DNA from: Candidatus Brocadiaceae bacterium S225
Lineage (GTDB): Bacteria; Planctomycetota; Brocadiia; Brocadiales; Scalinduaceae
Direction of reading: 5' to 3'
NCBI GenBank assembly: GCA_007859995.1
Contig: SMSL01000005.1
Coordinates: forward strand, 124,001-188,000
Length of the DNA stretch: 64,000 bases
Under the pieces are notes generated by a model. It searched no databases. It saw nothing but the letters and a program-made list of their open reading frames with translations, and was not told where the DNA came from. This document shows positions 1-64,000 of the stretch, in pieces. Position 1 is the stretch's first letter, and the number at the start of each line of letters is the position of its first letter. The translations under genes were made by a program, and so were the position numbers.

Positions 1-1
1 T

Positions 2-718
2 AGTGGCATTATCTTTCCGTTAGCATTGACGCTCCTGCCAATGACATTAATTATGAAACAGCCGGATCTTGGTACAAGCTTGATCCTGATTCCTGTATTT
101 TTTTCAATTATGTTCATTGCCGGTGTCAAAACCCGGTATATGTTTACTATTATAGCCTTCACTTTATCCACAATTCCTTTTTTCTGGTATTTTGTGCTTC
201 ATGCCTACCAGAAGACTAGAGTGGTAAGTTTTCTCTGGCCCGATACGGTAAGTAACTGGGGATCAGGTTATCACAGGATTCAATCATTAATAACGATTGG
301 TTCCGGTGGCAGTCTGGGAAGCGGATGGGGCAAAGGCGTGCAGAGTCAGCTTAACTTCCTTCCACAGGGGCATACAGATTTTATCTTTTCTGTTATAGCT
401 GAAGAATGGGGATTTTATAGAGTCAGTGTACTCCTGTGCCTTTATATGGTTTTTCTTGCATGTTGTATAGGAATTGCGTTAAACACCAGGGATCCTTATG
501 GCAGGTTGATTGTAACAGGTTTTACCGCAATGTTTGCCGCTCAAATACTCATAAATATTGCCATGACAATAGGGCTTGCACCAATTACCGGTATGCCATT
601 ACCATTTATCAGCTATGGGGGATCTTCCATGATATCATCTTTTATAGCTTTATCGTTTATATTTAATGTAAGAATGAGGAATAGAGTAGCTTTAGCGAAG
701 GATGGATTTTATGGATGA
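2..718 (+). CDS. rodA: Rod shape-determining protein RodA, C-terminal part
   Basis: This is the C-terminal part of a SEDS-family peptidoglycan glycosyltransferase that works with a class B penicillin-binding protein in cell-wall elongation. The frame is open to the window edge, so the start lies outside. About 238 residues remain, with several hydrophobic segments. Family landmarks seen are KQPDLGTSL near the start, the extracellular loop with WGKGVQSQLNFLPQGHTDF, FSVIAEEWGF, and the terminal GLAPITGMPLPFISYGGSS. The RodA/FtsW choice rests on overall similarity; RodA is favoured because no FtsZ or division genes are seen nearby. The last 17 bases overlap the next gene. Confidence 0.88.
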   Translation, partial: SGIIFPLALTLLPMTLIMKQPDLGTSLILIPVFFSIMFIAGVKTRYMFTIIAFTLSTIPFFWYFVLHAYQKTRVVSFLWPDTVSNWGSGYHRIQSLITIGSGGSLGSGWGKGVQSQLNFLPQGHTDFIFSVIAEEWGFYRVSVLLCLYMVFLACCIGIALNTRDPYGRLIVTGFTAMFAAQILINIAMTIGLAPITGMPLPFISYGGSSMISSFIALSFIFNVRMRNRVALAKDGFYG

Positions 719-2558
719 TATTCGTAGTTATGTAGAAGACAAAATTCTGCCTTTTGTGGAAACGCCAGGACAGTATATTGGAGAGGAGTGGAATTCCATC
801 AAAAAGGATGACAATGATATAGACGTTACCATTGCTCTGGCCTTTCCGGATACGTACGCAATAGGAATGTCACATATGGGCATGCAGATTTTATACGGTC
901 TTTTAAACGAACGGAAAGACACCGCTTGCGAAAGAGTATTTGCGCCATGGTATGACATGGAAACAGCTCTCAGGGAACACGATATACCATTATATTCTCT
1001 GGAGACATTCAGGCCTTTAAAAGAATTTGATATTATTGGTTTTTCACTTCAATATGAAATGTCGTTTACAAACGTACTTAACATGCTGGACCTTGCAAAG
1101 ATACCGTTGAAAAGTAAAGAAAGAGCGGAAAGTGATCCGTTAGTTATTGCAGGAGGACCTCTGGCACTTACTCCAGAACCAATCTCCGATTATATTGATA
1201 TCTTCTTTGTTGGTGATGGAGAGGAGAAACTGCCTCAGTTTATCGAAAATTTTAAGGCACTTAAAAAAACGGAAAATTTGTCAAAAAAGGAGATGATTGT
1301 CTCGCTTGTCAAAGAGATGAAAAACCTTTATGCCCCTTCTCTTTATGATGTCACTTATGATCCTGACGGTGTTATAAACAAAATCGAACCAAACCTTCCG
1401 GATGTACCCCCTGTTGTACATGGCGCATCCGTCAGCAATCTAGGAAAAGCATATTTTCCTGAAAAACCGATTATACCATATGTACAGACCGTCTTTGACC
1501 GCATCTCAATTGAAGTTATGCGGGGCTGCACACAAGGGTGCAGATTCTGTCAGGCAGGAATGACAAGACGGCCAAACAGAATACGCTCTGTGGATAAAAT
1601 CCTTAACATGTCCACAGATTGCTATCGTAACACTGGACACGACGAAATATCTCTCGGAGCATTGTCAATAAGCGACTATCCGCATCTGAAAGATTTGATG
1701 GTCCGCATGGGAAAAGCTTTCGACCAAGAGAAAGTAAATATAGCATTTCCCTCCCTGAGAGTTTCTGATCAGCTGGTCAAGTTGCCTTCTCTTCTCAATA
1801 CGGTACGCAAATCCGGCTTAACATTGGCCCCTGAAGCTGCGACTACAAGGCTCAGAAGGGTAATCAACAAAAATATTTCAAACGACGATCTCTTCGCAGG
1901 TGTTAAAGAGGCATACAAAGAGGGATGGAGCATAGTTAAATTATACTTTATGGTTGGTCTCCCCACTGAGACAGATGAGGACGTTGAAGAGATAGCAAAT
2001 CTGGCCTACAAAATTTCCAGTCTCAAGAAAGAGGTTAAAGGCTCGTACGGAAACGTGAATATAACGATATCAACCTTCGTCCCCAAGGCCCATACCCCAT
2101 TTCAATGGGAACCAATGATTTCACTGGAAAGAATAAAAGAAATTAAGCGCATCATAATGAATAAGATCAAGCACAGAAGAATTCGTGTGAAATTTAACAA
2201 ACCGGAGAGAAGCATACTGGAAGGAATATTTGCACGTGGCGACAGAAGGCTGGGACAAGTAATCCTTCACGCCTGGCAGGATGGATGCCGGTTTGATTCC
2301 TGGGATGATAACTTTGCTTACGATAAATGGAAAATTGCATTTGAGAAAGCGGGCCTGGATGAAAACTTTTACTTATCTAGAGAAAGAAGGGAAGATGAAG
2401 TTCTTCCATGGGAGCATCTTAGCTGTGGGTTAATAAAAGAGTTCCTGATAAGTGAGAGGAAGAAATCTTTTGAACAGGAGTTTACGTCTGATTGCTTTAC
2501 AGACGATTGCCCGGATTGCGGCGCATGCCCAAGATCAGAGCATTATGTAAAAAGTTGA
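702..2558 (+). CDS. B12-binding radical SAM protein, TIGR03960-like
   Basis: A 618-residue radical SAM protein. The N-terminal region (about 1-240) has the Rossmann-like, B12-binding look of this family (GMSHMGMQILYGLLN, GDGEEKLPQF). The Fe-S cluster motif CX3CX2C is at C276, C280 and C283 (RGCTQGCRFCQAG). The tail is Cys-rich (DDCPDCGACPR), possibly a second metal site. It matches the unfused form of the TIGR03960 family, often found near rodA and ribosomal genes and still without an assigned reaction. The first ATG lies inside rodA; an alternative ATG is three codons downstream. The overlap suggests translational coupling. Confidence 0.85.
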   Translation: MDFMDDIRSYVEDKILPFVETPGQYIGEEWNSIKKDDNDIDVTIALAFPDTYAIGMSHMGMQILYGLLNERKDTACERVFAPWYDMETALREHDIPLYSLETFRPLKEFDIIGFSLQYEMSFTNVLNMLDLAKIPLKSKERAESDPLVIAGGPLALTPEPISDYIDIFFVGDGEEKLPQFIENFKALKKTENLSKKEMIVSLVKEMKNLYAPSLYDVTYDPDGVINKIEPNLPDVPPVVHGASVSNLGKAYFPEKPIIPYVQTVFDRISIEVMRGCTQGCRFCQAGMTRRPNRIRSVDKILNMSTDCYRNTGHDEISLGALSISDYPHLKDLMVRMGKAFDQEKVNIAFPSLRVSDQLVKLPSLLNTVRKSGLTLAPEAATTRLRRVINKNISNDDLFAGVKEAYKEGWSIVKLYFMVGLPTETDEDVEEIANLAYKISSLKKEVKGSYGNVNITISTFVPKAHTPFQWEPMISLERIKEIKRIIMNKIKHRRIRVKFNKPERSILEGIFARGDRRLGQVILHAWQDGCRFDSWDDNFAYDKWKIAFEKAGLDENFYLSRERREDEVLPWEHLSCGLIKEFLISERKKSFEQEFTSDCFTDDCPDCGACPRSEHYVKS

Positions 2559-2572
2559 AACCTTTTAATCAT

Positions 2573-5569
2573 CTAATTTCCATAATACACAAATGGCGCC
2601 CAGTAATATGGTGCTTTGTATTTCTCTCCAAAGTTACCATCGATAAATTGGCGTTTCACCTCTGTAATGGCATCTAAATAACTCATCCCCTTGTCTTGAA
2701 CCAGTCCGTACATTGTTGCCATAAACTGTGAAGTAGACTCACCCGTCACTCTCCAGAGTGATACAGAAACTGCCTTAGCACCGGATAAAACAAAGGAATG
2801 GATCAGCCTGGTAAAACCATCGTCCTCGTAAATCTCTCCCAAACCGGTATCAAAAGCTGACAGGACAACCAGATCGGCCCTGATCTCCATTTTTGCAATT
2901 TCTTCGGTACGCAAATAACCATCTTCTTTTCCCATTTTTTTGAATTGTGATAAAGCCAGGGCTGAAAGCTCCGGCACCCCCGGAACAAGAAGACCGTGAG
3001 TCGCAAAATGAAGCACTTTGTAATCATAGAATTTCCAGTCATCAGACAGCTCCTTTATATTTTTTTCCGTTACATTTTTACCGGTAAAGAGATCTGACTT
3101 ATGGATTATTCTTTTTATATGATTAACCTCATTCAATGTTTCCGGCAAGTCAGGCCAGGAAGAGATGCCCAGGACACTGTAGGCATTTCCAACAGATCGA
3201 ATATTATCAATATCCGGATAAAAAGTTTTCAATAAAAGATCTGTCTGGATATTTTCAAGATCAGAATAAATGTTTTTTGTTAAGACAGCCAGCTGGGCAT
3301 TGTTCTCGACCATTTCTGCCTTAAAATCAGAGTCTTCATAAACGGCCCCTCCAAATGCCAATAACGGTTTACGATCTTCATCGTATTCTCGTTCCCTGAT
3401 GAGTTTACGTATATCCAGGGATCGGATGTAGCTTATGCCATACTTTTCTACCAAGTATTGCCCATTTCCATCCATAAGAGTTCCGAAAGGCACAAAGGTT
3501 ATAATCCCATCCGGAATGATCACCAGGTTTTTCTTGTCCTTAATCTGCTCTTCCATCGGCTTGATAAGTAGTTCATATAATGCTCTTCCAATCCCTTTGG
3601 TATTTGCTTTATGAGGACTTTCCCTGGACCCGTAAATATCCCCTCTACCTCTTCGATCAGCGAATGGAGATTCCTTTAATAAAGAGCCGTAATAGTTGAT
3701 AATATTATTAAAATCATTTTTATTTTCGCTGAGACTGTGTTGATTTATTAAAAAAGTTTTTATCTGTGAGTCGTATTTGTCAATGGAATATGCGACAAAG
3801 GATTTGCAAGATATCTCCCTTCCAGTTATCTCTTTCCTCGTAATAGTAATCTGTACTATATTTTCCAGGCTAACGTTTGCATAGACAATTATTACAGTGT
3901 CATCATCCAACGTTTTTTGGATTTCCTCTACATCCTGCTGCCAAATCCACTTTTCACGCTTTTTTATGTGTTTTTCATTTACGACAAATCTTTCAATCAG
4001 AACCTTTGCCCTGATGAGTTCGATAGCCTGAAAGGCAGAAGAAACATCATTATCTTTAATATAAGCAGAAGTAAGCAATTGATAGGCATACAATAAATCA
4101 TCCAAAAAGCGCTTACGTATATCTCCTGTTGCGTTTTTACGTAATTCTTCTATTATGGATACCGATTCTTTAAAGTGTTCAATTGCGGTTTTATATTTTC
4201 CTTGTGAGATGGAAACTATACCAATTCTGTTGAGGTCTCTGTAGATATCAGTATCTTTTCGAATTTTTTTGTTATTGATCAGAACTTGTTCAAAGGGATA
4301 AATAATCTTGTCATGTTTGTTCCAGTAGAAGCGGTAATACAGATTAAGATTTTTTGAAATAAGGATCTCCCCCGCTTCTTCACTCAATTTTCTGTCTACA
4401 CCTAAAGCCTTTTCATAATACTCTATCGCCTTGTCATTTTGTCCCAGAGCATTAAAAACATTGCCAATATTATTTAAACTTATGGAAGTGTTATCGTCCT
4501 GACCCGGCTCTCTGGCAATACCTAACGCACCTTCAAAATACTTGACGGCCTTTTCATGTTGCCCCTGAGAATAGTAAACATTGCCAATATTGTTGAGGCA
4601 GTCAGCAACGTTAGTACCCTGGCCAAGATTCTTGTATATATCCATGGCCTCAATATAATACCTGATAGCCTTTTCATATTGACCTGTAGATTTGCAAATA
4701 TCGCCAATCTTATTAATCCTGCGCAGATATAGAATACTATCTTCCTTCCACAATTTTCTATATATATCCAAGGATTCTTCATAATACTTAATGGCGGTAA
4801 TATATTGATTCCATAATTTGTAAATATTACCAATGTTGTTAAGTCCGTTTGAAATTTTTTCTTCCAACCCCAGTTGTTTATCTATGGACAAGGCTTTTTC
4901 ATAGTACTCAAAGGCATTGTCATATTTCCCAATGGTTTCATAGACTTTACCAATATTTTCGAGGTCTGTAGCAGTATTGTCTTCCCGTCCTAGTTTTTTA
5001 TCTATAGCTAAAGCTTCCTCAAGATATTCTCTTGCCGTATCATGTTGCCCCAAAAAGTTGTAAGTATTTCCGATGTGGTTGAGGCCTGTGGCAATTTTAC
5101 CCTCCTGTCCCAGTTTTCTGTATATATCCAATGCCTCCAGATAATACTTGATAGCAACATCATGCCTCTTCAGATAATTGTAAAAGTACCCGAAGCAATT
5201 GAGGCAGTCGGCAACAAGATCTTCCCGATCAAGTTTTTCGGCTATTTTCAACGCCTCTTCGATTTTGTTGGTGGCCGTTTTATATTGACCGGCGAGAGAA
5301 TAATAGTAAGCGGCTTGATTCAGACCTGTCACTATATTTGATTTTATCGAATCTGGAGAATCTTTTTCTGCCTGCACAGATATTTCATACATCTCCGCAG
5401 CCTTAAGATATTCACCAAAGGTTTCTAGTTCCTGTGCTTTATGCCGGTTTGTATCTACAGGTTGTTCTCCCTGCGCGTAAAGAGATGAACCTGCAAATAA
5501 CATCTCTAACAGAACTAATAAGCCTATTATCTTCATATACATTTCACTAGATTTTGTTAACGAAAACAT
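2573..5569 (-). CDS. Secreted TPR-CHAT protein, apparently catalytically dead
   Basis: A 998-residue protein. The N terminus is a signal peptide ending near SLYAQ (in-frame ATGs at residues 1, 10 and 12, none with a strong ribosome site). Residues about 40-480 are eight or nine tetratricopeptide units of roughly 40 residues (LNNIGNIYKLWNQY, AIKYYEEALDIYRKLG types). Residues about 700-998 are a CHAT domain, the caspase/separase-fold peptidase related to HetF. The His of HFATHG (H858) is present, but the position that should carry the nucleophilic Cys (family consensus SAC.TGLG) reads SAFDTGLG with Phe906. The domain fold should survive (ending APYYWAPFVYYGN), so a scaffold or pseudoprotease role is more likely than proteolysis. 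It converges on the radical SAM gene. Confidence 0.85.
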   Translation of the reverse strand: MFSLTKSSEMYMKIIGLLVLLEMLFAGSSLYAQGEQPVDTNRHKAQELETFGEYLKAAEMYEISVQAEKDSPDSIKSNIVTGLNQAAYYYSLAGQYKTATNKIEEALKIAEKLDREDLVADCLNCFGYFYNYLKRHDVAIKYYLEALDIYRKLGQEGKIATGLNHIGNTYNFLGQHDTAREYLEEALAIDKKLGREDNTATDLENIGKVYETIGKYDNAFEYYEKALSIDKQLGLEEKISNGLNNIGNIYKLWNQYITAIKYYEESLDIYRKLWKEDSILYLRRINKIGDICKSTGQYEKAIRYYIEAMDIYKNLGQGTNVADCLNNIGNVYYSQGQHEKAVKYFEGALGIAREPGQDDNTSISLNNIGNVFNALGQNDKAIEYYEKALGVDRKLSEEAGEILISKNLNLYYRFYWNKHDKIIYPFEQVLINNKKIRKDTDIYRDLNRIGIVSISQGKYKTAIEHFKESVSIIEELRKNATGDIRKRFLDDLLYAYQLLTSAYIKDNDVSSAFQAIELIRAKVLIERFVVNEKHIKKREKWIWQQDVEEIQKTLDDDTVIIVYANVSLENIVQITITRKEITGREISCKSFVAYSIDKYDSQIKTFLINQHSLSENKNDFNNIINYYGSLLKESPFADRRGRGDIYGSRESPHKANTKGIGRALYELLIKPMEEQIKDKKNLVIIPDGIITFVPFGTLMDGNGQYLVEKYGISYIRSLDIRKLIREREYDEDRKPLLAFGGAVYEDSDFKAEMVENNAQLAVLTKNIYSDLENIQTDLLLKTFYPDIDNIRSVGNAYSVLGISSWPDLPETLNEVNHIKRIIHKSDLFTGKNVTEKNIKELSDDWKFYDYKVLHFATHGLLVPGVPELSALALSQFKKMGKEDGYLRTEEIAKMEIRADLVVLSAFDTGLGEIYEDDGFTRLIHSFVLSGAKAVSVSLWRVTGESTSQFMATMYGLVQDKGMSYLDAITEVKRQFIDGNFGEKYKAPYYWAPFVYYGN

Positions 5570-5677
5570 GGTCAGTATTATATAAAAGAAATATCGCGCA
5601 ATCTAATTAAATTGTTTGTATGGACAATTATCACAGACAATGAAGGTCTCTCTATTTTCAAATTTGAGCAAAAAAAA

Positions 5678-5700
5678 AGGCGCTCATTATCTGAGCGCCT
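5678..5700. terminator. Bidirectional rho-independent terminator
   Basis: A perfect 9-bp stem AGGCGCTCA / TGAGCGCCT with loop TTATC, flanked by an A-run upstream (5670-5677) and a T-run downstream (5701-5705), so it can act in both directions. It lies 52 bases past the stop of the HAO-like gene and would end the minus-strand cytochrome operon before the CHAT gene. Confidence 0.9.
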
Positions 5701-5751
5701 TTTTTCTACCTTATCACTACGGATAAATTACATCCGCATGAATGCACTTAT

Positions 5752-7509
5752 TTAATAGTCCAAATCCGATACTTCCCACACGTTGCCCACTGGTATACCA
5801 CTCTTCTTCTTTGCTGTACTTGCGTGGCCGTCACTACTTTCAGTTATGCGGTGTGAGACCGGTAGTGCTCCACCTAATCCCTGCTCTAAAGCATGCTCTC
5901 TACGCAATCTCACATTCTCCGATTGTACCTTTCCAAGCTGCATGATCATTGGTGCCTGTCCCCACCACCACATTACGTCCTGCTGGGCATGGGCATAACC
6001 TTTGTAGCCCTGAAGCTTATACCAGAACCACATCTTGGCATATTCCGTCTCTATCAAAGACGGGTTATTATCGCCCTGGTAAAACATGGCATACGCACCA
6101 AGGATCGGCCCGACAACCGGTACCTTTCCTCCTAATGTCTTGAAGGCATTATATACACCGTCACCGACTAAGGATGCCGGTAATAACTCGGCAAGCTTGT
6201 CACCAAGCGGATAGATATCACGGTCCGCCACAGACGGGTACATTATATCGTCAGCAATGAGATTATCAATTATAAGCTGCGCACTATCCGTGATCTTGAA
6301 AGCCTGGAACATGTAATCGTCAAGCTGCTCTAACCAGGTAGTTGCAAATCGAGGGCTGTGGCAATTTGAACAGACTTCTATCCACTTATCCCTCTTATCG
6401 AGGTTCTCATCTGAGTATACATCAATCTTCGGAGCGATGATATTTATCCCGTAAGGATAGTCCTTGAGCGATGACTCATACTCAATATTTGACGGAGGAA
6501 CAGTACCCATACGCCAGATACCCTTTGAAACGAAATTATGCGTAAACCTTCCACCACCCTGGTACATATGGCAGAACTGACATGTTGGCGTACGGTAGTC
6601 ATCACCAACCTGCACATGAGCAAGAGGCTTATCAAAATTGTAGCTCTCTTCTTCCATCTCTAAAATAATTCCATGTTTTGACTCACCATAAGACTCAGCA
6701 TCCGGATGATCAGGTCCCATGTGACAAGTCATACAGGCTTTTGGATGTCTAGCCTCAGCAGCAGAGAATGAGTGTCTTGTGTGGCATGGATCACATTTGG
6801 TAGAGATACCATGACACATATCACAACCGCCATTACCTGCCAACCAACCCCTTCTATCCGCTTCAGGATACCAGGGGACAAGAACGTTAGCCTCCATCGC
6901 CTGTATGTGATTTGGACGCCCATGGTCCTTTTCGCTGTTGAACTGACGTACCTGTCTTTCATGGCATTCACTGCATACCTCAGCGTTTGGCATTCTTATC
7001 TCATTTTTCACCGTGTCAGCGTGACAGTCGAAACAGTCAACATTGATGATTTCTCTTCCAATTGACTCCTCTATTATCTTCGTCTTACGGGCAATCAAAT
7101 CGGTTTTCCTTGGATTGAAATGAGCAGATCCTTTCCAATCATCTACGGCTCCGGTATTGATACCATCATGACACCTGATACAGAGATCTCTGCGTCCTTT
7201 TTTAATAAACAGAGAATGGTCCAGAATATCCATTTGTACATAGTGTCTCATTGGGGACATATACATCTGCATCGCTAATGGCTTGTAATAATCTTTGAAT
7301 AGACCGGCGCCCTCACTCAGACCAACATTATCCTTAAATATCGGATTGTACCAGTCTGGAAAGCCCTCATAAATATCCATAGTTTTCGCTACGTATGGTT
7401 CTTTCTCTGCAGTCTTTTCTTCATGCGCCTGGACTAATCCTGAAAACTGTATGGCTATAACCAGCAAAGCCACAGTAAGGAAAAGCATCAGTTTTTTTAC
7501 GTAATTCAT
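5752..7509 (-). CDS. Octaheme HAO-like cytochrome, probably reductive (nitrite to NO)
   Basis: A member of the hydroxylamine oxidoreductase family of anammox bacteria. An N-terminal signal peptide (LMLFLTVALLVIAIQ... ending near VQA) directs it across the membrane. Eight CxxCH motifs lie between residues about 112 and 388: CIRCH, CFDCH, CSECH, CDMCH, CDPCH, CMTCH, CQFCH, CSNCH. By eye, the C-terminal stretch that carries the haem-crosslinking Tyr in hydroxylamine- and hydrazine-oxidising members here reads YAHAQQDVMWWWG, without that Tyr, which suggests a reductive enzyme. The start at 7509 is preferred over the ATG three codons upstream because the AAAGGAGA ribosome site is then ten bases away. 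It sits 33 bases after the diheme cytochrome gene. Confidence 0.9.
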   Translation of the reverse strand: MNYVKKLMLFLTVALLVIAIQFSGLVQAHEEKTAEKEPYVAKTMDIYEGFPDWYNPIFKDNVGLSEGAGLFKDYYKPLAMQMYMSPMRHYVQMDILDHSLFIKKGRRDLCIRCHDGINTGAVDDWKGSAHFNPRKTDLIARKTKIIEESIGREIINVDCFDCHADTVKNEIRMPNAEVCSECHERQVRQFNSEKDHGRPNHIQAMEANVLVPWYPEADRRGWLAGNGGCDMCHGISTKCDPCHTRHSFSAAEARHPKACMTCHMGPDHPDAESYGESKHGIILEMEEESYNFDKPLAHVQVGDDYRTPTCQFCHMYQGGGRFTHNFVSKGIWRMGTVPPSNIEYESSLKDYPYGINIIAPKIDVYSDENLDKRDKWIEVCSNCHSPRFATTWLEQLDDYMFQAFKITDSAQLIIDNLIADDIMYPSVADRDIYPLGDKLAELLPASLVGDGVYNAFKTLGGKVPVVGPILGAYAMFYQGDNNPSLIETEYAKMWFWYKLQGYKGYAHAQQDVMWWWGQAPMIMQLGKVQSENVRLRREHALEQGLGGALPVSHRITESSDGHASTAKKKSGIPVGNVWEVSDLDY

Positions 7510-7542
7510 AATACTCATTCTCCTTTAATTTATATAAAAATC

Positions 7543-8343
7543 TTATTCAGCATGTTCTTTTGTTGTTTTCTTTTCACCAAGTGACTTTACAAAATGCACC
7601 ATACACCAGCGATCTTCATCTGACAGTTCGTTGGCAAAGGATGGCATCGGTGTGCCGTTCATACCTGTTGTAAATCTCATATAGATATCCCTGTTTGTTG
7701 CTCCGCCTTTAAACTTATCCCCACGGGTAAAATCATAAGGCAAAATCGGGATCCCCCATTCATCTTCAAGATCGTAACTGCTTGGACCATCGCCATTTCC
7801 TGTCTCTCCATGACACTTAAAGCACTCTTTCTGAAAATAAAGTTCCTTACCCCTTGCAATGGTCTTCTGTGTAGCCGTCATCTCAGCCCCTACAACCACA
7901 GATGCTTCCGGCTTCCTGTACTGCCAGGCTTCAGAAAAACTCTTTAATACCGGCAGCAGCGATTTAATTTGATCTAAATCAAGAATATCCCACGGCATCA
8001 TGGACGTCCCGTGAACCCCAACAAAAATTACATGAATAAGATCTGCATCCGTAGGTAGTGATCCTGTGGCGTTGGTACGAATCTTGTATTGACCTTTTGT
8101 AAAATCTCTGGGTTTTGGATAAAGGGCGCCATATAATGGACCGTACCCATCTCCTTCTTCACCGTGACACGGCGCGCAGTATTTATTATAAAGGTCTTTT
8201 CCCTCTAGCCTGTCTCCTGCCATTACCGTGTTACCAAGGCATAGCATGGACACAAAAACAATAATGATTGCACTGGACAGAATATTCGTCCAGCACAAAT
8301 TGTGTCCTCCATTAATTCCTTTCTTAACTTTCAAATATGCCAC
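7543..8343 (-). CDS. Diheme cytochrome c, partner of the HAO-like protein
   Basis: A 266-residue exported cytochrome. One hydrophobic signal or anchor segment (residues about 20-42, ending VMAG) is followed by two cytochrome c domains with CAPCH near residue 56 and CFKCH near residue 172. Likely axial Met ligands are in TSMMPW and GTPMPSF. The start is GTG; AGGAGG eight bases upstream supports it. As I recall, the Kuenenia pair kustc0457/kustc0458 has the same order and forms a large multihaem complex in which the diheme subunit passes electrons to the octahaem subunit; function here is inferred from that arrangement. Confidence 0.88.
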   Translation of the reverse strand: MAYLKVKKGINGGHNLCWTNILSSAIIIVFVSMLCLGNTVMAGDRLEGKDLYNKYCAPCHGEEGDGYGPLYGALYPKPRDFTKGQYKIRTNATGSLPTDADLIHVIFVGVHGTSMMPWDILDLDQIKSLLPVLKSFSEAWQYRKPEASVVVGAEMTATQKTIARGKELYFQKECFKCHGETGNGDGPSSYDLEDEWGIPILPYDFTRGDKFKGGATNRDIYMRFTTGMNGTPMPSFANELSDEDRWCMVHFVKSLGEKKTTKEHAE

Positions 8344-8901
8344 AGATTATTCCTCCTAAAACTTAAAAAAAATATGTCATTAATAAATCGACAAATACAT
8401 CGTATGCCACACATCTCCACTTTCAATTAATTTATCCAGATGTCTGTCTGTTCCCAAAGAAGAACATGTGGTTTAGCCAAAGAAATATAAAGACGAATTC
8501 AATGACCATTCAAAATCTTTTACAAGGTGCGGTTGCGGTAGTATAACATTTTCACAGTTTTTTCAAACTAAATTCTTAACTACAAAAAAAGATCTTATTG
8601 CTTATACACACTAACAATATTTTATCCGGGCATAAGCTCTTCCGCCAAAGTCACACAGCTTCCGAACAATACTTAATATTACAGAGGCCCTCGATATTTC
8701 TCTTTGTGCGTGTTGCGAGGCACCATAATTTAAGCAAACAGTGGCTACGGGCGCCACCCGTAACCGTACATGCCGAGCCTAATTTACGGCTAATAAATTG
8801 CTGTCGATATAATACAACTGTAATAACACCTAAAAAAGATGAATAATATCAGGCTATTTGTATTATGAACTATGTTAAACCTACGTTCTCCGTTCGTAAG
8901 T
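8344..8901. other. Intergenic region, probable promoter of the cytochrome operon
   Basis: No convincing gene. The part next to 8343 should hold the promoter of the diheme/HAO-like operon. An imperfect hairpin (GGCTACGGG / CCCGTAACC, one mismatch) at 8743-8765, followed by a shorter AGCC/GGCT pair, may end transcription from the PAS gene or be a repeat relic; it has no T-run. A plus-strand frame at 8598-8846 lacks a ribosome site and looks spurious. Confidence 0.4.
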
Positions 8902-9666
8902 TCAATGCTTTTTCTTAAATTCTTCTATTTCTCTCTGCCATTCCTCCTCCTGCCTCTTTCGCTCGGTAATATCCCTGATTATCCCTTCAATACGAATAGG
9001 TTTACCTGCTTCATTTTTAACCATAGTAGATGTACGTTCAGTGTAAAAAAGCTCGCCATTTTTCTTCTTGCAATATGATGCAAAATTTCTCCAGACACCA
9101 TCTTCTTCAAGCTTCTTAACGAGCCGTTCTCTGTCATTTTGATCGGCATAGATATCACTTACCTTTGTCCCGATCATTTCTTCAGGGGATTTGTAGCCGA
9201 ATATTTCTGCACAAGATTGATTTACCCACGTAAACTTTCCATTCACTCCAGGCTCACATTGGTAAACACCCTCTTTCAGCGAATCCAAGAGTAGCCTTTT
9301 ATCTCTTTCAGACTTTTGCAATTGAACCTTTTCCATTTCCAGCTGTTCCTTTGCATGTTCAAGCTCCTGGTTTATGTGTCTCATTTTTATATCATGTCCT
9401 CTTAACGAGTCCGCAATTTTTTCCGCTTCTTGCTTTTGCCCCACAGCTTCGTCCACCAGTTTACGCGCTTCTTCTGGCGAACCATAAGCTTTCATGATTC
9501 TTTTTTCCATATTTTCAGCAAATGTTTTTTCTCTGACAAAGCCCGCATCCTTCATGTCGTTGTATTTGTGTATCATCTTGACCGTAAACCCAACATCCAG
9601 AAACAATATCAGCAGAATAATGGTCTTCGCGTTAACTGAAAGACCCTTAGAGTTTCCATTACCCAT
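8902..9666 (-). CDS. Membrane-anchored PAS/PAC sensor without output domain
   Basis: A 254-residue protein with one transmembrane helix (residues about 14-32, KTIILLILFLDVGFTV), a long coiled coil rich in Glu/Lys (about 60-125), and a PAS domain with PAC motif (about 127-240; KEGVYQCEPGV, WVNQSCAEIFGY, IEGIIRDITERK). It ends soon after the PAC motif, so there is no histidine kinase, GGDEF or DNA-binding domain. The PAS core is a close paralogue of that in the upstream gene (same spacing and many identical residues). GGAG lies upstream of the ATG. It may be a signal adaptor or a truncated kinase; its ligand is unknown. Confidence 0.8.
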   Translation of the reverse strand: MGNGNSKGLSVNAKTIILLILFLDVGFTVKMIHKYNDMKDAGFVREKTFAENMEKRIMKAYGSPEEARKLVDEAVGQKQEAEKIADSLRGHDIKMRHINQELEHAKEQLEMEKVQLQKSERDKRLLLDSLKEGVYQCEPGVNGKFTWVNQSCAEIFGYKSPEEMIGTKVSDIYADQNDRERLVKKLEEDGVWRNFASYCKKKNGELFYTERTSTMVKNEAGKPIRIEGIIRDITERKRQEEEWQREIEEFKKKH

Positions 9667-9765
9667 AATTTCCTACTCCTTGTAAGTGTAGTGTTATTTT
9701 ATAAAATTTGTTGATAAAAACAAGCTTCTTATATAATTTGCCTATATCCTTACGGCGTACACCAT

Positions 9766-11343
9766 TTAACTCTTATTATCGCCTTGACTCTTCCTGGATT
9801 TCTTCTGCATCTCATCTTCCATTTTCTTTCGATCACTAATATCCCTGATCACACCCTCCATACGAACAGGCTTTCCTTTCTCGTCCCTCACTATATGTGA
9901 AGTACGTTCAGTATAAAATTTCTCTCCGTTTTTCTTTACACAATAGGACGTAAAATCTTTCGAGACGCCCTCTTTTTCAAGCTTATCTACCAGTGCTTTC
10001 CTATCATCCTGGTCCACATAGATATCTTTTATCTTCGTACCTTCCATCTCTTCAGGAGAGTTATAACCAAACATTTCCGCACAAGATTGATTTACCCATA
10101 TAAACTTGCCTTCGACTCCGGGTTCACACTGATAAATACCCGCCTGGAGAGCATTAAATAATTCCCTGTAAGCGGCCTCAGCGCCTCCAATCTCTTTTGT
10201 CTTTTTGTCAAGAGCCTCTGCCATTGTGTTAAAGGAGGCTGCCAGAATGCCAAGTTCATCCCCTCTATTTATTGCTACCCTCTGAGTCAGATCTCCCGTA
10301 GCCATCTTTTCGGTGGCCGCTGTTAACTCAACTATCGGGTTAGATATTTTTTTACCAACGATGTACGCAAAAAATACAATCGGGAATGCGATTCCAAACA
10401 GCAATACCCAGCCAAGGGTATTGAGATTATATGCCACCCCATAAACCTCAGCCTTATCTATCTCTGTAATAACAGCCCAATCAAGCTCAGGCAGCCAACG
10501 CCATACACCCAATACTGATATACCTGCATAATCTTTATAGCCCTTTGAACTGGAACCGTTCTTGCCTTTAAGACACTGGTCAACAGAATAGGTTAGCTTT
10601 CCGTTATCAGGATTAACCACTTTCAACTCTAAGGCACTCCTTACCCTAATCGTTCCGGTCTTCTTTAAATTTGAACTAAACCTCGATTCTGTGAGCATGT
10701 ATCCCTCTTTACCGACAATGAACGTTTCACCTGTTTTACCAAACTTTTGACTTTGCAGCAAATTGCTCAAAGTAGCAACATGGATCCTGAAAGCAACAAC
10801 CCCAATCACAGCCTCACCATTTTTTAAGGGAGCAGATACGAACATTGTAGGTAAACCTGTTTCCTTCTCATCAAACTCATTCGTAAGCGCTATTACAGAC
10901 GGTATAATGCTGGTCGCGTATGGTTTTCCCTGCATAGCCTGCTTGATAAAATCTCTTTCAGAAAGATCACCTCCCATCTCTTCTTCTGATGTTGCAAGTG
11001 TAACTATTCCATCCGCGTTGCACACAAACGCACCCTTGTAACCATATTCCGAAACAACCAACTCCAAATATTCTGTAGCCTCACTATCGTCCCCTCCTGC
11101 ACTTTCCAGGCTATTAGCAAGATATGGGTTGTTCGCTGCAACTATAACATCCGTCTTCCTTTCCTTCATCCATGATGACACTATATCAGCCTGCTTGTTA
11201 CCTACCGTTTCAAGATTATCCATGATTACAGTCCTGAGATCAGACTGTATCTTAGGGTATGCAATAATCCTGAGCAAAACAAACGGTAGCAGAGTGAAGA
11301 AAATCAAAATTAGTATGATGTAATTTTTAATCGATATTTTCAT
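9766..11343 (-). CDS. Cache-HAMP-PAS sensor without output domain
   Basis: A 525-residue membrane sensor. Helix 1 is at residues about 8-28, an extracytoplasmic double-Cache region at about 30-300 (GAFVCNADGIVTLAT, LPELDWAVITEID), helix 2 at about 308-330, a HAMP linker at about 330-385 (ISNPIVELTAATEKM, LGILAASFNTMAEAL), and a PAS/PAC domain at about 390-510. No kinase, cyclase or receptor-type signalling domain follows. The PAS domain is nearly the same as in the downstream gene, so the two arose by duplication. GGAGAAAG precedes the ATG. Between the HAO-like operon and the nitrite channels, it may sense a nitrogen compound (inference). Confidence 0.83.
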   Translation of the reverse strand: MKISIKNYIILILIFFTLLPFVLLRIIAYPKIQSDLRTVIMDNLETVGNKQADIVSSWMKERKTDVIVAANNPYLANSLESAGGDDSEATEYLELVVSEYGYKGAFVCNADGIVTLATSEEEMGGDLSERDFIKQAMQGKPYATSIIPSVIALTNEFDEKETGLPTMFVSAPLKNGEAVIGVVAFRIHVATLSNLLQSQKFGKTGETFIVGKEGYMLTESRFSSNLKKTGTIRVRSALELKVVNPDNGKLTYSVDQCLKGKNGSSSKGYKDYAGISVLGVWRWLPELDWAVITEIDKAEVYGVAYNLNTLGWVLLFGIAFPIVFFAYIVGKKISNPIVELTAATEKMATGDLTQRVAINRGDELGILAASFNTMAEALDKKTKEIGGAEAAYRELFNALQAGIYQCEPGVEGKFIWVNQSCAEMFGYNSPEEMEGTKIKDIYVDQDDRKALVDKLEKEGVSKDFTSYCVKKNGEKFYTERTSHIVRDEKGKPVRMEGVIRDISDRKKMEDEMQKKSRKSQGDNKS

Positions 11344-11582
11344 TATCTTTCTCCATAAAATGCGTATTTATAATTTTCCATTGAAGCTCGAAAGCGTTTT
11401 GCCAGTCTGAAGAATAGAACATACAAACTCTCTCTGGTGTATTCGTAAAGTTAGCAATTACAGGAGATAATATATTTTCCACCACCAAGCAATTTACAAA
11501 CGAACAAAAAAAACGACCGATCTCCAGCCACAATCATATGCAGTAACCGGAAAAGAAATTCACAGAAAGTTTTGCAAGTATA

Positions 11583-12110
11583 TCACCACCAAGCCACGGG
11601 ATAATCCCTTTTGCCTGCTTTGTTGACAATAACGGCAACCAACGCTAAAATAAAGACCCCTATCATAATAGGATTTAGTATAAAACTATATCCTTGACCT
11701 AATCCTCCAGTAAGAACAGCCACGTATGCAGTTGCGCCTGCAGGCGGGTGTATAGAATGGGTCACTACCATAAAAATAGTAGCAAGGGTAACGCCAAGCG
11801 CAATAGACCACCATGTAGTGCCAAAAAAATCATAAACGGCAACACCCATTAATGCGGCGAGAAAATGGCCTAATAAGATATTTCTTGGTTGTGCCAGAGG
11901 CGCCTTGTGAGCGCCATAAATCAATGTTGCCGTTGAACCAAAAGGACCAGCCAACATAGGACAGTTCCATGTATAGGCAAGAATGGCGGTAATTCCCAAG
12001 CCAATCATACAACCAAAAGCAGTAATCCACAATTCTCTTGATGGTATTGCAGGTTGTGGCCCCCTGGGCAACCCTTTTATCTGATTAACAATATTATTCA
12101 CAATCGACAT
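11583..12110 (-). CDS. HPP-family membrane protein, possible nitrite transporter
   Basis: A 175-residue protein with about four transmembrane helices and the HPP signature (HSIHPPAGATA). HPP-family members in plants and cyanobacteria transport nitrite, which fits the surrounding focA and HAO-like genes, but transport by this protein is inference. I place the start at 12110 (MSIVNNIVNQ) because GAGGAG lies nine bases upstream, rather than at the ATG 18 codons earlier. The end is KRDYPVAWW. Confidence 0.8.
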   Translation of the reverse strand: MSIVNNIVNQIKGLPRGPQPAIPSRELWITAFGCMIGLGITAILAYTWNCPMLAGPFGSTATLIYGAHKAPLAQPRNILLGHFLAALMGVAVYDFFGTTWWSIALGVTLATIFMVVTHSIHPPAGATAYVAVLTGGLGQGYSFILNPIMIGVFILALVAVIVNKAGKRDYPVAWW

Positions 12111-12330
12111 TGCGCTGTTCTCCTCATGAAGATGTATGTTTATAAATATACAGGCTAAATACAAACGCCATACCTAACGAAAGCCTCTCCTGGAGCATCC
12201 TTTTTGCCAAATTAACATAAAGCACTGTCTGTGCATCACAAGACAGAAAATGCTCATTCCCGATATAACCATACCTGCGGCTATCCTTCGAGTTTAAGCG
12301 TGGTAAAACAATCTTATACTCAAAGGACAG

Positions 12331-12443
12331 TCGCAGAACATTGGCACGATCGAGCGTCTGCTCAACCGCGCCAATGCGCCTGCCTATACTATGCTACTGA
12401 ATGAGAAACACAGAAAAACCGCGCACTCACTCAGCCCGGAAAA
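12331..12443. repeat. focA downstream flank, duplicated at 14663-14773
   Basis: This noncoding stretch just past the focA stop is clearly similar to 14663-14773 (shared words include GCTCAACCGCGCCAATG and CAGAACATTG). The similarity runs on into the focA coding end, so the two blocks are copies of one tandem duplication that included the gene and its 3' flank. The rest of 12111-12443 shows nothing I recognise. Confidence 0.75.
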
Positions 12444-13382
12444 CTATCCCTGCCGAGATGAACTTGGAAGCACCTCAACAATCGTGTTATCATTTTCATC
12501 AATACCAACTATCTGACCACCTGGTACTGCACCTTGAGTCGGATCCACAAGACTTCTTGATAGCCCGCCATCACTAACAGCCTGCCGAGAAAGAGGACCA
12601 CCAGGTACCAAATCTTCTACAGGCGCATACGTAGCGTACCAGTATGCCAGACCAACCAGGCACCCACCTACGATATTACCGGAAGTAGTAGCAGCCATGT
12701 TCCATGCAAAACCTCCGCATGTAACATTTTCAGGATGAGTCGTGAACAGAGCGCTGCCAAAAATAGTCATATTAGCGATACAATGCTCAAAACCACATGC
12801 GATAAATGCAAAGAGACACCAGAATATCAGGAATACCCTGGCCGCCTCATTCTTTGCTTTTGCCGACATCCAGACTGCCAGACATACGAGCATATTGCAG
12901 AGAATGGCACGACAAAACAGAAAGAGAAACGGCGCATTCATTTTGGCGCCGGCCACTTTACAGATAAACTTGCCGGTAATGTTCCCATCTCCCAAACCCG
13001 TATTGGAATAGACAAAGGCCAACGTCAATGCACCGGCGAGGTTAGCAACCCAGCAGACAAACCAGAGCCAAATCATCCAACCCCAACCTGTTTTTCCCCT
13101 GAGGCAGCCAATCAACATCACCATATTGTTACCGGTGAACAGTTCAGAACCCGCAAAGACAACGAGCAACAGGGCAAGAGCAAACGCAGCTCCCATGACC
13201 AACTTGACGGCTGGAGACTGAACAGCAGCGTACTGCGCACCAAGCGAGAATATGAGAAGAATTCCAAACCCAATGTAACTACCTGCCAGCATTGAGAGAA
13301 TCCAATACTGCCCAAACTTGTTTCTTATCATATCCTCCTTCGCAACAGCCACCCCAGCAAACGTATCAATAGTCGCTTTCAT
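12444..13382 (-). CDS. Formate/nitrite transporter (FNT/FocA family), probably nitrite
   Basis: A 312-residue channel subunit with about six transmembrane helices. FNT signatures seen are FAGSELFTGNNM (helix 2 re-entrant region) and GFEHCIANM with the central pore His. FNT proteins form pentamers that pass formate, nitrite or hydrosulfide; in an anammox context nitrite is the expected substrate (inference). The C-terminal tail of about 60 hydrophilic residues (DENDNTIVEV, ending SSSRQG) is longer than usual. AAGGGGGG sits ahead of the ATG. A degraded copy of its 3' end lies 1.5 kb upstream. Confidence 0.88.
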   Translation of the reverse strand: MKATIDTFAGVAVAKEDMIRNKFGQYWILSMLAGSYIGFGILLIFSLGAQYAAVQSPAVKLVMGAAFALALLLVVFAGSELFTGNNMVMLIGCLRGKTGWGWMIWLWFVCWVANLAGALTLAFVYSNTGLGDGNITGKFICKVAGAKMNAPFLFLFCRAILCNMLVCLAVWMSAKAKNEAARVFLIFWCLFAFIACGFEHCIANMTIFGSALFTTHPENVTCGGFAWNMAATTSGNIVGGCLVGLAYWYATYAPVEDLVPGGPLSRQAVSDGGLSRSLVDPTQGAVPGGQIVGIDENDNTIVEVLPSSSRQG

Positions 13383-13697
13383 TAATCCATCCCCCCTTCG
13401 AATAGGAAAGTAAAAAAAATAAAATTTCGCGATACAGCGAGGCGGCCTTCCTTACCCCCCCCCATATCGCACTCTAAAAAATTACAATAAATAAAAAAAG
13501 GACTTCTTTAAATAAAGCCCTTAAATACTGAACGTGCTTAATTTAGCCAAAATCGTATCAATGAGGTGATAGCAATTGCAATACCAAAGCTATTATATAA
13601 GAGAGAAACAACCATCTGCATTCTCATAAGTAATGAATATAAGGAAAGATATGGATCAAGTTGCAAATATACAGTTTACCGGGCTACAAAAACCATA

Positions 13698-13714
13698 ATT
13701 GACAAAATGTCAAT
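13698..13714. promoter_or_regulatory. Candidate operator palindrome ATTGACA-N3-TGTCAAT
   Basis: Perfect inverted repeat with 7-base arms around AAA. A second palindrome lies 42 bases on. Both are upstream of the small ORF at 13774. The regulator is unknown. Confidence 0.35.
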
Positions 13715-13739
13715 TAGCAATTGAAACGTAAATTACTTG

Positions 13740-13754
13740 AAGACATAATGTCTT
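13740..13754. promoter_or_regulatory. Candidate operator palindrome AAGACAT-A-ATGTCTT
   Basis: Perfect 7-base arms around one base, 20 bases ahead of the small ORF. It shares the GACA/TGTC core with the palindrome at 13698-13714, suggesting two sites for one dimeric regulator (inference). Confidence 0.35.
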
Positions 13755-13773
13755 TACACAACAATAAGAAGTT

Positions 13774-13956
13774 ATGTCTGATAAATTCAATAAGGATCCG
13801 GACAAGAAAAGGAGATACAGAAGATTGTTTTTTCGCGGACCCTATGCCTGCAATCGCGAGAACGGGGAAGCGTGTGGGTATAACAAATCTACGTGTGCAA
13901 ATAAACTACTGATTGAATATGGCTGTGCTCTCCAGACAAAACAGAAGACACCCTGA
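13774..13956 (+). CDS. Small Cys-containing ORF, uncertain
   Basis: A 60-residue frame (MSDKFNKDPDKKRRYRRLFF...), basic at the N terminus, with four Cys (ACNRENGEACGYN, STCANK, YGCALQ). I do not recognise it. The ribosome site is weak (AAGAAG). Support comes from the well-formed protein composition and the two palindromes just upstream; it could still be a chance frame. Confidence 0.3.
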   Translation: MSDKFNKDPDKKRRYRRLFFRGPYACNRENGEACGYNKSTCANKLLIEYGCALQTKQKTP

Positions 13957-14062
13957 CGCAAGCTTCTTTTAGCTGAATAGATAATCAACCAGTGAGATCA
14001 CAAAAAATAATATTACCATCTATCTCGCTCAACCCCTTATTAGCACCCTCAGCGAACCTGGC

Positions 14063-14497
14063 TCACAAACCACCCGCAATGTAATTTTCGAGTTGTTTAA
14101 TGGTAAATTCTTTATCAACAATGTACTGCTTCACAACATCACCGATACTCACAATACCAATCAGTTTCTCCCCATCAAGGACCGGTAAATGCCGCGTACG
14201 TTTTTCAGTTATCAAAGCCATACAGTCGTTAAGTGTATGATCAAGACGAACACAACATGGCTCTGGGTTCATCAGGCATTTGACCAACGTATCCTTTGAA
14301 GATTTCCCCTGCAGAACGATGTTCCTTGCATAATCACGCTCGGAAAACAGTCCTACAACTTTTTCGCCCTCAACGACCACTAATGCACCGAGGTCTTTTT
14401 CTGCCATTATTTCTAACGCTCTGTACACAGTATCCTGAGGTGAAATGGTCAGGATACCATCCGTTTTATCTTTCAGTATTTCTTTGACTGTAATCAT
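14063..14497 (-). CDS. CBS-domain pair protein
   Basis: A 144-residue protein made of two CBS domains (about 8-62 and 72-128; VVVEGEKVVGLFSERDYAR and LPVLDGEKLIGIVSIGDVV). Such stand-alone Bateman modules bind adenine nucleotides and regulate partner proteins; the partner is unknown. AGGAGG and GAGGGG lie just upstream of the ATG. It sits between focA and the focA remnant, so control of nitrite uptake is possible but unproven. Confidence 0.85.
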   Translation of the reverse strand: MITVKEILKDKTDGILTISPQDTVYRALEIMAEKDLGALVVVEGEKVVGLFSERDYARNIVLQGKSSKDTLVKCLMNPEPCCVRLDHTLNDCMALITEKRTRHLPVLDGEKLIGIVSIGDVVKQYIVDKEFTIKQLENYIAGGL

Positions 14498-14662
14498 GAT
14501 ATACCCCTCGCCTCCTAATTAACAGGTTTGTTAAACTACTAACTTAGGTTAAAAAGCGTACTGCTATCTACGCACAAACGGAACAACAAATAACCGTGGA
14601 TCAGTATAATAATGCTTGTCTATTCCATGTTCAAGCATTAAATCTTTATGAAAAAATCGGGT

Positions 14663-14955
14663 AGCAGCAGAACATTGACACGATCACGCATATGCTCAAC
14701 CGCGCCAATGTACCTGCAATATAATACTTACTGAATGCGAAACGGAGGAAACCGTTCTCACCCAGCCCAGGAACTATCCTTGCCGAGATGAACCTGGACG
14801 CATCTCAACAATCGTGTTGTCATTTTCATCTTCTACACCTACTGCCTCTCCTCCCGGCATTGCTCCTTGAGCCGGGCCTACAAGGCTTCTGGTCTTCCAC
14901 CATCACTAACAGGCTGCCGAGAAACAGAACCACCAGGAACCAGGCCTTTCACACG
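14663..14955 (-). pseudogene. Decayed 3' end of a second focA gene plus flank
   Basis: Positions 14774-14955 match the last ~60 codons of the intact focA; the translated end (DENDNTIVEM.PGSSRQG, stop at 14774-14776) is almost the same. One base is missing near 14890 relative to the intact copy, breaking the frame, and the homology stops at 14955 exactly where a palindromic repeat begins. 14663-14773 matches the noncoding flank after intact focA. The remaining ~80% of the gene is gone. Confidence 0.85.
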
Positions 14956-15065
14956 TAGCAGCCGCCCGCCCAGGTGGGCGTGCCACATCATCCGATGGGT
15001 GCATGTGTATTCCGCGTGAGTTACGCAACCTAAAGGATGCGGCTACTCAAACCACTCAATTTAGG
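14955..15065. repeat. Dispersed palindromic repeat, left-truncated copy
   Basis: Begins GTAGCAGCCGCCCGCC and carries the internal pairs CGCCCAGGTGGGCG and CCTAAAGGATGCGGCTAC, then ends CAATTTAGGT. It aligns along its length with the fuller element at 63213-63354, which has CAATTTAGGT as a terminal inverted repeat. The left terminal repeat is missing here; the focA remnant abuts instead. Confidence 0.75.
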
Positions 15066-15145
15066 TAATAGTGTGTAAAATAAAAGAAATTAGAGAATGT
15101 TCATACGGATGTCAAATACTTTTTTAAGAAATTAACCTCATCACA

Positions 15146-16717
15146 TCATTCCTTTCTCTTCCAGCCCAGCAACAAATCAGTATACTCCCCATGCTTCCAG
15201 AAAGAATACGCACGGTGTTTGATTCCTATCTTTTCTTCTATCTCTGCAAAGCGTTTGAGCTTACTTGCCTCATCCTTTATCTGAATAAGCCATCGGTCCT
15301 GGGCCCATTCCCAATACCCATAAACAGGGCTGTAATAAGCGTTGTGTGATTTGGCCTTAAAGATAGCATCAATAATATCTACCAGCATTTCGTAGGCCAG
15401 TCGTTCTACATTAGACACGTTATATTTTCTCACCTCACCCTTCCCCGGCAAAAGGCTGAAGACATTGTGACCGGTAGAATCTGGAGCGAGGTCGGCAGGC
15501 ATAGGATCTATCAGATTGTGATTATACAAGTCCATCACAATTCGCATTGCCTCACGGTATTTAACAAAACTGAGTTTAACCGCTTCATCCATGGCCTCTA
15601 AATGATCTCTTGCGAACCGGGGTGAATGACAATCCTTACAGACCGCAATCCATGCATCCCTGGTCGCCCTGTACTTATCCGCTCCCCTGTCTACAAGAGA
15701 AGTACCCATGTAAGTATAAACGGTAGATGTACTGATAACATTATGGTCACCTTTAGGCATATGGCAGTATGCGCAAGTTGGAACTGTATAATTTTCCGCA
15801 TTGAGAGGTTTCGACCAATCCCAGGTCTGTCCTTCTCCCTGAAAAATCATACCGTGGTATGATTGCATATACATCTCATACTCGTATTGCTCAGGGCCGG
15901 AATGACAGACCGCACAACCGTTTGGCTTTCTGGCTTCAGCCAAAGAAAATCGGTGCCGGGTATGACAACCATCACATCTGTTCTCAATTGCATGACAGCC
16001 GAGGCAGGCAGCCGTTTCTTCGGCAGGTTTCTCCGTCTGACACCCTAACTCGATCAACTCAAGATGATAGGCATTAGCATGCGAACCTTGGCCACTTTGA
16101 CGATGCCCTTGTAATTGCTTTTCATGACATTCACCACAGAGATCGTAAGAAGGCATTATGAGCTTTTTATGATTCTCCCCATGACATCTGTCACATCCGA
16201 CTATATCTTTTCCGTCTGATGGTTCCGCATGCTTGCTCTGCCTCCATTGTATTACAATCCCGGGGCTTTCTACCATGTGGCAAGTGACGCACTCTGTATT
16301 CGTAAATTCTCCTTCTACAGTACTACCGGGATGAAAGGTGTCGCTATTGTAATAGTACGCCGGATCGTACCATCGTATCAGAGGCAGGAAATTATAAAGA
16401 TGTCCATACGTTCCTTTTCCTGGAAAGAGCTTCTCCGGTCCGGTATAAAAGCTTGAAAGCCCCCCCGCATGATAAATGTTTCCGGAATCATCCGGGCCGA
16501 CTCTTTCTCCCAGGAGTTCTGCCATTTCGTATTGAAATTTTAAGCTACCCGGCATTTCACCCGATGCTGAAGCCGTCTCACCCAAAAGCGTTTCAAGGTC
16601 TAAAGAGTTTGCCTCTTCTGCTTTTTGTGCAAAAGAAGTCGTTGAAATATGCGGAACGAAAAAGATGGATATCAAAAGCGTGATGATTGAGAATTGTTTT
16701 GTGTTAATATCAAACAT
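15146..16717 (-). CDS. Octaheme HAO-like cytochrome, probably oxidative type
   Basis: A second hydroxylamine-oxidoreductase family protein (523 residues from 16717). The signal peptide ends near TTSFAQ. Eight CxxCH motifs lie between about residues 144 and 362: CVTCH, CDRCH, CGECH, CLGCH, CDGCH, CAVCH, CAYCH, CKDCH. The segment aligned by eye with the haem-crosslinking Tyr region is Tyr-rich (HNAYYSPVYGYWEWAQDRW), so an oxidative catalytic haem with a Tyr crosslink is possible, unlike the paralogue at 5752. The start at 16717 is chosen because GGGGGG precedes it; the upstream ATG has no such site. The ligand or substrate cannot be decided between hydroxylamine, hydrazine and NO species. Confidence 0.88.
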   Translation of the reverse strand: MFDINTKQFSIITLLISIFFVPHISTTSFAQKAEEANSLDLETLLGETASASGEMPGSLKFQYEMAELLGERVGPDDSGNIYHAGGLSSFYTGPEKLFPGKGTYGHLYNFLPLIRWYDPAYYYNSDTFHPGSTVEGEFTNTECVTCHMVESPGIVIQWRQSKHAEPSDGKDIVGCDRCHGENHKKLIMPSYDLCGECHEKQLQGHRQSGQGSHANAYHLELIELGCQTEKPAEETAACLGCHAIENRCDGCHTRHRFSLAEARKPNGCAVCHSGPEQYEYEMYMQSYHGMIFQGEGQTWDWSKPLNAENYTVPTCAYCHMPKGDHNVISTSTVYTYMGTSLVDRGADKYRATRDAWIAVCKDCHSPRFARDHLEAMDEAVKLSFVKYREAMRIVMDLYNHNLIDPMPADLAPDSTGHNVFSLLPGKGEVRKYNVSNVERLAYEMLVDIIDAIFKAKSHNAYYSPVYGYWEWAQDRWLIQIKDEASKLKRFAEIEEKIGIKHRAYSFWKHGEYTDLLLGWKRKE

Positions 16718-16910
16718 AATTATCCCCCCAACTCTTTTCAACATTAAGGCGAGTTATAAGAACAACACAAATAATGCGTAAATCTTAACAAGTTACAGAA
16801 AAAAGTAAACTTTTTATTGCTTAAATTAACTGTTAAGCATTGATAAATCAAAATGTATATACTATATTTTAACTAACATATTTTAAAAATTGTTTAATAG
16901 GTGTTTCCAG

Positions 16911-17939
16911 ATGAAAGCCATTGCTAAAACAAAACGTAAAAAGGGTATGGAGCTTATAGATGCGCCAATTCCACAGATAGGACCGAGAGATGTGCTTATT
17001 AAGATTACGCTCGCTTCTATCTGCGGCACGGATGTTCATATATACGACTGGACGCACTGGGCACAGCATCGTTTTACACCGCCCCGCATAATTGGTCATG
17101 AGTTTGTTGGAATAGTAGAAAAAACCGGTAATGAAGTAACTCTCGTAGCGGTCGGAGACCGCGTTTCTGCCGAAAGCCATATTTCATGCGGACACTGCTA
17201 CCAATGCAGTAACGGAGATTCTGAAGTATGCAGAAATCTGAAATTACTTGGAGTAGACTATGATGGCGCACTCGCAGAATACCTTGCCTTACCCGAACAT
17301 GTCCTGTGGAAAAACGACCCTAACATTCCTGATAAATGGGCCACTATTCAGGAGCCTTTCGGAAATGCCATTGATACCGTCATGGCGGAAGACATCTCTG
17401 CAAAGACGGTATTAATACTCGGCGCAGGGCCTATCGGGCTCTTCGCGACCGGTATTGCCAGGGCAAGCGGCGCATCATTAATTATAGTGTCAGATCCAAA
17501 TAATTACCGGTTGGCCATCAGCAAAAAGATGGGAGCTCATATGACGCATAACCCCGGGGAAAAAGATATAACCCCGCTCATCCTTGACGCCACAAATAAT
17601 AATGGTGTAGACGTCGTACTGGAATTTTCAGGAAATAATCAGGCCCTGAACCAGGGACTGGAGGTTATTACACCCGGAGGCAGGATCTCTATCCTGGGTA
17701 TTTATGAAAAACGTGTTTCAATTGATCTTAACAAAGAGGTTGTTTTCAAGAAAATCCGCATTTACGGAATAACAGGAAGAAAGGTCTTTTCCACCTGGCA
17801 TAAGACCTCTCGCTTCTTATCATCCGGCATTGTCAATCCGGACCCAATCCTCACTCACCAGTTCCCATTAAAGGATTATGAAAAGGGTATAAAACTCATG
17901 AGGGACGGGAAATGCGGAAAGGTTATTTTGAAAGTATAA
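16911..17939 (+). CDS. tdh: L-threonine 3-dehydrogenase
   Basis: Zinc-dependent medium-chain dehydrogenase that oxidises L-threonine to 2-amino-3-oxobutyrate with NAD+. Seen: catalytic zinc region SICGTDVHIYDW and IIGHEFVG, structural zinc loop with CGHCYQCSNGDSEVC, and Rossmann GAGPIGLFA. At 342 residues it matches the family length. The ATG at 16911 (MKAIAKTKRK) is chosen over an upstream TTG. It is followed 52 bases later by kbl, the next enzyme, which fixes the assignment. Confidence 0.93.
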   Translation: MKAIAKTKRKKGMELIDAPIPQIGPRDVLIKITLASICGTDVHIYDWTHWAQHRFTPPRIIGHEFVGIVEKTGNEVTLVAVGDRVSAESHISCGHCYQCSNGDSEVCRNLKLLGVDYDGALAEYLALPEHVLWKNDPNIPDKWATIQEPFGNAIDTVMAEDISAKTVLILGAGPIGLFATGIARASGASLIIVSDPNNYRLAISKKMGAHMTHNPGEKDITPLILDATNNNGVDVVLEFSGNNQALNQGLEVITPGGRISILGIYEKRVSIDLNKEVVFKKIRIYGITGRKVFSTWHKTSRFLSSGIVNPDPILTHQFPLKDYEKGIKLMRDGKCGKVILKV

Positions 17940-17991
17940 AAGATGTGATTGAAGAATTTAGGAACTGAAGAATTGAGAGGTTAAAAAATTC

Positions 17992-19167
17992 ATGGACAAA
18001 TTGAATTTCATTAATGAAGAACTGGATAGACTCAAGGATGCAGGTCTGCTCATTAACGTACGTACGGTTGAAGGGCCTCAAGGAGCATGGATTACCGTAG
18101 ACGGAAAGAATGTACTCAATCTCAGTTCGAACAATTATCTGGGGCTTGCCAATGATTTGCAATCAAAAACTGCGTCTCATAACGCAATCGACACTTACGG
18201 AGTAGGCCCTGCGGCAGTCAGGACGATTGCCGGGACAACGACACTTCACAAAGATCTGGAGCAGAAACTTGCGCAATTTAAGGGAGTCGAGAGCACCATC
18301 TCATTCCAATCCGGGTTCTGTGCGAACCTTGCCGTTATTCCGGCAATCGTCGGCAAAGAGGATGTTGTGTTTTCAGATGAACTCAATCACGCCAGCATTA
18401 TTGATGGATGCCGCCTCGCAAAGGTCAGAGTTGTACGATATAAACACGGTAACCCCGAAGACCTTCAGGCAAAAATCCATATCGAGAAGGGTATCGAACG
18501 GAAGCTTATTATTACTGATGGTGTTTTCAGTATGGAGGGAGATATTGCACCATTACCTGAAATCGTAGAAATAGCGGAAAAATATAACGCCATTACCATG
18601 GTGGACGACGCGCATGGAGAAGGTGTTCTTGGCAGAGGCGGCAGGGGCGTTGTAGACCATTTTAATCTGCACGGCAAGGTAGATATTGAAGTGGGCACCA
18701 TGTCTAAAGCATTCGGAGTCGTGGGAGGTTACATTGCAGGGGTAAAACGATTAACGGAATATATGATCCAGAAAGGACGCCCCTTCCTCTTTTCAAGCGC
18801 GGTAACGGCTGCCGACGTGGCGGCATGTATTGCGGTTGTGAATACCCTGAACAAATCAGACGATCTTGTCAAGAAACTCTGGTCAAACACCCGATTTTTT
18901 CAGGACAGAATGAAACAATCAGGATTTAATATCGGCAATACAAAAACTCCAATAACGCCGGTTATGATAGGCGATGCGAAAGCGGCAAAGGATTTCAGCC
19001 AGAAATTATTCGATGATGGCATTTTTGCTCAATCAATTGGTTTCCCCACGGTACCGGAAGGTAAGGCACGCATCCGCGTGATGCTTTCCGCTACGCACAG
19101 CGAGAAAGACCTTACATGGGCAATAGGTCATTTCGAAAGAACAGGTAAGTCTCTAAACATAATTTAG
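17992..19167 (+). CDS. kbl: Glycine C-acetyltransferase (2-amino-3-ketobutyrate CoA ligase)
   Basis: PLP-dependent alpha-oxoamine synthase that splits 2-amino-3-oxobutyrate with CoA into glycine and acetyl-CoA. A 391-residue protein with [10 protein letters not shown], the substrate/PLP region [11 protein letters not shown], and the Schiff-base Lys in [17 protein letters not shown] (BioF) is the close alternative by sequence, but the tdh neighbour decides for Kbl. AGAGG lies before the ATG. Confidence 0.92.
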
Positions 19168-19251
19168 TGTCATTGATACAAGCTTAACAGTAAAATACAA
19201 TTTCGTTGTAAAACCTGAAATTAAAACAGAAAGAAAGAGGGGGGTTGCAAT

Positions 19252-20133
19252 ATGAAGAGAAAAGTTATCATGATTCCGGCTATTGTATTTGCGATATTGA
19301 TAGCACTTTTTATTGGCAAGAATATGATAATTAAGACTTCCGTAACAACCGGGGCTAAGGCAATGACGGGTCTTAAGTTAAGTATAAGGAGTATGAATGT
19401 TGGTGTATTTAAATCATTAATTGGCATAAATGAATTACAACTATACAATCCGCCAGGATTCGAAGATAAATTAATGATGGATTTACCGGAAATTTATGTA
19501 GATTATAACCTGGGTGCCATTATGGGAGGAAAGGCACATCTTGAGGAGGTCAGGTTAAATTTAAAAGAATTTATCGTCGCGAAGAATGAAGCTGGCGAGT
19601 TGAATCTTGATTCATTAAGTGTTGTCAAAGAGACAGAAGGAGAGGTAGCAGAAAAGGACGATGGGAAAAAAGAAAAAACAAAAATGCCGGATATTCAAAT
19701 AGATTTATTAACGTTGAAAATAGACAAAGTTATCTATAAAGATTATTCAAAAGGGGGTTCACCTAAGGTGAAAGAATTCAACGTAAATATTGACGAACGG
19801 TATGAGAATATAACAGACCCTCAATCTTTTGTCCGCCTTATTATCGTTAAAGCCCTTAAGAACACGACCATTGCCAGTCTTGCCAATTTTGATATAGAGA
19901 AGCTACAGAAAGGGCTTACAGAGGCCGCCAGGAAAGCCGCTGAAAAGGCCATGGAAACGCCAGACAAGGCTGTAGAAGCCGGGAAAAAAGCTGCTGAGGA
20001 AACAGTAGAAAAGGCAACAAATGCAGGAAAAGATGCGAGCGAAAAAATCCAGGAAACGGCCAGGGAATCAGTGGAAAAGGCTACGGATAGTATAAAGAAA
20101 TTTTTACCTTTCGGGAATAAAGAGAAAAAATAA
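19252..20133 (+). CDS. AsmA-like membrane protein with helical C-terminal tail
   Basis: A 293-residue protein. One N-terminal membrane helix (IPAIVFAILIALFIG) is followed by a region resembling the start of AsmA/DUF748 proteins (VFKSLIGINELQLYNPPGF, LEEVRLNLKEFIV), then from about residue 215 a long amphipathic repeat-like tail rich in Ala, Lys and Glu (AARKAAEKAMETPDKAVEAG). AsmA-like proteins act in envelope lipid transport or organisation. GAGGGGGG lies close upstream of the ATG. The gene below follows after 10 bases, so they are co-transcribed. Confidence 0.7.
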   Translation: MKRKVIMIPAIVFAILIALFIGKNMIIKTSVTTGAKAMTGLKLSIRSMNVGVFKSLIGINELQLYNPPGFEDKLMMDLPEIYVDYNLGAIMGGKAHLEEVRLNLKEFIVAKNEAGELNLDSLSVVKETEGEVAEKDDGKKEKTKMPDIQIDLLTLKIDKVIYKDYSKGGSPKVKEFNVNIDERYENITDPQSFVRLIIVKALKNTTIASLANFDIEKLQKGLTEAARKAAEKAMETPDKAVEAGKKAAEETVEKATNAGKDASEKIQETARESVEKATDSIKKFLPFGNKEKK

Positions 20134-20143
20134 AGGGATCAGA

Positions 20144-20404
20144 ATGAACGAAAAAGGCTACACCAAACACCAGCAAAAGGCTATCAGAAACTTTTACGAC
20201 AACAAAGACCTTCGCCTTGTACAGAAACTGGGAGAATTAGTCTCGAATTTATATCTGGAAACCAATGAGAAGAAAAAGGAGACCGGATGGAAAAAGATCA
20301 AGAAGATGCTAACCGATTTAAAAGTACACCCGGGTGAGGTAGAATACCTGACAAAAGACAAAACCCTTTCACTGATTTCTAAGAAATTGGACGAGATATT
20401 TTAG
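20144..20404 (+). CDS. Hypothetical small basic protein
   Basis: An 86-residue, Lys-rich, probably all-helical protein (HQQKAIRNFYDNKDLRLVQ, LVSNLYLETNEKKKETGWKK). I do not recognise a family. It starts 10 bases after the AsmA-like gene and is likely in its operon; AAGGGATC lies before the ATG. No signal peptide or membrane segment. Confidence 0.7.
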   Translation: MNEKGYTKHQQKAIRNFYDNKDLRLVQKLGELVSNLYLETNEKKKETGWKKIKKMLTDLKVHPGEVEYLTKDKTLSLISKKLDEIF

Positions 20405-20503
20405 CATGTAAAGAAAAGCCAACCACTGAAATTTACGAAATGACACGAAAAAAATAATTCAAAGAGAGCAGATAGAAAGCAGTGGCAAGATGCCAGAAAT
20501 GCG

Positions 20504-20529
20504 ATGGAGGAATTAAACAATTCCTCCAT
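20504..20529. terminator. Strong hairpin, possible terminator
   Basis: Perfect 11-bp stem ATGGAGGAATT / AATTCCTCCAT with loop AAAC, between the small hypothetical gene and the epimerase gene. It lacks a clean T-run, so it could also be a processing or repeat structure. Confidence 0.5.
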
Positions 20530-20554
20530 TCTTAAATTCCTTAATTAAACAAAC

Positions 20555-21454
20555 ATGAAGATTGCCATTACCGGTTTATCAGGTTTCCTGGGACATTATG
20601 TAGCAAAGAAACTCTTTGAAAGAGACGTTCAAATGCAGGCTCTTGTAAGGAACACAAGTGATACTTCACATCTTAACGATTATGAAGAGAAGATTACATT
20701 TGTGCATGGTGGTCTGGGTGACAAGGAAACCCTGAAGAAATTTGTACAAGGTGCCGACATAGTCATCCACATGGCTTATGAGAGAAACGGAGCAGGGTTT
20801 CACGACTCCGCCGGTAAGGATATCAGGCGATTACTTGATGTAAATCTATCAGGCAGTCTGGAACTGTTAGATGCCTCTAAACAACACGGAGTTAAACAAT
20901 TCATATTTACCAGTTCCTGTGCAGTTTATGGATATATCTTCCCCGATACCAAACTCAACGAACAGCACCCCCTTGTACCTGATTCACACTATGGCGCCTA
21001 TAAGGCTGCGGTAGAGGCGTTCTGCCATTCGTATTTCCTGTCAAAGAGCATTAATACAACCATGTTTCGGCCCGTAGGTATCTATGGTATCGACCCAAAA
21101 CTTGCCCACTCTGAGTGGTACGACCTAATTAAAAATATTAAAAGCGGAGTTGACGTAGAGGTTGCGGGAGGTGGCAAGATAGTACACGTTGAAGACGTTG
21201 CACATGCTATAGATTTCGCAATTGACAACAGAGATGCCTTCGGGAAGGTTTATAATCTGTCAGACTTTTATATCGACAACATGTCTATCGCAGAAATGGC
21301 CAGGGATATATGCGGTTCGAAATCCAAAATCAGCGGTACGCCCAAACAGCCGAAGAATACTATTGACAATGCCGAGTCAAAAAAGCTTGGTGTACGGTAT
21401 GCGGGAACTGAGGGGTTGAGATGGTATATTGAGGAGCTGATTAAGGTTGTTTAG
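20555..21454 (+). CDS. NAD-dependent epimerase/dehydratase (extended SDR)
   Basis: A 299-residue Rossmann enzyme: GLSGFLG cofactor loop at residues 7-13, downstream S-S-C region FTSSCAVYG, and catalytic YGAYK (Tyr-x3-Lys). The family acts on nucleotide sugars or related sugars; the substrate cannot be read from the sequence. No ribosome site stands out ahead of the ATG. It stands alone between a hairpin and the convergent three-gene cassette. Confidence 0.85.
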   Translation: MKIAITGLSGFLGHYVAKKLFERDVQMQALVRNTSDTSHLNDYEEKITFVHGGLGDKETLKKFVQGADIVIHMAYERNGAGFHDSAGKDIRRLLDVNLSGSLELLDASKQHGVKQFIFTSSCAVYGYIFPDTKLNEQHPLVPDSHYGAYKAAVEAFCHSYFLSKSINTTMFRPVGIYGIDPKLAHSEWYDLIKNIKSGVDVEVAGGGKIVHVEDVAHAIDFAIDNRDAFGKVYNLSDFYIDNMSIAEMARDICGSKSKISGTPKQPKNTIDNAESKKLGVRYAGTEGLRWYIEELIKVV

Positions 21455-21513
21455 ATATTCAAAAATGCCACTATTCAATCTGCGAGATTGAACCAGCAGA
21501 GTATTCTCTAATA

Positions 21514-21888
21514 TTATTTTTTGTGAAATACCAATTCTGCTGCTAACTCAAGTGCAATTTGCTTTTGCTCTGACCTCCCTACTGGCCATCCTGTAATATC
21601 TGCATGTTTTTCTGGAGGTTCAGTTGGGATGATCTTTAATTCTTTCGAAATAACAATAGAAGCAATTATATCAGCCCGTCCAAATATCGGTTTACCTTGT
21701 TTTGTAGCAACTTCACGATCACCGATATCCCAAACTTCGTTATCCGTAATACCTGAAATACGGAATACCGAGACTTCATCATTTTTATTTGGCATAAGTG
21801 CAGCATGCCTTACGGTATTGTTGGCTCTAATATATTTTTCTTTTAAAATAAATCTTGATAAAGTCTCTGATAGGGCTACAGGTTCCAA
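21514..21888 (-). CDS. Third gene of a TIGR04255-type cassette, unknown function
   Basis: A 124-residue soluble protein with the pattern SVFRISGITDNEVWDIG, then KHADITGWPVGRSEQK and a helical end (QIALELAAELVFH). I recall similar short proteins widely scattered in bacteria beside the two upstream genes, without assigned function. The start appears to be TTG five bases after the previous stop, with AAGGAT inside the preceding gene, which implies translational coupling. Confidence 0.7.
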   Translation of the reverse strand: MEPVALSETLSRFILKEKYIRANNTVRHAALMPNKNDEVSVFRISGITDNEVWDIGDREVATKQGKPIFGRADIIASIVISKELKIIPTEPPEKHADITGWPVGRSEQKQIALELAAELVFHKK

Positions 21889-21893
21889 TGTGC

Positions 21894-22391
21894 CTAATCC
21901 TTGTATAATCTTTTCAGATTTTCTAATATTACTGACGGTAGCGAATCGCCAAAGTACTCTGTTCCATGCAACTTGTTCACCCCTAACAATCCAGCATAGA
22001 CAATTTCATTTCTTCCACTAACACTGGCAACAAATACCTGTCGTTCTTCTCTATACCATTCCAATCCTATCTCACCACTAGGTTCAGGAACAACTTCAGG
22101 TATTGGAAAAGCTGTTAATGGCAAGCTCTCAATTAATCTTTTTGCTTCATTGTACGTAGATTTGGTAATAGGCAACGCATCATAACCGTCCCAACCTTTT
22201 ACAGAGCACTCATCGAATTCTTTGTTAAGAGACTGAAGGGCTTTATCGGATTGACCCAAGGTTTCCGTGTTTCCAAATCCACTAACTATGTCTTTAAAAA
22301 ACTCCTTTAATGCACCAACCTCATCCCCGAACCCCATACTTGGTGAATTTGAAATGCTTATGAAGTCGTCACATGGAATTGCAGTACTCAT
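21894..22391 (-). CDS. Second gene of a TIGR04255-type cassette, unknown function
   Basis: A 165-residue soluble protein. The second half has a compact conserved look: GWDGYDALPI, VVPEPSGEIGLEWY, FVASVSGRNEIVYAGLLG, KLHGTEYFGDSLPSVI. I do not know the fold or function. Its ATG overlaps the upstream stop (ATGA) and GGAG lies within the upstream gene, so the two are coupled. Confidence 0.72.
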   Translation of the reverse strand: MSTAIPCDDFISISNSPSMGFGDEVGALKEFFKDIVSGFGNTETLGQSDKALQSLNKEFDECSVKGWDGYDALPITKSTYNEAKRLIESLPLTAFPIPEVVPEPSGEIGLEWYREERQVFVASVSGRNEIVYAGLLGVNKLHGTEYFGDSLPSVILENLKRLYKD

Positions 22392-23134
22392 TTATATATC
22401 TCCTTTAGGTTGTCCGTTATACTACTAAAGAATACTTTATTTTTGAAATGTCGCAATTTTTCAATTATTTCCCAAACATTTTTCTCTTCTATACCTTTAG
22501 ATTCAAGTTTAAACACATCAATGTCCAGTATAACAGGAGCGATATCAGTAACTACTTGTTCAAGTGCCTGAGTAATTATAGCATTCGCTCCAAGAGATGG
22601 CTCGTGTATAACTGTGCGAGTAAGAAAGCTGCTAACCCCCTGTGGCAATCCTTCAGGTACGGTTGGAGGCGCTGTCAGGTAATCGCTAAAATCTCTTATA
22701 GGCATCGGAATCTTCAGGTTATTTATATACCTCACGGCGACTCTTGTGATAGATTCTGGAGAAGTTATATCCCTATAAAGTTGCCATAATCTGTAAGCTT
22801 CAGCACGTAATTCCTCCCACTTAATATATGGATGTAGTCTACTAAATGTGAATCCGTCCAGTCTGGCTTGCATTATTTGTTTTTTATCAGAAGAGACATA
22901 ACGGTAACCGTCAATTACAAGTTTTGATGCTTTAACTTTTTCTTCTGCTTGTGGCTCAATCTTAACTTTAGACTTTACTCGTTCTTGTTTCTCTGGGTAC
23001 TGATCTTTAATTGATTCATATATAGAGCTTAGATTTTTAATATCAAAATCAGAAGGTAGCTTGACACGGATATCAATAAGAGCTTCAGCAATAGGTGCCT
23101 TTTTTAAAATCGGATAATCTTTCAGCATAATCAT
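22388..23134 (-). CDS. TIGR04255-family protein, first gene of cassette
   Basis: A 248-residue protein with the family's N-terminal signature (YPILKKAPIAEALIDIRVK) and middle motifs (FSRLHPYIKWEELRAEAYRLW, ITRVAVRYINNLKIP). TIGR04255 is described as sporadically distributed, with no known role, a pattern typical of mobile accessory or defence genes. It leads a three-gene minus-strand unit inserted between plus-strand housekeeping genes and the pgm locus. Confidence 0.8.
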   Translation of the reverse strand: MIMLKDYPILKKAPIAEALIDIRVKLPSDFDIKNLSSIYESIKDQYPEKQERVKSKVKIEPQAEEKVKASKLVIDGYRYVSSDKKQIMQARLDGFTFSRLHPYIKWEELRAEAYRLWQLYRDITSPESITRVAVRYINNLKIPMPIRDFSDYLTAPPTVPEGLPQGVSSFLTRTVIHEPSLGANAIITQALEQVVTDIAPVILDIDVFKLESKGIEEKNVWEIIEKLRHFKNKVFFSSITDNLKEIYK

Positions 23135-23306
23135 TTAAGTGATTATATCATAAATAAATAAAAACCAATACTATTCAAATATAATATATAGAATAGAATG
23201 CAAACAATACTTTGGAGCTTCCTGTTTTTGCTCTCTTGCACGATCCTATCTTCTTTACATATTAAGAAAATAAATGTAAGTCGCTGAATAAATAGATAAT
23301 TTAAAC

Positions 23307-23386
23307 GTGGTAAAAGTGATTTGTATCTGATGTTTATCGTCTGCTATTATAAAAAAGCAGGTTTGTTTTGCAATCATAAAACATTA
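23307..23386 (+). repeat. Dispersed ~80-bp repeat, copy 1
   Basis: Starts GTGGTAAAAGTGAT and ends with TTGTTTTGCAAT and CATTA; it aligns with 34521-34599 over its whole length. A weaker partial match lies near 28660-28740 on the other strand. It sits in the 23135-23461 gap, which otherwise shows no gene. Confidence 0.6.
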
Positions 23387-23461
23387 GAGAAACAAGTCAT
23401 AAATAATTATCCAGTAAATCCTTTCAGAAAAAAATCTTTATCATTGTATGGTAATTCATTA

Positions 23462-25140
23462 TCAATTTTTTTCTTTCATTTTGATTAGGACCTTCAGACA
23501 GGCGGTATTAAGTTCCTCAACACGATCTTCGGTGGCAGCCTCATTGTAAACACGAAACTCCGGCGCGTTACCGGATGGACGCAGATGAATGACTTCTTCG
23601 CTATCGAACGTCATGCGTACACCATCGGTCCTGTCGAGGCAACAACAATTACCACAAAGCTTACCAAAAATATCAGTGACCACTGCCTTGTCTTTTGTAA
23701 CGTCTCCTGTATTTAATTTATCCAGGATTGTCCTGCTTTGTTCCTGAGAAAAATTCTCCAGGCGATCACTTGCAGTGTAACGCCTGGGAAGGCCAGCTAC
23801 AATCTCCGAGACTGTCTTGCCTTCACTGACGGCAAGAAGAATAATGCTCAGATGAAGGATCACCGCATCTCGTGTAGGCAGTGCGCGGAGTCTCTTTCCA
23901 AAAAGAGGAATGTTAGAGTTGATCAGAAAACCGCCGTTGGCTTCGTAACCAACTACCACTATTACATCACTCTCGCCCTCGCTCTCACTATTCATCGACT
24001 CAATAACAAAGGGTGATCCGATTCGTGTGCGACACACCTTCTTGAAATATCCTGATTTTTCAACAGCACTATTGCAACTGACAGGTGTGCTTACTGAATC
24101 TGCACCCAGGTACTTTGCACAGAGAATACCAGCCACATCACCGCGAAGCCACCGGCCTCTTTCATCAGCAATCAATGGCCGATCACTATCACCATCAGTA
24201 GATATGATTGCGTCATAAACCCCCTTCTCTGCCCACTTTGCTGCCAGCTCTACATCTTCCGGACGGATCGCTTCGGTATCAACTGGAATAAACGTATCAG
24301 ACCGTCCCAAAGCTTCCGCGTCCGCGCCAAGCCCTCTGACGATATCCAGGATAATATCGCGACCAACAGCCGAGTGCTGATAGACAGCAACTCTCAAACC
24401 TTTCAGGCAGTCATTCGGAAAAACATCCAGATAACGGGCAATATACATATCACGGGCCACATTAGAGACATCCCACTTTCCTGTGACAGGTGATACAAAT
24501 CCTGCGGCTTCAGCAAAGAGGCTATCGTCAACACTGACCGACTGCATACGAATACCGTCTTCATCTGCCTTCAGAATCTCTCCGGAAGGCTTGTTAAACT
24601 TGATGCCGTTACGATCAGATGGAATATGACTACCGGTCACCATAATCGCCGGAACCCGGTTTACAATGCCATAGAGAGCAACTGCCGGAGAAGGGATCTT
24701 TCCGCGGGAGCATTCCCAATTTTTTGTAAATCAGGTATTATACCCATGAATACGTGGATTCGACCTCCGGCCTTAATCCACCCTTATAAGCAAACGTATG
24801 GTGCGAGGTAGGGTGGATTAAACGAAGTGAATCCACCTCTTTTATATACAATAAAATGGGAATGCTCCCTCTTTCCGCAATTAACAGGAACGTAACCCGT
24901 ATCAGCTACGGCACGGCTGACAGCCAGCATAATTCTGTCAGTACTCGGACGATAATCTCCCGCAATCGCAATTTCCGTCCCGGGCTTATTCAATTCGCCT
25001 ATAGACTCCAGGTATAGAAGGAATCCCTTTGTGTATACATAACACACGAGGTCCGTCATATCATCTGCAAGTCCACGGGCACCACTCGTACCAAATTTCA
25101 CTCCGCTGCTAGTCATCAAGTCCTGTACTTTAATTTCCAT
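23462..25140 (-). pseudogene. Phosphoglucomutase/phosphomannomutase gene split by a MITE
   Basis: The N-terminal part (25140 down to 24879) encodes FGTSGARGLADDM and GDYRPSTDRIM; the rest (24696 down to 23462) encodes the active-site loop MVTGSHIPSDRNG (phospho-Ser), the metal loop STDGDSDRP and the sugar-phosphate loop LRPSGNAPEFR. A 164-bp element plus a 9-bp target copy lies between them. Removing those 173 bases restores one continuous 501-codon frame (NCGK-IPSPA), the usual family length. As it stands, the frame is shifted and the enzyme should not be made unless an internal start rescues the larger fragment. Confidence 0.9.
24706..24869. mobile_element. 164-bp MITE with 13-bp inverted repeats and 9-bp target duplication
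   Basis: Ends are perfect inverted repeats GGGAGCATTCCCA / TGGGAATGCTCCC. The flanks are identical 9-mers TCTTTCCGC at 24697-24705 and 24870-24878, the target-site duplication. The interior has nested GTGGATT/AATCCAC pairs that would fold into hairpins. No coding capacity, so it must be mobilised in trans by a transposase that makes 9-bp duplications. Confidence 0.93.
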
Positions 25141-25289
25141 TTCTATTTCCCCTTAATCCACCCTGCAAGATTACAAAATAATCTGAAGATCAGATATCTT
25201 TGCCGCTTTTCTATCCCAGAGGGGAGCATTCGTGTTTAATTTCAACAACTTATTAATCATTCTACAAAATCAGCGTCTCTCTCACCTGT

Positions 25290-28200
25290 TTACAATTGTT
25301 TTCTAACATCTTCAGACAAGGATGACATTGCCATTAACAGGTCATCGTTATCCGGTTTGGCCTTGACAAATGAGGAGAAGAGGAGGGTGGCTTCCGAGTA
25401 GATATCTTTAACTATTTTTATGATATTCTCATCGGGGATATTGTTGGTACTTATCACATTTTCCATATTTGTTATTAATACGACAAGTGTCCAGTAGTCG
25501 AGTGGTGTTCGTTTCATCAAATCATCACGCAGGTAAGTAAGGTAATTCCGTAAAGCTTCGAGTGTATCTTCCGATAACGTATTCCCTTTTGATAGATGCG
25601 GTTGAGATGAGATTACCATTTTAGCAATTTCTCTGGAAAGCTCAGCTACGGCGACACGTCCTATTGCCATAATGGAAGCGGCCGTTCTCATTTCAATCTT
25701 TCGTTCCCGGGAAATCTTGATTATGTCATCAAATATCATGCAAATATTGTCTTCAAGCAATCTATTTATTTTGTCTAAATCCCAGCGCTCGTTCTTTAAA
25801 TTTTGTACCCATTCAAGATAAGAGACGAATACACCTCCCAGGTTTGTGCTGATATCGGGCGTTATAAATGTGCCTTTTCCTGTTACGATCCTGTCACCTT
25901 CAGGGGTGACAGGCCCGTTTGCGCCTTCCACGATAATTTTTGCCTTTACACCATATGCATTCCTGTCTATGGCATTCTCAAGCGCTGCGAGGACGAGGAA
26001 GTCGACATCCAATGCAAAGATACCGTCATTTGTGATTTCCCTTCCTCCCTCGAATCCTTTCAGGAAACCCGCACCAATCGTATCCACGTGTTCCAGAACT
26101 GCATCTATATCCAGACCACTTGGATTATAAATACCACCGCTGGCATCCGTAATGGCGACTACCCTTACCCCCTCATCATGGAGGAATTTTGCCGGCGGCC
26201 TGCCTACATTACCAAACCCCTGTATAGCAGCAGTGGCACCTTTGAGTTTTATGTTTTTATGCTCTGCCGCTTTTTTCAGTGCGATAAAAACGCCGCGACC
26301 TGTTGATTCTGCCCTGCCAAGTGAACCCCCCTTATCGTCCGGCTTGCCCGTAACGACAGCAAGAGCATGGCATTTTACTTCAGGATGTTTTTTCAATATC
26401 TCCATACACTTATCAAGATATGGAGTCTCCATAGGAGAAGAAGATTGTTCGTGAAGCGGGAGAAAATCATTCATGATTTTAGCCGTTAATTCTGCACTGC
26501 CTGTCAGCCAATCAGATGAGTCCCTGTTTTCTATTGACGATTTCAGATATTCATCTACAAACCACGCCATCTTCGTCGCGTTTGTATTGACGTCAGGTGC
26601 GGGAATGTCAAGGTGAGGCCCAATTACGTTTCTGCCCCTCAGTTCACGGCTGTATTCTCTGATTATTAATGCTTCTTTTCGTTCAAGCAGGTTTCTCGGG
26701 TTTGCTATAATGCCGCCCTTTGAACCTCCGTATGGGATTCCGGCAATGGCGCATTTCCACGTCATCCAGATAGCGAGCGCCCTTACTTCATCAAGTGACA
26801 CCTCAGGATGTTCCCTGAATCCTCCTTTGACAGGACCACGGACTGAATTGTGGTGTACCCGATAAGCGATTATTTCACCATTTGAAAGCCTCAGTGCCTC
26901 TATCCGTTCAGGGGTAAGTAATTTCTTTTTCAACAGTAGAGGAAGTTTTAAGATATCGGCAACAACCGCAAATTGACTTTCCGCCACCTCAAGCGGACTC
27001 GGCATGGCCACGGCATGCTCTCGAATCTTTGTATACTCCTTCAGGGTAACGCCGGAAACGGAAAACAGCTGACTGACCCTCTCGTATTCCCCGATCTCTT
27101 TTTTGTAATTAATAATATTCTTTGCAATGCCATTCTCAATCTGGAGGAATTTCTCCAACTCTCCTATATTTGCGGCATTAAGATTTATTTTCTCTTTTGC
27201 GGGTTCTTTTGGTTTCAGATGTGCCTTAACAGGAAGATCATCTAAATGGTTAAGTGCCGTCAGCCTCTCACCGGCGAGAAATTTCAAAGCGGCTTCCCCT
27301 ATGGTAAAAAGGTACGTCCTTGCGGGGGGGGACTTTTTACCAAGTCTTTTTTGTGCTGCGGCAACACTGTGAAGGCCAAGTATAATCTTGGATTCCGCTT
27401 CACATGCAAATACAAGATCCAGGATATGATCTGTACCATGACAGAATATTTCATCTTCATATTTCCCCGCAATCCCATTGAAGATAATGGTTTTTGCGCC
27501 CCGCATCTTTTTCTGTATAAGAGTGAGTGTGCCGGGACCAATGTCGTATGCCTTCAACCGGGAAAACCGACCCTTAATGTTGTTTACTTTAACATTCTCG
27601 GGGTTAAGCCCTGTCGGCTTTGCCATAAAGTGATCAACGGGAAGCACGACATCAACACCGTATCCTTTCGCCAGTTCAAGCACTACAGTTGCACTGTAAA
27701 GCGCCTGTGACCGCGAATCCTGCTCCTGTTCAAACATACAGTTATCTACATCGTATCCCTGCTCCTTGAGAAAGGGAAAGGCAATGCCGCCGACAAAGAT
27801 CAGCTTGTCAACCTTTCCGTAAACAATAAGGTTTTTCATCGCCTGGACCTTGACGGTGACGTTGGCGCCACCAATAATTGCAACTACAGGTTTATGAGGA
27901 TGCCTCATAAAATTATCAAGTGCTGTTAGTTCCTGCGTAAGCAGAAATCCGGCTACCTTCGGACCTGAGATAAGGCTTGTTATCGGGCCGAGCGATGCAT
28001 GCTGGCCCATATGGGCTGTTACCGGATCAGCATTTACATAGACATTACAATTGGTAGTATTATGAAGTTGTTTTGCAAATTCCATTACCTCATTGTCATC
28101 CTCTGAGGTCTCACCACTGCGAAACATGACATTTTCCAGAAGAAAGATGCCGTCTTTATCAATAATGTTTTTAACTTTCTCCCCAATGCAGTCATCGGTA

Positions 28201-28595
28201 ATGACAACTTCTTGATCTTTGGGCAGGATGTTTTTGTCTCTTAAAATTTCTGTCAATCTTTTTGCCACCGGCTTCAGGCTGAAACCATGATGAACTTCTC
28301 CATCATTTACAACTCCTACTGAAGTTTTCTTACCCGGAAAGAAGTTCTCTCTTACACCGTTGTGGGATACGATGACAACTGTCCTTGCTCCCTGCTTCAG
28401 TATGTGGCGAATGTCCATGACCGTCGCCCTGATACGCCTGTCATCAATTATCCTGGTATCCCAGACAATATCGTAGTTTACCCTTAAAAAAACTCTCTTC
28501 CCATCTAACGCGGATTTATGAAGATTGCGAATGGGTGTTTTGTCTGCGTATGGATACCACTCAATTATCCTGGTATATTGATCTGGTTTCTTCAT
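25290..28595 (-). CDS. Fusion: degenerate PGK-like domain, HhH linker, glutamate dehydrogenase
   Basis: A 1101-residue protein. Residues 1-450 follow phosphoglycerate kinase throughout (LLENVMFRSGE, IIGGANVTVKV, DIGPGT, IIFNGIAGKYED), but key sites are changed: the GGAKV Lys is Asn, the GGGDT nucleotide loop reads LGLHS, STGGG reads TIGEA. Residues about 467-525 resemble a ComEA-like helix-hairpin-helix (INLNAANIGELEKFL). Residues about 535-960 are a Glu/Leu/Phe/Val dehydrogenase with GPVKGGFREH, MTWKCAIAG, catalytic Lys in PYGGSKGGI, LDIPAPDVNTN, and GFGNVG. About 140 C-terminal helical residues are extra. The dehydrogenase half looks active; the PGK half probably regulates or scaffolds (inference). 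Confidence 0.88.
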   Translation of the reverse strand: MKKPDQYTRIIEWYPYADKTPIRNLHKSALDGKRVFLRVNYDIVWDTRIIDDRRIRATVMDIRHILKQGARTVVIVSHNGVRENFFPGKKTSVGVVNDGEVHHGFSLKPVAKRLTEILRDKNILPKDQEVVITDDCIGEKVKNIIDKDGIFLLENVMFRSGETSEDDNEVMEFAKQLHNTTNCNVYVNADPVTAHMGQHASLGPITSLISGPKVAGFLLTQELTALDNFMRHPHKPVVAIIGGANVTVKVQAMKNLIVYGKVDKLIFVGGIAFPFLKEQGYDVDNCMFEQEQDSRSQALYSATVVLELAKGYGVDVVLPVDHFMAKPTGLNPENVKVNNIKGRFSRLKAYDIGPGTLTLIQKKMRGAKTIIFNGIAGKYEDEIFCHGTDHILDLVFACEAESKIILGLHSVAAAQKRLGKKSPPARTYLFTIGEAALKFLAGERLTALNHLDDLPVKAHLKPKEPAKEKINLNAANIGELEKFLQIENGIAKNIINYKKEIGEYERVSQLFSVSGVTLKEYTKIREHAVAMPSPLEVAESQFAVVADILKLPLLLKKKLLTPERIEALRLSNGEIIAYRVHHNSVRGPVKGGFREHPEVSLDEVRALAIWMTWKCAIAGIPYGGSKGGIIANPRNLLERKEALIIREYSRELRGRNVIGPHLDIPAPDVNTNATKMAWFVDEYLKSSIENRDSSDWLTGSAELTAKIMNDFLPLHEQSSSPMETPYLDKCMEILKKHPEVKCHALAVVTGKPDDKGGSLGRAESTGRGVFIALKKAAEHKNIKLKGATAAIQGFGNVGRPPAKFLHDEGVRVVAITDASGGIYNPSGLDIDAVLEHVDTIGAGFLKGFEGGREITNDGIFALDVDFLVLAALENAIDRNAYGVKAKIIVEGANGPVTPEGDRIVTGKGTFITPDISTNLGGVFVSYLEWVQNLKNERWDLDKINRLLEDNICMIFDDIIKISRERKIEMRTAASIMAIGRVAVAELSREIAKMVISSQPHLSKGNTLSEDTLEALRNYLTYLRDDLMKRTPLDYWTLVVLITNMENVISTNNIPDENIIKIVKDIYSEATLLFSSFVKAKPDNDDLLMAMSSLSEDVRKQL

Positions 28596-28973
28596 GACTA
28601 TTTAAAAATAGTAATCAGCCTTGCCGGTTTTTTCCCACAAGCATACAGTTTCTATTGAAATCACTTTGATAACGACGCAATCTTGTACAATAACAAACCT
28701 GCTGTTTTCGTTATAAAGCTAACGGTTCTTTTACGTTACAACTGAACGTTTGTCAAGTCTAATTGCATTCAAGAGAAAAAGGGATTACATTTTAACTGAG
28801 ACGAAGGAAATAGAATATGTGACGTGGATCATCTCTTAATTTGTATGCAAAAACTTATATAATTTTTCAGGGGAAGTATGGTAAAATGCTCCGCAAGGAT
28901 ATTATTAAATGACTTAGCTTCTTTATCCGGAAGTTTCTTATAAAATAAAGTATAGAAAGGCATAGGATGTATT
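28596..28973. other. Divergent intergenic region
   Basis: No gene seen. It lies between the starts of the minus-strand fusion gene and the plus-strand acyltransferase, so both promoters should be here. The stretch 28660-28740 weakly matches the reverse strand of the ~80-bp repeat (TTATAACGAAAACAGCAGG). Confidence 0.4.
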
Positions 28974-29747
28974 ATGTTAAAGTTTTCACTGAAGTCTGCA
29001 TTATATCAAGTACCGGGAATAATATTTCTCATTTTCATTTACCGGATTAAAATCGAGTGTGACCTGATGAGGAAACGGTCTCATGATTTTATTTTTGGCC
29101 GTGCTCATGCATTTACAAAATGGCTTTTAAAGATCCTGAATGTCAAGATAGAGGTATCAGGTATCGAACATCTGATTAACGAGCCCGCAATAATATGCCA
29201 GAACCACACTTCGATAATGGACATTCCTGCTATATTGAATACGGTAAAAGGCAAATCACTGTTCTGCGCTAAGTTCGAGTTATTCAGGATCTGGGTTTTC
29301 GGCAAGGGGATTGAAATACTGGGTATGATTAAAGTGTATAAAGATGACAAAAAAACCTGGAAAGTACTATCGGATGCAGCTAAAAAAATAAAAGAAACCG
29401 AATTAGATAATGGTGCTTTAACCCCTTATTTGGTGGTTTTTCCGGAAGGAACACGTACAAAAGATAAAGGCTATAAAATGGGTGAATTTAAACGCGGCCT
29501 GTTCAGTATTGCCGTGAAACATAACCTGCCAATTATTCCGATCGCAACTTACGGAGGACTGGATATCACGCCGAAGGGGGCGTGGATTTTCAGTAAAGGC
29601 ACGATTTACGAAAAGATTCTGGCTCCTTTATATCCTGCGGATTACGAAGGTGTCAGTATTAAAGAAAAATCCATTAAACTCCAAGACGACACATGGAATA
29701 GGGTAAATGATGGACTTAACGAACTGATTAAAACCCATGGTAATTAA
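28974..29747 (+). CDS. plsC: 1-acyl-sn-glycerol-3-phosphate acyltransferase
   Basis: A 257-residue PlsC-family enzyme that adds the second acyl chain to lysophosphatidic acid at the membrane. Seen: the HX4D catalytic motif in QNHTSIMDIP and the FPEGTRTKD substrate motif; GGLDITPKG near the C terminus. A hydrophobic N-terminal segment (YQVPGIIFLIFIY) suggests membrane association. The related LPS or ether-lipid acyltransferases cannot be excluded, and a role in ladderane lipids would be speculation. Confidence 0.85.
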   Translation: MLKFSLKSALYQVPGIIFLIFIYRIKIECDLMRKRSHDFIFGRAHAFTKWLLKILNVKIEVSGIEHLINEPAIICQNHTSIMDIPAILNTVKGKSLFCAKFELFRIWVFGKGIEILGMIKVYKDDKKTWKVLSDAAKKIKETELDNGALTPYLVVFPEGTRTKDKGYKMGEFKRGLFSIAVKHNLPIIPIATYGGLDITPKGAWIFSKGTIYEKILAPLYPADYEGVSIKEKSIKLQDDTWNRVNDGLNELIKTHGN

Positions 29748-29805
29748 TAGCTCAAAGGAGGCGGGTTTTGAAAACTCACTCATATCTATTGCACCACCAC
29801 CGTAC

Positions 29806-30231
29806 TCAATCTTTTCGAGTAGGTCGATACTGGCTGTCCAGAGAATATTTTCCGGGGCCGATTAATATCAAACTTAAGAACAGAATCCCTGATTCCATTG
29901 CATGAGAATATTTCAGGAAGGGGTCACCCTTACTGATGTGCATCATCGTAGCTACTACCATAGTCGCAAGCAGAAAAAAACAGGCTGGGCGGGTAAAAAA
30001 TCCCAGGACTAATAGTATTCCACCCGCACATTCTGATAATGCGGCCATAAACCCCCAGGCTGTTGGAGCAAAGCCAATCCCCAAAACCTTCATGCTTCCG
30101 CCAAGCATCATCCACGTTTCCGGGCCGGCGATTAGTTTAGGAAGGCCATGGAAGACAAACATGACACCAATGCCTACCCGTAGAATGAACAGACCCGCAT
30201 CTCTATATTTATCCAGAAAATGAAAAATCAT
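29806..30231 (-). CDS. DoxX-family membrane protein
   Basis: A 141-residue, four-helix DoxX/DoxD-like protein (LFILRVGIGVMFVFHGLPKL, SECAGGILLVLGFFTRPA). Related proteins are quinone-linked redox or thiosulfate-oxidation subunits; this one has no typing neighbour. The start at 30231 is chosen because AAGGAGG lies a few bases upstream, in preference to the ATG seven codons earlier. Confidence 0.82.
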   Translation of the reverse strand: MIFHFLDKYRDAGLFILRVGIGVMFVFHGLPKLIAGPETWMMLGGSMKVLGIGFAPTAWGFMAALSECAGGILLVLGFFTRPACFFLLATMVVATMMHISKGDPFLKYSHAMESGILFLSLILIGPGKYSLDSQYRPTRKD

Positions 30232-30267
30232 AACTTCCTCCTTAATATTCAATGTAATAGAGAACTA

Positions 30268-30579
30268 TTATTCCTTTTGTTTTTGACCAACTATTCTGTC
30301 AATCCAATATCGCGGCTCCCTATGCAAATGTGCTACTGCAACGACGATAATTGTTTCAGAATCAATACCATAGATAATTCCATAGGGAAATCGTGAAAGC
30401 AAGCAACGGCGAAGCCCCTGCTCTATTTCCACACTTGAAAGAGGATATGCTACTATTCTTCTGATTGTTCGGTCAATATCATCCAAAAATTGCATTCTCA
30501 GGCCCTGAGATTGGGTATTATACCATGCAACAGTGTCATCAGCCTCAAATTGTGCTGGTTTTAAAAAAAGGACATTCAT
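30268..30579 (-). CDS. ParE/RelE-type toxin of a type II toxin-antitoxin pair
   Basis: A 103-residue protein with the ParE/RelE pattern (FLDDIDRTIRRIVAYPLS, LLSRFPYGIIYGID, IIVVAVAHLHREPRYW). Members either poison gyrase or cut mRNA; the target is not readable here. It overlaps the antitoxin gene by 4 bases (ATGA), so the two are translated together. Confidence 0.87.
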   Translation of the reverse strand: MNVLFLKPAQFEADDTVAWYNTQSQGLRMQFLDDIDRTIRRIVAYPLSSVEIEQGLRRCLLSRFPYGIIYGIDSETIIVVAVAHLHREPRYWIDRIVGQKQKE

Positions 30580-30797
30580 ATGGCGCTATACTTTTTCATT
30601 ACCTGATCGTAGGATACTGTTTCTACGTTACCTGACTTATATGCCTGCCAGCGTTTGCGTGCCTCATCTGCCCAAATGCGGTCAATTTCAGGGTCAGGCT
30701 TATCAAGCTGCATTAAGATAGAATCTACAAGCTCAATCTTCTCAATGTCCGGCAGGGATTTAATCTTTGCTGAAAGTTCATCACTGATAGTTCCCAT
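30576..30797 (-). CDS. Addiction-module antitoxin (TIGR02574-like)
   Basis: A 73-residue acidic protein of the small addiction-module component family (LPDIEKIELVDSILMQLD, DARKRWQAYKSGNVE-like end with VSYDQVM). It precedes and overlaps the ParE-type toxin, which fixes its role as the neutralising and autoregulatory partner. GGAGAATG lies just before the start. The 252 bases upstream show no gene. Confidence 0.85.
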   Translation of the reverse strand: MGTISDELSAKIKSLPDIEKIELVDSILMQLDKPDPEIDRIWADEARKRWQAYKSGNVETVSYDQVMKKYSAI

Positions 30798-31049
30798 AAT
30801 ACATTCTCCTTATTTTATTAATTACATCAACATAATGCTTCAAAATTAAAGTAAGCATATGCTATAGCATTTTGATAATCAAGGATTTTTCTCTCCAGAA
30901 AAAACTCCAATAATTGTTCTAATCGCTATTATTAGATAAATTTTAATTTAGCAAGATTTTGCAGTTTATGCTAATTTTATATTTACAAAAATGATGGATT
31001 GAATCATTTGTCAATTAACCCTCATTTCCTTACAACTATTCCTGGTTTT

Positions 31050-31421
31050 ATGGATAAGAAAAAACTGGCGGTTATTCACATTGTTAAAAGAGAACTGTCC
31101 TTGAGTGATGACGAGTACCGGAATATCCTTGAACGAATTGCCGGTGTTCGGTCCGCAAAGGATTTGACAGACGATCAGTTCCACAAGCTGATGCGTTATT
31201 TTGTCAGAACCCGTCATTATCGAGTAACCAACAACGGAATAACCATGCGACAGAAATATTATCTGCAACATCTGAAAGAGAGACTTCAGTGGGACGACAC
31301 TCATTTCCAGAATTATATACACAAATATTTTCATAACCGGGATCTCAACACCTATACCAAACACGACGCCAGCAATCTGATTGTTGCATTAAAGTCGATC
31401 TTAAAAACCCACGGTACATAA
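31050..31421 (+). CDS. GemA-like (phage Mu Gp16/DUF1018) protein
   Basis: About 124 residues (ATG at 31050; an upstream TTG would add 17). The N-terminal half follows phage Mu GemA: KKLAVIHIVKRELSLSDDEY, SAKDLTDDQFHKLM, and then a Q-containing helix block (MRQKYYLQHLKERLQWDD). Mu GemA modulates host DNA supercoiling and replication genes early in infection. No other phage genes are near, so this is a solitary survivor or a co-opted gene. The ribosome site is weak. Confidence 0.65.
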   Translation: MDKKKLAVIHIVKRELSLSDDEYRNILERIAGVRSAKDLTDDQFHKLMRYFVRTRHYRVTNNGITMRQKYYLQHLKERLQWDDTHFQNYIHKYFHNRDLNTYTKHDASNLIVALKSILKTHGT

Positions 31422-31435
31422 AGCGGAAGACCGAT

Positions 31436-31552
31436 TTAATTCTGAAAAGTCCCACCCTTGTCTTTTTTCTGCGATATCTCCAAATGCCTGGCAATACCAA
31501 CCAGGTCCATGGAATTGTTCCGGAGCAGCTCAATCAGGTCTTTACGTAACAT
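31436..31552 (-). CDS. Micro-ORF with helix-turn-helix-like start
   Basis: 38 residues (MLRKDLIELLRNN..., then VGIARHLEISQKK). The first 30 look like the beginning of a small winged or helix-turn-helix protein, ending abruptly, so it may be a truncated remnant rather than a working gene. I see no clear ribosome site. Confidence 0.35.
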   Translation of the reverse strand: MLRKDLIELLRNNSMDLVGIARHLEISQKKDKGGTFQN

Positions 31553-31592
31553 GAGTCACTTTACAAATTGAGATTTGATATGGATGGCTGTG

Positions 31593-31811
31593 CTACCTTG
31601 TGTAAGATCCGCGTGCGCAATTTGTCACGGCATAACTGACTTGTTTCTCACACGCTTCCCGGTAGAAATTTTCAATTTCAATGGTCAACTTTACAGATGG
31701 CCTTTCAAGTGCTTTGAACAGATTAGCCACGGACTCCGTGGCCTTTCTAATGGATTGGGCCAGTTTTGCTATTTCAGCAGCTTTATTCTTTTCCGTCTCT
31801 TCTTCGTTCAT
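31593..31811 (-). CDS. Hypothetical 72-residue helical protein
   Basis: Starts at 31811 because GGAGGAGAA lies directly upstream; an upstream in-frame ATG falls inside a large hairpin and is less likely. The protein is helical and charged (EIAKLAQSIRKATESVANLF, LTIEIENFYREACEK). I do not recognise it. It sits next to the GemA-like gene and may belong to the same phage-derived patch. Confidence 0.5.
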   Translation of the reverse strand: MNEEETEKNKAAEIAKLAQSIRKATESVANLFKALERPSVKLTIEIENFYREACEKQVSYAVTNCARGSYTR

Positions 31812-31835
31812 TTCTCCTCCGTAACTGGTGTCGGG

Positions 31836-31891
31836 TCGGCCTCTCTTTCGAGAGGATTCCAAAATTGGAGTCCTCTCGAAAGAGAGGCCGA
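31836..31891. repeat. Long perfect hairpin (21-bp arms, inner near-palindrome)
   Basis: Arms at 31836-31856 and 31871-31891 are perfect reverse complements; the 14 bases between them (TTCCAAAATTGGAG) nearly continue the stem, giving about 27 pairs with a tiny loop. It contains CTCTTTCGA and its complement. A related TTCGAAAG-centred sequence lies at 47040-47075. It precedes the 72-residue gene. Confidence 0.8.
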
Positions 31892-31961
31892 TTATTTTTA
31901 TGCAACGAATAAACGTTAAATTATAACGTTGTTTGATCTGTTATTAAATATGTTTCAATAT

Positions 31962-32720
31962 TCAATTCTGAAACCATTCGACAACACTGCGATATGGGAT
32001 ACTTCCTCCAAAGATATCCAATGCGCTGCCGATGGTCAGGTCGACACGACTACTTCCAACCTCTTTTACAAGGCCAAGGTCTGAGAGTGCTTTGACACCT
32101 CCGGCATATGTCACGGGGATTGGGGAGTTTTTCCCCAGGATTTCAATAAGTTCTTCCTGGATTCCTTCCATTTTCCCTTCAACATCGACCCCATGTACAA
32201 GAAATTCATCACAATGGTCTGCGAGTTGATTAAGTATTTCCGGGCTGATAATTTCATTTGTAAACTTTTGCCATCGATCGGTTACAATCCAGAAGTCAGA
32301 TCCTTTTTTTCGACAACTGAGATCCAGTACCAACCGGTTTTTCCCGACGGTTTTTTGGAGTAACTTAAGCTTCTCCATGTCGATCCGGCCATTTGAGAAC
32401 ACATATGATGTGACTATTATATGACTGGCTCCGGCTTCAAGATACGCAATCGCATTTTGTGGAGTTATCCCACCTCCTATATGAAATCCGCCGGGATATG
32501 CGCGAAGAGCTGAGAGAGCAGCGTCCTCATTGCCCGACCCAAGTGAAATCACATGGCCACCCGGAAGATTGTCATCCTTATACATTTTCGCAAAATCTCC
32601 GGGGGAACGATCGGTTTCGAAATTAGTCTTGAGCTTCTCCGAGTTCTTATCCATAAGGGAACTCCCAATAATCTGCACGACACGACCTTCACGCAGATCA
32701 ATACACGGCCTGAATCTCAT
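31962..32720 (-). CDS. hisA: Phosphoribosylformimino-AICAR-P isomerase, eukaryote-type HisA
   Basis: A 252-residue TIM-barrel isomerase of histidine biosynthesis. The sequence follows the fungal/plant HIS6 type rather than ordinary bacterial HisA: RPCIDLREGRVVQIIG at the start, LKTNFETDRSPGDFAKMY, GGHVISLGSGNEDAALSAL, VLDLSCRKKGSDFW, CDEFLVHGVDVEGKMEGI, VTYAGGVKALSDL, TIGSALDIFGG. Catalytic Asp is expected in CIDL and the second acidic residue in HGVDVEG. Bacterial members of this subfamily (TIGR02129) are known but scattered. AAGGGA lies upstream; the DUF465 gene is 41 bases ahead on the same strand. Confidence 0.88.
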   Translation of the reverse strand: MRFRPCIDLREGRVVQIIGSSLMDKNSEKLKTNFETDRSPGDFAKMYKDDNLPGGHVISLGSGNEDAALSALRAYPGGFHIGGGITPQNAIAYLEAGASHIIVTSYVFSNGRIDMEKLKLLQKTVGKNRLVLDLSCRKKGSDFWIVTDRWQKFTNEIISPEILNQLADHCDEFLVHGVDVEGKMEGIQEELIEILGKNSPIPVTYAGGVKALSDLGLVKEVGSSRVDLTIGSALDIFGGSIPYRSVVEWFQN

Positions 32721-32761
32721 ATGTATCTCGTATCCCTTATTCGTTCTTTCATAATTACGGT

Positions 32762-33001
32762 TTATGCTTCTTTCATAATACTATGGAGTTCATCTTTAAT
32801 CTTCAGGCGTTGTTTCTTTAGATCTCGCAGATATTCGTCACCGGTAGGCTCCTCGTCGCTTTCAATTCGAAAAACATGTTTATCAATCTCTTCATATTCT
32901 TTCATTAATTTTGAAAAATGATCATTTTTCATTTTCAAATCGTGAATCTGCTCTTTATATTCAGGAAATTCTTTGACTAATGGATGATGAGATAATGGCA
33001 T
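32762..33001 (-). CDS. DUF465 (YdcH-like) protein
   Basis: A 79-residue helical hairpin protein with the family pattern HHPLVKEFPEYKEQIHDLK, DHFSKLMKEYEEIDKHVFRIE and LKKQRLKIKDEL. Function is unknown. The gap 33002-33273 on its upstream side contains no convincing gene. It is followed by hisA, probably by chance. Confidence 0.85.
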   Translation of the reverse strand: MPLSHHPLVKEFPEYKEQIHDLKMKNDHFSKLMKEYEEIDKHVFRIESDEEPTGDEYLRDLKKQRLKIKDELHSIMKEA

Positions 33002-33273
33002 TTTAAGACCTCCGGATTTAGATGCATGACTCCAATAAATTTATAAAACCGGCACAGTATCATGCAATTCTGAACTGGGATTCTTTTTCCTTATTCCATT
33101 TATTATAAGGCCTCCTATTCCAGAATTTTACATAATTTGATGTTGTTTTGTCAATTGCCGTTATTCTTAGACCGGATACTTTTTTACCGGCTGGGAGAAA
33201 TCCGACTGTACCGCTACAATTTTGGGTATAGAAATAGATTGAAATAATCTTTCCCGAAAAGTATAGTTTTATA

Positions 33274-33729
33274 ATGAAGAAAAAAAGAGTACCTGACAAA
33301 TCTGATTTAGATGCAATCAGAGATCAAATACTGGATTTTGCATGTGCCAAACATGATTTCAAACCGAAAACAGATGAGTTCCTTCAAAATGGTGATTGGC
33401 GGGGAGTATTTATTGTAAAGTTCAGAGATAATCCTGATGAAGAACTGTTATATTGTGAGGCGCCATTAGGTGAGCACTTTATACGATTTGGGATGGATAT
33501 AGAGGTTGACGGAGAAGTCTGGAAAAAAGCATATGAAAAGGTCCTTCAAGAGGCATCAGTCCACGATGTGGCTGTTTGTCCCGTCCCTGCTGAAGGAGAA
33601 GAGAGTAAAAGGCATTGCCGTCTCTATTCAAGAGCATGGATCCCTAATTTCAGTCAACGTATCTTTGGCCTGACCTTAACCAATCTTCTGGATTGCAGAA
33701 AAACTGTTTTATTAATGCTTTCAAGCTGA
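33274..33729 (+). CDS. Hypothetical protein
   Basis: A 151-residue soluble protein, N-terminally charged (MKKKRVPDKSDLDAIRDQI), with mixed alpha/beta character and four scattered Cys after residue 70. I do not recognise a family. The ribosome site is weak, but the length and composition support a real gene. Confidence 0.55.
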   Translation: MKKKRVPDKSDLDAIRDQILDFACAKHDFKPKTDEFLQNGDWRGVFIVKFRDNPDEELLYCEAPLGEHFIRFGMDIEVDGEVWKKAYEKVLQEASVHDVAVCPVPAEGEESKRHCRLYSRAWIPNFSQRIFGLTLTNLLDCRKTVLLMLSS

Positions 33730-33883
33730 TAATATCCTGAAACGGTAAGAATAGTTGGAAATTATTAGAAGTAATATAGCATCGACTTATGTATTTTAAT
33801 TTAACGCTGGAACTATACGACTGTGTCACGATAGTTACAGCGAGACATTCCAGTCTATTTTTATAAAAGAGAGGATAATTCTC

Positions 33884-34429
33884 ATGGATTTGTACAAACT
33901 CAGGCAGTTGTTTATTTTTGGATTTATATCATGTGTCCTCATCGGTTCTATGGCAGTTAAGGCGCAATCGATGGATGTCTCGACAGGCAAACAGGTTTCG
34001 ATTGAGTATACACTCACACTGGAAGACGAGACTGTCGTCGATTCAAACGTCGGAGCGGAACCGTTAACCTTTATTCAAGGGTCTCATAACATTATCCCCG
34101 GCCTGGAAAGCGCTCTGGACGGCATGACGGTCGGAGACAGCAAACAAGTAACGATCACACCAGAGAACGCTTACGGGCCTGTAAACGAAGATGCCGTCAG
34201 CGAAATTGAAAAAACCTATATTCCGGAAGATTCGCTTAAAGTCGGTGCAGTACTTCAGGGTCAGAATCCTGATGGCCGGGTTATTATTGCCAGAGTAGTA
34301 GAGATTAAGGAAGAAACCGTTTTGTTGGATTATAACCATCCTCTGGCTGGCAAAACCCTCAATTTTGACGTAAAAATTATGGCAGTGGGAAATGCGCCGA
34401 AACCGGATACACCAAAAACGGACAAGTAA
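33884..34429 (+). CDS. Exported FKBP-type peptidyl-prolyl isomerase, SlyD-like
   Basis: A 181-residue protein. A signal peptide ends near AVKAQS. The FKBP core (GKQVSIEYTLTLEDETVVD, GSHNIIPGLESALDGMTVGD) encloses an inserted chaperone-like flap, and the end is DYNHPLAGKTLNFDVKI, as in SlyD. It should catalyse proline isomerisation and hold unfolded chains outside the cytoplasm, perhaps helping cytochrome maturation (inference). The His-rich metal tail of E. coli SlyD is absent. Confidence 0.9.
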   Translation: MDLYKLRQLFIFGFISCVLIGSMAVKAQSMDVSTGKQVSIEYTLTLEDETVVDSNVGAEPLTFIQGSHNIIPGLESALDGMTVGDSKQVTITPENAYGPVNEDAVSEIEKTYIPEDSLKVGAVLQGQNPDGRVIIARVVEIKEETVLLDYNHPLAGKTLNFDVKIMAVGNAPKPDTPKTDK

Positions 34430-34450
34430 TACTCGTAGCAGGATAAAGAG

Positions 34451-34488
34451 AAAGCATCTGATAAGAACTGAATCTTAAAAGGTGCTTT
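34451..34488 (+). terminator. Likely terminator of the FKBP gene
   Basis: AAAGCATCT pairs with AGGTGCTTT (one G-T pair) across an 18-20-base loop and is followed by a T-run. It lies 21 bases after the FKBP stop. Confidence 0.65.
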
Positions 34489-34520
34489 TTTTATACCAAT
34501 TTTTTCTTAAAGAGGGAAAT

Positions 34521-34599
34521 GTGGTAAAAGTGATCTGTAACTACCGCTTTGTCAAGACATTACAAAAGGGAGGGATTGTTTTGCAATATAAAATATTAT
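34521..34599 (+). repeat. Dispersed ~80-bp repeat, copy 2
   Basis: GTGGTAAAAGTGATCTGTA to TTGTTTTGCAATATAAAAT; aligns with 23307-23386. The remainder of 34489-34827 shows no gene; a GAGGG site at its end serves the next gene. Confidence 0.6.
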
Positions 34600-34827
34600 T
34601 CACCGTAAGCCTTTTCCGATCTCACTGGTCATACGTGAATAGCATATCACGCTTTGACAGGTTATCCGAGAATAGATGTTTTGACAAACTTACCGTTTTT
34701 AAGCCTTTCAATTTCGTCGTTTAACGCAAAAACCGTGTTTGTTGTTGCTGTTTCGCCAATTTCCTGTATAATGCCTTAATATTGTTTAAGTTATGAAGGT
34801 TTACAATTACGAAAGAGGGAACAACCG

Positions 34828-35130
34828 ATGGTTAAAAGGATGACCAGTAAAGAGAGACTTCAGCAGATGGCGGAGGAGGCGGCTGCCGGTGAAGAACTGA
34901 AAGCTGAAAAGAAGAAGAAAAAAGCAACAACAACCAAGAAACCAGCCAAATCTATTACAAAGCGGGAAAAAGTTGTTTGGAAGATTTTCGATGCCAGCTA
35001 TAAGGAGGTTGCCTGCTTTCCTTACTCTCAAAAGGATGAGGCTTTTGCAAAGTTGGATGAACGGAAACAGAAAAAGAGCACAGTTAATTTTTTCATCAAT
35101 GAAGTAAAAGTGCCCATGGAAGATGAGTAA
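34828..35130 (+). CDS. Hypothetical Lys-rich protein
   Basis: A 100-residue protein: a basic, disordered Lys/Ala N-terminal half (AEKKKKKATTTKKPAKS), then a folded segment (VVWKIFDASYKEVACFPYSQKDEAFAKL). The basic tail suggests nucleic-acid or ribosome binding, but no family is recognised. GAGGGA precedes the ATG at good spacing. Confidence 0.7.
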   Translation: MVKRMTSKERLQQMAEEAAAGEELKAEKKKKKATTTKKPAKSITKREKVVWKIFDASYKEVACFPYSQKDEAFAKLDERKQKKSTVNFFINEVKVPMEDE

Positions 35131-35359
35131 ACATGGGTAGAACTCTAAATACACACGTTTACTCATCTGCCCTTGTTGGATTAATTGCCTGTAACCAGGA
35201 ACACACCGAACATTACTTATTACCCTAGTCCACTTTCATACATATATTCTGCCATTATAAAACTTCTGAGTGCCTTATCCTGATATGGATTTTTAAATTA
35301 GGTTTTCTGATAAAATAAATGATTTTTTAACGCATTTACTTTTTTGGGAGTGAAATTCT

Positions 35360-37510
35360 ATGAAAATCGCAGTGGTCTATAATCGAGAAAGCCAGAAAGT
35401 AATCAATCTTTTTGGTATTCCTAACCGGGAGAAATATGGATTAAAGGCCATAAAACGTATCACAGATTCTCTCAAAAAAGGTAAACACCAGGCTATCGCT
35501 TTAGAAGGTGATAAGGATTTAATTGATAATCTGGAAGAGTTTATGCCAAGAGTGTTAAAAGGTGAACAACCTGGTATGGTGTTTAACCTGTCCTATGGCA
35601 TTCAAGGTCAGGCAAGATATACACACGTACCCAGTATATTAGAGATGATAGGAATCCCCTATGTTGGTTCAGGGCCTTTAGCCCACTCACTCGCTCTGGA
35701 CAAAGTGGTTGCCAAAATGATGTTTGTGCAGAATAATCTGCCAACACCCCCATTTGCAGTAGTTACCAATCCGGACTTTAAGATGCCGGATTTGGCTTTT
35801 CCACTTATTGTGAAACCAAAAAATGAGGCCGTCTCCTTAGGGATAAAAATCGTTAATAGTGAACAGGAACTCAGAGATGCAACACAGTTTATTTTTGATA
35901 CATTCAGCCAGCCTGTCCTTATAGAAAGTTATATTGAAGGAAGGGAAATAAACGTTGGCATTCTGGGTAATAACCCTCCTACGGCTTTTGACCCCGCCGA
36001 AATCAGCTTTGGTAAAAGCGGACCTAAAATTTACACTTTTGAAGATAAAACCAGAGTTTCAGGACGTGAAATATCTGTCATATGTCCGGCACCCATCAAA
36101 GCGGACATCACATCAAGGGCACAAAAAATAGCTATAGAAGCATTCACAACATTAGGTTGCTATGACTGTGCCCGGGTGGATATGCGGCTTGATAGTCAAG
36201 ACAATTTATACATCCTGGAAGTAAATAGCCTGCCAAGCCTGGGTGAACATGGGTCTTATATTGCGGCAGCAGAACACATGGGGATGGATTTCCCGGCTTT
36301 AGTAAACCGGCTGGTGGACGTTGCAAGTGCCCGTTATTTTGATACACCAAGCCCTCCCGAAGTTACCGGTAGAAACCAGGCTTCTGATAAAGCTGCATTT
36401 GGTTTCCTGACCAATCGAAGAGATCAAATGGAGAAGCAGGTACAACAGTGGTGTCAAATATCCAGTCGCACCAATGACCCTATTGGGATCCGGATCGCGC
36501 ATAATGAACTCGATAAAAAACTGACGGAACTAGGCATGAAACAGGCGCCGGAATATAGCGATGATCCTCATGTCTGGGTCTGGCAAACACCTGCCGGGCT
36601 GGAAAAAGGTACTCTGCTTATTGGTCAACTTGATGTTCCTTTAGACATGGGTATTTCTTCAGAGCCTTTTCGCAGGGACCCGGAATGCTTATATGGCGAA
36701 GGCGTCGGTTCGTCCCGTGCGCCATTGGTTATGCTTGAGTATGCAGTGAAAGCCTTAAAGTTCTGTCGTCAGCTTAAGAATGCCCATTTGGGGATCATGT
36801 ATTATGCAGATGAAGGTAATGATACCCGATATAGTGCCGCGGCAATTTCAAAAGTCGCAGGTCTTGCCAGGCAGGTACTCGTATTGAACCCGGGTAACAT
36901 TGAGGATAAAATAGTTACCAAACGTCGTGGGCAACGGAAATATCGTTTAACAGTTGAAGGAAAATCATTAAAACTGGGACAATCTTCAAAAACCCCTGAT
37001 ATAATGTTATGGCTATTCAGGAAGCTTGAAAAAATATCCAGACTCTCTTCCAGTAAAGAGAGGATCGCTATTGCCGCGGTAGATTTCCATACCAAATCTT
37101 TCCCAATGTTACTTCCCCATCGTATCACAACAACATTACAGATGTCGTTTCCTGACATTAAGACGGCAAATAAAACAGAAGAGGCTATTCACGAAATACT
37201 TAAGGACAAAAGTGTTCGCTGGAATTTAGCCATGTTGTCGAGTAGGCCGGCAATGAAGGACAGAAGAGTGAATGCCAGGTTGATTAATTCCTTACAATCT
37301 GTTGCCGATCATTGGGAAATTCCACTCGGTAGAGAAGCGTCTCTTATGCCGTCGGTTGCCGGTTTAGTACCGACCAACATCCCGGTAGTCTGCGGTATCG
37401 GCCCAGTAGCCACCAATATACATACTTCGCAGTCAGCAGTTCAACGCATCAGCCTGGTACAGAGAACATTACTATTGACAGAGTTTCTGATAAAAACCAT
37501 TGAAATATAA
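35360..37510 (+). CDS. ATP-grasp ligase fused to a degenerate M20 peptidase domain
   Basis: A 716-residue cytoplasmic protein. Residues about 1-320 follow D-Ala-D-Ala ligases: MVFNLSYGIQGQ, GIPYVGSGPLAHSLALDK, IVKPKNEAVSLGI, VLIESYIEGREINVGILG, and the metal-binding CARVDMRL with ILEVNSLPSLGEHG; this half looks intact. Residues about 360-716 follow M20 metallopeptidases, but metal ligands are lost: the H-x-D motif reads GQLDVPL (Gln423 for His), the G-x-G-x-x-D loop reads GEGVGSSRAP, and the E-E motif reads ADEGNDT. So the ligase probably makes a peptide bond while the second domain binds the peptide. It leads a three-gene overlapping operon. Confidence 0.83.
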   Translation: MKIAVVYNRESQKVINLFGIPNREKYGLKAIKRITDSLKKGKHQAIALEGDKDLIDNLEEFMPRVLKGEQPGMVFNLSYGIQGQARYTHVPSILEMIGIPYVGSGPLAHSLALDKVVAKMMFVQNNLPTPPFAVVTNPDFKMPDLAFPLIVKPKNEAVSLGIKIVNSEQELRDATQFIFDTFSQPVLIESYIEGREINVGILGNNPPTAFDPAEISFGKSGPKIYTFEDKTRVSGREISVICPAPIKADITSRAQKIAIEAFTTLGCYDCARVDMRLDSQDNLYILEVNSLPSLGEHGSYIAAAEHMGMDFPALVNRLVDVASARYFDTPSPPEVTGRNQASDKAAFGFLTNRRDQMEKQVQQWCQISSRTNDPIGIRIAHNELDKKLTELGMKQAPEYSDDPHVWVWQTPAGLEKGTLLIGQLDVPLDMGISSEPFRRDPECLYGEGVGSSRAPLVMLEYAVKALKFCRQLKNAHLGIMYYADEGNDTRYSAAAISKVAGLARQVLVLNPGNIEDKIVTKRRGQRKYRLTVEGKSLKLGQSSKTPDIMLWLFRKLEKISRLSSSKERIAIAAVDFHTKSFPMLLPHRITTTLQMSFPDIKTANKTEEAIHEILKDKSVRWNLAMLSSRPAMKDRRVNARLINSLQSVADHWEIPLGREASLMPSVAGLVPTNIPVVCGIGPVATNIHTSQSAVQRISLVQRTLLLTEFLIKTIEI

Positions 37511-39131
37511 ACCCATGACACCGTTACTTAAAAAGAAAGTCGATACCGAGTTATTAGAGCCTGGTAATCGCCGTCTGGCGAAACCGCAAAAAGTTTCAGT
37601 ATCCAAACACGGCATGGTGTCGACTGCTCACTACCGCGCTACTGAACTGGCATTTGATGTATTAAACGCCGGTGGCAACGCTATGGATGCGGCAGTCACC
37701 GCCGCATTTGCACTGGGCGTTTGCGAACCTGCGGCTTCAGGCCTGGGCGGTCAAACCATGATAATGTTTTACGACGCGCAAAGTCGCAAAAAGATTGCCC
37801 TGGACGGCTCTTCGAGAGCACCTAATAGAATTATTCCCGGTGAATCAAATAAATCAGAACTTCTCAGAGGGCACAAAGCAAGCACCATCCCCAGTACTCC
37901 TGCGGTACTGGCCTATGCTCTGAAAAATTATGGAAGCCTAGCTCTGAAAGATATATTAGGCCCCGTCATTGATTTAGCAAAAAATGGTTATGAAATTTCC
38001 CAACTACAATACGATTTAACCAAACGCGAACTGAAACATTTACTCAGCAATAGCGCGGCGCCACTCTTTCTCAAGCAAGGTAAACGTCCTTACTCTGTTG
38101 GATCTTTGTTTAAGCAGGAAAAACTGGCCGGGACATTGGAAAGAATGGCGACTGCGGGTGTTGAGGATTTCTATCTTGGTGATATTGCGCAGATGATTGA
38201 AGCTGACATGATAGCAAATGACGGGCTTATCCGGGCAGACGATCTTGCACAGATTCCCTGGCCGGTAGAACGCAGACCGCTTACCACTAGTTTTGAAAAT
38301 ACCCGTGTGTTTACCATGTGTCCTCCCGGCGCAGGCAGGGTTTTAATAGCAATGTTAAACATTTTGTCCCAGTTTTCACCGAAACAGAGAGACCCGGACA
38401 CACCACGAGGGGCATTATTACTGGCAAATGTGATTCGACAGGCAAATCTTGATCGTCAGGACCGTCCCATTGAACCGAATTTGTACCAGCAAATTGACAA
38501 CGAACTGATGAGCCAACCTGAGTATGCACAACGTATGGCAAAAAAAATAAAAAAGAAATTAAAAGGCCGGGGCGAAACGACTCATCTGTCTGTCGTTGAT
38601 CGTTACGGCAATGCCGCCTCCCTTACACAGTCTATTGAACGTGTATACGGATCATTTTGTGCATCATCTGAACTTGGTTTTCTCTACAATAATTATATGA
38701 GCGCTTTTGAGTACAGTGATATCACCCATCCTCATTATTTACGACCTAACGCGGTACCATGGGCGAGCGTTTCTCCAACAATTATTTTTCGTGGCAGAAA
38801 ACCGTGGCTGATTATCGGCTCTCCGGGAAGCGAACGTATTGCATCGACAATTATTCAAGTTTTATTACGCCTTGGCAATCATTCTCCCTATGAAGCAGTG
38901 GCGGCGCCAAGACTGTTTTGTTCACTAAAAGGCAAAGTATCACTGGAAGCAAGCCGTATGGGAGATGATATACCTGATATGTTAGCTTCGAAAGGTTTTG
39001 AGATAGATATTCGTGACCCATATTCCTTCTACTTAGGCTGTGTACAGATGATCATGCGTAACAGGAAAGGTGAATTTGTTGGAGTCGCTGATCCACGGCG
39101 TGATGGTTCTGCGAAAGGGCCTAAACCGTGA
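37500..39131 (+). CDS. Gamma-glutamyltranspeptidase family enzyme, no signal peptide
   Basis: A 543-residue Ntn-hydrolase of the GGT family: GMVSTAHYRATELAFDVLNA, GGNAMDAAVTAAFALGV, GLGGQTMIMFYD, and the autocleavage/nucleophile site ETTHLSVVD with Thr360 as the new N terminus; GSPGSERIASTI near the end. GGTs cut or transfer gamma-glutamyl groups. Most bacterial GGTs are exported, but this N terminus is hydrophilic, which suggests a cytoplasmic enzyme. It overlaps the ligase gene by 11 bases and the next gene by 4. Confidence 0.88.
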   Translation: MKYKPMTPLLKKKVDTELLEPGNRRLAKPQKVSVSKHGMVSTAHYRATELAFDVLNAGGNAMDAAVTAAFALGVCEPAASGLGGQTMIMFYDAQSRKKIALDGSSRAPNRIIPGESNKSELLRGHKASTIPSTPAVLAYALKNYGSLALKDILGPVIDLAKNGYEISQLQYDLTKRELKHLLSNSAAPLFLKQGKRPYSVGSLFKQEKLAGTLERMATAGVEDFYLGDIAQMIEADMIANDGLIRADDLAQIPWPVERRPLTTSFENTRVFTMCPPGAGRVLIAMLNILSQFSPKQRDPDTPRGALLLANVIRQANLDRQDRPIEPNLYQQIDNELMSQPEYAQRMAKKIKKKLKGRGETTHLSVVDRYGNAASLTQSIERVYGSFCASSELGFLYNNYMSAFEYSDITHPHYLRPNAVPWASVSPTIIFRGRKPWLIIGSPGSERIASTIIQVLLRLGNHSPYEAVAAPRLFCSLKGKVSLEASRMGDDIPDMLASKGFEIDIRDPYSFYLGCVQMIMRNRKGEFVGVADPRRDGSAKGPKP

Positions 39132-39826
39132 ATAAGCTGCCCATCCTGATTTCCGTGCCACATGCAGGCTTGACCATTCCACCGGAAGTAGGACCATTCA
39201 ATCGGCTGACATCCGACCAGATTATAGCCGATGGCGATGAAGGGGCGAGAGAAATCTACGCTATTAAAGAGCTGGTCAATGAATTTGTTACCACGGATAT
39301 TGCCCGGGCTTTTGTTGACATGAATCGAAAAGAGAATGATTTTTCTGAAGATGGAGTGGTAAAAACCGATACCTGCTGGGGAGTGCCTGTTTATAAATCA
39401 CCATTATCATCAACAATGATTAAACAATTATTAGATCACTACTATGTCCCATATCATACACAACTTACAAATTCTGCAGGCAAGGATACCATGCTTGCCA
39501 TTGACTGTCACACCATGGCATCCTCGGGCCCGCCTGTAGGCCCTGATCCTGGGGCTGTCCGCCCTATGGTTTGTTTGAGTAACGCTGATGGCACTTGTCC
39601 TGAAGAGTGGTTCTGTTTACTAGCAGATTGCCTGAGTGCGGCTTTTGGTTACGAGGTATCGCTCAACAAGCCTTTCAAGGGAGGATATATAATCAGGCAC
39701 CATTCCAAAGAGATTCCCTGGTTACAATTAGAACTGTCCCGTGATCCCTCTTTATCTATTGAACATAAAAGAAACGCCGTTATATCTGCACTTAAAGAAT
39801 GGTACAGAACGGTTACGAAATCGTAG
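39128..39826 (+). CDS. N-formylglutamate amidohydrolase-like enzyme
   Basis: A 232-residue protein of the FGase family: LISVPHAGLTIP, IARAFVDMNRKENDF, AIDCHTMASSGPP and GGYIIRHHSKE, with His and Asp residues suited to metal binding. FGase removes a formyl group from N-formyl-Glu in histidine degradation, but no hut genes are here. The ATGA overlap with the GGT-like gene ties it to the ligase/GGT operon, so its substrate is probably another N-acyl or gamma-glutamyl product. Confidence 0.85.
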   Translation: MNKLPILISVPHAGLTIPPEVGPFNRLTSDQIIADGDEGAREIYAIKELVNEFVTTDIARAFVDMNRKENDFSEDGVVKTDTCWGVPVYKSPLSSTMIKQLLDHYYVPYHTQLTNSAGKDTMLAIDCHTMASSGPPVGPDPGAVRPMVCLSNADGTCPEEWFCLLADCLSAAFGYEVSLNKPFKGGYIIRHHSKEIPWLQLELSRDPSLSIEHKRNAVISALKEWYRTVTKS

Positions 39827-39907
39827 AAATTCTGTAATATCGGTTTGCTGAACATTTCATATTTTAATGTACAACTATATGATTTCAGATACAATTGACA
39901 AAATATC

Positions 39908-42460
39908 ATGATGAAAAAACACAAACATTCTGAATCAACAGAAGACTTATTACCATCGGAGACAAAACCCCCAAAGAAATCTTTCGCGCGGCAACTGAAA
40001 AGTGCTTTGACGAGGGATACCTGCACGGACGTAGCGTCATTAAAGAGATCGTTTGCGCGGCATCTGGAGAGTACATTGGTTAAGGATGCCTATTCCGCGA
40101 CACAATTGGATCTCTATAAAAGTCTTGCCTATACGGTGCGTGATCGCCTGGTGAAACGTTGGGTTGCAACCAAACAAACTTATTATGACCAGGATGCCAA
40201 GCGGGTCTATTATCTCTCCATGGAATATCTGTTGGGGAGGGTCCTCAGCAACAACATGATCAACCTCAACATGTTTGAAGAATGCCATCGTGCAATGCGC
40301 GAGTTTGGATTAGAATTGGAAAAGCTCTGCGAAATGGAATGCGATGCGGGACTCGGCAACGGAGGGTTGGGAAGACTTGCCGCCTGTTTTCTGGATTCCA
40401 TGGCAACCGGTGAACTACCCGCATATGGATACGGAATCCGTTACGAATATGGAATATTCTATCAGAAAATAGTAAATGGCTATCAGGTAGAAACACCCGA
40501 TAATTGGCTACGCGATGAAACTCCCTGGGAAATAGCGCGCCCCGAATATCTGTATCCGGTGAAGTTTGGCGGACGTGTACAGCAATACAGGGATGAATAT
40601 AATATTTTGAAAACAGATTGGCTTGATACCGGAAATGTTATGGCTATGGCATATGACATGCCAATCTCCGGCTATGCCAATAATACCGTGAACAATTTAC
40701 GTCTCTGGTCGGTAAAATCAACCAGAGAGTTCGACCTGGACGATTTCAACAAAGGGAACTATGTCAAGGCGGTCGATGATAAGCAGCGAAGCGAGACCAT
40801 TTCCAAGATCCTTTATCCTAACGACAATGTTTATGTGGGAAAGAAGCTGCGCCTTAAACAGGAATTTTTTTTTGTATCGGCAACATTACAGGATATTATT
40901 CGCAGATATAAAAAGACCTACCGGACTTTTGACCGTTTTCCTGATAAGGTTGCCATACAGTTAAATGATACCCATCCCGCCCTTGCCATCCCGGAGCTGA
41001 TGCGCATACTGATCGATATTGAATGTGTTTCCTGGGATGATGCCTGGGAGATTACAACAAATACTTTTGGTTATACCAACCATACCATTATGTCGGAAGC
41101 GATGGAAAAATGGCCTGTAGACATTCTGGAATATATGCTGCCGAGACACCTGCAGATTGTTTACGAGATCAATCGCCGTTTTTTGAAGGAAGTTGCACGG
41201 CAATATCCCGGGAATAATGATAGATTGCGCCGTGTATCACTTATCGAAAAAGAAGGAGAAGATAAAAAATTACGCATGGCACATCTGGCAATAGTGGGCA
41301 GCCACTCAGTCAACGGAGTAGCCGCTTTGCACACAGAGCTTCTTAAGACAAAGGTACTGAAGGATTTCTATGAATTATTTCCGGAAAGATTCAATAACAA
41401 GACCAACGGTATTACCCCTCGCAGGTGGCTAAGGCAATGTAACCCGGGGCTTTCCGCATTGATCTCACGTAATATAGGAGATGGATGGCTGACGAATTTA
41501 AGCAGGTTGAGTAGCCTTGTGCCGTTTGCCGAGCAGGAAGACTTCCGTGCGGCATGGAGGGAGATAAAGGCCGAGAATAAAGGAAAACTGGCAGGCTACA
41601 TAGAAAAATCAAATGGTTTCAGAGTGAGGACAGATTCAATATTTGATTGTCAGATTAAGCGTTTTCACGAATATAAACGTCAACTACTTAACGTCCTGCA
41701 TATTATTACGATGTATAACAGAATAAAGCAGAATCCGAAGGCCACGTTTGTTCCTCGTACGGTAATTTTTGCCGGAAAGGCGGCTCCCGGGTATGCCATG
41801 GCAAAGCTGATCATTAAACTGGTCAACTCAGTTGCGACAGTGATAAATAATGATCACGATATTGCTGACAGAATCAAGGTGGTATTCCTGGCAAACTACT
41901 CTGTCTCGCAGGCAGAGCTTATTATACCAGCCACAGATCTTTCCGAACAGATTTCCACTGCCGGAACAGAGGCCTCCGGGACAGGCAACATGAAGCTTGC
42001 TCTGAACGGTGCACTGACAATTGGCACACTGGATGGCGCCAATATTGAAATTATGAACGAGGTAGGAAGGAAGAATATATTCATATTCGGCCTCACAACC
42101 AGGGAAGTCGAAGCAATGAAAGACAGCGGCTATAACCCCATGGACTTTTACCATGGCTGCCGTGAACTCAGGGCAGCAATCGATATGATTGCAGACGGTT
42201 TTTTCTCTCCATCTGAACCATCTCTCTTCAAGCCGATTGTAAACTCGCTTCTCTATGGTGACAACTACATGCTCCTTGCTGATTTCCCGTTATTTCTTAA
42301 GTGCCAGGAACAGGTAAGTCTGGAGTACCTGGATAAGGAGGAATGGTCGAGGAAATCAATCCTCAATGTTGCCCATATGGGAAAATTTTCCAGTGACCGC
42401 ACAATCGAAGAGTATGCTCGTGAGATCTGGGGTACAAATCCTGTACCGGTGCTCCTGTAG
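39908..42460 (+). CDS. glgP: Glycogen/alpha-glucan phosphorylase
   Basis: An 850-residue GT35 enzyme that phosphorolyses alpha-1,4-glucan to glucose-1-phosphate. Seen: DAGLGNGGLGRLAACFLDS, GIRYEYGIF, and the PLP Lys in EASGTGNMKLALNGALTIG. Residues about 24-68 contain a duplicated ~23-residue unit (SFARQLKSAL and SFARHLESTL, 69 bases apart), an internal tandem duplication of the N-terminal helix. It follows the amidohydrolase by 81 bases. Confidence 0.95.
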   Translation: MMKKHKHSESTEDLLPSETKPPKKSFARQLKSALTRDTCTDVASLKRSFARHLESTLVKDAYSATQLDLYKSLAYTVRDRLVKRWVATKQTYYDQDAKRVYYLSMEYLLGRVLSNNMINLNMFEECHRAMREFGLELEKLCEMECDAGLGNGGLGRLAACFLDSMATGELPAYGYGIRYEYGIFYQKIVNGYQVETPDNWLRDETPWEIARPEYLYPVKFGGRVQQYRDEYNILKTDWLDTGNVMAMAYDMPISGYANNTVNNLRLWSVKSTREFDLDDFNKGNYVKAVDDKQRSETISKILYPNDNVYVGKKLRLKQEFFFVSATLQDIIRRYKKTYRTFDRFPDKVAIQLNDTHPALAIPELMRILIDIECVSWDDAWEITTNTFGYTNHTIMSEAMEKWPVDILEYMLPRHLQIVYEINRRFLKEVARQYPGNNDRLRRVSLIEKEGEDKKLRMAHLAIVGSHSVNGVAALHTELLKTKVLKDFYELFPERFNNKTNGITPRRWLRQCNPGLSALISRNIGDGWLTNLSRLSSLVPFAEQEDFRAAWREIKAENKGKLAGYIEKSNGFRVRTDSIFDCQIKRFHEYKRQLLNVLHIITMYNRIKQNPKATFVPRTVIFAGKAAPGYAMAKLIIKLVNSVATVINNDHDIADRIKVVFLANYSVSQAELIIPATDLSEQISTAGTEASGTGNMKLALNGALTIGTLDGANIEIMNEVGRKNIFIFGLTTREVEAMKDSGYNPMDFYHGCRELRAAIDMIADGFFSPSEPSLFKPIVNSLLYGDNYMLLADFPLFLKCQEQVSLEYLDKEEWSRKSILNVAHMGKFSSDRTIEEYAREIWGTNPVPVLL

Positions 42461-42748
42461 GCTTAATACCCGCCGTACTCTTTTCGGCTAAGCTCAAGCT
42501 AGAAAAACAAGGACACATTACCCTTCCCAAACGTCACCGCGCTCCCATTAACCGCATGCCCCAAACAAAAATTTCACACATTGAACACCGATTTTCACAG
42601 ATGTTGAAATCATCAGAATCTCTTTTCATATAGAGCGATAGCTAAGGTTTGAAACGGGTTGCACTGTGTCGTGCAAAAAAACATGTGAAAATGGTGAAAG
42701 ACTTGTAAATATGCGGAGCGGGGATTTGGAAAATCTTAGGGGTGTATT

Positions 42749-42883
42749 GTGATTGTTTTAACACCTGTGGAAATCGGTGTTAAAGCAATGGGGGCACATG
42801 GGGTAACAATGGAAGAAGAAGGAGTAAAAAAAGAATGGAAGGTCGCTTCCTGGAAAGGAATGGAATCAATACCCAAAATATAA
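42749..42883 (+). CDS. Possible small ORF (44 codons)
   Basis: GTG start with AGGGGTG upstream; the product MIVLTPVEIGVKAMGAHGVT plus a charged end (EEEGVKKEWKVASWKGME) has a protein-like composition. No family recognised. The rest of 42461-42980, between convergent genes, holds nothing else I can name. Confidence 0.3.
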   Translation: MIVLTPVEIGVKAMGAHGVTMEEEGVKKEWKVASWKGMESIPKI

Positions 42884-42980
42884 ATTACGAGTGCCGGTGT
42901 CTTCACGAGCGTAAACACATGAACGTTTTTGCTTACAGTTCAAATCGGGGAATACCATACCTATTATTCATATTTAAAAA

Positions 42981-45500
42981 TCAACAACAAGAAACGCCTT
43001 CTTCCTCTGAAGCGCCGCAACTGTATGGTGCACTATCCCCGTCATTTACATTAAATATTGTAAACTGTCCCGTGTAGGGCAGATTGCTTAATTTTTCTGC
43101 AGTATCCGTACAGACCGCGACAGGCTCGTTTCTAGGGAACAGGTGGCCTTCCTCATCCGTTATTGCCTTATACGGACCATGGTAAACGGCCCTCTGCCCA
43201 ATGTAAACGCAATCATCCTTTTTTTCAAACTTATACCCGCGCAATGTTACAGAATAGAATGAGTACCCTTCCACCTCTTTCCAGAACACCTTCGACAGTG
43301 TCTGAAGTCCGTAAAAACCGGCCTGTTCAAGATAGGCCATAAATTCATCTTCGGTAAGAGCGCCACTGATACACTCACCCCATAATTGTTTGTTAAGTTT
43401 AAGATGTGGAGGGGTCTCCACCTGAGAGACGATATCGGATATTACAATCCTTCCGTGGTCTTTCAGGACTCGCCACATTTCATTAAAAACGGTTTTTTTA
43501 TCCGGTGATAGATTAATGACACAATTTGATGTGATCAGATCAACAGTACCATTATCAACCGGGATATCTTCCAGGAACCCTTTCCTGAACTCCACGATAT
43601 CGTAACCGAGATTCTTTGCCACCAGCTTTCTGTTTTCATTGGCAACCTTCAGCATCTCATCCGTCATATCAATTCCGTAAATCTTCCCCTTCGGACCGAC
43701 TTTTTTAGCGGCGATGAAACAGTCAATACCCGCGCCTGCTCCCAGATCAACCATGGTCTCTCCCGGTAGAACCTTAGCAATAATTGTCGGGCTCCCGCAT
43801 CCATAGAATCTATCCAATACTTCTTGTGGAATATGGCTGGTATCTTCCTGAGAATTCTTTGTCGGACAGCATAACTCCTCCTGAGGCTCTTCCGCAGCTT
43901 TACCGTAAAATTCACGCACAATACTCCTGGGCTTATCAACATCAAAAGAGAGTACACAGTTGGAATGAAGAGTGTAAACGGAATGTGAATCTGCAACTTG
44001 TTGATCAGCGCCGCAGACAGCAGCGCCATCGCCCATTGATCTTAAGACAGTAGGAGCACTGAATCCTGTTTTTCTCTCCTGCATTTTCTTCCTGACTTCG
44101 GCGAGTTCAAAGACAACATCCTTTGTTATCTCCTTGTGCAGATCGCAATAAGGATCAAGAGCATGTATGCCGACGTCCTCGGGAAATTTATCGGTTTCCA
44201 GCTTGAACCCGTTCTCTGAGTAAAAAAATGAATGTTCAATATCTCCGCCTCCACATATAAATTTAATATGACACTCCTTACACTTTTCCTTATTCTGAAG
44301 TGTCGCATTTCTGAATGCCTTGCTCATATTACTGTTTTCCCAGATTTCTCTGAGCGTATTATCAAGTACATTTCCACACCTCAGGCCTGCATGACCGGCA
44401 AATGAAGCAGATGGATAAACGTCTCCGTTTGAATATACACACATGCTGTCGTAACAGGCATTACCCAAATCATACCGCGTTCCTCTCTTGCTGTTTGCCC
44501 TGAATTTGTACGAATCATGGTTATCAACTGAAATACCCGTTTCCCCGGCAATCTCCTTCACCTTTCTCGTCACCTCAATCACCTTATCTATCGTAGGAAT
44601 GGAGTTATTGCCATTGTCGGTTATCCTGCCCCTCTTATGAGCCCACAAAAGATGGTGAGTTTCTACTCCTGACAAAGCAAGCAATTTTGTCGTCTCCGGT
44701 ATGTCATCTATGTTGCTGTTCGCAACGACTGTTGTTACCGTTGGAGAATATCCGGCGCCAACAACATTCCTAATCCCTTCAACGATCAGATTAAAACTAC
44801 CCTTGCCTCTTAACGGGTCATTGATCTCCGGTTTTGAACCATCAAGACTTATCTGGATCTTTAAGAGCTTCTTATCAAATTTTTGTAACTTTTTTATTGT
44901 TTCTCCCTTCAAAAGTGTTCCATTCGTAAGTATTATGAGTTCGGACTCTTTTTGACTGCAGACAAAATCAATAAGTTCAAAAATGTCCTTTCTCATGAAT
45001 GGTTCTCCACCCGTGAAGTAGAAGCGGGATGTTCCCAATACCGCAGCCTCATCAATAATCTTTTTTATAGCTTCTGTTGAAAGACCACTGTCCCCATTTG
45101 GTGATGAATTTACCAAACAATGTGAACATGTCAGATTGCAGGAATTATTTGTGTGTATCCACAACTCATTGAGTTTGTCAGCATGAATGAAATCTGCGCG
45201 CCCCGTGTATTCGATCCTCTTTATTGGTTCTGATGTCAGAAATTCAGACCTTATCAGATCCTTTAGTAACGTATGAACTTCCAACCATGCTCTGGTGTAG
45301 TCCATATCAAAATTATTTGCATAGTTGTGCATCAGTTCCTTAACATTTTTGCAATTCTTAATATCGTCTATAATCTGACTACCTCTTTTATCAGTAATAA
45401 TCCAGTTCGGCATTTCAGGATCGAGAAACAGATGAAGAGAGTCTTGTTCTATATGATAATAATCAGGTGCGTAAAAAACCGATTTTTCGTTTATTTCCAT
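42981..45500 (-). CDS. Radical SAM/SPASM protein fused to an ArsM-like methyltransferase
   Basis: An 839-residue fusion. Residues about 1-95 resemble a PqqD-type peptide-binding domain. The radical SAM domain (about 110-330) has CX3CX2C at C121, C125, C128 ([13 protein letters not shown]) and [16 protein letters not shown]-type Cys cluster follows ([25 protein letters not shown]). Residues about 545-839 match arsenite methyltransferase ArsM: YGCGSP (C568), [30 protein letters not shown] (C660), [13 protein letters not shown] (C710); the C660-C710 spacing of 50 equals that in characterised ArsM. The tail is [13 protein letters not shown]. It probably makes an organoarsenical, or a C-alkylated or methylated thiol product. 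GGAGG lies upstream; it follows a membrane glycosyltransferase by seven bases. Confidence 0.87.
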
Positions 45501-45507
45501 TTTGCTT

Positions 45508-46935
45508 CTACCTCCAATAAGACATTTTGATAAAAAAAAGAGAAACTGAGCCTGCCCTTAACCATCCATAAATTAGCAGGATATAAAAGGGAAGGTATTC
45601 CGGCAGCTTAAGCCAGTGCACCTCCTTCCATACCCATTCGCCATTATACCATATCATATTAGAAAACAGTTCATGGCTCATGAAATAATAACAAATAACC
45701 GTTCCGGTCAGGACAAGCCACGCCCTGTTTTTGTTAAAACAGAGAAAGGGGATAATCCATGTCAGATACCATGGATGTAATGTAGGGGCCAATATTAAAA
45801 AAGTCCCAATAGCTACAAAAGCATAATTTAAGACAAAATTATTCACATCTATATTCCCCTTTTTTTCAGCCTCCTTTTTAGAGGAGGAGGCAAGAGGAGG
45901 ATTCCCGCTATTATCTGTAATTAAAAAAGTTAAGTGTTTTTTATATAAAAAGAAAAGAACCGATCCAAAGATCAATACCGTTACTATTTTAGACGCCAGA
46001 GGTGAACCTATGCATAAACAGGAAATCAGGAAATGTGCAGAATCGTTAAAATGATACTGGGTCCCGAAATGCAAGAGGGTAGAAAACAGCCCTTTACCGG
46101 CACTGATATATGGTAAATACAAAACGGCAATAACGGCAAAAAATACTACAATATATTTAAGTTTTTTAACTGGAATCAGAAAAGGTGCGATAATGATGAA
46201 TATAAATTTGGACATTACTGCCAGGGCAATAGCAAAGACTGTTCCCAAATTTTTTCTAATCACACAGAGATACAACGCGAGTATAACAAGGAATATCTGA
46301 AGCGAATCGCAATGACCTCTTGCCGCAAAACTGATAAGAACCAACGGGCTCCACGCATACGTTAACACATTATGCGGATCTTTTCCCATCACCCTTAAAA
46401 ACTTCAATAATATGAAAATTGACAGAACATCAAATACCAAAAAAATAGACTTCATTGATATTATAGTATGTGAAACATAATCGGCTACTGCAAACACCAT
46501 AAGCGTAAGTGGTGGATAAATCGTAGACAGATGTTTGTGATTAATGCCTGAGAAAAAGCCATCCCTGAGATGTTCCAAGGTGGAAGCTTCCGGTGGATGG
46601 GAGTAAGGACTTATCCCGTTTAACTGTAATTTTCCTTCCCATAGATAACGATATATGTCGTCTGAAGGAGCCTCCGGTAAAAGTGTGAACCGAAACATCA
46701 ATGAAAAAACGATAATAGCCCAGAGAATTGCCCTCGAACTGTTATTATCCTGTTCATTCGTCTCCTCATTTTTTGAAATGTAGTATATGGCAAACATATA
46801 CGTAATAAAAGAGGCGGTATACAAGATAGCAAAACAGGGGATATTCTTTTTTATGTCCCCGCTGTAGGCAATTGCACAGCAAAAGATTTCAATAATAAAT
46901 CCTGTTATTATAATAGTCCTTAATTTCCTGTTCAT
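45508..46935 (-). CDS. Membrane GT-C glycosyltransferase (GT87/DUF2029-like)
   Basis: A 475-residue protein with about ten transmembrane helices. The acidic loop SDDIYRYLWEGKLQLNGISPY after the second or third helix is the expected catalytic motif of polyprenyl-phosphate-mannose-dependent transferases; PTLHPWYLTWIIPF is another family stretch. It would add sugars from a lipid carrier on the outer face of a membrane. It ends seven bases before the radical SAM-ArsM gene. Confidence 0.8.
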   Translation of the reverse strand: MNRKLRTIIITGFIIEIFCCAIAYSGDIKKNIPCFAILYTASFITYMFAIYYISKNEETNEQDNNSSRAILWAIIVFSLMFRFTLLPEAPSDDIYRYLWEGKLQLNGISPYSHPPEASTLEHLRDGFFSGINHKHLSTIYPPLTLMVFAVADYVSHTIISMKSIFLVFDVLSIFILLKFLRVMGKDPHNVLTYAWSPLVLISFAARGHCDSLQIFLVILALYLCVIRKNLGTVFAIALAVMSKFIFIIIAPFLIPVKKLKYIVVFFAVIAVLYLPYISAGKGLFSTLLHFGTQYHFNDSAHFLISCLCIGSPLASKIVTVLIFGSVLFFLYKKHLTFLITDNSGNPPLASSSKKEAEKKGNIDVNNFVLNYAFVAIGTFLILAPTLHPWYLTWIIPFLCFNKNRAWLVLTGTVICYYFMSHELFSNMIWYNGEWVWKEVHWLKLPEYLPFYILLIYGWLRAGSVSLFFIKMSYWR

Positions 46936-46956
46936 TTTAATGAAATACTTCAGACT

Positions 46957-47026
46957 GTAGGGTGGGCACTGCCCACCATTTCTTTTCCAATTACGGAGTG
47001 TTTTTGGTGGGCAGTGCCCACTCTAC
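46957..47026. repeat. Small palindromic element with 22-bp inverted arms
   Basis: Arms at 46957-46978 and 47005-47026 are reverse complements with one mismatch; each contains GTGGGCACTGCCCACC, itself a palindrome. This is the GTAGGGTGG-type interspersed repeat found in many bacteria. It lies in the gap between the GT-C gene and the DUF3179 gene. A TTCGAAAG-centred inverted sequence follows at about 47040-47075. Confidence 0.85.
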
Positions 47027-47088
47027 ACGCACACCTACTTCGAAAGAGGGGGTAACTCCTTCCTTTCGAAAGGAATCCTGGCTGCTTC

Positions 47089-48135
47089 TCAATTTCCGAA
47101 TACTTCAGCATCAGGATAGTAGTCTGCCCAGACAAACCAGTAAACGGCCAGAAAGGTTACGGGGTGGAGTGTTTTATCTTTCATGCTCCCTTTTATGCCA
47201 ATACCGTTTTCCAGGTCCCACGTAGTATTTGTTACACTGTCTGTCGTATCATTCCTGTTTTCCTCAAAATTAATCACCGCTCCGCCTACCTGTCTGTCAT
47301 ATACCTTGATAATACCGGTATCGTTATTTCTATACACCAGCAGATTCATACCGTCAAATTCATCAGTTATTATTGCCGTCTTGCTAAACAGATAGAATGG
47401 ATAGGCCTTGTGTTTGTCATTTACTTCTATTCCAATAACGTTTGCTTTAATGCCCAGTCTTGCATCTATATTTCCGGCAGGAAAAATGCCTGTTTCTTGA
47501 TTCTTATGGTAGTCTCCATAAACATCGTAACCAATCGTTCTTGAACCGTGATAAGATAATACAAGGGTATCCTGGTGTAATTTTTTCCATGCACCCCACG
47601 GTACTTTTTGACACCACGGAATAGTATTAAGTTTCCCTCCTGTCAACTCACCATCTATCGCCTCGCCGTATACAATTGACCAGAGGGATTCCGTTTCATA
47701 ATCAAACATCACAAGTGTGTTTTTAAGCAATTTACCGGAAACACCAAAAGTATATTCCTTATCATCAATTTCCCGGTTATATACAACGGCAAGATTCGCA
47801 AGCGGGCACCAGGCAACGACAAAAGCCGTATCCCCGATTCTATCATTTACTATTTCGTGATGGTTCAGGAGGTATACAGAATAAGCACGGCTCTCACCAT
47901 CAATCGTTATGCCTACAACCGGTTCATTGTCATCAAGGCCGGCTTCTTCTGCAGGAACAAACTCGGGATTCTTTATAGCAGGTATTGCGTCACGGGGAAG
48001 TACGTATTGTATCTCATCTTTTTCCTGTAAAATATCAGTACCAGCCAGACACAAATTGTCATTAGAAACTGATATGCACAACACTAAACAGAGTAAGTAG
48101 AGATGCTTTTTGCGTAAAAAAAATTCAATCAGCAT
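47089..48135 (-). CDS. Exported DUF3179-family protein
   Basis: A 348-residue protein with a signal peptide (HLYLLCLVLCISVS...) and the DUF3179 core: VGITIDGESRAYSVYLLNHH, VVAWCPLANLAVVYNRE (Cys conserved in the family), GVSGKLLKNTLVMFDYET, SLWSIVYGEAIDG. Function is unknown. Its start overlaps the end of the GT2 gene by seven bases. Confidence 0.85.
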   Translation of the reverse strand: MLIEFFLRKKHLYLLCLVLCISVSNDNLCLAGTDILQEKDEIQYVLPRDAIPAIKNPEFVPAEEAGLDDNEPVVGITIDGESRAYSVYLLNHHEIVNDRIGDTAFVVAWCPLANLAVVYNREIDDKEYTFGVSGKLLKNTLVMFDYETESLWSIVYGEAIDGELTGGKLNTIPWCQKVPWGAWKKLHQDTLVLSYHGSRTIGYDVYGDYHKNQETGIFPAGNIDARLGIKANVIGIEVNDKHKAYPFYLFSKTAIITDEFDGMNLLVYRNNDTGIIKVYDRQVGGAVINFEENRNDTTDSVTNTTWDLENGIGIKGSMKDKTLHPVTFLAVYWFVWADYYPDAEVFGN

Positions 48136-49646
48136 TTTATTGTTTCATTAAACTTCTGAAAAAGAGAAAGCGTGCCAACGTAAAGAAACCCGATCGCATA
48201 CATCAACAGAAAAGGCCCGAATACAAATTTCTTATTACTCGCATATTGCATAAATCCTATAAAGCAATAAACGCTTAAGAGTATTTCACTGATGAAGAAT
48301 ACCTGCAGTGGTAATGAGTAATTTTTTATCAGTATATTCCTGCCTCGTTTGATCACACCGTACTTGGGCGTTCTAATAAAATCACTCTTGATATTAAACA
48401 GTGCTTCGAATACCGCTTTTGTGTTATTGATAGCAATGCCGCACCCTATAACCATAAGTGCTGGAATAAACAAACACCTTTTCTTCCAGTCTCTATAGAC
48501 CTTTTTCTGAGAAACTATATAAAGAAATGTAGGCGCAAATGCTCCCATAGACATTAAAAATATCAGGATTATCATTGTTAGAGAAACTGACATATTACTA
48601 ATCTGCTCTTTTAATAAAACGACGAGGGGAAAGGATAACAGGGCAAGTATAATCATCATTGGATGGGCCATGTACTGGTTCAGGTGAATAAAGGCTTCAA
48701 CCTTCTTTATCAGGCTATCGTTCGTCTTGAATACTTGAGGTAAAACCTTTTTAGCTGTCTGAATAGAGCCCTTTGCCCATCTATGCTGTTGAGATTTGTA
48801 GGCATTTATATCAACCGGCAGTTCTGACGGCGTAACAACATCAAACAGGAATTTAGTATTCCAGCCTTTTAATTGAGCTCTGTATGACAGCTCCAGATCT
48901 TCAGTCAGAGTATCAAAATCCCACCCCCCTGAGTCAATAATTGCCTCCCGTCTCCAGACCCCGGCAGTTCCATTAAAATTCATATATAACCCATTCCAGG
49001 TCCTGGCACCCTGCTCGATAATAAAGTGACCGTCCATACCAATGCCCTGTGCTATTGTAAGAAGAGAGTAATTTCGATTTATGTGCCCCCATCGTGTTTG
49101 AACAATGGCAACTTTTGGCCTTTCATAAAAGAAGGGAATAGTGTCATAAAGAAAATTTTTATCAGGTACAAAATCGGCATCAAAGATTGCCAGAAACTCA
49201 CCTTCAGCCTTTTCCATGCCCAGGTTTAACGCCCCTGCCTTAAATCCATCTCTATTGTCTCTGACAACATGTTTCATGTTAAACCCCATCGCACGATATT
49301 TATTAACCAGTTCATATACAATGTCCCTTGTTTCATCATTAGAATCGTCCAGTACCTGTATTTCATGAAGCTCCTTCGGATAATCGATATTTACGACTGC
49401 CTTAATTAAACGTTCGACTACATGCTTTTCGTTATAAACGGGTAATTGTGTTGTAACTTTTGGCAGATTGCCTTTGCTATGATTTGACCAGAACTGTTTA
49501 AGAAACTCCTGATTCCCGGATGTCTCCTTTTTAAGCTTTCTTAAAAAGAGATAAATCATATAATAATTATTGATGCCATAAAGGAACAGCCATAGTGCCG
49601 CCGGGCAATAGAAAATAAGGATTATTATTAATAATGCGCTGTTCAT
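48129..49646 (-). CDS. Processive GT2 family glycosyltransferase, mannan/cellulose synthase-like
   Basis: A 505-residue membrane protein with an N-terminal helix, a cytoplasmic GT-A domain and about four C-terminal helices. Motifs: QLPVYNEKHVVERLI, DDSNDET, DADF, LTEDLELSYR and QQHRW, the D, D, TED, QxxRW set of processive synthases. It most resembles plant CslA-type beta-mannan synthases and bacterial relatives. It opens a run of four minus-strand genes (GT2, DUF3179, GT-C, radical SAM-ArsM) that may serve one envelope or secondary-metabolite pathway. Confidence 0.87.
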   Translation of the reverse strand: MNSALLIIILIFYCPAALWLFLYGINNYYMIYLFLRKLKKETSGNQEFLKQFWSNHSKGNLPKVTTQLPVYNEKHVVERLIKAVVNIDYPKELHEIQVLDDSNDETRDIVYELVNKYRAMGFNMKHVVRDNRDGFKAGALNLGMEKAEGEFLAIFDADFVPDKNFLYDTIPFFYERPKVAIVQTRWGHINRNYSLLTIAQGIGMDGHFIIEQGARTWNGLYMNFNGTAGVWRREAIIDSGGWDFDTLTEDLELSYRAQLKGWNTKFLFDVVTPSELPVDINAYKSQQHRWAKGSIQTAKKVLPQVFKTNDSLIKKVEAFIHLNQYMAHPMMIILALLSFPLVVLLKEQISNMSVSLTMIILIFLMSMGAFAPTFLYIVSQKKVYRDWKKRCLFIPALMVIGCGIAINNTKAVFEALFNIKSDFIRTPKYGVIKRGRNILIKNYSLPLQVFFISEILLSVYCFIGFMQYASNKKFVFGPFLLMYAIGFLYVGTLSLFQKFNETIKC

Positions 49647-49745
49647 AATTGTTGCTTTTTTAAATAAAATGCTGCAGTCGTGCCAAAGGGCAGATCCGCC
49701 TCAGGCGTGGCCTTAACCCTGAATACTTATGAATGAAGCCCTGGA

Positions 49746-50873
49746 TTAATGTGCAAATCTGACCAGTATCCAATAAGCACCTGCGCCAAAAAGGGCAGCT
49801 ACTGGAAGGGTGACCAGCCATGATAATATTATTCCCTGCATAATGCCAGTATTTAAACGTTTCGATGCCAGGCCTATACCAAAGATGGATCCTACAGATA
49901 CGTGTGTCGTAGAAACAGGTATACCGAATCTGCTGGCAAATATAACAAGGAAGCCGGTAACCAGGTTTGCCGTAAGGCCCTGGCCATGGTTTAATTCTGT
50001 GATCTTGTTGCTCATTGTTTCGGCCACCTTCCCGGCATTCAGAAGCCCGCCTGCGGCCATACCAACTGCGACGGCAGCCATCCCCCAGTGTATGGATAAT
50101 CCCTTAATCAAGAGTAAGAGGGCGACAATCTTTGGTGTATCATTCAGGCCGCGAGCAAAGCTTACAACTCCCGCGGAGCAAAAATGAAAATAGTCCAATA
50201 GCTTTTGACAATTCATACCCAGAAAGCGCCCTTTATACATTTCCACACAATTTTCACTCTTGTCAATTGTCGCACCAATGGAGCTGCCGCACTGTGCCAT
50301 AAGAGTAGCGGCTGATTGCATAGATGGCACCAATGCCTTCCGCCCACCAACACAAAGGCACCACTCCCTGGTAATGCCGGAACGAAGACGTATATTCCTG
50401 AATATAATGTACAGGACACTGCCAAAAGCCACTGCAATAACGGGGGCAATTAAAAGAGGAAAGAAAAATGAGCTGCCTAAGACAGCAAAGTTAACCTGAG
50501 CACCTACGGCTACAAAACCGGCACCAACCAGCGCGCCTGTCAAACTGTGTGTTGTTGATATGGGAAAACCCGTAACCGTCGCAATGATGACCGTAATAGC
50601 AGAGCCAATCGCCACTGCGGTAAGAAATTCTGGAGAGAGAGAAACAGCATCAGGAACCAGGCCTTTCCCGGAAAAGGTTTTTACCAGTGTCTGTGCAAAA
50701 AATATAGAACCCACAGAACCTGCAAATGTTGTCATCGTTGCCAGCCAAATCGCACCTTTGTAATTAGTGGTTCCGCTTCCAAAGAGTGTGGCGACTCCTT
50801 TAAAGTTGTCATTAGCACCGTTTGAATACGCGAGAAAACACGTCGCCAGGAAGAGGATTATAAAGATCGTCAT
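49746..50873 (-). CDS. Inorganic phosphate transporter, PiT family
   Basis: A 375-residue protein with about ten helices and the repeated PiT signature (SNGANDNFKGVATLFGSG near the start; GLNDTPKIVALLLL in the second half), plus FPISTTHSLTGALVG and PVSTTHVSVGSIFG. It moves phosphate (with H+ or Na+) across the membrane. The cytoplasmic loop has several Cys (REWCLCVGG). A PhoU-like gene lies 3 kb away. Confidence 0.88.
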   Translation of the reverse strand: MTIFIILFLATCFLAYSNGANDNFKGVATLFGSGTTNYKGAIWLATMTTFAGSVGSIFFAQTLVKTFSGKGLVPDAVSLSPEFLTAVAIGSAITVIIATVTGFPISTTHSLTGALVGAGFVAVGAQVNFAVLGSSFFFPLLIAPVIAVAFGSVLYIIFRNIRLRSGITREWCLCVGGRKALVPSMQSAATLMAQCGSSIGATIDKSENCVEMYKGRFLGMNCQKLLDYFHFCSAGVVSFARGLNDTPKIVALLLLIKGLSIHWGMAAVAVGMAAGGLLNAGKVAETMSNKITELNHGQGLTANLVTGFLVIFASRFGIPVSTTHVSVGSIFGIGLASKRLNTGIMQGIILSWLVTLPVAALFGAGAYWILVRFAH

Positions 50874-50905
50874 CAGAAATCAATCTCCATATTTCATTGT
50901 TACTA

Positions 50906-51511
50906 CTACTCAGGTCGTTCCGTACACGGTTTGTCTCCGGGCCCTGGCAACATAGCCTTATCTCCTCCCACCGTTTCACTATTAATCAGGGTTTTTATAT
51001 CCGGGTACGGATAAATCGTCTGTGCATTATTTTGTTGAAGACCACCGGTATCTGCGGTTGGACCATAAGTGCTGTAAATATCACGCCCCAACATCCGCAA
51101 CAACATTGTCTGCTGGCCCCGGTGATGCGCCGTATGGGCAATTCGTCTGGTAACAATCCATGCCCGTGATTTATCATATTCGAAGAACTTGACCTCTTCC
51201 GCCCACCAATTATTGTCCTTCTCTTTTAAGACTTCTACACGTTTCCCTGAATCTTCCGCATAGCGTTTAATAAATTCCAGGCGTGTTTCGTCCGCAGGGA
51301 GGGGAGGCGCGCCGACATCAACCCCCAGCATCGCAACAAACCACTTATTCTCACCCATACATTGATGGATCATATGTTCAAGCGCATTTCTCCCGCGCTT
51401 ATCATTGGGATGTGGACGCGCCAACAGGTCTTCATCTTTGAAAGTACTCCATGTACTTAATACCTTAATCCTCTCTGTCTCATATGTATCTATTAAGAAT
51501 TGATAATCCAT
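50906..51511 (-). CDS. DinB-like four-helix metalloprotein
   Basis: A 201-residue DinB/YfiT-like protein with a putative metal site from three His (NALEHMIHQ, IAHTAHHRGQQ). Members include thiol S-transferases, but activity here is unknown. The C-terminal tail GGDKAMLPGPGDKPC is unusual: a near-identical DKAMPGPGLKP ends an exported protein 2 kb away. AAGGGGG lies before the ATG. Confidence 0.82.
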   Translation of the reverse strand: MDYQFLIDTYETERIKVLSTWSTFKDEDLLARPHPNDKRGRNALEHMIHQCMGENKWFVAMLGVDVGAPPLPADETRLEFIKRYAEDSGKRVEVLKEKDNNWWAEEVKFFEYDKSRAWIVTRRIAHTAHHRGQQTMLLRMLGRDIYSTYGPTADTGGLQQNNAQTIYPYPDIKTLINSETVGGDKAMLPGPGDKPCTERPE

Positions 51512-51603
51512 AAAAACCCCCTTTCTTGATTAATTGCCACATAACTGTAACCGTTGTTTGCCCATTGTTTACTGTAAACTGCCTACTTTTAGTTGAGGCT
51601 ATA

Positions 51604-52161
51604 TTATTCTTCCTTCAAAAGAGTATTTATGAGTTCTTCTGCTACGCCGGTATTAAAACGCCCAAAATGTTGAAAACGGATTCTCCCCTTCTTATCAATA
51701 ATCGCCATTTCAGGGGTACCGCGGGTGTGATAACGAATCATCGTCTCCGGCAATCTCTGATCAGCAACCTGACCATCAACCCCTACCGGGTAAGCTATAC
51801 TCTTTTCTTTAACGTATTGTCGCAGCCGTTTCGGAGTTTGTTGAGCATGTCCTTCAAAGACTGTGTGGATGCCAACCAGTTGAATATCTTTGCGGTTACC
51901 ATATTGTCGAAACCACTTATTCATAAGGGGCCCTGAAAATTTGTTACATCCGGGACACCATAATTGAAAGAAATCTATTATGACTACCTTCCCACGCATA
52001 TCGGAAAGCGTAAACCCGTCACTGTTTATCCACTCGGAGATTACCCACTCCGGAGCTTGATTATCAGGAGAATCCGCATCGGTTTTTCCTGCCAAAAGGA
52101 CTATTCCGTACAAAATAATACCCACAACTAATAATTTTTTTGACCAAATATTACATCCCAT
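51604..52161 (-). CDS. Exported thioredoxin-like (TlpA/redoxin) protein
   Basis: About 185 residues with an N-terminal membrane helix (KKLLVVGIILYGIVLLAG), then a thioredoxin fold: VVIIDFFQLWCPGCNKF with redox CPGC, and cis-Pro region RGTPEMAIIDKKG. It should reduce or oxidise disulfides outside the cytoplasm, perhaps for cytochrome c maturation. The start at 52161 has AAGGGTG upstream, better than the ATG 22 codons earlier. Confidence 0.83.
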   Translation of the reverse strand: MGCNIWSKKLLVVGIILYGIVLLAGKTDADSPDNQAPEWVISEWINSDGFTLSDMRGKVVIIDFFQLWCPGCNKFSGPLMNKWFRQYGNRKDIQLVGIHTVFEGHAQQTPKRLRQYVKEKSIAYPVGVDGQVADQRLPETMIRYHTRGTPEMAIIDKKGRIRFQHFGRFNTGVAEELINTLLKEE

Positions 52162-52361
52162 CTTACACACCCTTCGTAATTTATGGAGTGCATCATCCGT
52201 GATGATGCTTATTAAAGGCAGTAACACGGTTACTACACTCCAAAAAAGGAAATTTGTTTTAATATGTGAAAATCAAATCTCTTAATTCAATGACATTGCC
52301 CTGAGAAGAAGAGGAAATTGGTGATCAATAGTTTATATGTTTTCCTCCGCTTATGAAGAAC

Positions 52362-53051
52362 CTACTTATTCTCATTGTAATCGCTATCCAATCTTTCCCG
52401 CAATGCTTTCCCGAGTGACGTTGCCTTCTCTATTGCTTCCGGCTGTTTGTCCAGGCACGGTATGATTTCAGATGAGATTTTCGCATCCTCTCCGAAAAAC
52501 CGCTTCACGCCACTTACGCGGCAAACCTCACCATAACCGCATGAAAAACATGCAACAGCGCCTTGCGCCGCTACGGCACCCACACATTCAATCTCGTTAT
52601 ATTCAAAGAACCCCTTGATATCATCACCTGCTATATCATACATCTTTATGTCTCTTCCGGGCATTTCCCACTCTCCACCGCCTCCTACCGAGGCAATAGC
52701 CCCTATTTTACCGGAAAGCTTCATGCCTCCGTGTCCATCTTTATCGTGCCGGAAACAGTAAAATCGCTCAAGAAACGCGTGTGTGAGGGCGTTAAGTCTT
52801 CCGAAATAATTAGGAGCTCCAATAACTATAGCGTCGGCTTCTAATACTTTGTGCATCAAGGGAATATAATCATCCCTAACCTTACACACATTATCATCAA
52901 TACAGCCCAGACAGCATATGCATCCATTAATTGCCATGTCATGCAGGGATATCAACTCGGTTTCCATGCCTGTTGCATCCAGGACGACCTGAACTAATTG
53001 TTCAGTTGTGTGGCTCTTTCTCGGACTGCCACTAATACCAAGTACTTTCAT
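52362..53051 (-). CDS. NADPH-dependent FMN reductase / iron-sulfur flavoprotein
   Basis: A 229-residue flavodoxin-like protein: GISGSPRKSHTTEQL phosphate loop, Cys-rich GCICCLGCIDDNVC, and APNYFGRLNALTHAFLER. The Cys cluster resembles iron-sulfur flavoproteins that use FMN and a 4Fe-4S centre. The start at 53051 has AGGAG seven bases upstream. Confidence 0.83.
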   Translation of the reverse strand: MKVLGISGSPRKSHTTEQLVQVVLDATGMETELISLHDMAINGCICCLGCIDDNVCKVRDDYIPLMHKVLEADAIVIGAPNYFGRLNALTHAFLERFYCFRHDKDGHGGMKLSGKIGAIASVGGGGEWEMPGRDIKMYDIAGDDIKGFFEYNEIECVGAVAAQGAVACFSCGYGEVCRVSGVKRFFGEDAKISSEIIPCLDKQPEAIEKATSLGKALRERLDSDYNENK

Positions 53052-53200
53052 TCTTGCTCTCCTATTAACAATTCCTATAAAATATTTATGATGCCCTGGC
53101 AGCACGGGTTATAACGATACCTACTAATGTCCGGATCTTCTATGATGATTAAACCCGTAACGATCCGGAGTTGTGTTGTCTCGATCGGTAGCTATGGTAA

Positions 53201-53443
53201 TCATGACGCCTTCTCTCCGGGTTTCAGGCCAGGGCCTGGCATTGCTTTATCTGAATCGAACACTGCCCTTGCCATGATAGCGCTGTCTTTTTCGTCAATC
53301 GATTTACCTTTATGTTTCTCCAGGAATTTACTTACTTCCTCCTGGAAACCGGGCAGTATATTTTTACTTGTTTCACCTGCCATCACATTGTTCACAAAAA
53401 GAATAAGACAAGAAATTAATATACTGAAACAATATTTATTCAT
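53201..53443 (-). CDS. Small exported protein with DKAMPGPG tail
   Basis: An 80-residue protein with a signal peptide (NKYCFSILISCLILFVNNVMAG) and a short helical body (LPGFQEEVSKFLEKHKGKS). The end, DKAMPGPGLKPG, echoes the DinB tail at 50906. No family recognised. The start at 53443 has GAGGATA upstream; it lies 20 bases after the preceding gene. Confidence 0.65.
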   Translation of the reverse strand: MNKYCFSILISCLILFVNNVMAGETSKNILPGFQEEVSKFLEKHKGKSIDEKDSAIMARAVFDSDKAMPGPGLKPGEKAS

Positions 53444-53462
53444 TATCCTCAGAACACTTTTT

Positions 53463-54068
53463 CTAACTTTCACTGCACCCTTTTGCAATATTCCTGGTTA
53501 TCTCACCGGTATGCCAAGCTATACTTTTGAAAGAATCAAGGATATCAAGGTAAATAGGAGCATTTAATGGTGTACACACACCGGATATTAACCTGTCTTC
53601 GTGAAAGACAGCATATTCATCTGCCTGTTCACACAAGCTTTTCACACGATCACATATATGATCAACCAGCACTCTATTGCACGTATTGATACAGTCGCCC
53701 AGGCAAGTCAACAGCTCCTGTAACTCACTAAATAATTTGTATGCCTCAGTTACAGACTTGTCAGAAAACAAAACATCTCCTGTCACCTTCTTATCTATCG
53801 CGTTTAGCATCTTTCTCAATCCATTTCCTATCCTGTTAAAATGTTCGGGAACGGGAATAAGATGTTTGATACCCTCTTCATCCTTTTCATCAATGAGGGA
53901 TTTCAGCAGCTTCTCAGAGTCTTTATAAAGACCTTTCTCAAGCTCCTCTACTGTTCCCAGAGAATCCAGGTTATGTTTCTTAAATCCTTCGTATAGCATC
54001 TCAAGCATCTCTTTTGTATGATTAAGCATCACTAAAAGGCCATTATTTATTTCACTCTTACTGGTCAT
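53463..54068 (-). CDS. PhoU-like four-helix protein
   Basis: A 201-residue, all-helical protein resembling PhoU and Pit-accessory proteins (MLNHTKEMLEMLYEGF, and SFKSIAWHTGEITRNIAKG). The family often regulates phosphate transport, which fits the PiT gene 2.6 kb away, but the similarity is weak. GAGGAGGG precedes the ATG. Confidence 0.6.
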   Translation of the reverse strand: MTSKSEINNGLLVMLNHTKEMLEMLYEGFKKHNLDSLGTVEELEKGLYKDSEKLLKSLIDEKDEEGIKHLIPVPEHFNRIGNGLRKMLNAIDKKVTGDVLFSDKSVTEAYKLFSELQELLTCLGDCINTCNRVLVDHICDRVKSLCEQADEYAVFHEDRLISGVCTPLNAPIYLDILDSFKSIAWHTGEITRNIAKGCSES

Positions 54069-54309
54069 TTTTAGTACCCTCCTCTTTCAGATTTAAGACT
54101 CTTCGCTAACCTTCACTTGTCATCTCTGCAAGAGTAAAGCACGCGAAAAATCTCAATATTAAAATTCCTAAAAACGATTTTATACCATAAATTTGCCAGT
54201 GGTTATAAGAAAATATCCTCCCGCTTTTTTTCAATACCAATTTAATAATAATTTTTCTAAAATCTCTTTGTCCGGAGGTCGGTTTTCCTTGTATCGTATC
54301 ACTCCATTC

Positions 54310-54474
54310 TTATTCCAGGACAACATTTAAGGGAACACCCACAACCTTATACAACATGGCTGCTTTCGCATTCGTGTCAAGGGCTACCGGGTAGGTAATC
54401 CGGTTTTTCTCAACAAAAAATTTGACAAATGCACATGATAAAAAAACTGCAATCACTTTTGTAACAGTATTCAT
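54310..54474 (-). pseudogene. Internally deleted thioredoxin-like remnant
   Basis: A 54-codon frame: signal peptide (MNTVTKVIAVFLSCAFV) joined directly to the C-terminal half of a TlpA/ResA-type domain (RITYPVALDTNAKAAMLYKV, VGVPLNVVLE). The CxxC active site and the first half of the fold are gone. GAGG lies before the ATG, so a short exported peptide may still be made. The rest of 54069-54521 shows nothing else. Confidence 0.7.
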
Positions 54475-54521
54475 CTTCAACCTCATTTTCTTTTCTTAAT
54501 TATCATTATGTAATTCATAAA

Positions 54522-55280
54522 TCATTTTTGTTCATTTAAGTTCCAATCGTAATCAAGATACTTTACGGTGGTTGTGTTGTTTCTGACAAATTCCGCATCA
54601 ACCGGGTTTAAATACCCAGCAACATAATCTTCTATCCTTTCCGCTCTCTTGAGAAAGTCTCCCCGATACCATTTAAAGATGTGAGAGAGATATAAAACAC
54701 TGTTTTCCCTGTCCAGATAATTCCTGCTTCTGTCATTAATAAATGACACGGCTTGTGCTTCAAGCTGCTCTTCCAGTTTTTCAGCCTTGTATGCTTCTGT
54801 TAATAATTTCGGACAACTCATAGAAGCACAATTAATAGCAAAATGTATCCTTGGCTCCCGAAACGCCTCTCTCAGCTTTTCGTTTTCCAGTACCTGTAAT
54901 GTAATCTCGCCGAGCTTTATCTCAAATTTTTTTCTCTTGAAAAAACTGTCAGGAAGCCAACCCACATCACGAACACTCTTTATCGGATACTCTTCAAGGA
55001 CGCCCTTTATAACAAATGCATTATACACATTTATCCAGAAGGCCATTCGATGCTTGTCCGACGGCAGGCTACGTGGGTCTGTATCTGAAAGGTATTCAAT
55101 ATATTTCTTAATCTCATTATCTTTCTTCAACCCCTTATAATCAACCAGTCCATCCTCTGAAACATAACGGTTTAAGATACGATCAAAAATTGCATCGGGA
55201 CTATCTTTTTCTGATGCAGAAACTTCGACCGCCAAGCCTTGCACTATTGTCAAAACCAGCATTAATATAATAGTCTTCAT
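54522..55280 (-). CDS. Exported DUF547 protein
   Basis: A 252-residue protein with a signal peptide ending near VSAS and DUF547 landmarks: AFWINVYNAFVIKGVL, IHFAINCASMSCPKLL and YLSHIFKWYRGDF. The family is thought to have a papain-like fold with Cys and His, here present in INCASMSCP. The role is unknown. The thioredoxin-like remnant is directly downstream. Confidence 0.85.
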   Translation of the reverse strand: MKTIILMLVLTIVQGLAVEVSASEKDSPDAIFDRILNRYVSEDGLVDYKGLKKDNEIKKYIEYLSDTDPRSLPSDKHRMAFWINVYNAFVIKGVLEEYPIKSVRDVGWLPDSFFKRKKFEIKLGEITLQVLENEKLREAFREPRIHFAINCASMSCPKLLTEAYKAEKLEEQLEAQAVSFINDRSRNYLDRENSVLYLSHIFKWYRGDFLKRAERIEDYVAGYLNPVDAEFVRNNTTTVKYLDYDWNLNEQK

Positions 55281-55391
55281 TTTTATCTTTTCCTCATTTT
55301 GATTAGAAAATAGATTCCCGCTTAACAGATTGCGGGAATGACAGAGAAATGTTAAGTTGATAAATCAGGTCGTTATAGCGGCCTGACTTAT

Positions 55392-56816
55392 CTAATCAAA
55401 CCATCTTATCAACTTCTTGGTGACCTTTGGAACCCATCCGGAGAATATTTTTTCCGCATAGTACATGTTCGTTGTTCTTCTTACCGCTTGAGACAATGCG
55501 GGATAGACATGTATGGTCTTTGTAATACTTCCCACCCCGAGATTATTCTGCATTGCCATTGCAAATTCGTGCAATAGCTCTCCACCCTGCGGAGCAAGAA
55601 CATGGGCGCCCAATATTTTACCCTTCTTCGTGCAGACGATTTTAATAATCCCCTTGTCCTCACCTTCTATAACCGCTCTGTCCAAATCCTTCATATCAAA
55701 CCTATACACTCTTACACTTTTATATTTCTGCCTTGCTTCTTCTTCTGTTAATCCCACACGCCCCAGTTCAGGGTCTGTATAGGTAACCCAGGGAACAGCA
55801 CGATAATCAACCTTTCTTTTCATGAAAGGTATTAATGCATTAGCAACCACAAGACCTGCCTGATATTCAGCAATATGCGTAAACAGATATTTACCGGTCA
55901 CATCTCCACATGCCCATATATTCCCGGCAGTAGTCCGCATAGCATTATTTACAGCGATAGCCCTGTGCTCTACCTTGACCCCGACAGCATCAAGGCCCAG
56001 ACCATCCAGATTAGGCGCGCGCCCGATAGCCAGCATTAACTCGTCCGCCTGAAATGTCTCTTTCTGCCCATGACACTCGGCTACCATTACCTTCAGATCG
56101 CCTTCCTGCCTGACATGGTCAACGCTAAGACATGTATGAATCTCTATTCCCTCCTCCTTTAGTATAGATTCGAGAATGCCTGTTACCTCCTTGTCCTCAC
56201 GCGGCAAAATCCGCCCAACCTTTTCTATGATCGTAACCTTAATCCCGAATCTTGCAAACACCTGTGCAAACTCCATCCCAATCGGGCCGGCGCCCAATAT
56301 AATTATCGATTTCGGTAAATAATCCAATTCCAGGGCGCTTTCACTGGTCAGATATTTAATATTTTCAAGGCCCTTAATGGGGAGGACAACTGCCCTTGAT
56401 CCCGTTGCAATGACAAACTTCTTGCTTGTAATCGTGTGATCGCCAATTTTAAAAGCGTGCCGGTCAATAAATCTTCCGTCACCGAAAAAAACCTTTATTC
56501 CCATATTTTCAAATCTCTTCGGATCATCATGCACACCAATCTTTGATATCACTTCTCTCATGTGGGTCATAATATTCTTAAAATCGAAAGAGATATCTGT
56601 ATCATTCAAGCCGTATTCCTTAGACCTTTTAATGAGTGAAGCTACTTTAGCGGACCTCACCAATGCCTTTGTGGGAACACATCCATAGTAGAGACAATCT
56701 CCTCCCAGCTTGTTTTTCTCAACCAGGGCTACTCTGGCGCCAAGCTGAACCGCTCCACTCGCAACGTTTAGACCTCCTGCCCCACCGCCAATTACCGTAA
56801 GATCAAAATCTTTCAT
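55392..56816 (-). CDS. Pyridine nucleotide-disulfide oxidoreductase, MerA/Lpd-like
   Basis: A 474-residue flavoprotein: FAD loop GGGAGGLNVASGA, redox-active disulfide in GGDCLYYGCVPTKAL, NAD loop GAGPIGMEFAQVF, and the C-terminal dimer/His-Glu region (HVYPALSQAVRR). It lacks mercuric reductase's N-terminal metal domain. Together with the TVP38 gene upstream it forms a pair often annotated as a mercuric reductase-like module; the substrate is unknown. Confidence 0.85.
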   Translation of the reverse strand: MKDFDLTVIGGGAGGLNVASGAVQLGARVALVEKNKLGGDCLYYGCVPTKALVRSAKVASLIKRSKEYGLNDTDISFDFKNIMTHMREVISKIGVHDDPKRFENMGIKVFFGDGRFIDRHAFKIGDHTITSKKFVIATGSRAVVLPIKGLENIKYLTSESALELDYLPKSIIILGAGPIGMEFAQVFARFGIKVTIIEKVGRILPREDKEVTGILESILKEEGIEIHTCLSVDHVRQEGDLKVMVAECHGQKETFQADELMLAIGRAPNLDGLGLDAVGVKVEHRAIAVNNAMRTTAGNIWACGDVTGKYLFTHIAEYQAGLVVANALIPFMKRKVDYRAVPWVTYTDPELGRVGLTEEEARQKYKSVRVYRFDMKDLDRAVIEGEDKGIIKIVCTKKGKILGAHVLAPQGGELLHEFAMAMQNNLGVGSITKTIHVYPALSQAVRRTTNMYYAEKIFSGWVPKVTKKLIRWFD

Positions 56817-56864
56817 AATATTTCTATCTCCTCCTGTTGTGTTGCCTCGATTTATTTACATCTG

Positions 56865-56917
56865 GTAGCCGCAATCTTCAGGTTGCGTATATATCTCAGG
56901 CTTCAGCCTGCGGCTAC
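56865..56917. repeat. Short palindromic repeat at the TVP38 stop
   Basis: GTAGCCGCAATCTTCAGG... ending CAGCCTGCGGCTAC: terminal GTAGCCGC/GCGGCTAC arms with an inner CAGG/CCTG pair. It shares the GTAGCC and GCGGCTAC units with the elements at 14955 and 63213, and it supplies the stop codon of the TVP38 gene. Confidence 0.6.
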
Positions 56918-57582
56918 TTTTTCAGTTTTTTATAAATAGTTGGTGTAAATGAAATTAATATCAATAATACACTGGCGATAATTAAATTGGTCATTGCCTT
57001 TTTTCCACTCCCCGTCACACCACTGAGAAGCGCATCTGCAAAATAGGTATAAATAAATGTGCCCGGTATCATACCCAGTACAGAACCTAATAAATAATCC
57101 CGGTATTTAATCCTGGAAAGGCCGGAGCCAAAGTTAAGCCCATTAAAAGGGACAAGAGGGATTAGCCTGAGTGTGAATATAAACCGGAAACCATTATCGG
57201 CAACTTTTTCATCAAAGGAATCTATCCTCCCCTTCATAAGCCTTGCCACGAAATCTCGCCCGAAGTATCTTGCCATTAAGAATGCAAGAGTAGCGCCCAG
57301 ATTAGAAGCCAGTATGTTATAAAAGCTACCCCATGCCACCCCGAATATTGCCCCTCCGCACAAGGTTAAGAGCGAACCGGGTAACGCGAAAACACATCCG
57401 ATACCATAAATAATAATGAAACCGACAGGCCCCCACCAGTGTTCTCTAAACTTTGAAAGAAGATCCAGGAGCGTTTCTTTCTGAGTATATTGTGACAGGG
57501 GTGTATACCTGAACGCGAAAAACGCGCCCACAAGAATCATTATCAGAATGGTAAACTTTATTATCGGTTTCTTGTTCGTCAT
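56914..57582 (-). CDS. TVP38/TMEM64 family membrane protein
   Basis: A 222-residue DedA/VTT-domain protein with about five helices: YGIGCVFALPGSLLTLCGG, FGVAWGSFYNILASNLGATL, RYFGRDFVARLMKG, IPLVPFNGLNFGSGLSRI. The family is related to lipid scramblases. The stop codon lies in a repeat element, so the C-terminal end (KKLKK) may have been altered by it. Confidence 0.87.
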   Translation of the reverse strand: MTNKKPIIKFTILIMILVGAFFAFRYTPLSQYTQKETLLDLLSKFREHWWGPVGFIIIYGIGCVFALPGSLLTLCGGAIFGVAWGSFYNILASNLGATLAFLMARYFGRDFVARLMKGRIDSFDEKVADNGFRFIFTLRLIPLVPFNGLNFGSGLSRIKYRDYLLGSVLGMIPGTFIYTYFADALLSGVTGSGKKAMTNLIIASVLLILISFTPTIYKKLKK

Positions 57583-57592
57583 GATTTATCCC

Positions 57593-57892
57593 TCAAGCTT
57601 TCTTCAATATTCTTACAATTTCATCACTATCCAACTTTGAGACAACAACATACTGATTCCCCGCGTCTCTCCATCCCATAATTTTGCAATGGAAGCAATA
57701 CCGGCAAGAGAAACCAGACGTCTTTCTGACATTAATCTGAATATGTGCCAGGTCCTCTAATTTTCTTGCTTTTTCTTCTTCGCCGGGTTCATTTTCAAAA
57801 GGGATAAGAACTCCAATGCCGTTTATGTTCAGCGCAGTCTGGACATCGGTCGCCCGGTCTCCTATAACGTGTATTTGTTCCTCCGATATCAC
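57593..57892 (-). CDS. C-terminal part of a HAD-type phosphatase
   Basis: A 99-residue protein that begins just before the HVIGDRATDVQTALN motif of histidinol-phosphatase/GmhB-type HAD enzymes and lacks the N-terminal DxDx nucleophile. It continues with FSCRYCFHCKIMGWRDAG and a short end. The GTG start with AAGG upstream, 12 bases after zwf, allows translation, but catalysis is impossible without the nucleophile; a truncated gene is likely. Confidence 0.6.
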   Translation of the reverse strand: MISEEQIHVIGDRATDVQTALNINGIGVLIPFENEPGEEEKARKLEDLAHIQINVRKTSGFSCRYCFHCKIMGWRDAGNQYVVVSKLDSDEIVRILKKA

Positions 57893-57904
57893 CGCACAAA
57901 ACCT

Positions 57905-59464
57905 TCATGAACTATTCCTCCACGCGCGTCCATCTTTAGCCAATAGTTTATTAGAATCCTCCGGCCCCCAGGAACCGGAAGCATAATTAGGGAAGTTTCG
58001 TACAGGTAATGTTCCCCAAACATCTAATATCGTTGTTAACGTACCCCAGGCACATTCGACATTGTCTGATCTCAAGAACAAAGTCGCATCTCCATGCATG
58101 CAATCATAAAGCAATGCTTCATATCCAATGGCGGCCTTTTTATTTCCGAAATAATCTGAGTAGGTAAAATCCATTTCCATTGTTCCAATATCAAGTGTCG
58201 CTCCCGGTTTTTTTGCGCTGAAACTCAAAGAAATGCCTTCATTGGGTTGAATCCTGATGACCAAAACATTTGTTTCCAAATCCTCAACGGCGGTCTCCCT
58301 GAATAAAGTAAAAGGCGGTTTTTTAAAATAAATAACAATCTCTGTCATTCTCTTTGCCATCCGCTTCCCGGTACGAATATAGAAAGGGACGCCCGCCCAA
58401 CGCCAATTATCAATCTTCATCTTCAGGGCAACAAACGTTTCTGTGTTCGATTTATGATTTACATTCGGTTCGGAACGGTATCCGGAAACCTTTTCTCCAT
58501 TAGCGAGAACGCCTTCTCCATATTGTCCTCTTACCGTACAAGACAAAACATCTTCATGCGAATATGGATATATCGCATGTAGAACCTTTGCTTTCTCATT
58601 ACGAACAGCCTTGGCATCAAATGAATACGGCGGCTCCATGGCAATGTAGCTTAGTAATTGCATGATGTGATTAGACACCATATCGCGCAAAGCTCCCGCC
58701 TCTTCGTAGTAAGAAGCCCGATGTTCCACTCCCAACTCTTCACTGACGGTAATCTGGATGTGGTCGATATAACGACGATTCCAGATAGGCTCAAAAATAC
58801 CGTTGGCAAATCTAAAAACTAAGATATTCTGAACTGTTTCTTTGCCCAGATAATGATCAATACGATAAATTTGTGATTCAGCCAGGTATTTCTGTAATTC
58901 ATGATTTAGAGTTTGTGCCGACTCCAAATCCCTGCCAAATGGTTTTTCAATAATCACCCGTTTCCAGGTTTGATCATCCTGTTTAGTCAGCTCGGTTTGT
59001 GATAAATTCTTTGTAATGGTGCCAAAGAGATTGGGCGGTGTCGCAAGATAAAAAAGACAATTTCCCTGCGTTTTGTGCTTTTGTTCTATCTCAAGCAGAA
59101 ATGTCTTCAGGTTCTCATAACTCGAAGGGTCATCATAATCTCCTTGAACGTAGTAGAGACGCTGAGAAATCCAATCCTGCAACTCCGGACTATTTAATTC
59201 ACAGGAGACAAACTGGCAGAGATCACCGCTTAGTTGTTCACGAAATTGTTCATCTGTCAGATCCTTTCTTGCGAAGCCTATGACGGCAAATTCATCAGGA
59301 AGCAGTTTCTCTGCACTGAGATTGTAAAGAGCGGGTATTAACTTACGCATCGTCAAGTCGCCGGAAGCGCCAAATATAACGATTACACAGGGACATGCAG
59401 AGTTCTCCATTGTATTTGTATTGTTTATTTCTTGAATATTTTCAGGTATCACAACGCCTCCCAT
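57905..59464 (-). CDS. zwf: Glucose-6-phosphate 1-dehydrogenase
   Basis: A 519-residue enzyme that oxidises glucose-6-phosphate to the lactone, making NADPH for the oxidative pentose phosphate pathway. Seen: NADP loop IFGASGDLTMRKL, substrate/active-site RIDHYLGKETVQN, and EKPFGRDLESA. The length and end are normal. It is the only intact gene of a locus whose upstream neighbours (transketolase, amylase) are remnants. An alternative start is the internal ATG of MENSACPCV. Confidence 0.94.
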   Translation of the reverse strand: MGGVVIPENIQEINNTNTMENSACPCVIVIFGASGDLTMRKLIPALYNLSAEKLLPDEFAVIGFARKDLTDEQFREQLSGDLCQFVSCELNSPELQDWISQRLYYVQGDYDDPSSYENLKTFLLEIEQKHKTQGNCLFYLATPPNLFGTITKNLSQTELTKQDDQTWKRVIIEKPFGRDLESAQTLNHELQKYLAESQIYRIDHYLGKETVQNILVFRFANGIFEPIWNRRYIDHIQITVSEELGVEHRASYYEEAGALRDMVSNHIMQLLSYIAMEPPYSFDAKAVRNEKAKVLHAIYPYSHEDVLSCTVRGQYGEGVLANGEKVSGYRSEPNVNHKSNTETFVALKMKIDNWRWAGVPFYIRTGKRMAKRMTEIVIYFKKPPFTLFRETAVEDLETNVLVIRIQPNEGISLSFSAKKPGATLDIGTMEMDFTYSDYFGNKKAAIGYEALLYDCMHGDATLFLRSDNVECAWGTLTTILDVWGTLPVRNFPNYASGSWGPEDSNKLLAKDGRAWRNSS

Positions 59465-59573
59465 TTCACAGGTTAAGAATTTCTATTATCAGTAACTGAT
59501 TCAACGTGTCTCACGGTTCCAACAGATTGGCCAATCCTTCCTGGCGGCCTTGCATATTACGTTCCTTTGTTCC

Positions 59574-59880
59574 TTATTCATTCCTGTTTGCACAACGCAC
59601 CTCCAGTTGGTTAATTTTTTCTATTTGTTCTTTAGCTGCAGCAGCCACTTGATCAGGTGTAAACCCAAAACTTCTTTTGCAGTTCTTTTAACGGAGCGGA
59701 AGCTCCAAATGTGTTCATTCCGATAATCTTACCTGTTGTCCCGACATACCGCTCCCATCCTAATGTCGAAACCTGTTCAATGGCAACCCGTGTTCACGAT
59801 ATTCCTGAGGTTGACGCTCAAACAATTCCCATGAAGGCATGCTCACAACATGCGCTTTTATTCCAACTTTTGCATGTTCA
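59574..59880 (-). pseudogene. Transketolase C-terminal remnant
   Basis: Three frames together read like the last ~100 residues of transketolase: GIKAHVVSMPSWELFERQ, then after a frameshift [14 protein letters not shown] and [15 protein letters not shown], then after another [19 protein letters not shown]. The catalytic core is gone and at least two frameshifts break the rest. Position 59465-59573 shows no gene. Upstream, the remnant abuts an amylase fragment whose stop codon is formed from transketolase sequence. Confidence 0.8.
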
Positions 59881-60300
59881 ATCCACCCCTGTTATCTTAA
59901 AAAGATGAAACCCGTACGGTGGAATATCCAAATAGAAACCGCGTTCAGCAATCTCTTCACTATTGTACACATATTCTGCCGAACTGATCAAATCTTTAAA
60001 GAGCGCATTTCTTGAGAGAAGGCCATTAAAATCAGGATATATTTTTTTGACTTCAGCAGTGGCATCCTGCCAGAATCCTGTCTCAGTCTCACTAAATTTG
60101 TTGCCGGCAAAAGCTCTTTCTCCCCAGATTTGTTTCTGAATACGCTTTAGAATCGGCATCGCCATATCACAGCGCACACCATCGCAAAACGGAGCCACCG
60201 TTAGTAATTCCCGAAGCATCGCCTGTCTCGTTTCCGGATTATAATAATTTAACTGAACCGCATCCGTCGATCCAGGAACACAGGGGGGGGCTTTGCCATG
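59878..60300 (-). pseudogene. Alpha-amylase family remnant with internal deletion
   Basis: The frame contains GSTDAVQLNYYNPETRQAML, CDGVRCDMAMP (the amylase region holding the catalytic Asp) and then jumps to a C-terminal segment (GFYLDIPPYGFHLFKI). The catalytic Glu region and most of the barrel are missing between. An eight-base G tract at 60283-60290 lies near the 5' end. A mobile-element remnant lies just upstream. Confidence 0.7.
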
Positions 60301-60338
60301 CGCGATTATGGCTTTGTCACCTGCACACTATATATTCT

Positions 60339-60590
60339 TTGCTCAGGGATGCTAAAGCGGAAAAGATAGAATTTTTTCCTGCTATACGTAAAGGCCCGGA
60401 ACAAAAGAGAACATCACCTGATGTGCAGGATGAGATTATTGTGTACAGACGACAGGAGCTCTCTACAAATGATATCTATCTTCGCCTTGCTGAAACGGGA
60501 ATTAATATTTCATTAAGAACGATAGAACGAGTTTGGTGTGGGGCTGGAGACAAACTTGATGGCCTTGAAAGAGACAATGTTCAATTCAAA
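60339..60590 (+). pseudogene. Transposase N-terminal remnant
   Basis: The first ~75 codons resemble the helix-turn-helix start of large IS transposases (FFPAIRKGPEQKRT, ELSTNDIYLRLAETGINIS, RTIERV). The frame then runs into the peroxiredoxin gene's 3' end and loses all similarity; no DDE region follows. It probably took part in the rearrangement of the adjacent amylase and transketolase genes. Confidence 0.6.
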
Positions 60591-60602
60591 GTGTGGCCGT
60601 AC

Positions 60603-61097
60603 TCACTCATTCTGAAGCTCTTTAAGCCGTTCCTTAACAACATTGGCATGTCGTGTTTCTCCGGTTTTGCGTTTAACCCGTACCTTCACGTTGTTCCATG
60701 CTTCAGCAATCTTACCCTCCGGAGATATGATAAAAGTTGACCTGATTACTCCTTCGTATTCTTTACCATAGTTTTTTTTCATTCCCCAGACGCCGTATGC
60801 TTTATGCACCTTTTTATCGGGATCGCTTAACAGGGTAATGCCCAGACTCTGTTTCTCGATGAAGCGTCGATGTGATTCCGTACTGTCAGGGCTGACTCCT
60901 ATAACAGTCGCATTGAGTTTATGGTAATCTTTCAGTGACTCGGTGAAATCGCGGGCCTCTTTTGTACATCCGGATGTATTATCTTTCGGATAGAAGTATA
61001 GTACTATCCATTTGCCTTTGTAGTCTTTTAACGATACTTTTTTATCGTCCTGGTTTTTCAGGCAGAAATCCGGGGTTTTTGTGCCTGCTTTAATCAT
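60603..61097 (-). CDS. bcp: Thiol peroxidase, Bcp/PrxQ type
   Basis: A 164-residue peroxiredoxin: VLYFYPKDNTSGCTKEARDF with the peroxidatic Cys, and VIRSTFIISPEGKI. The resolving Cys usually five residues after the peroxidatic one is Arg (GCTKEAR), so it is probably a 1-Cys-type PrxQ recycled by an external thiol. It detoxifies hydroperoxides in the cytoplasm. Confidence 0.92.
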   Translation of the reverse strand: MIKAGTKTPDFCLKNQDDKKVSLKDYKGKWIVLYFYPKDNTSGCTKEARDFTESLKDYHKLNATVIGVSPDSTESHRRFIEKQSLGITLLSDPDKKVHKAYGVWGMKKNYGKEYEGVIRSTFIISPEGKIAEAWNNVKVRVKRKTGETRHANVVKERLKELQNE

Positions 61098-61148
61098 AGT
61101 TTTACCTCTTACGGTTTTAAATTTATGAATAACAGTTCATAAAAAATT

Positions 61149-61242
61149 AAAAGTGCCTAAAGTTTAAAGCAAACTAAAGTTATGGCAAGAAAGGAATCTT
61201 TTGTTTTTTAACTTTAGGCACTTTAGTTTACTTTAGACACTT
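61149..61242. repeat. Inverted AAGTGCCTAAAGT repeats
   Basis: Arms 61149-61180 and 61211-61242 are imperfect inverted copies containing AGTGCCTAAAGT and AAACTAAAGT words, each also repeated directly. It lies between the two peroxiredoxin genes; a long imperfect stem is possible. Confidence 0.7.
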
Positions 61243-61285
61243 CAAACCTGGCTACGGCTTTACAGCGCTATGTGATTGCTTCTGT

Positions 61286-61888
61286 TTATAGTTCTTCAGA
61301 ATGTGAAGTTAGATAACCTGCAACACCATCTGCTGTTGGTTTCATGCCGTCCTCACCCTTTTGCCATCCGGCAGGACATACTTCTCCATGCTTCTCGTGA
61401 AACTGCAGGGCATCAACTAAACGAAGCATCTCATCGACATTACGTCCAAGAGGAAGATTGTTAACTACCTGATGTTGAACAATACCCTCTTTGTCGATCA
61501 AAAATGATGCTCGTAATGCAACTCCGGCATCGGCGAATTCAATTCCGTATGCTTGAACAATTTCATGTTTTACATCCGCTACCATTGGGAACTTTACCGC
61601 ACCAATACCACCTTTATTAACCGGTGTATTTCTCCAGGCATGATGACTGAATTGTGAATCGACAGAGACAGAAACAACCTCCACATCTCGTTTCTTAAAC
61701 TCATCTATCCGTTTGTTATGGGCAATTATTTCTGTCGGACACACAAATGTAAAGTCCAGCGGGTAGAAGAACAGTACTACGTACTTTCCCCGCAAATCAG
61801 ACAGTTTAAAATCTTCCTTGATGCTGCCGTCCGGTAACACGGCAGCCGCCGTAAAATCCGGTGCTTCTTTAGTAACTAATACACTCAT
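61286..61888 (-). CDS. ahpC: Alkyl hydroperoxide reductase, typical 2-Cys peroxiredoxin
   Basis: A 200-residue AhpC/Prx1 protein: peroxidatic Cys in FTFVCPTEIIAHN, resolving Cys in HGEVCPAGWQKG, and full normal length. It reduces H2O2 and organic peroxides using an AhpF or thioredoxin-type donor. AAAGGAG precedes the ATG. Together with bcp and the ferritin-like gene it forms an oxidative-stress cluster. Confidence 0.94.
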   Translation of the reverse strand: MSVLVTKEAPDFTAAAVLPDGSIKEDFKLSDLRGKYVVLFFYPLDFTFVCPTEIIAHNKRIDEFKKRDVEVVSVSVDSQFSHHAWRNTPVNKGGIGAVKFPMVADVKHEIVQAYGIEFADAGVALRASFLIDKEGIVQHQVVNNLPLGRNVDEMLRLVDALQFHEKHGEVCPAGWQKGEDGMKPTADGVAGYLTSHSEEL

Positions 61889-62154
61889 ATCAATACTCCT
61901 TTCTAAAAAACAACATTAAAAACATTACACTTTTTACATTTAAAAAGTAATTTATCATGGATATAATCCTCTACGCTTCTGCGCCTCTGCAATGCGGCTG
62001 ATACCGAATATCCATGCTGCTATCCTCATATCAATCTTCTTCTCTTGTGACATTGACAAAACATTTATATCAGGGATAACACAAACACCACGGTCCGGAA
62101 TAGTATTAACAAATAGTGTATTTGCTTATTACCGGAATGTATATACAACATATT

Positions 62155-62640
62155 TTACTCTTCGTCTACATGGTACCACTCAGAATTTTCAACCCAATTA
62201 TCAGGTTGTGATACGAAATTGACGATATTCTCCAGAAGAATACAATGACTTTTTTCTTCTTTTGCCAGCGTTAAAAATATTTCTTTTTTATGCGGGTCTT
62301 TCTCACCATCTGCTCTTTCCAGATAAAATTTCTCACTGTTTGTCTCAACTTCCAAAGCCTTTTTGTAAAGTTCTACTTGTGAAACATCGACATTAATCTC
62401 TTTTTCATCTTTCATTTGCTTGAAAATATTCTTTATTTCTGTTAATGCTTCAGTATCCGTCGAATATGGTGTTTTATCGTTTTTTTGCATACTCAGGATT
62501 ATATTATAGTGCTTGGCCTCAGATTCAGCCATCATAGTCAGTATACCCTTAATACCCGCATTATCTGTTTTGTTCGCCAAATCGAGGTAAAAATGCCTAC
62601 CGTCTAATTCCATCTGCATTGCGTATTTATATATATCCAT
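62155..62640 (-). CDS. Ferritin-like (rubrerythrin-type) diiron protein
   Basis: A 161-residue four-helix protein with diiron-like carboxylate/His motifs: MELDGRHFYLDLA, MAESEAKHYNIIL, ALEVETNSEKFYLE, AKEEKSHCILLE. The rubredoxin domain of full rubrerythrin is absent. It may reduce peroxide or store iron; the peroxiredoxin neighbours favour the former. AAAGGAG precedes the ATG. Confidence 0.85.
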   Translation of the reverse strand: MDIYKYAMQMELDGRHFYLDLANKTDNAGIKGILTMMAESEAKHYNIILSMQKNDKTPYSTDTEALTEIKNIFKQMKDEKEINVDVSQVELYKKALEVETNSEKFYLERADGEKDPHKKEIFLTLAKEEKSHCILLENIVNFVSQPDNWVENSEWYHVDEE

Positions 62641-63212
62641 ATTAATACTCCTTTTCTAGATTTTTTTAGTATTCGGACAGAATAAGCCGTTAATTCTACC
62701 TGAACCCGTTCATCATTTCTCTCATAAAATATTTTTCATAGTTGATTATTTACTAATCAGCCATGAAAACACTGAAGCAATGTTCATGCCAATGGTCTCT
62801 TTTCATGCGCAAAAGATCGTGCAATGCACAAGTCTTAAATTAACAACACATTATGGCTTTATACAAAAAACAGAAATACTTCCTGCTGTATATTTTTATC
62901 AGTAATCACGAAATAATTACGAAGAGCAAGGTGCAATAAATAGCTGGCATAGCAAATTATTCGTATTAAGCGTATGTCACAAAACCGTGTGTCTATCCCC
63001 CCAGAATTACAATTCAAGGCAGTAAGGCACGATGAATAATATACTTATGTGATATTGGCAATGTATTCTTGTAAATATTTTTATCCATAGGCATAAAGAT
63101 TGCGCCTACTCAGTATACTTACAGGTATTTAACATGATAAAACATATTATGTTTCATATTCTTGGGGAAAGATAAAACCCGGAAAGAAATTATAAATCAC
63201 AGTTTTATTATA
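62641..63212. other. Noncoding stretch
   Basis: No gene, RNA or clear signal seen. It is A+T-rich and lies between divergent genes, so promoters for the ferritin-like gene and for the downstream kinase should be here. Confidence 0.4.
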
Positions 63213-63354
63213 ACCTAAATTGCGCGACTTAATATTACATGCCGTTGTAGCCGTCCGCCCAGGCGGACGTTTGCTCTCATCCGATGAGTGAATGTAAATT
63301 TCACGTAAGCTACACAACCTGAAGGTTGCGGCTATAAAACCGCCCAATTTAGGT
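63213..63354. repeat. MITE-like palindromic element, full copy
   Basis: Terminal inverted repeats ACCTAAATTG / CAATTTAGGT (extending to about 14 bp with one mismatch), with internal stem GTCCGCCCAGGCGGAC and an AACCTGAAGGTTGCGGCTA stem. ATA flanks both ends, a possible short target duplication. A truncated copy is at 14955-15065. Confidence 0.75.
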
Positions 63355-63424
63355 ATAAATCTGGCAGCTTTAAATTACTAATTACTAATATTCTTGCGAA
63401 ATTGTTAGGCAAGGAGGCGATGTG

Positions 63425-63532
63425 GTGAAACGAAGGCTACGAATCCTGATTGATACATTGGTTTACATTGTTACGACCTTGGAAGATTTATTTTTCATGA
63501 TAGATAAAAAAAGTACCGTTACGTTTAAGTGA
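63425..63532 (+). CDS. 35-residue micro-ORF before the histidine kinase
   Basis: GTG start with a strong AAGGAGG seven bases upstream. The product is a basic N terminus followed by a hydrophobic helix (LRILIDTLVYIVTTLEDLFF) and a Lys-rich end. It ends eight bases before the kinase ATG, so its translation may control or couple to the kinase. It could be a small membrane peptide or a leader. Confidence 0.55.
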   Translation: MKRRLRILIDTLVYIVTTLEDLFFMIDKKSTVTFK

Positions 63533-63539
63533 GTTTGAG

Positions 63540-64000
63540 ATGACAAGCATTATCGAAAATAAAGAAAGTTTACAGGAAATCGCATTACGACACCTGAATG
63601 ATGGGGTATTTATGTTTGATAAGGATAGAAAAATAATACTGTTCAATCCTGCCTGTGAACAAATTGTCGGCTTCTCCATGGATGAAATCACAGAGAATGA
63701 ATCCAACTGCTTTGACATATTTAAATGCCACTCCTCAGACGGGAATTGCCTGGCGATATGCCCGGGACTCAATCTCTTTGATGAAAAACGTACTAAGATT
63801 GCGCGCGAATACCTTATCAAGACTAAAGAGGGTAAACAGAAACGGGTAATAACCAACTACTCTATTGTAAAGGATGAAAATGATAAGATCGAATATGTAG
63901 TTGGTATAATGCGTGATATAACAGAAGAGAAGATGTTTAATGAAGAACTGGTCAGGTCTAAGACCCTCTCAACGCTTGGGCAATACAGCAACGAACTGGC
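63540..64000 (+). CDS. PAS-domain sensor histidine kinase, N-terminal part
   Basis: The frame is open at the window end (about 153 codons seen). A PAS domain (about 12-125; NDGVFMFDKDRKIILFNPAC, VVGIMRDITEEKM) contains a Cys-rich loop (SNCFDIFKCHSSDGNCLAIC) that recalls NtrB-like PAS sensors with CP-type loops and might bind a metal or cluster. It is followed by SKTLSTLGQYSNEL, the start of a HisKA-like helix where the phosphorylated His should follow. No membrane segment is seen before the PAS domain. The ribosome site is weak (GTGAG). Confidence 0.82.
   Translation, partial: MTSIIENKESLQEIALRHLNDGVFMFDKDRKIILFNPACEQIVGFSMDEITENESNCFDIFKCHSSDGNCLAICPGLNLFDEKRTKIAREYLIKTKEGKQKRVITNYSIVKDENDKIEYVVGIMRDITEEKMFNEELVRSKTLSTLGQYSNEL

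Follow-up and report, generated by a model that had tools for sequence, protein, structure and literature searches.

The gene located at 42981..45500 on the minus strand of the window (i.e., the whole stretch of 64,000 nucleotides analysed here) encodes, stop codon included, a single chain of 839 residues in which a predicted PqqD/RRE-like fold, a radical SAM domain, a SPASM domain and a full arsenite methyltransferase (ArsM) follow one another. We found that this rSAM/SPASM-ArsM fusion, delimited by its ORF, its domain matches and its relatives in three phyla, constitutes a genuine family, and we consider it probable that the protein is a bifunctional enzyme of the arsenosugar pathway, replacing the separate ArsM and ArsS proteins. 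ArsS is a radical SAM enzyme reported to adenosylate arsenic (PMC12159101). The initial annotation had read the gene as such a one-chain fusion, with C121, C125 and C128 in its radical SAM domain, and the Pfam, NCBIfam and PDB matches bear this out; the candidate organoarsenical synthase that it proposed is also supported as the likely function. The neighbours are of the arsenosugar-cluster type.

The named relatives of the fusion protein belong to Candidatus Scalindua, and its host is a marine anammox-type bacterium. A search for the same fusion elsewhere, which had been suggested from the outset, retrieved it in three phyla: 17/392 genomes of Planctomycetota, 9/334 of Omnitrophota and 2/7 of a third phylum carry it. 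Because it recurs in these three phyla at 43-96% identity, the fusion is not a chance product. We compared 33 fusion loci, four of which carry an incomplete or broken fusion, namely G031, G694 and G545 (contig end) and G029 (in-frame stop); L120 (G694) and L124 (G545) continue into the ArsM part. The fusion alignment contains 32 rows, including one duplicate (L086, same contig as L019). Extra N-terminal domains in L095, L097 and L099 (frames of 1306, 1031 and 1337 aa) were considered and rejected, these being over-long open frames with no Pfam or NCBIfam match. A mobile origin was also rejected, as none of 453 matching plasmid records reaches 80% query coverage and the count for phages is 0/9. 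No paper on such an rSAM-ArsM fusion was found among the open-licence papers searched.

The C-terminal half of the protein (residues 516-839; 42984..43955, minus strand) is an arsenite methyltransferase domain carrying the cysteines C544/C545, C568, C660, C710, C764 and C797. Residues 580-728 match Methyltransf_31 of Pfam (6.6e-33), and the best NCBIfam match is the arsenite methyltransferase model NF008823 (residues 527-734, 1.4e-70), whose 263-bit cut-off is above the 237.9 bits obtained; the homology to ArsM is nevertheless firm. In the PDB, the ArsM structures 5evj (E 5e-39 over 517-816) and 4fr0 (E 2e-36 over 548-805) are matched. C568, C660 and C710, put forward by the initial annotation as the arsenite-binding cysteines of ArsM, align with C72, C174 and C224 of the arsenic methyltransferase 4fr0, the spacing between the last two being 50 in both proteins as had been claimed. 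C544 aligns with a cysteine of 5evj, at the site of the N-terminal cysteine of ArsM, and C544, C568, C660 and C710 are all kept in the 32 fusion rows. The terminal Cys-Cys already pointed out is present as well (residues 838-839; 42984..42989, minus strand), with a Cys column in 32/32 aligned rows and one extra residue behind it in 3 of 29 tree rows.

These C-terminal cysteines are also found in the ArsM of ArsS clusters (terminal Cys-Cys in 15/15, C764 in 15/15, C797 in 14/15), and in four stand-alone ArsM C797 is absent from all and the terminal pair from all (0/4). By its cysteines, the ArsM part of the fusion is of the same subtype as the ArsS-partnered ArsM. On the N-terminal side, the linker (residues 453-515; 43956..44144, minus strand) carries C496 and C515, both invariant in 32/32 rows, and C515 has no Cys counterpart among the 15 ArsM of ArsS clusters. 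Known ArsM proteins (5evj, 4fr0, 8xt7; NF008823, NF038099) align with the fusion in their arsenite-binding cysteines and C-terminal part; the fusion adds an RRE-rSAM-SPASM half and two invariant linker cysteines. ArsM is likewise one domain of a larger protein in ArsM_AhpD_UU (NF041537) and ArsM_DUF2284_UU (NF041536), but the partners there are AhpD and DUF2284, to go by the model names, and the fusion scores under both cut-offs.

At the N-terminus, residues 1-90 (45231..45500, minus strand) are predicted to form the PqqD/RRE-like fold. In an AF2 model of residues 1-441, residues 15-84 are arranged as b-b-b-a-a-a (block mean pLDDT 66-93), and the top PDB matches of this model by Foldseek are the maturases CteB and SuiB (TM about 0.5-0.6). 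On the other hand, the Pfam model PqqD is listed for 3 of 6 fusion N-termini, with a best score of 20.3 bits against a cut-off of 23.4, and not for that of the window. The PqqD-like domain of the initial annotation is thus weak by sequence and supported by the predicted fold. The radical SAM domain (residues 112-300; 44601..45167, minus strand) is matched by PF04055 (118-274, 1.2e-24, 87.7 bits for a cut-off of 29.5). Its CX3CX2C motif for the SAM-binding 4Fe-4S cluster (C121/C125/C128; 45117..45140, minus strand) is kept in all 30 rows, of 32, that cover it, and the TGGEP motif does not vary across 30 rows. The SPASM domain (residues 346-452; 44145..44465, minus strand) is matched by PF13186 (350-411, 8.4e-9, 36 bits for a cut-off of 21.5). 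Of its cysteines, C354 is found in 32/32 rows, C375 in 26/32, and C407, C410, C416 and C452 in 24/32 each. These last four are jointly absent from the same eight rows, which are all eight Omnitrophota rows and which retain the SAM-cluster cysteines; the auxiliary cluster therefore seems to be dispensable, which fits a simple adenosyl transfer. A full-length structure model (mean pLDDT 59.6) was too weak in its ArsM half to judge how the active sites face each other, and was set aside for that question.

The radical SAM part is distinct from ArsS. The ArsS model (TIGR04167) gives 73 bits for a cut-off of 300, over positions 2-172 of 303 only, and the NirJ2, AhbD and mycofactocin maturase models score higher, so that homology does not tell which reaction it catalyses. 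In a rough rSAM tree, whose deep branches we do not trust and in which three of the other rows (L003, L005, L015) are one frame, the fusion lies apart from ArsS and its nearest rows are unfused RRE-rSAM proteins (L101, L103). This part of the protein rather resembles the RRE-SPASM enzymes of the peptide-maturase type.

The gene neighbourhood, all on the minus strand, places the fusion among biosynthetic genes. A GGAGG lies 10 nt ahead of its ATG, and the gene starts 7 nt past the end of a membrane glycosyltransferase-like gene (45508..46935; weak match to the mannosyltransferase model TIGR03459, 30.5 of 439.4 bits), with which it likely forms one operon; a similar gene lies within 8 kb in 16/33 fusion loci. 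Further upstream are genes for a DUF3179 protein (47089..48135; similar gene in 10/33 fusion loci), a cellulose-synthase-like family 2 glycosyltransferase (48129..49646) and a PiT-type phosphate transporter (PHO4; 49746..50873), a PiT-like gene being found within 8 kb in 17/33 fusion loci. The window also encodes a DUF547 protein (54522..55280), a mercuric-reductase-like FAD oxidoreductase (55392..56816) and a VTT/TMEM64-type membrane protein (56914..57582), similar genes being found within 8 kb at 10/33, 8/33 and 10/33 fusion loci and at 5/20, 8/20 and 6/20 ArsS loci, respectively. In the window itself, these three genes are 9-12 kb away from the fusion.

Taken together, at least one of the TIGR04282-, TIGR04283-, VTT-, MerA-, DUF547- and PiT-like genes lies within 8 kb in 29/33 fusion loci, in 17/20 Planctomycetota ArsS loci (picked non-randomly from 131 genomes, for long contigs and order membership) and in 0/20 control stretches from elsewhere in fusion-bearing genomes, these calls being made by blastp likeness to reference proteins, mostly from fusion loci, rather than by HMM, over about 18.5 kb round the fusion and 16 kb in the controls. 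The four fusion loci without any of the six are G003, which has just 2 kb on one side, G330, G353 and G124. TIGR04282-like genes lie within 8 kb at 18/33 fusion loci and TIGR04283-like genes at 8/33 (blastp); HMMs confirmed both families at L021 and L023, with some scores under cut-off. TIGR04283 is above its HMM cut-off in the window's own genome, on a different contig from the fusion, and in 7 of 8 other fusion genomes. ArsM is found near ArsS at 15/20 ArsS loci. ArsS (TIGR04167) with ArsM is thus like the fusion in its neighbourhood (TIGR04282-, TIGR04283-, MerA-, VTT- and DUF547-like genes), but these are two separate proteins, whereas the fusion is one chain with additional RRE-like and SPASM parts.

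In the Planctomycetota sample, the fusion and ArsS were never found together. Among its 392 genomes, the fusion is present in 17 and a match to ArsS in 131 (above the cut-off in 130), with no overlap (hypergeometric P 8e-4, ignoring kinship). Restricting the count to the 148 genomes in which TIGR04283 is matched at E 1e-45 (above its cut-off in 135) leaves 14 with the fusion, 89 with ArsS and none with both (P 9e-7, ignoring kinship); TIGR04283 is missing at this threshold in 3 of the 17 fusion genomes. Within the order of the window, ArsS was detected in no family but f2 (11 genomes), and the full fusion in none but f1 (5), f3 (2) and f4 (1); the others have neither. In Omnitrophota, the absence of overlap (0/9 fusion genomes) is uninformative because ArsS occurs in only 27/334 genomes (P 0.46). 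No ArsS above cut-off was found in the window's own genome or in 8/8 other fusion genomes, the best match of the ArsS model being the fusion itself; since the genomes are largely incomplete (79% for the window's own), this absence is unproven for any single one. Of 28 fusion genomes searched, 22 have no detected ArsM other than the fusion, which also favours the reading of a one-chain replacement. TIGR04283 alone is an unsure marker of arsenosugars, as 45 of the 148 genomes lack both ArsS and the fusion, and ArsM was found at only 3 of 20 loci taken from these 45.

Other radical SAM proteins occupy the same slot. In L238, a short rSAM protein is likewise fused with ArsM; this second fusion begins at the radical SAM domain and leaves no room for an RRE. 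In L232 and L234 a short rSAM gene stands beside a separate ArsM gene, in clusters without ArsS. In the ArsM tree that includes these three, the clade of the fusions has a support of 83, compared with 98 before (both trees omit L086, L091 and L100 (fragments), and the second also L172, which has a very long branch). Several unlike rSAM proteins in one slot, together with an ArsS-type partner set, argue for one shared reaction.

On these grounds, we propose that arsenite would be bound by C568, C660 and C710 with C544/C545 and that the ArsM domain would use SAM to make methyl- and dimethylarsenite from it, a step that homology supports well. The trivalent methylarsenical may then move to the radical SAM domain, perhaps via C496/C515 and the terminal Cys-Cys, where a second SAM at the C121/C125/C128 cluster would yield a 5'-deoxyadenosyl radical that adds to arsenic. 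By analogy with ArsS, from which we infer arsenic adenosylation by the fusion, the product would be of the dimethylarsinoyl-adenosine type. The neighbours suggest that TIGR04282, TIGR04283 and other glycosyltransferases could convert it into an arsenosugar or an arsenosugar lipid. As the radical SAM part resembles RRE-SPASM enzymes and not ArsS, the same job would therefore have been assumed by another radical SAM lineage. More tentatively, the fusion may represent a further lineage, besides ArsS and ArsL, making C-As bonds, which was recruited from RRE-SPASM maturases and joined to ArsM. A single chain would then cover the whole route from arsenite to the final organoarsenical, and the cysteines of the linker and the C-terminus would perhaps pass arsenic from one active site to the other. 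Given that its radical part differs from ArsS, the product may belong to a new arsenical class.

The most serious alternative keeps the pathway slot and changes the product, the radical SAM part joining methylated arsenic to a lipid, a sugar or another radical acceptor instead of 5'-deoxyadenosine, which would give a new arsenosugar-like or arsenolipid class. The score under the ArsS cut-off and the position in the rough tree would agree with it, as would the GT87-like genes (near 16/33 fusion and 0/20 ArsS loci) and DPMS-like genes (7/33 and 2/20), both counted with references from Scalindua, which favour fusion loci. We hold it to be rather unlikely, since the partner set otherwise matches ArsS clusters and the slot is taken by several dissimilar rSAM proteins. 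Plain detoxification, with arsenite methylation by ArsM and a radical SAM part that serves redox regulation or is inactive, would account for the complete ArsM domain and for the fusion being the sole ArsM detected in 22/28 of these genomes, but the conserved CX3CX2C and TGGEP motifs and the biosynthetic neighbours shared with ArsS clusters make it highly improbable.

Arsinothricin-type and peptide products are both less likely than arsenosugar-type synthesis, each having a small chance in our view. Arsinothricin synthesis, the analogy drawn in the initial annotation, also uses a radical SAM protein (ArsL) and then ArsM on arsenic, according to PMC8552651, and its ArsM model (NF040538) is the second-best NCBIfam match of the fusion. 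However, this match reaches only 206.8 of 500 bits, ArsL and its ArsM are separate proteins with different neighbours, the C-terminal cysteines are those of ArsM from ArsS clusters, glycosyltransferases are ill-suited to an amino-acid product, and ArsL is probably single-cluster according to PMC8552651, whereas the SPASM cysteines are kept in 24/32 fusion rows. We thus ranked this analogy under arsenosugars on model scores, cysteines and neighbours, ArsS with ArsM being the closer comparison. As for a RiPP maturase, whose RRE would bind a peptide to be modified by rSAM/SPASM and methylated or arsenylated by the ArsM part, residues 1-441 do resemble CteB (5wgg), SuiB (5v1t) and SkfB (6efn) in domain order and predicted fold. 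Unlike these, the fusion has ArsM attached, with invariant arsenic-binding cysteines, lacks four SPASM cysteines in 8/32 rows (Omnitrophota), and has a counterpart in the same slot, L238, without room for an RRE. Moreover, 30 loci yielded 417 intergenic ORFs of 20-110 aa within 5 kb, not counting those that overlap a larger frame, and no precursor-peptide candidate among them is common to more than two genomes, which speaks against the thiolated or methylated peptide envisaged earlier.

To our knowledge, the makers of arsenosugars and arsenolipids beyond algae and cyanobacteria are poorly known. The fusion family predicts organoarsenical synthesis in Scalindua-type bacteria and in Omnitrophota, with ArsS present in a family that is sister to the former within their order, and the fusion in place of ArsS would provide a sequence marker for surveys that count ArsS alone. 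The one-chain enzyme would be useful to study how arsenic gets from methylation to the radical step that forms the C-As bond. If the unlike rSAM proteins found in this slot share the same chemistry, C-As bond formation would have evolved more than once in the superfamily.

The rSAM/SPASM-ArsM fusion (window 42981-45500, minus strand) is a single intact 839-aa frame with a good ribosome-binding site, and 7 nt separate its start from the end of an upstream gene for a membrane glycosyltransferase-like protein. The initial annotation had described a radical SAM domain, a SPASM domain and an ArsM-like methyltransferase in one chain, and its observation is correct in detail. Indeed, Pfam places the radical SAM domain at residues 118-274, the SPASM domain at 350-411 and the methyltransferase domain at 580-728; the top NCBIfam match is the arsenite methyltransferase NF008823 (1.4e-70, under its curated cut-off), and the top PDB matches are ArsM structures. 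When aligned with 4fr0, the fusion matches residues 72, 174, and 224 with C568, C660, and C710; therefore, the key claim that these are the arsenite-binding cysteines of ArsM survives the alignment part of its refutation test. In our fusion alignment (32 rows, one contig being entered twice), the SAM-cluster cysteines are present in all 30 covering rows, and C354, C496, C515, C544, C545, C568, C660, C710, C764, C797, C838, and C839 are invariant in 32/32, the last two being the terminal CC noticed from the outset. Four SPASM cysteines (C407, C410, C416, and C452) are jointly absent in exactly eight rows, all from Omnitrophota; because these rows do without the four auxiliary-cluster cysteines, they suggest that the auxiliary cluster is dispensable for the core reaction. 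A PqqD-like N-terminus had also been proposed. It is weak by sequence, but the predicted fold of residues 1-441 (mean pLDDT 73.4), which begins with three strands followed by three helices, resembles known maturases: its top PDB matches are the peptide maturases CteB, SuiB, and SkfB, which contain an RRE domain. The RRE-like part of the fusion may be a relic of a maturase ancestor or a docking domain.

Elsewhere in the window, a 1101-aa frame (25290-28595, minus strand) is an odd joining of two central enzymes, i.e., phosphoglycerate kinase and a Glu/Leu/Phe/Val dehydrogenase, together with a helix-hairpin-helix motif. The minus strand also encodes a 998-aa TPR-CHAT protein (2573-5569) and two large CxxCH-rich proteins (5752-7518 and 15146-16744), whose haem motifs were spotted by eye in translations; in the genome of an anammox-type bacterium, multihaem cytochromes would be no surprise.

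A search for the same fusion elsewhere retrieved six records (76-96% identity) of Candidatus Scalindua, a genus of marine anammox bacteria within the Planctomycetota, bacterium LQ108M_Bin_12 (50%), an Omnitrophica record (53%), and two more loci with weak rSAM matches. A profile built from the rSAM half (A2) matches 20/392 genomes in the phylum of the window at E 1e-45 or better (17 of them below 1e-120), 9/334 in that of the Omnitrophica record and 2/7 in that of LQ108M_Bin_12; the fusion recurs in genomes of three phyla. The 17 strong matches comprise the window's own fusion, 14 one-frame ArsM fusions, one fusion extending past its contig end (G031) and one interrupted by a stop (G029). The three weaker ones are two unfused RRE-rSAM proteins (L101:8677-10641 and L103:7877-9930) and a truncated piece. 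This 213-aa piece of the rSAM half (L102:8208-8849), from genome G283 of the window's order, has the appearance of a decayed copy. In two genomes of the Omnitrophica phylum (G694 and G545), contig ends fall inside the ArsM part.

The neighbouring genes point to arsenosugars. In LQ108M_Bin_12, the next genes encode a VTT-type protein and members of two families, TIGR04282 (118 bits against a cut-off of 134) and TIGR04283 (216.2 bits against 182), both arsenosugar biosynthesis glycosyltransferases by NCBIfam name. The Omnitrophica record has a TIGR04283 slightly under the cut-off of 182 (180.5 bits) and a fused TIGR04283/TIGR04282 (232.6 and 186 bits). In Scalindua sediminis, about 20 kb carry DPMS-like, TIGR04283, VTT-, MerA-, DUF547-, PiT-like, and more glycosyltransferase genes, then the fusion. 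TIGR04283 lies on a different contig from the fusion in the window's genome (229.9 bits) and is over cut-off in 7/8 other fusion genomes. At least one of six partner types (TIGR04283-, TIGR04282-, VTT-, MerA-, DUF547-, and PiT-like) occurs within 8 kb of 29/33 fusion loci, and at least two in 15/33, as called by blastp (minimum 60 bits, half coverage) with references drawn mostly from fusion loci; none of 20 control stretches elsewhere in fusion-bearing genomes has any.

According to PMC8552651 and PMC12159101, ArsS (TIGR04167) is the radical SAM enzyme starting arsenosugar synthesis together with a separate ArsM. Twenty chosen ArsS loci are much like the fusion loci in gene content (ArsM near ArsS in 15, at least one partner type in 17). 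An ArsS match occurs in 131 of the 392 Planctomycetota genomes, over cut-off in 130, and in none of the 17 full-fusion genomes (P 8e-4, kinship not corrected). TIGR04283 is found at E 1e-45 in 148 (135 over cut-off), of which 14 have the fusion, 89 ArsS, 45 neither, and 0 both (P 9e-7, kinship not corrected). In the window's order, family f2 alone yielded ArsS (11 genomes), and the full fusion was detected in f1 (5), f3 (2), and f4 (1) only; several f1, f2, and f3 genomes have neither. The 334 genomes of the Omnitrophica phylum show no overlap between ArsS (27) and fusion (9), as expected often by chance (P 0.46).

The ArsM half resembles the ArsM of ArsS clusters, which have its C764 (15/15), C797 (14/15), and terminal CC (15/15); four stand-alone ArsM lack C797 and CC, and two of them also C764. 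In the ArsM-domain tree, these four lie opposite the fusion and ArsS-cluster ArsM together, and a branch separates the fusion rows with an SH-aLRT of 98 (83 in a second tree with three further rows and without one long branch). The fusion is the sole ArsM in 22/28 fusion genomes searched; four have a second ArsM over cut-off and two have extra frames with in-frame stops. These ArsM-like frames (G236:C9:23908-24591 and G214:C8:33313-33912), with in-frame TGA and in one case also TAG, are possibly selenoproteins or decayed genes.

Judged by model scores, the rSAM part is something other than ArsS: TIGR04167 matches it at 73 bits over positions 2-172 of 303, far under the cut-off of 300, whereas scores of 131-142 are reached with the models for NirJ2, AhbD, and the mycofactocin maturase. 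Its nearest unfused relatives found, L101 and L103, align over almost all of the N-terminal half (28%), and the stretches read around them hold no ArsM. L103 adjoins a match to TIGR04169 (138.9 bits against a cut-off of 120), a family named "arsenosugar biosynthesis-associated peroxidase-like protein"; a similar frame (61.9%) adjoins or overlaps the over-long start of L101, and both genomes have TIGR04283 without an ArsS match. A second fusion in the window's genus (L238:6062-7876, genome G370, 604 aa) joins a short rSAM with a Cys-rich tail to ArsM, and the glycosyltransferase genes on either side of it are those that also surround the fusion of the window. Its rSAM half shares 33% and 32% identity with short rSAM proteins encoded beside ArsM as two genes in arsenosugar-type clusters with TIGR04283 (L232:10408-12410, 314 aa, and L234:9981-13531), in genomes without ArsS (G054 and G009). 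The strongest indication of a single shared reaction is that several unlike rSAM proteins adjoin the same kinds of gene, ArsM and the sugar genes; a point against it is the absence of ArsM from 17/20 examined TIGR04283 stretches of genomes without ArsS or fusion.

Domain make-up, conservation and genomic association are direct observations on the fusion. From family knowledge, its ArsM half would methylate arsenite and its CX3CX2C cluster would form the 5'-deoxyadenosyl radical. Genomic association is what suggests that this radical could be added to the methylated arsenic, giving an adenosyl arsenical that the glycosyltransferases would then use. The arsinothricin-like interpretation first given to the fusion, by analogy with a pathway in which the radical SAM enzyme and ArsM are separate, is to be replaced by an arsenosugar-like one, given the TIGR04282/TIGR04283 neighbours and the likeness to ArsS clusters. 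The fusion should be regarded as a predicted one-chain, non-orthologous replacement of ArsS and ArsM, acting in an arsenosugar-like pathway.
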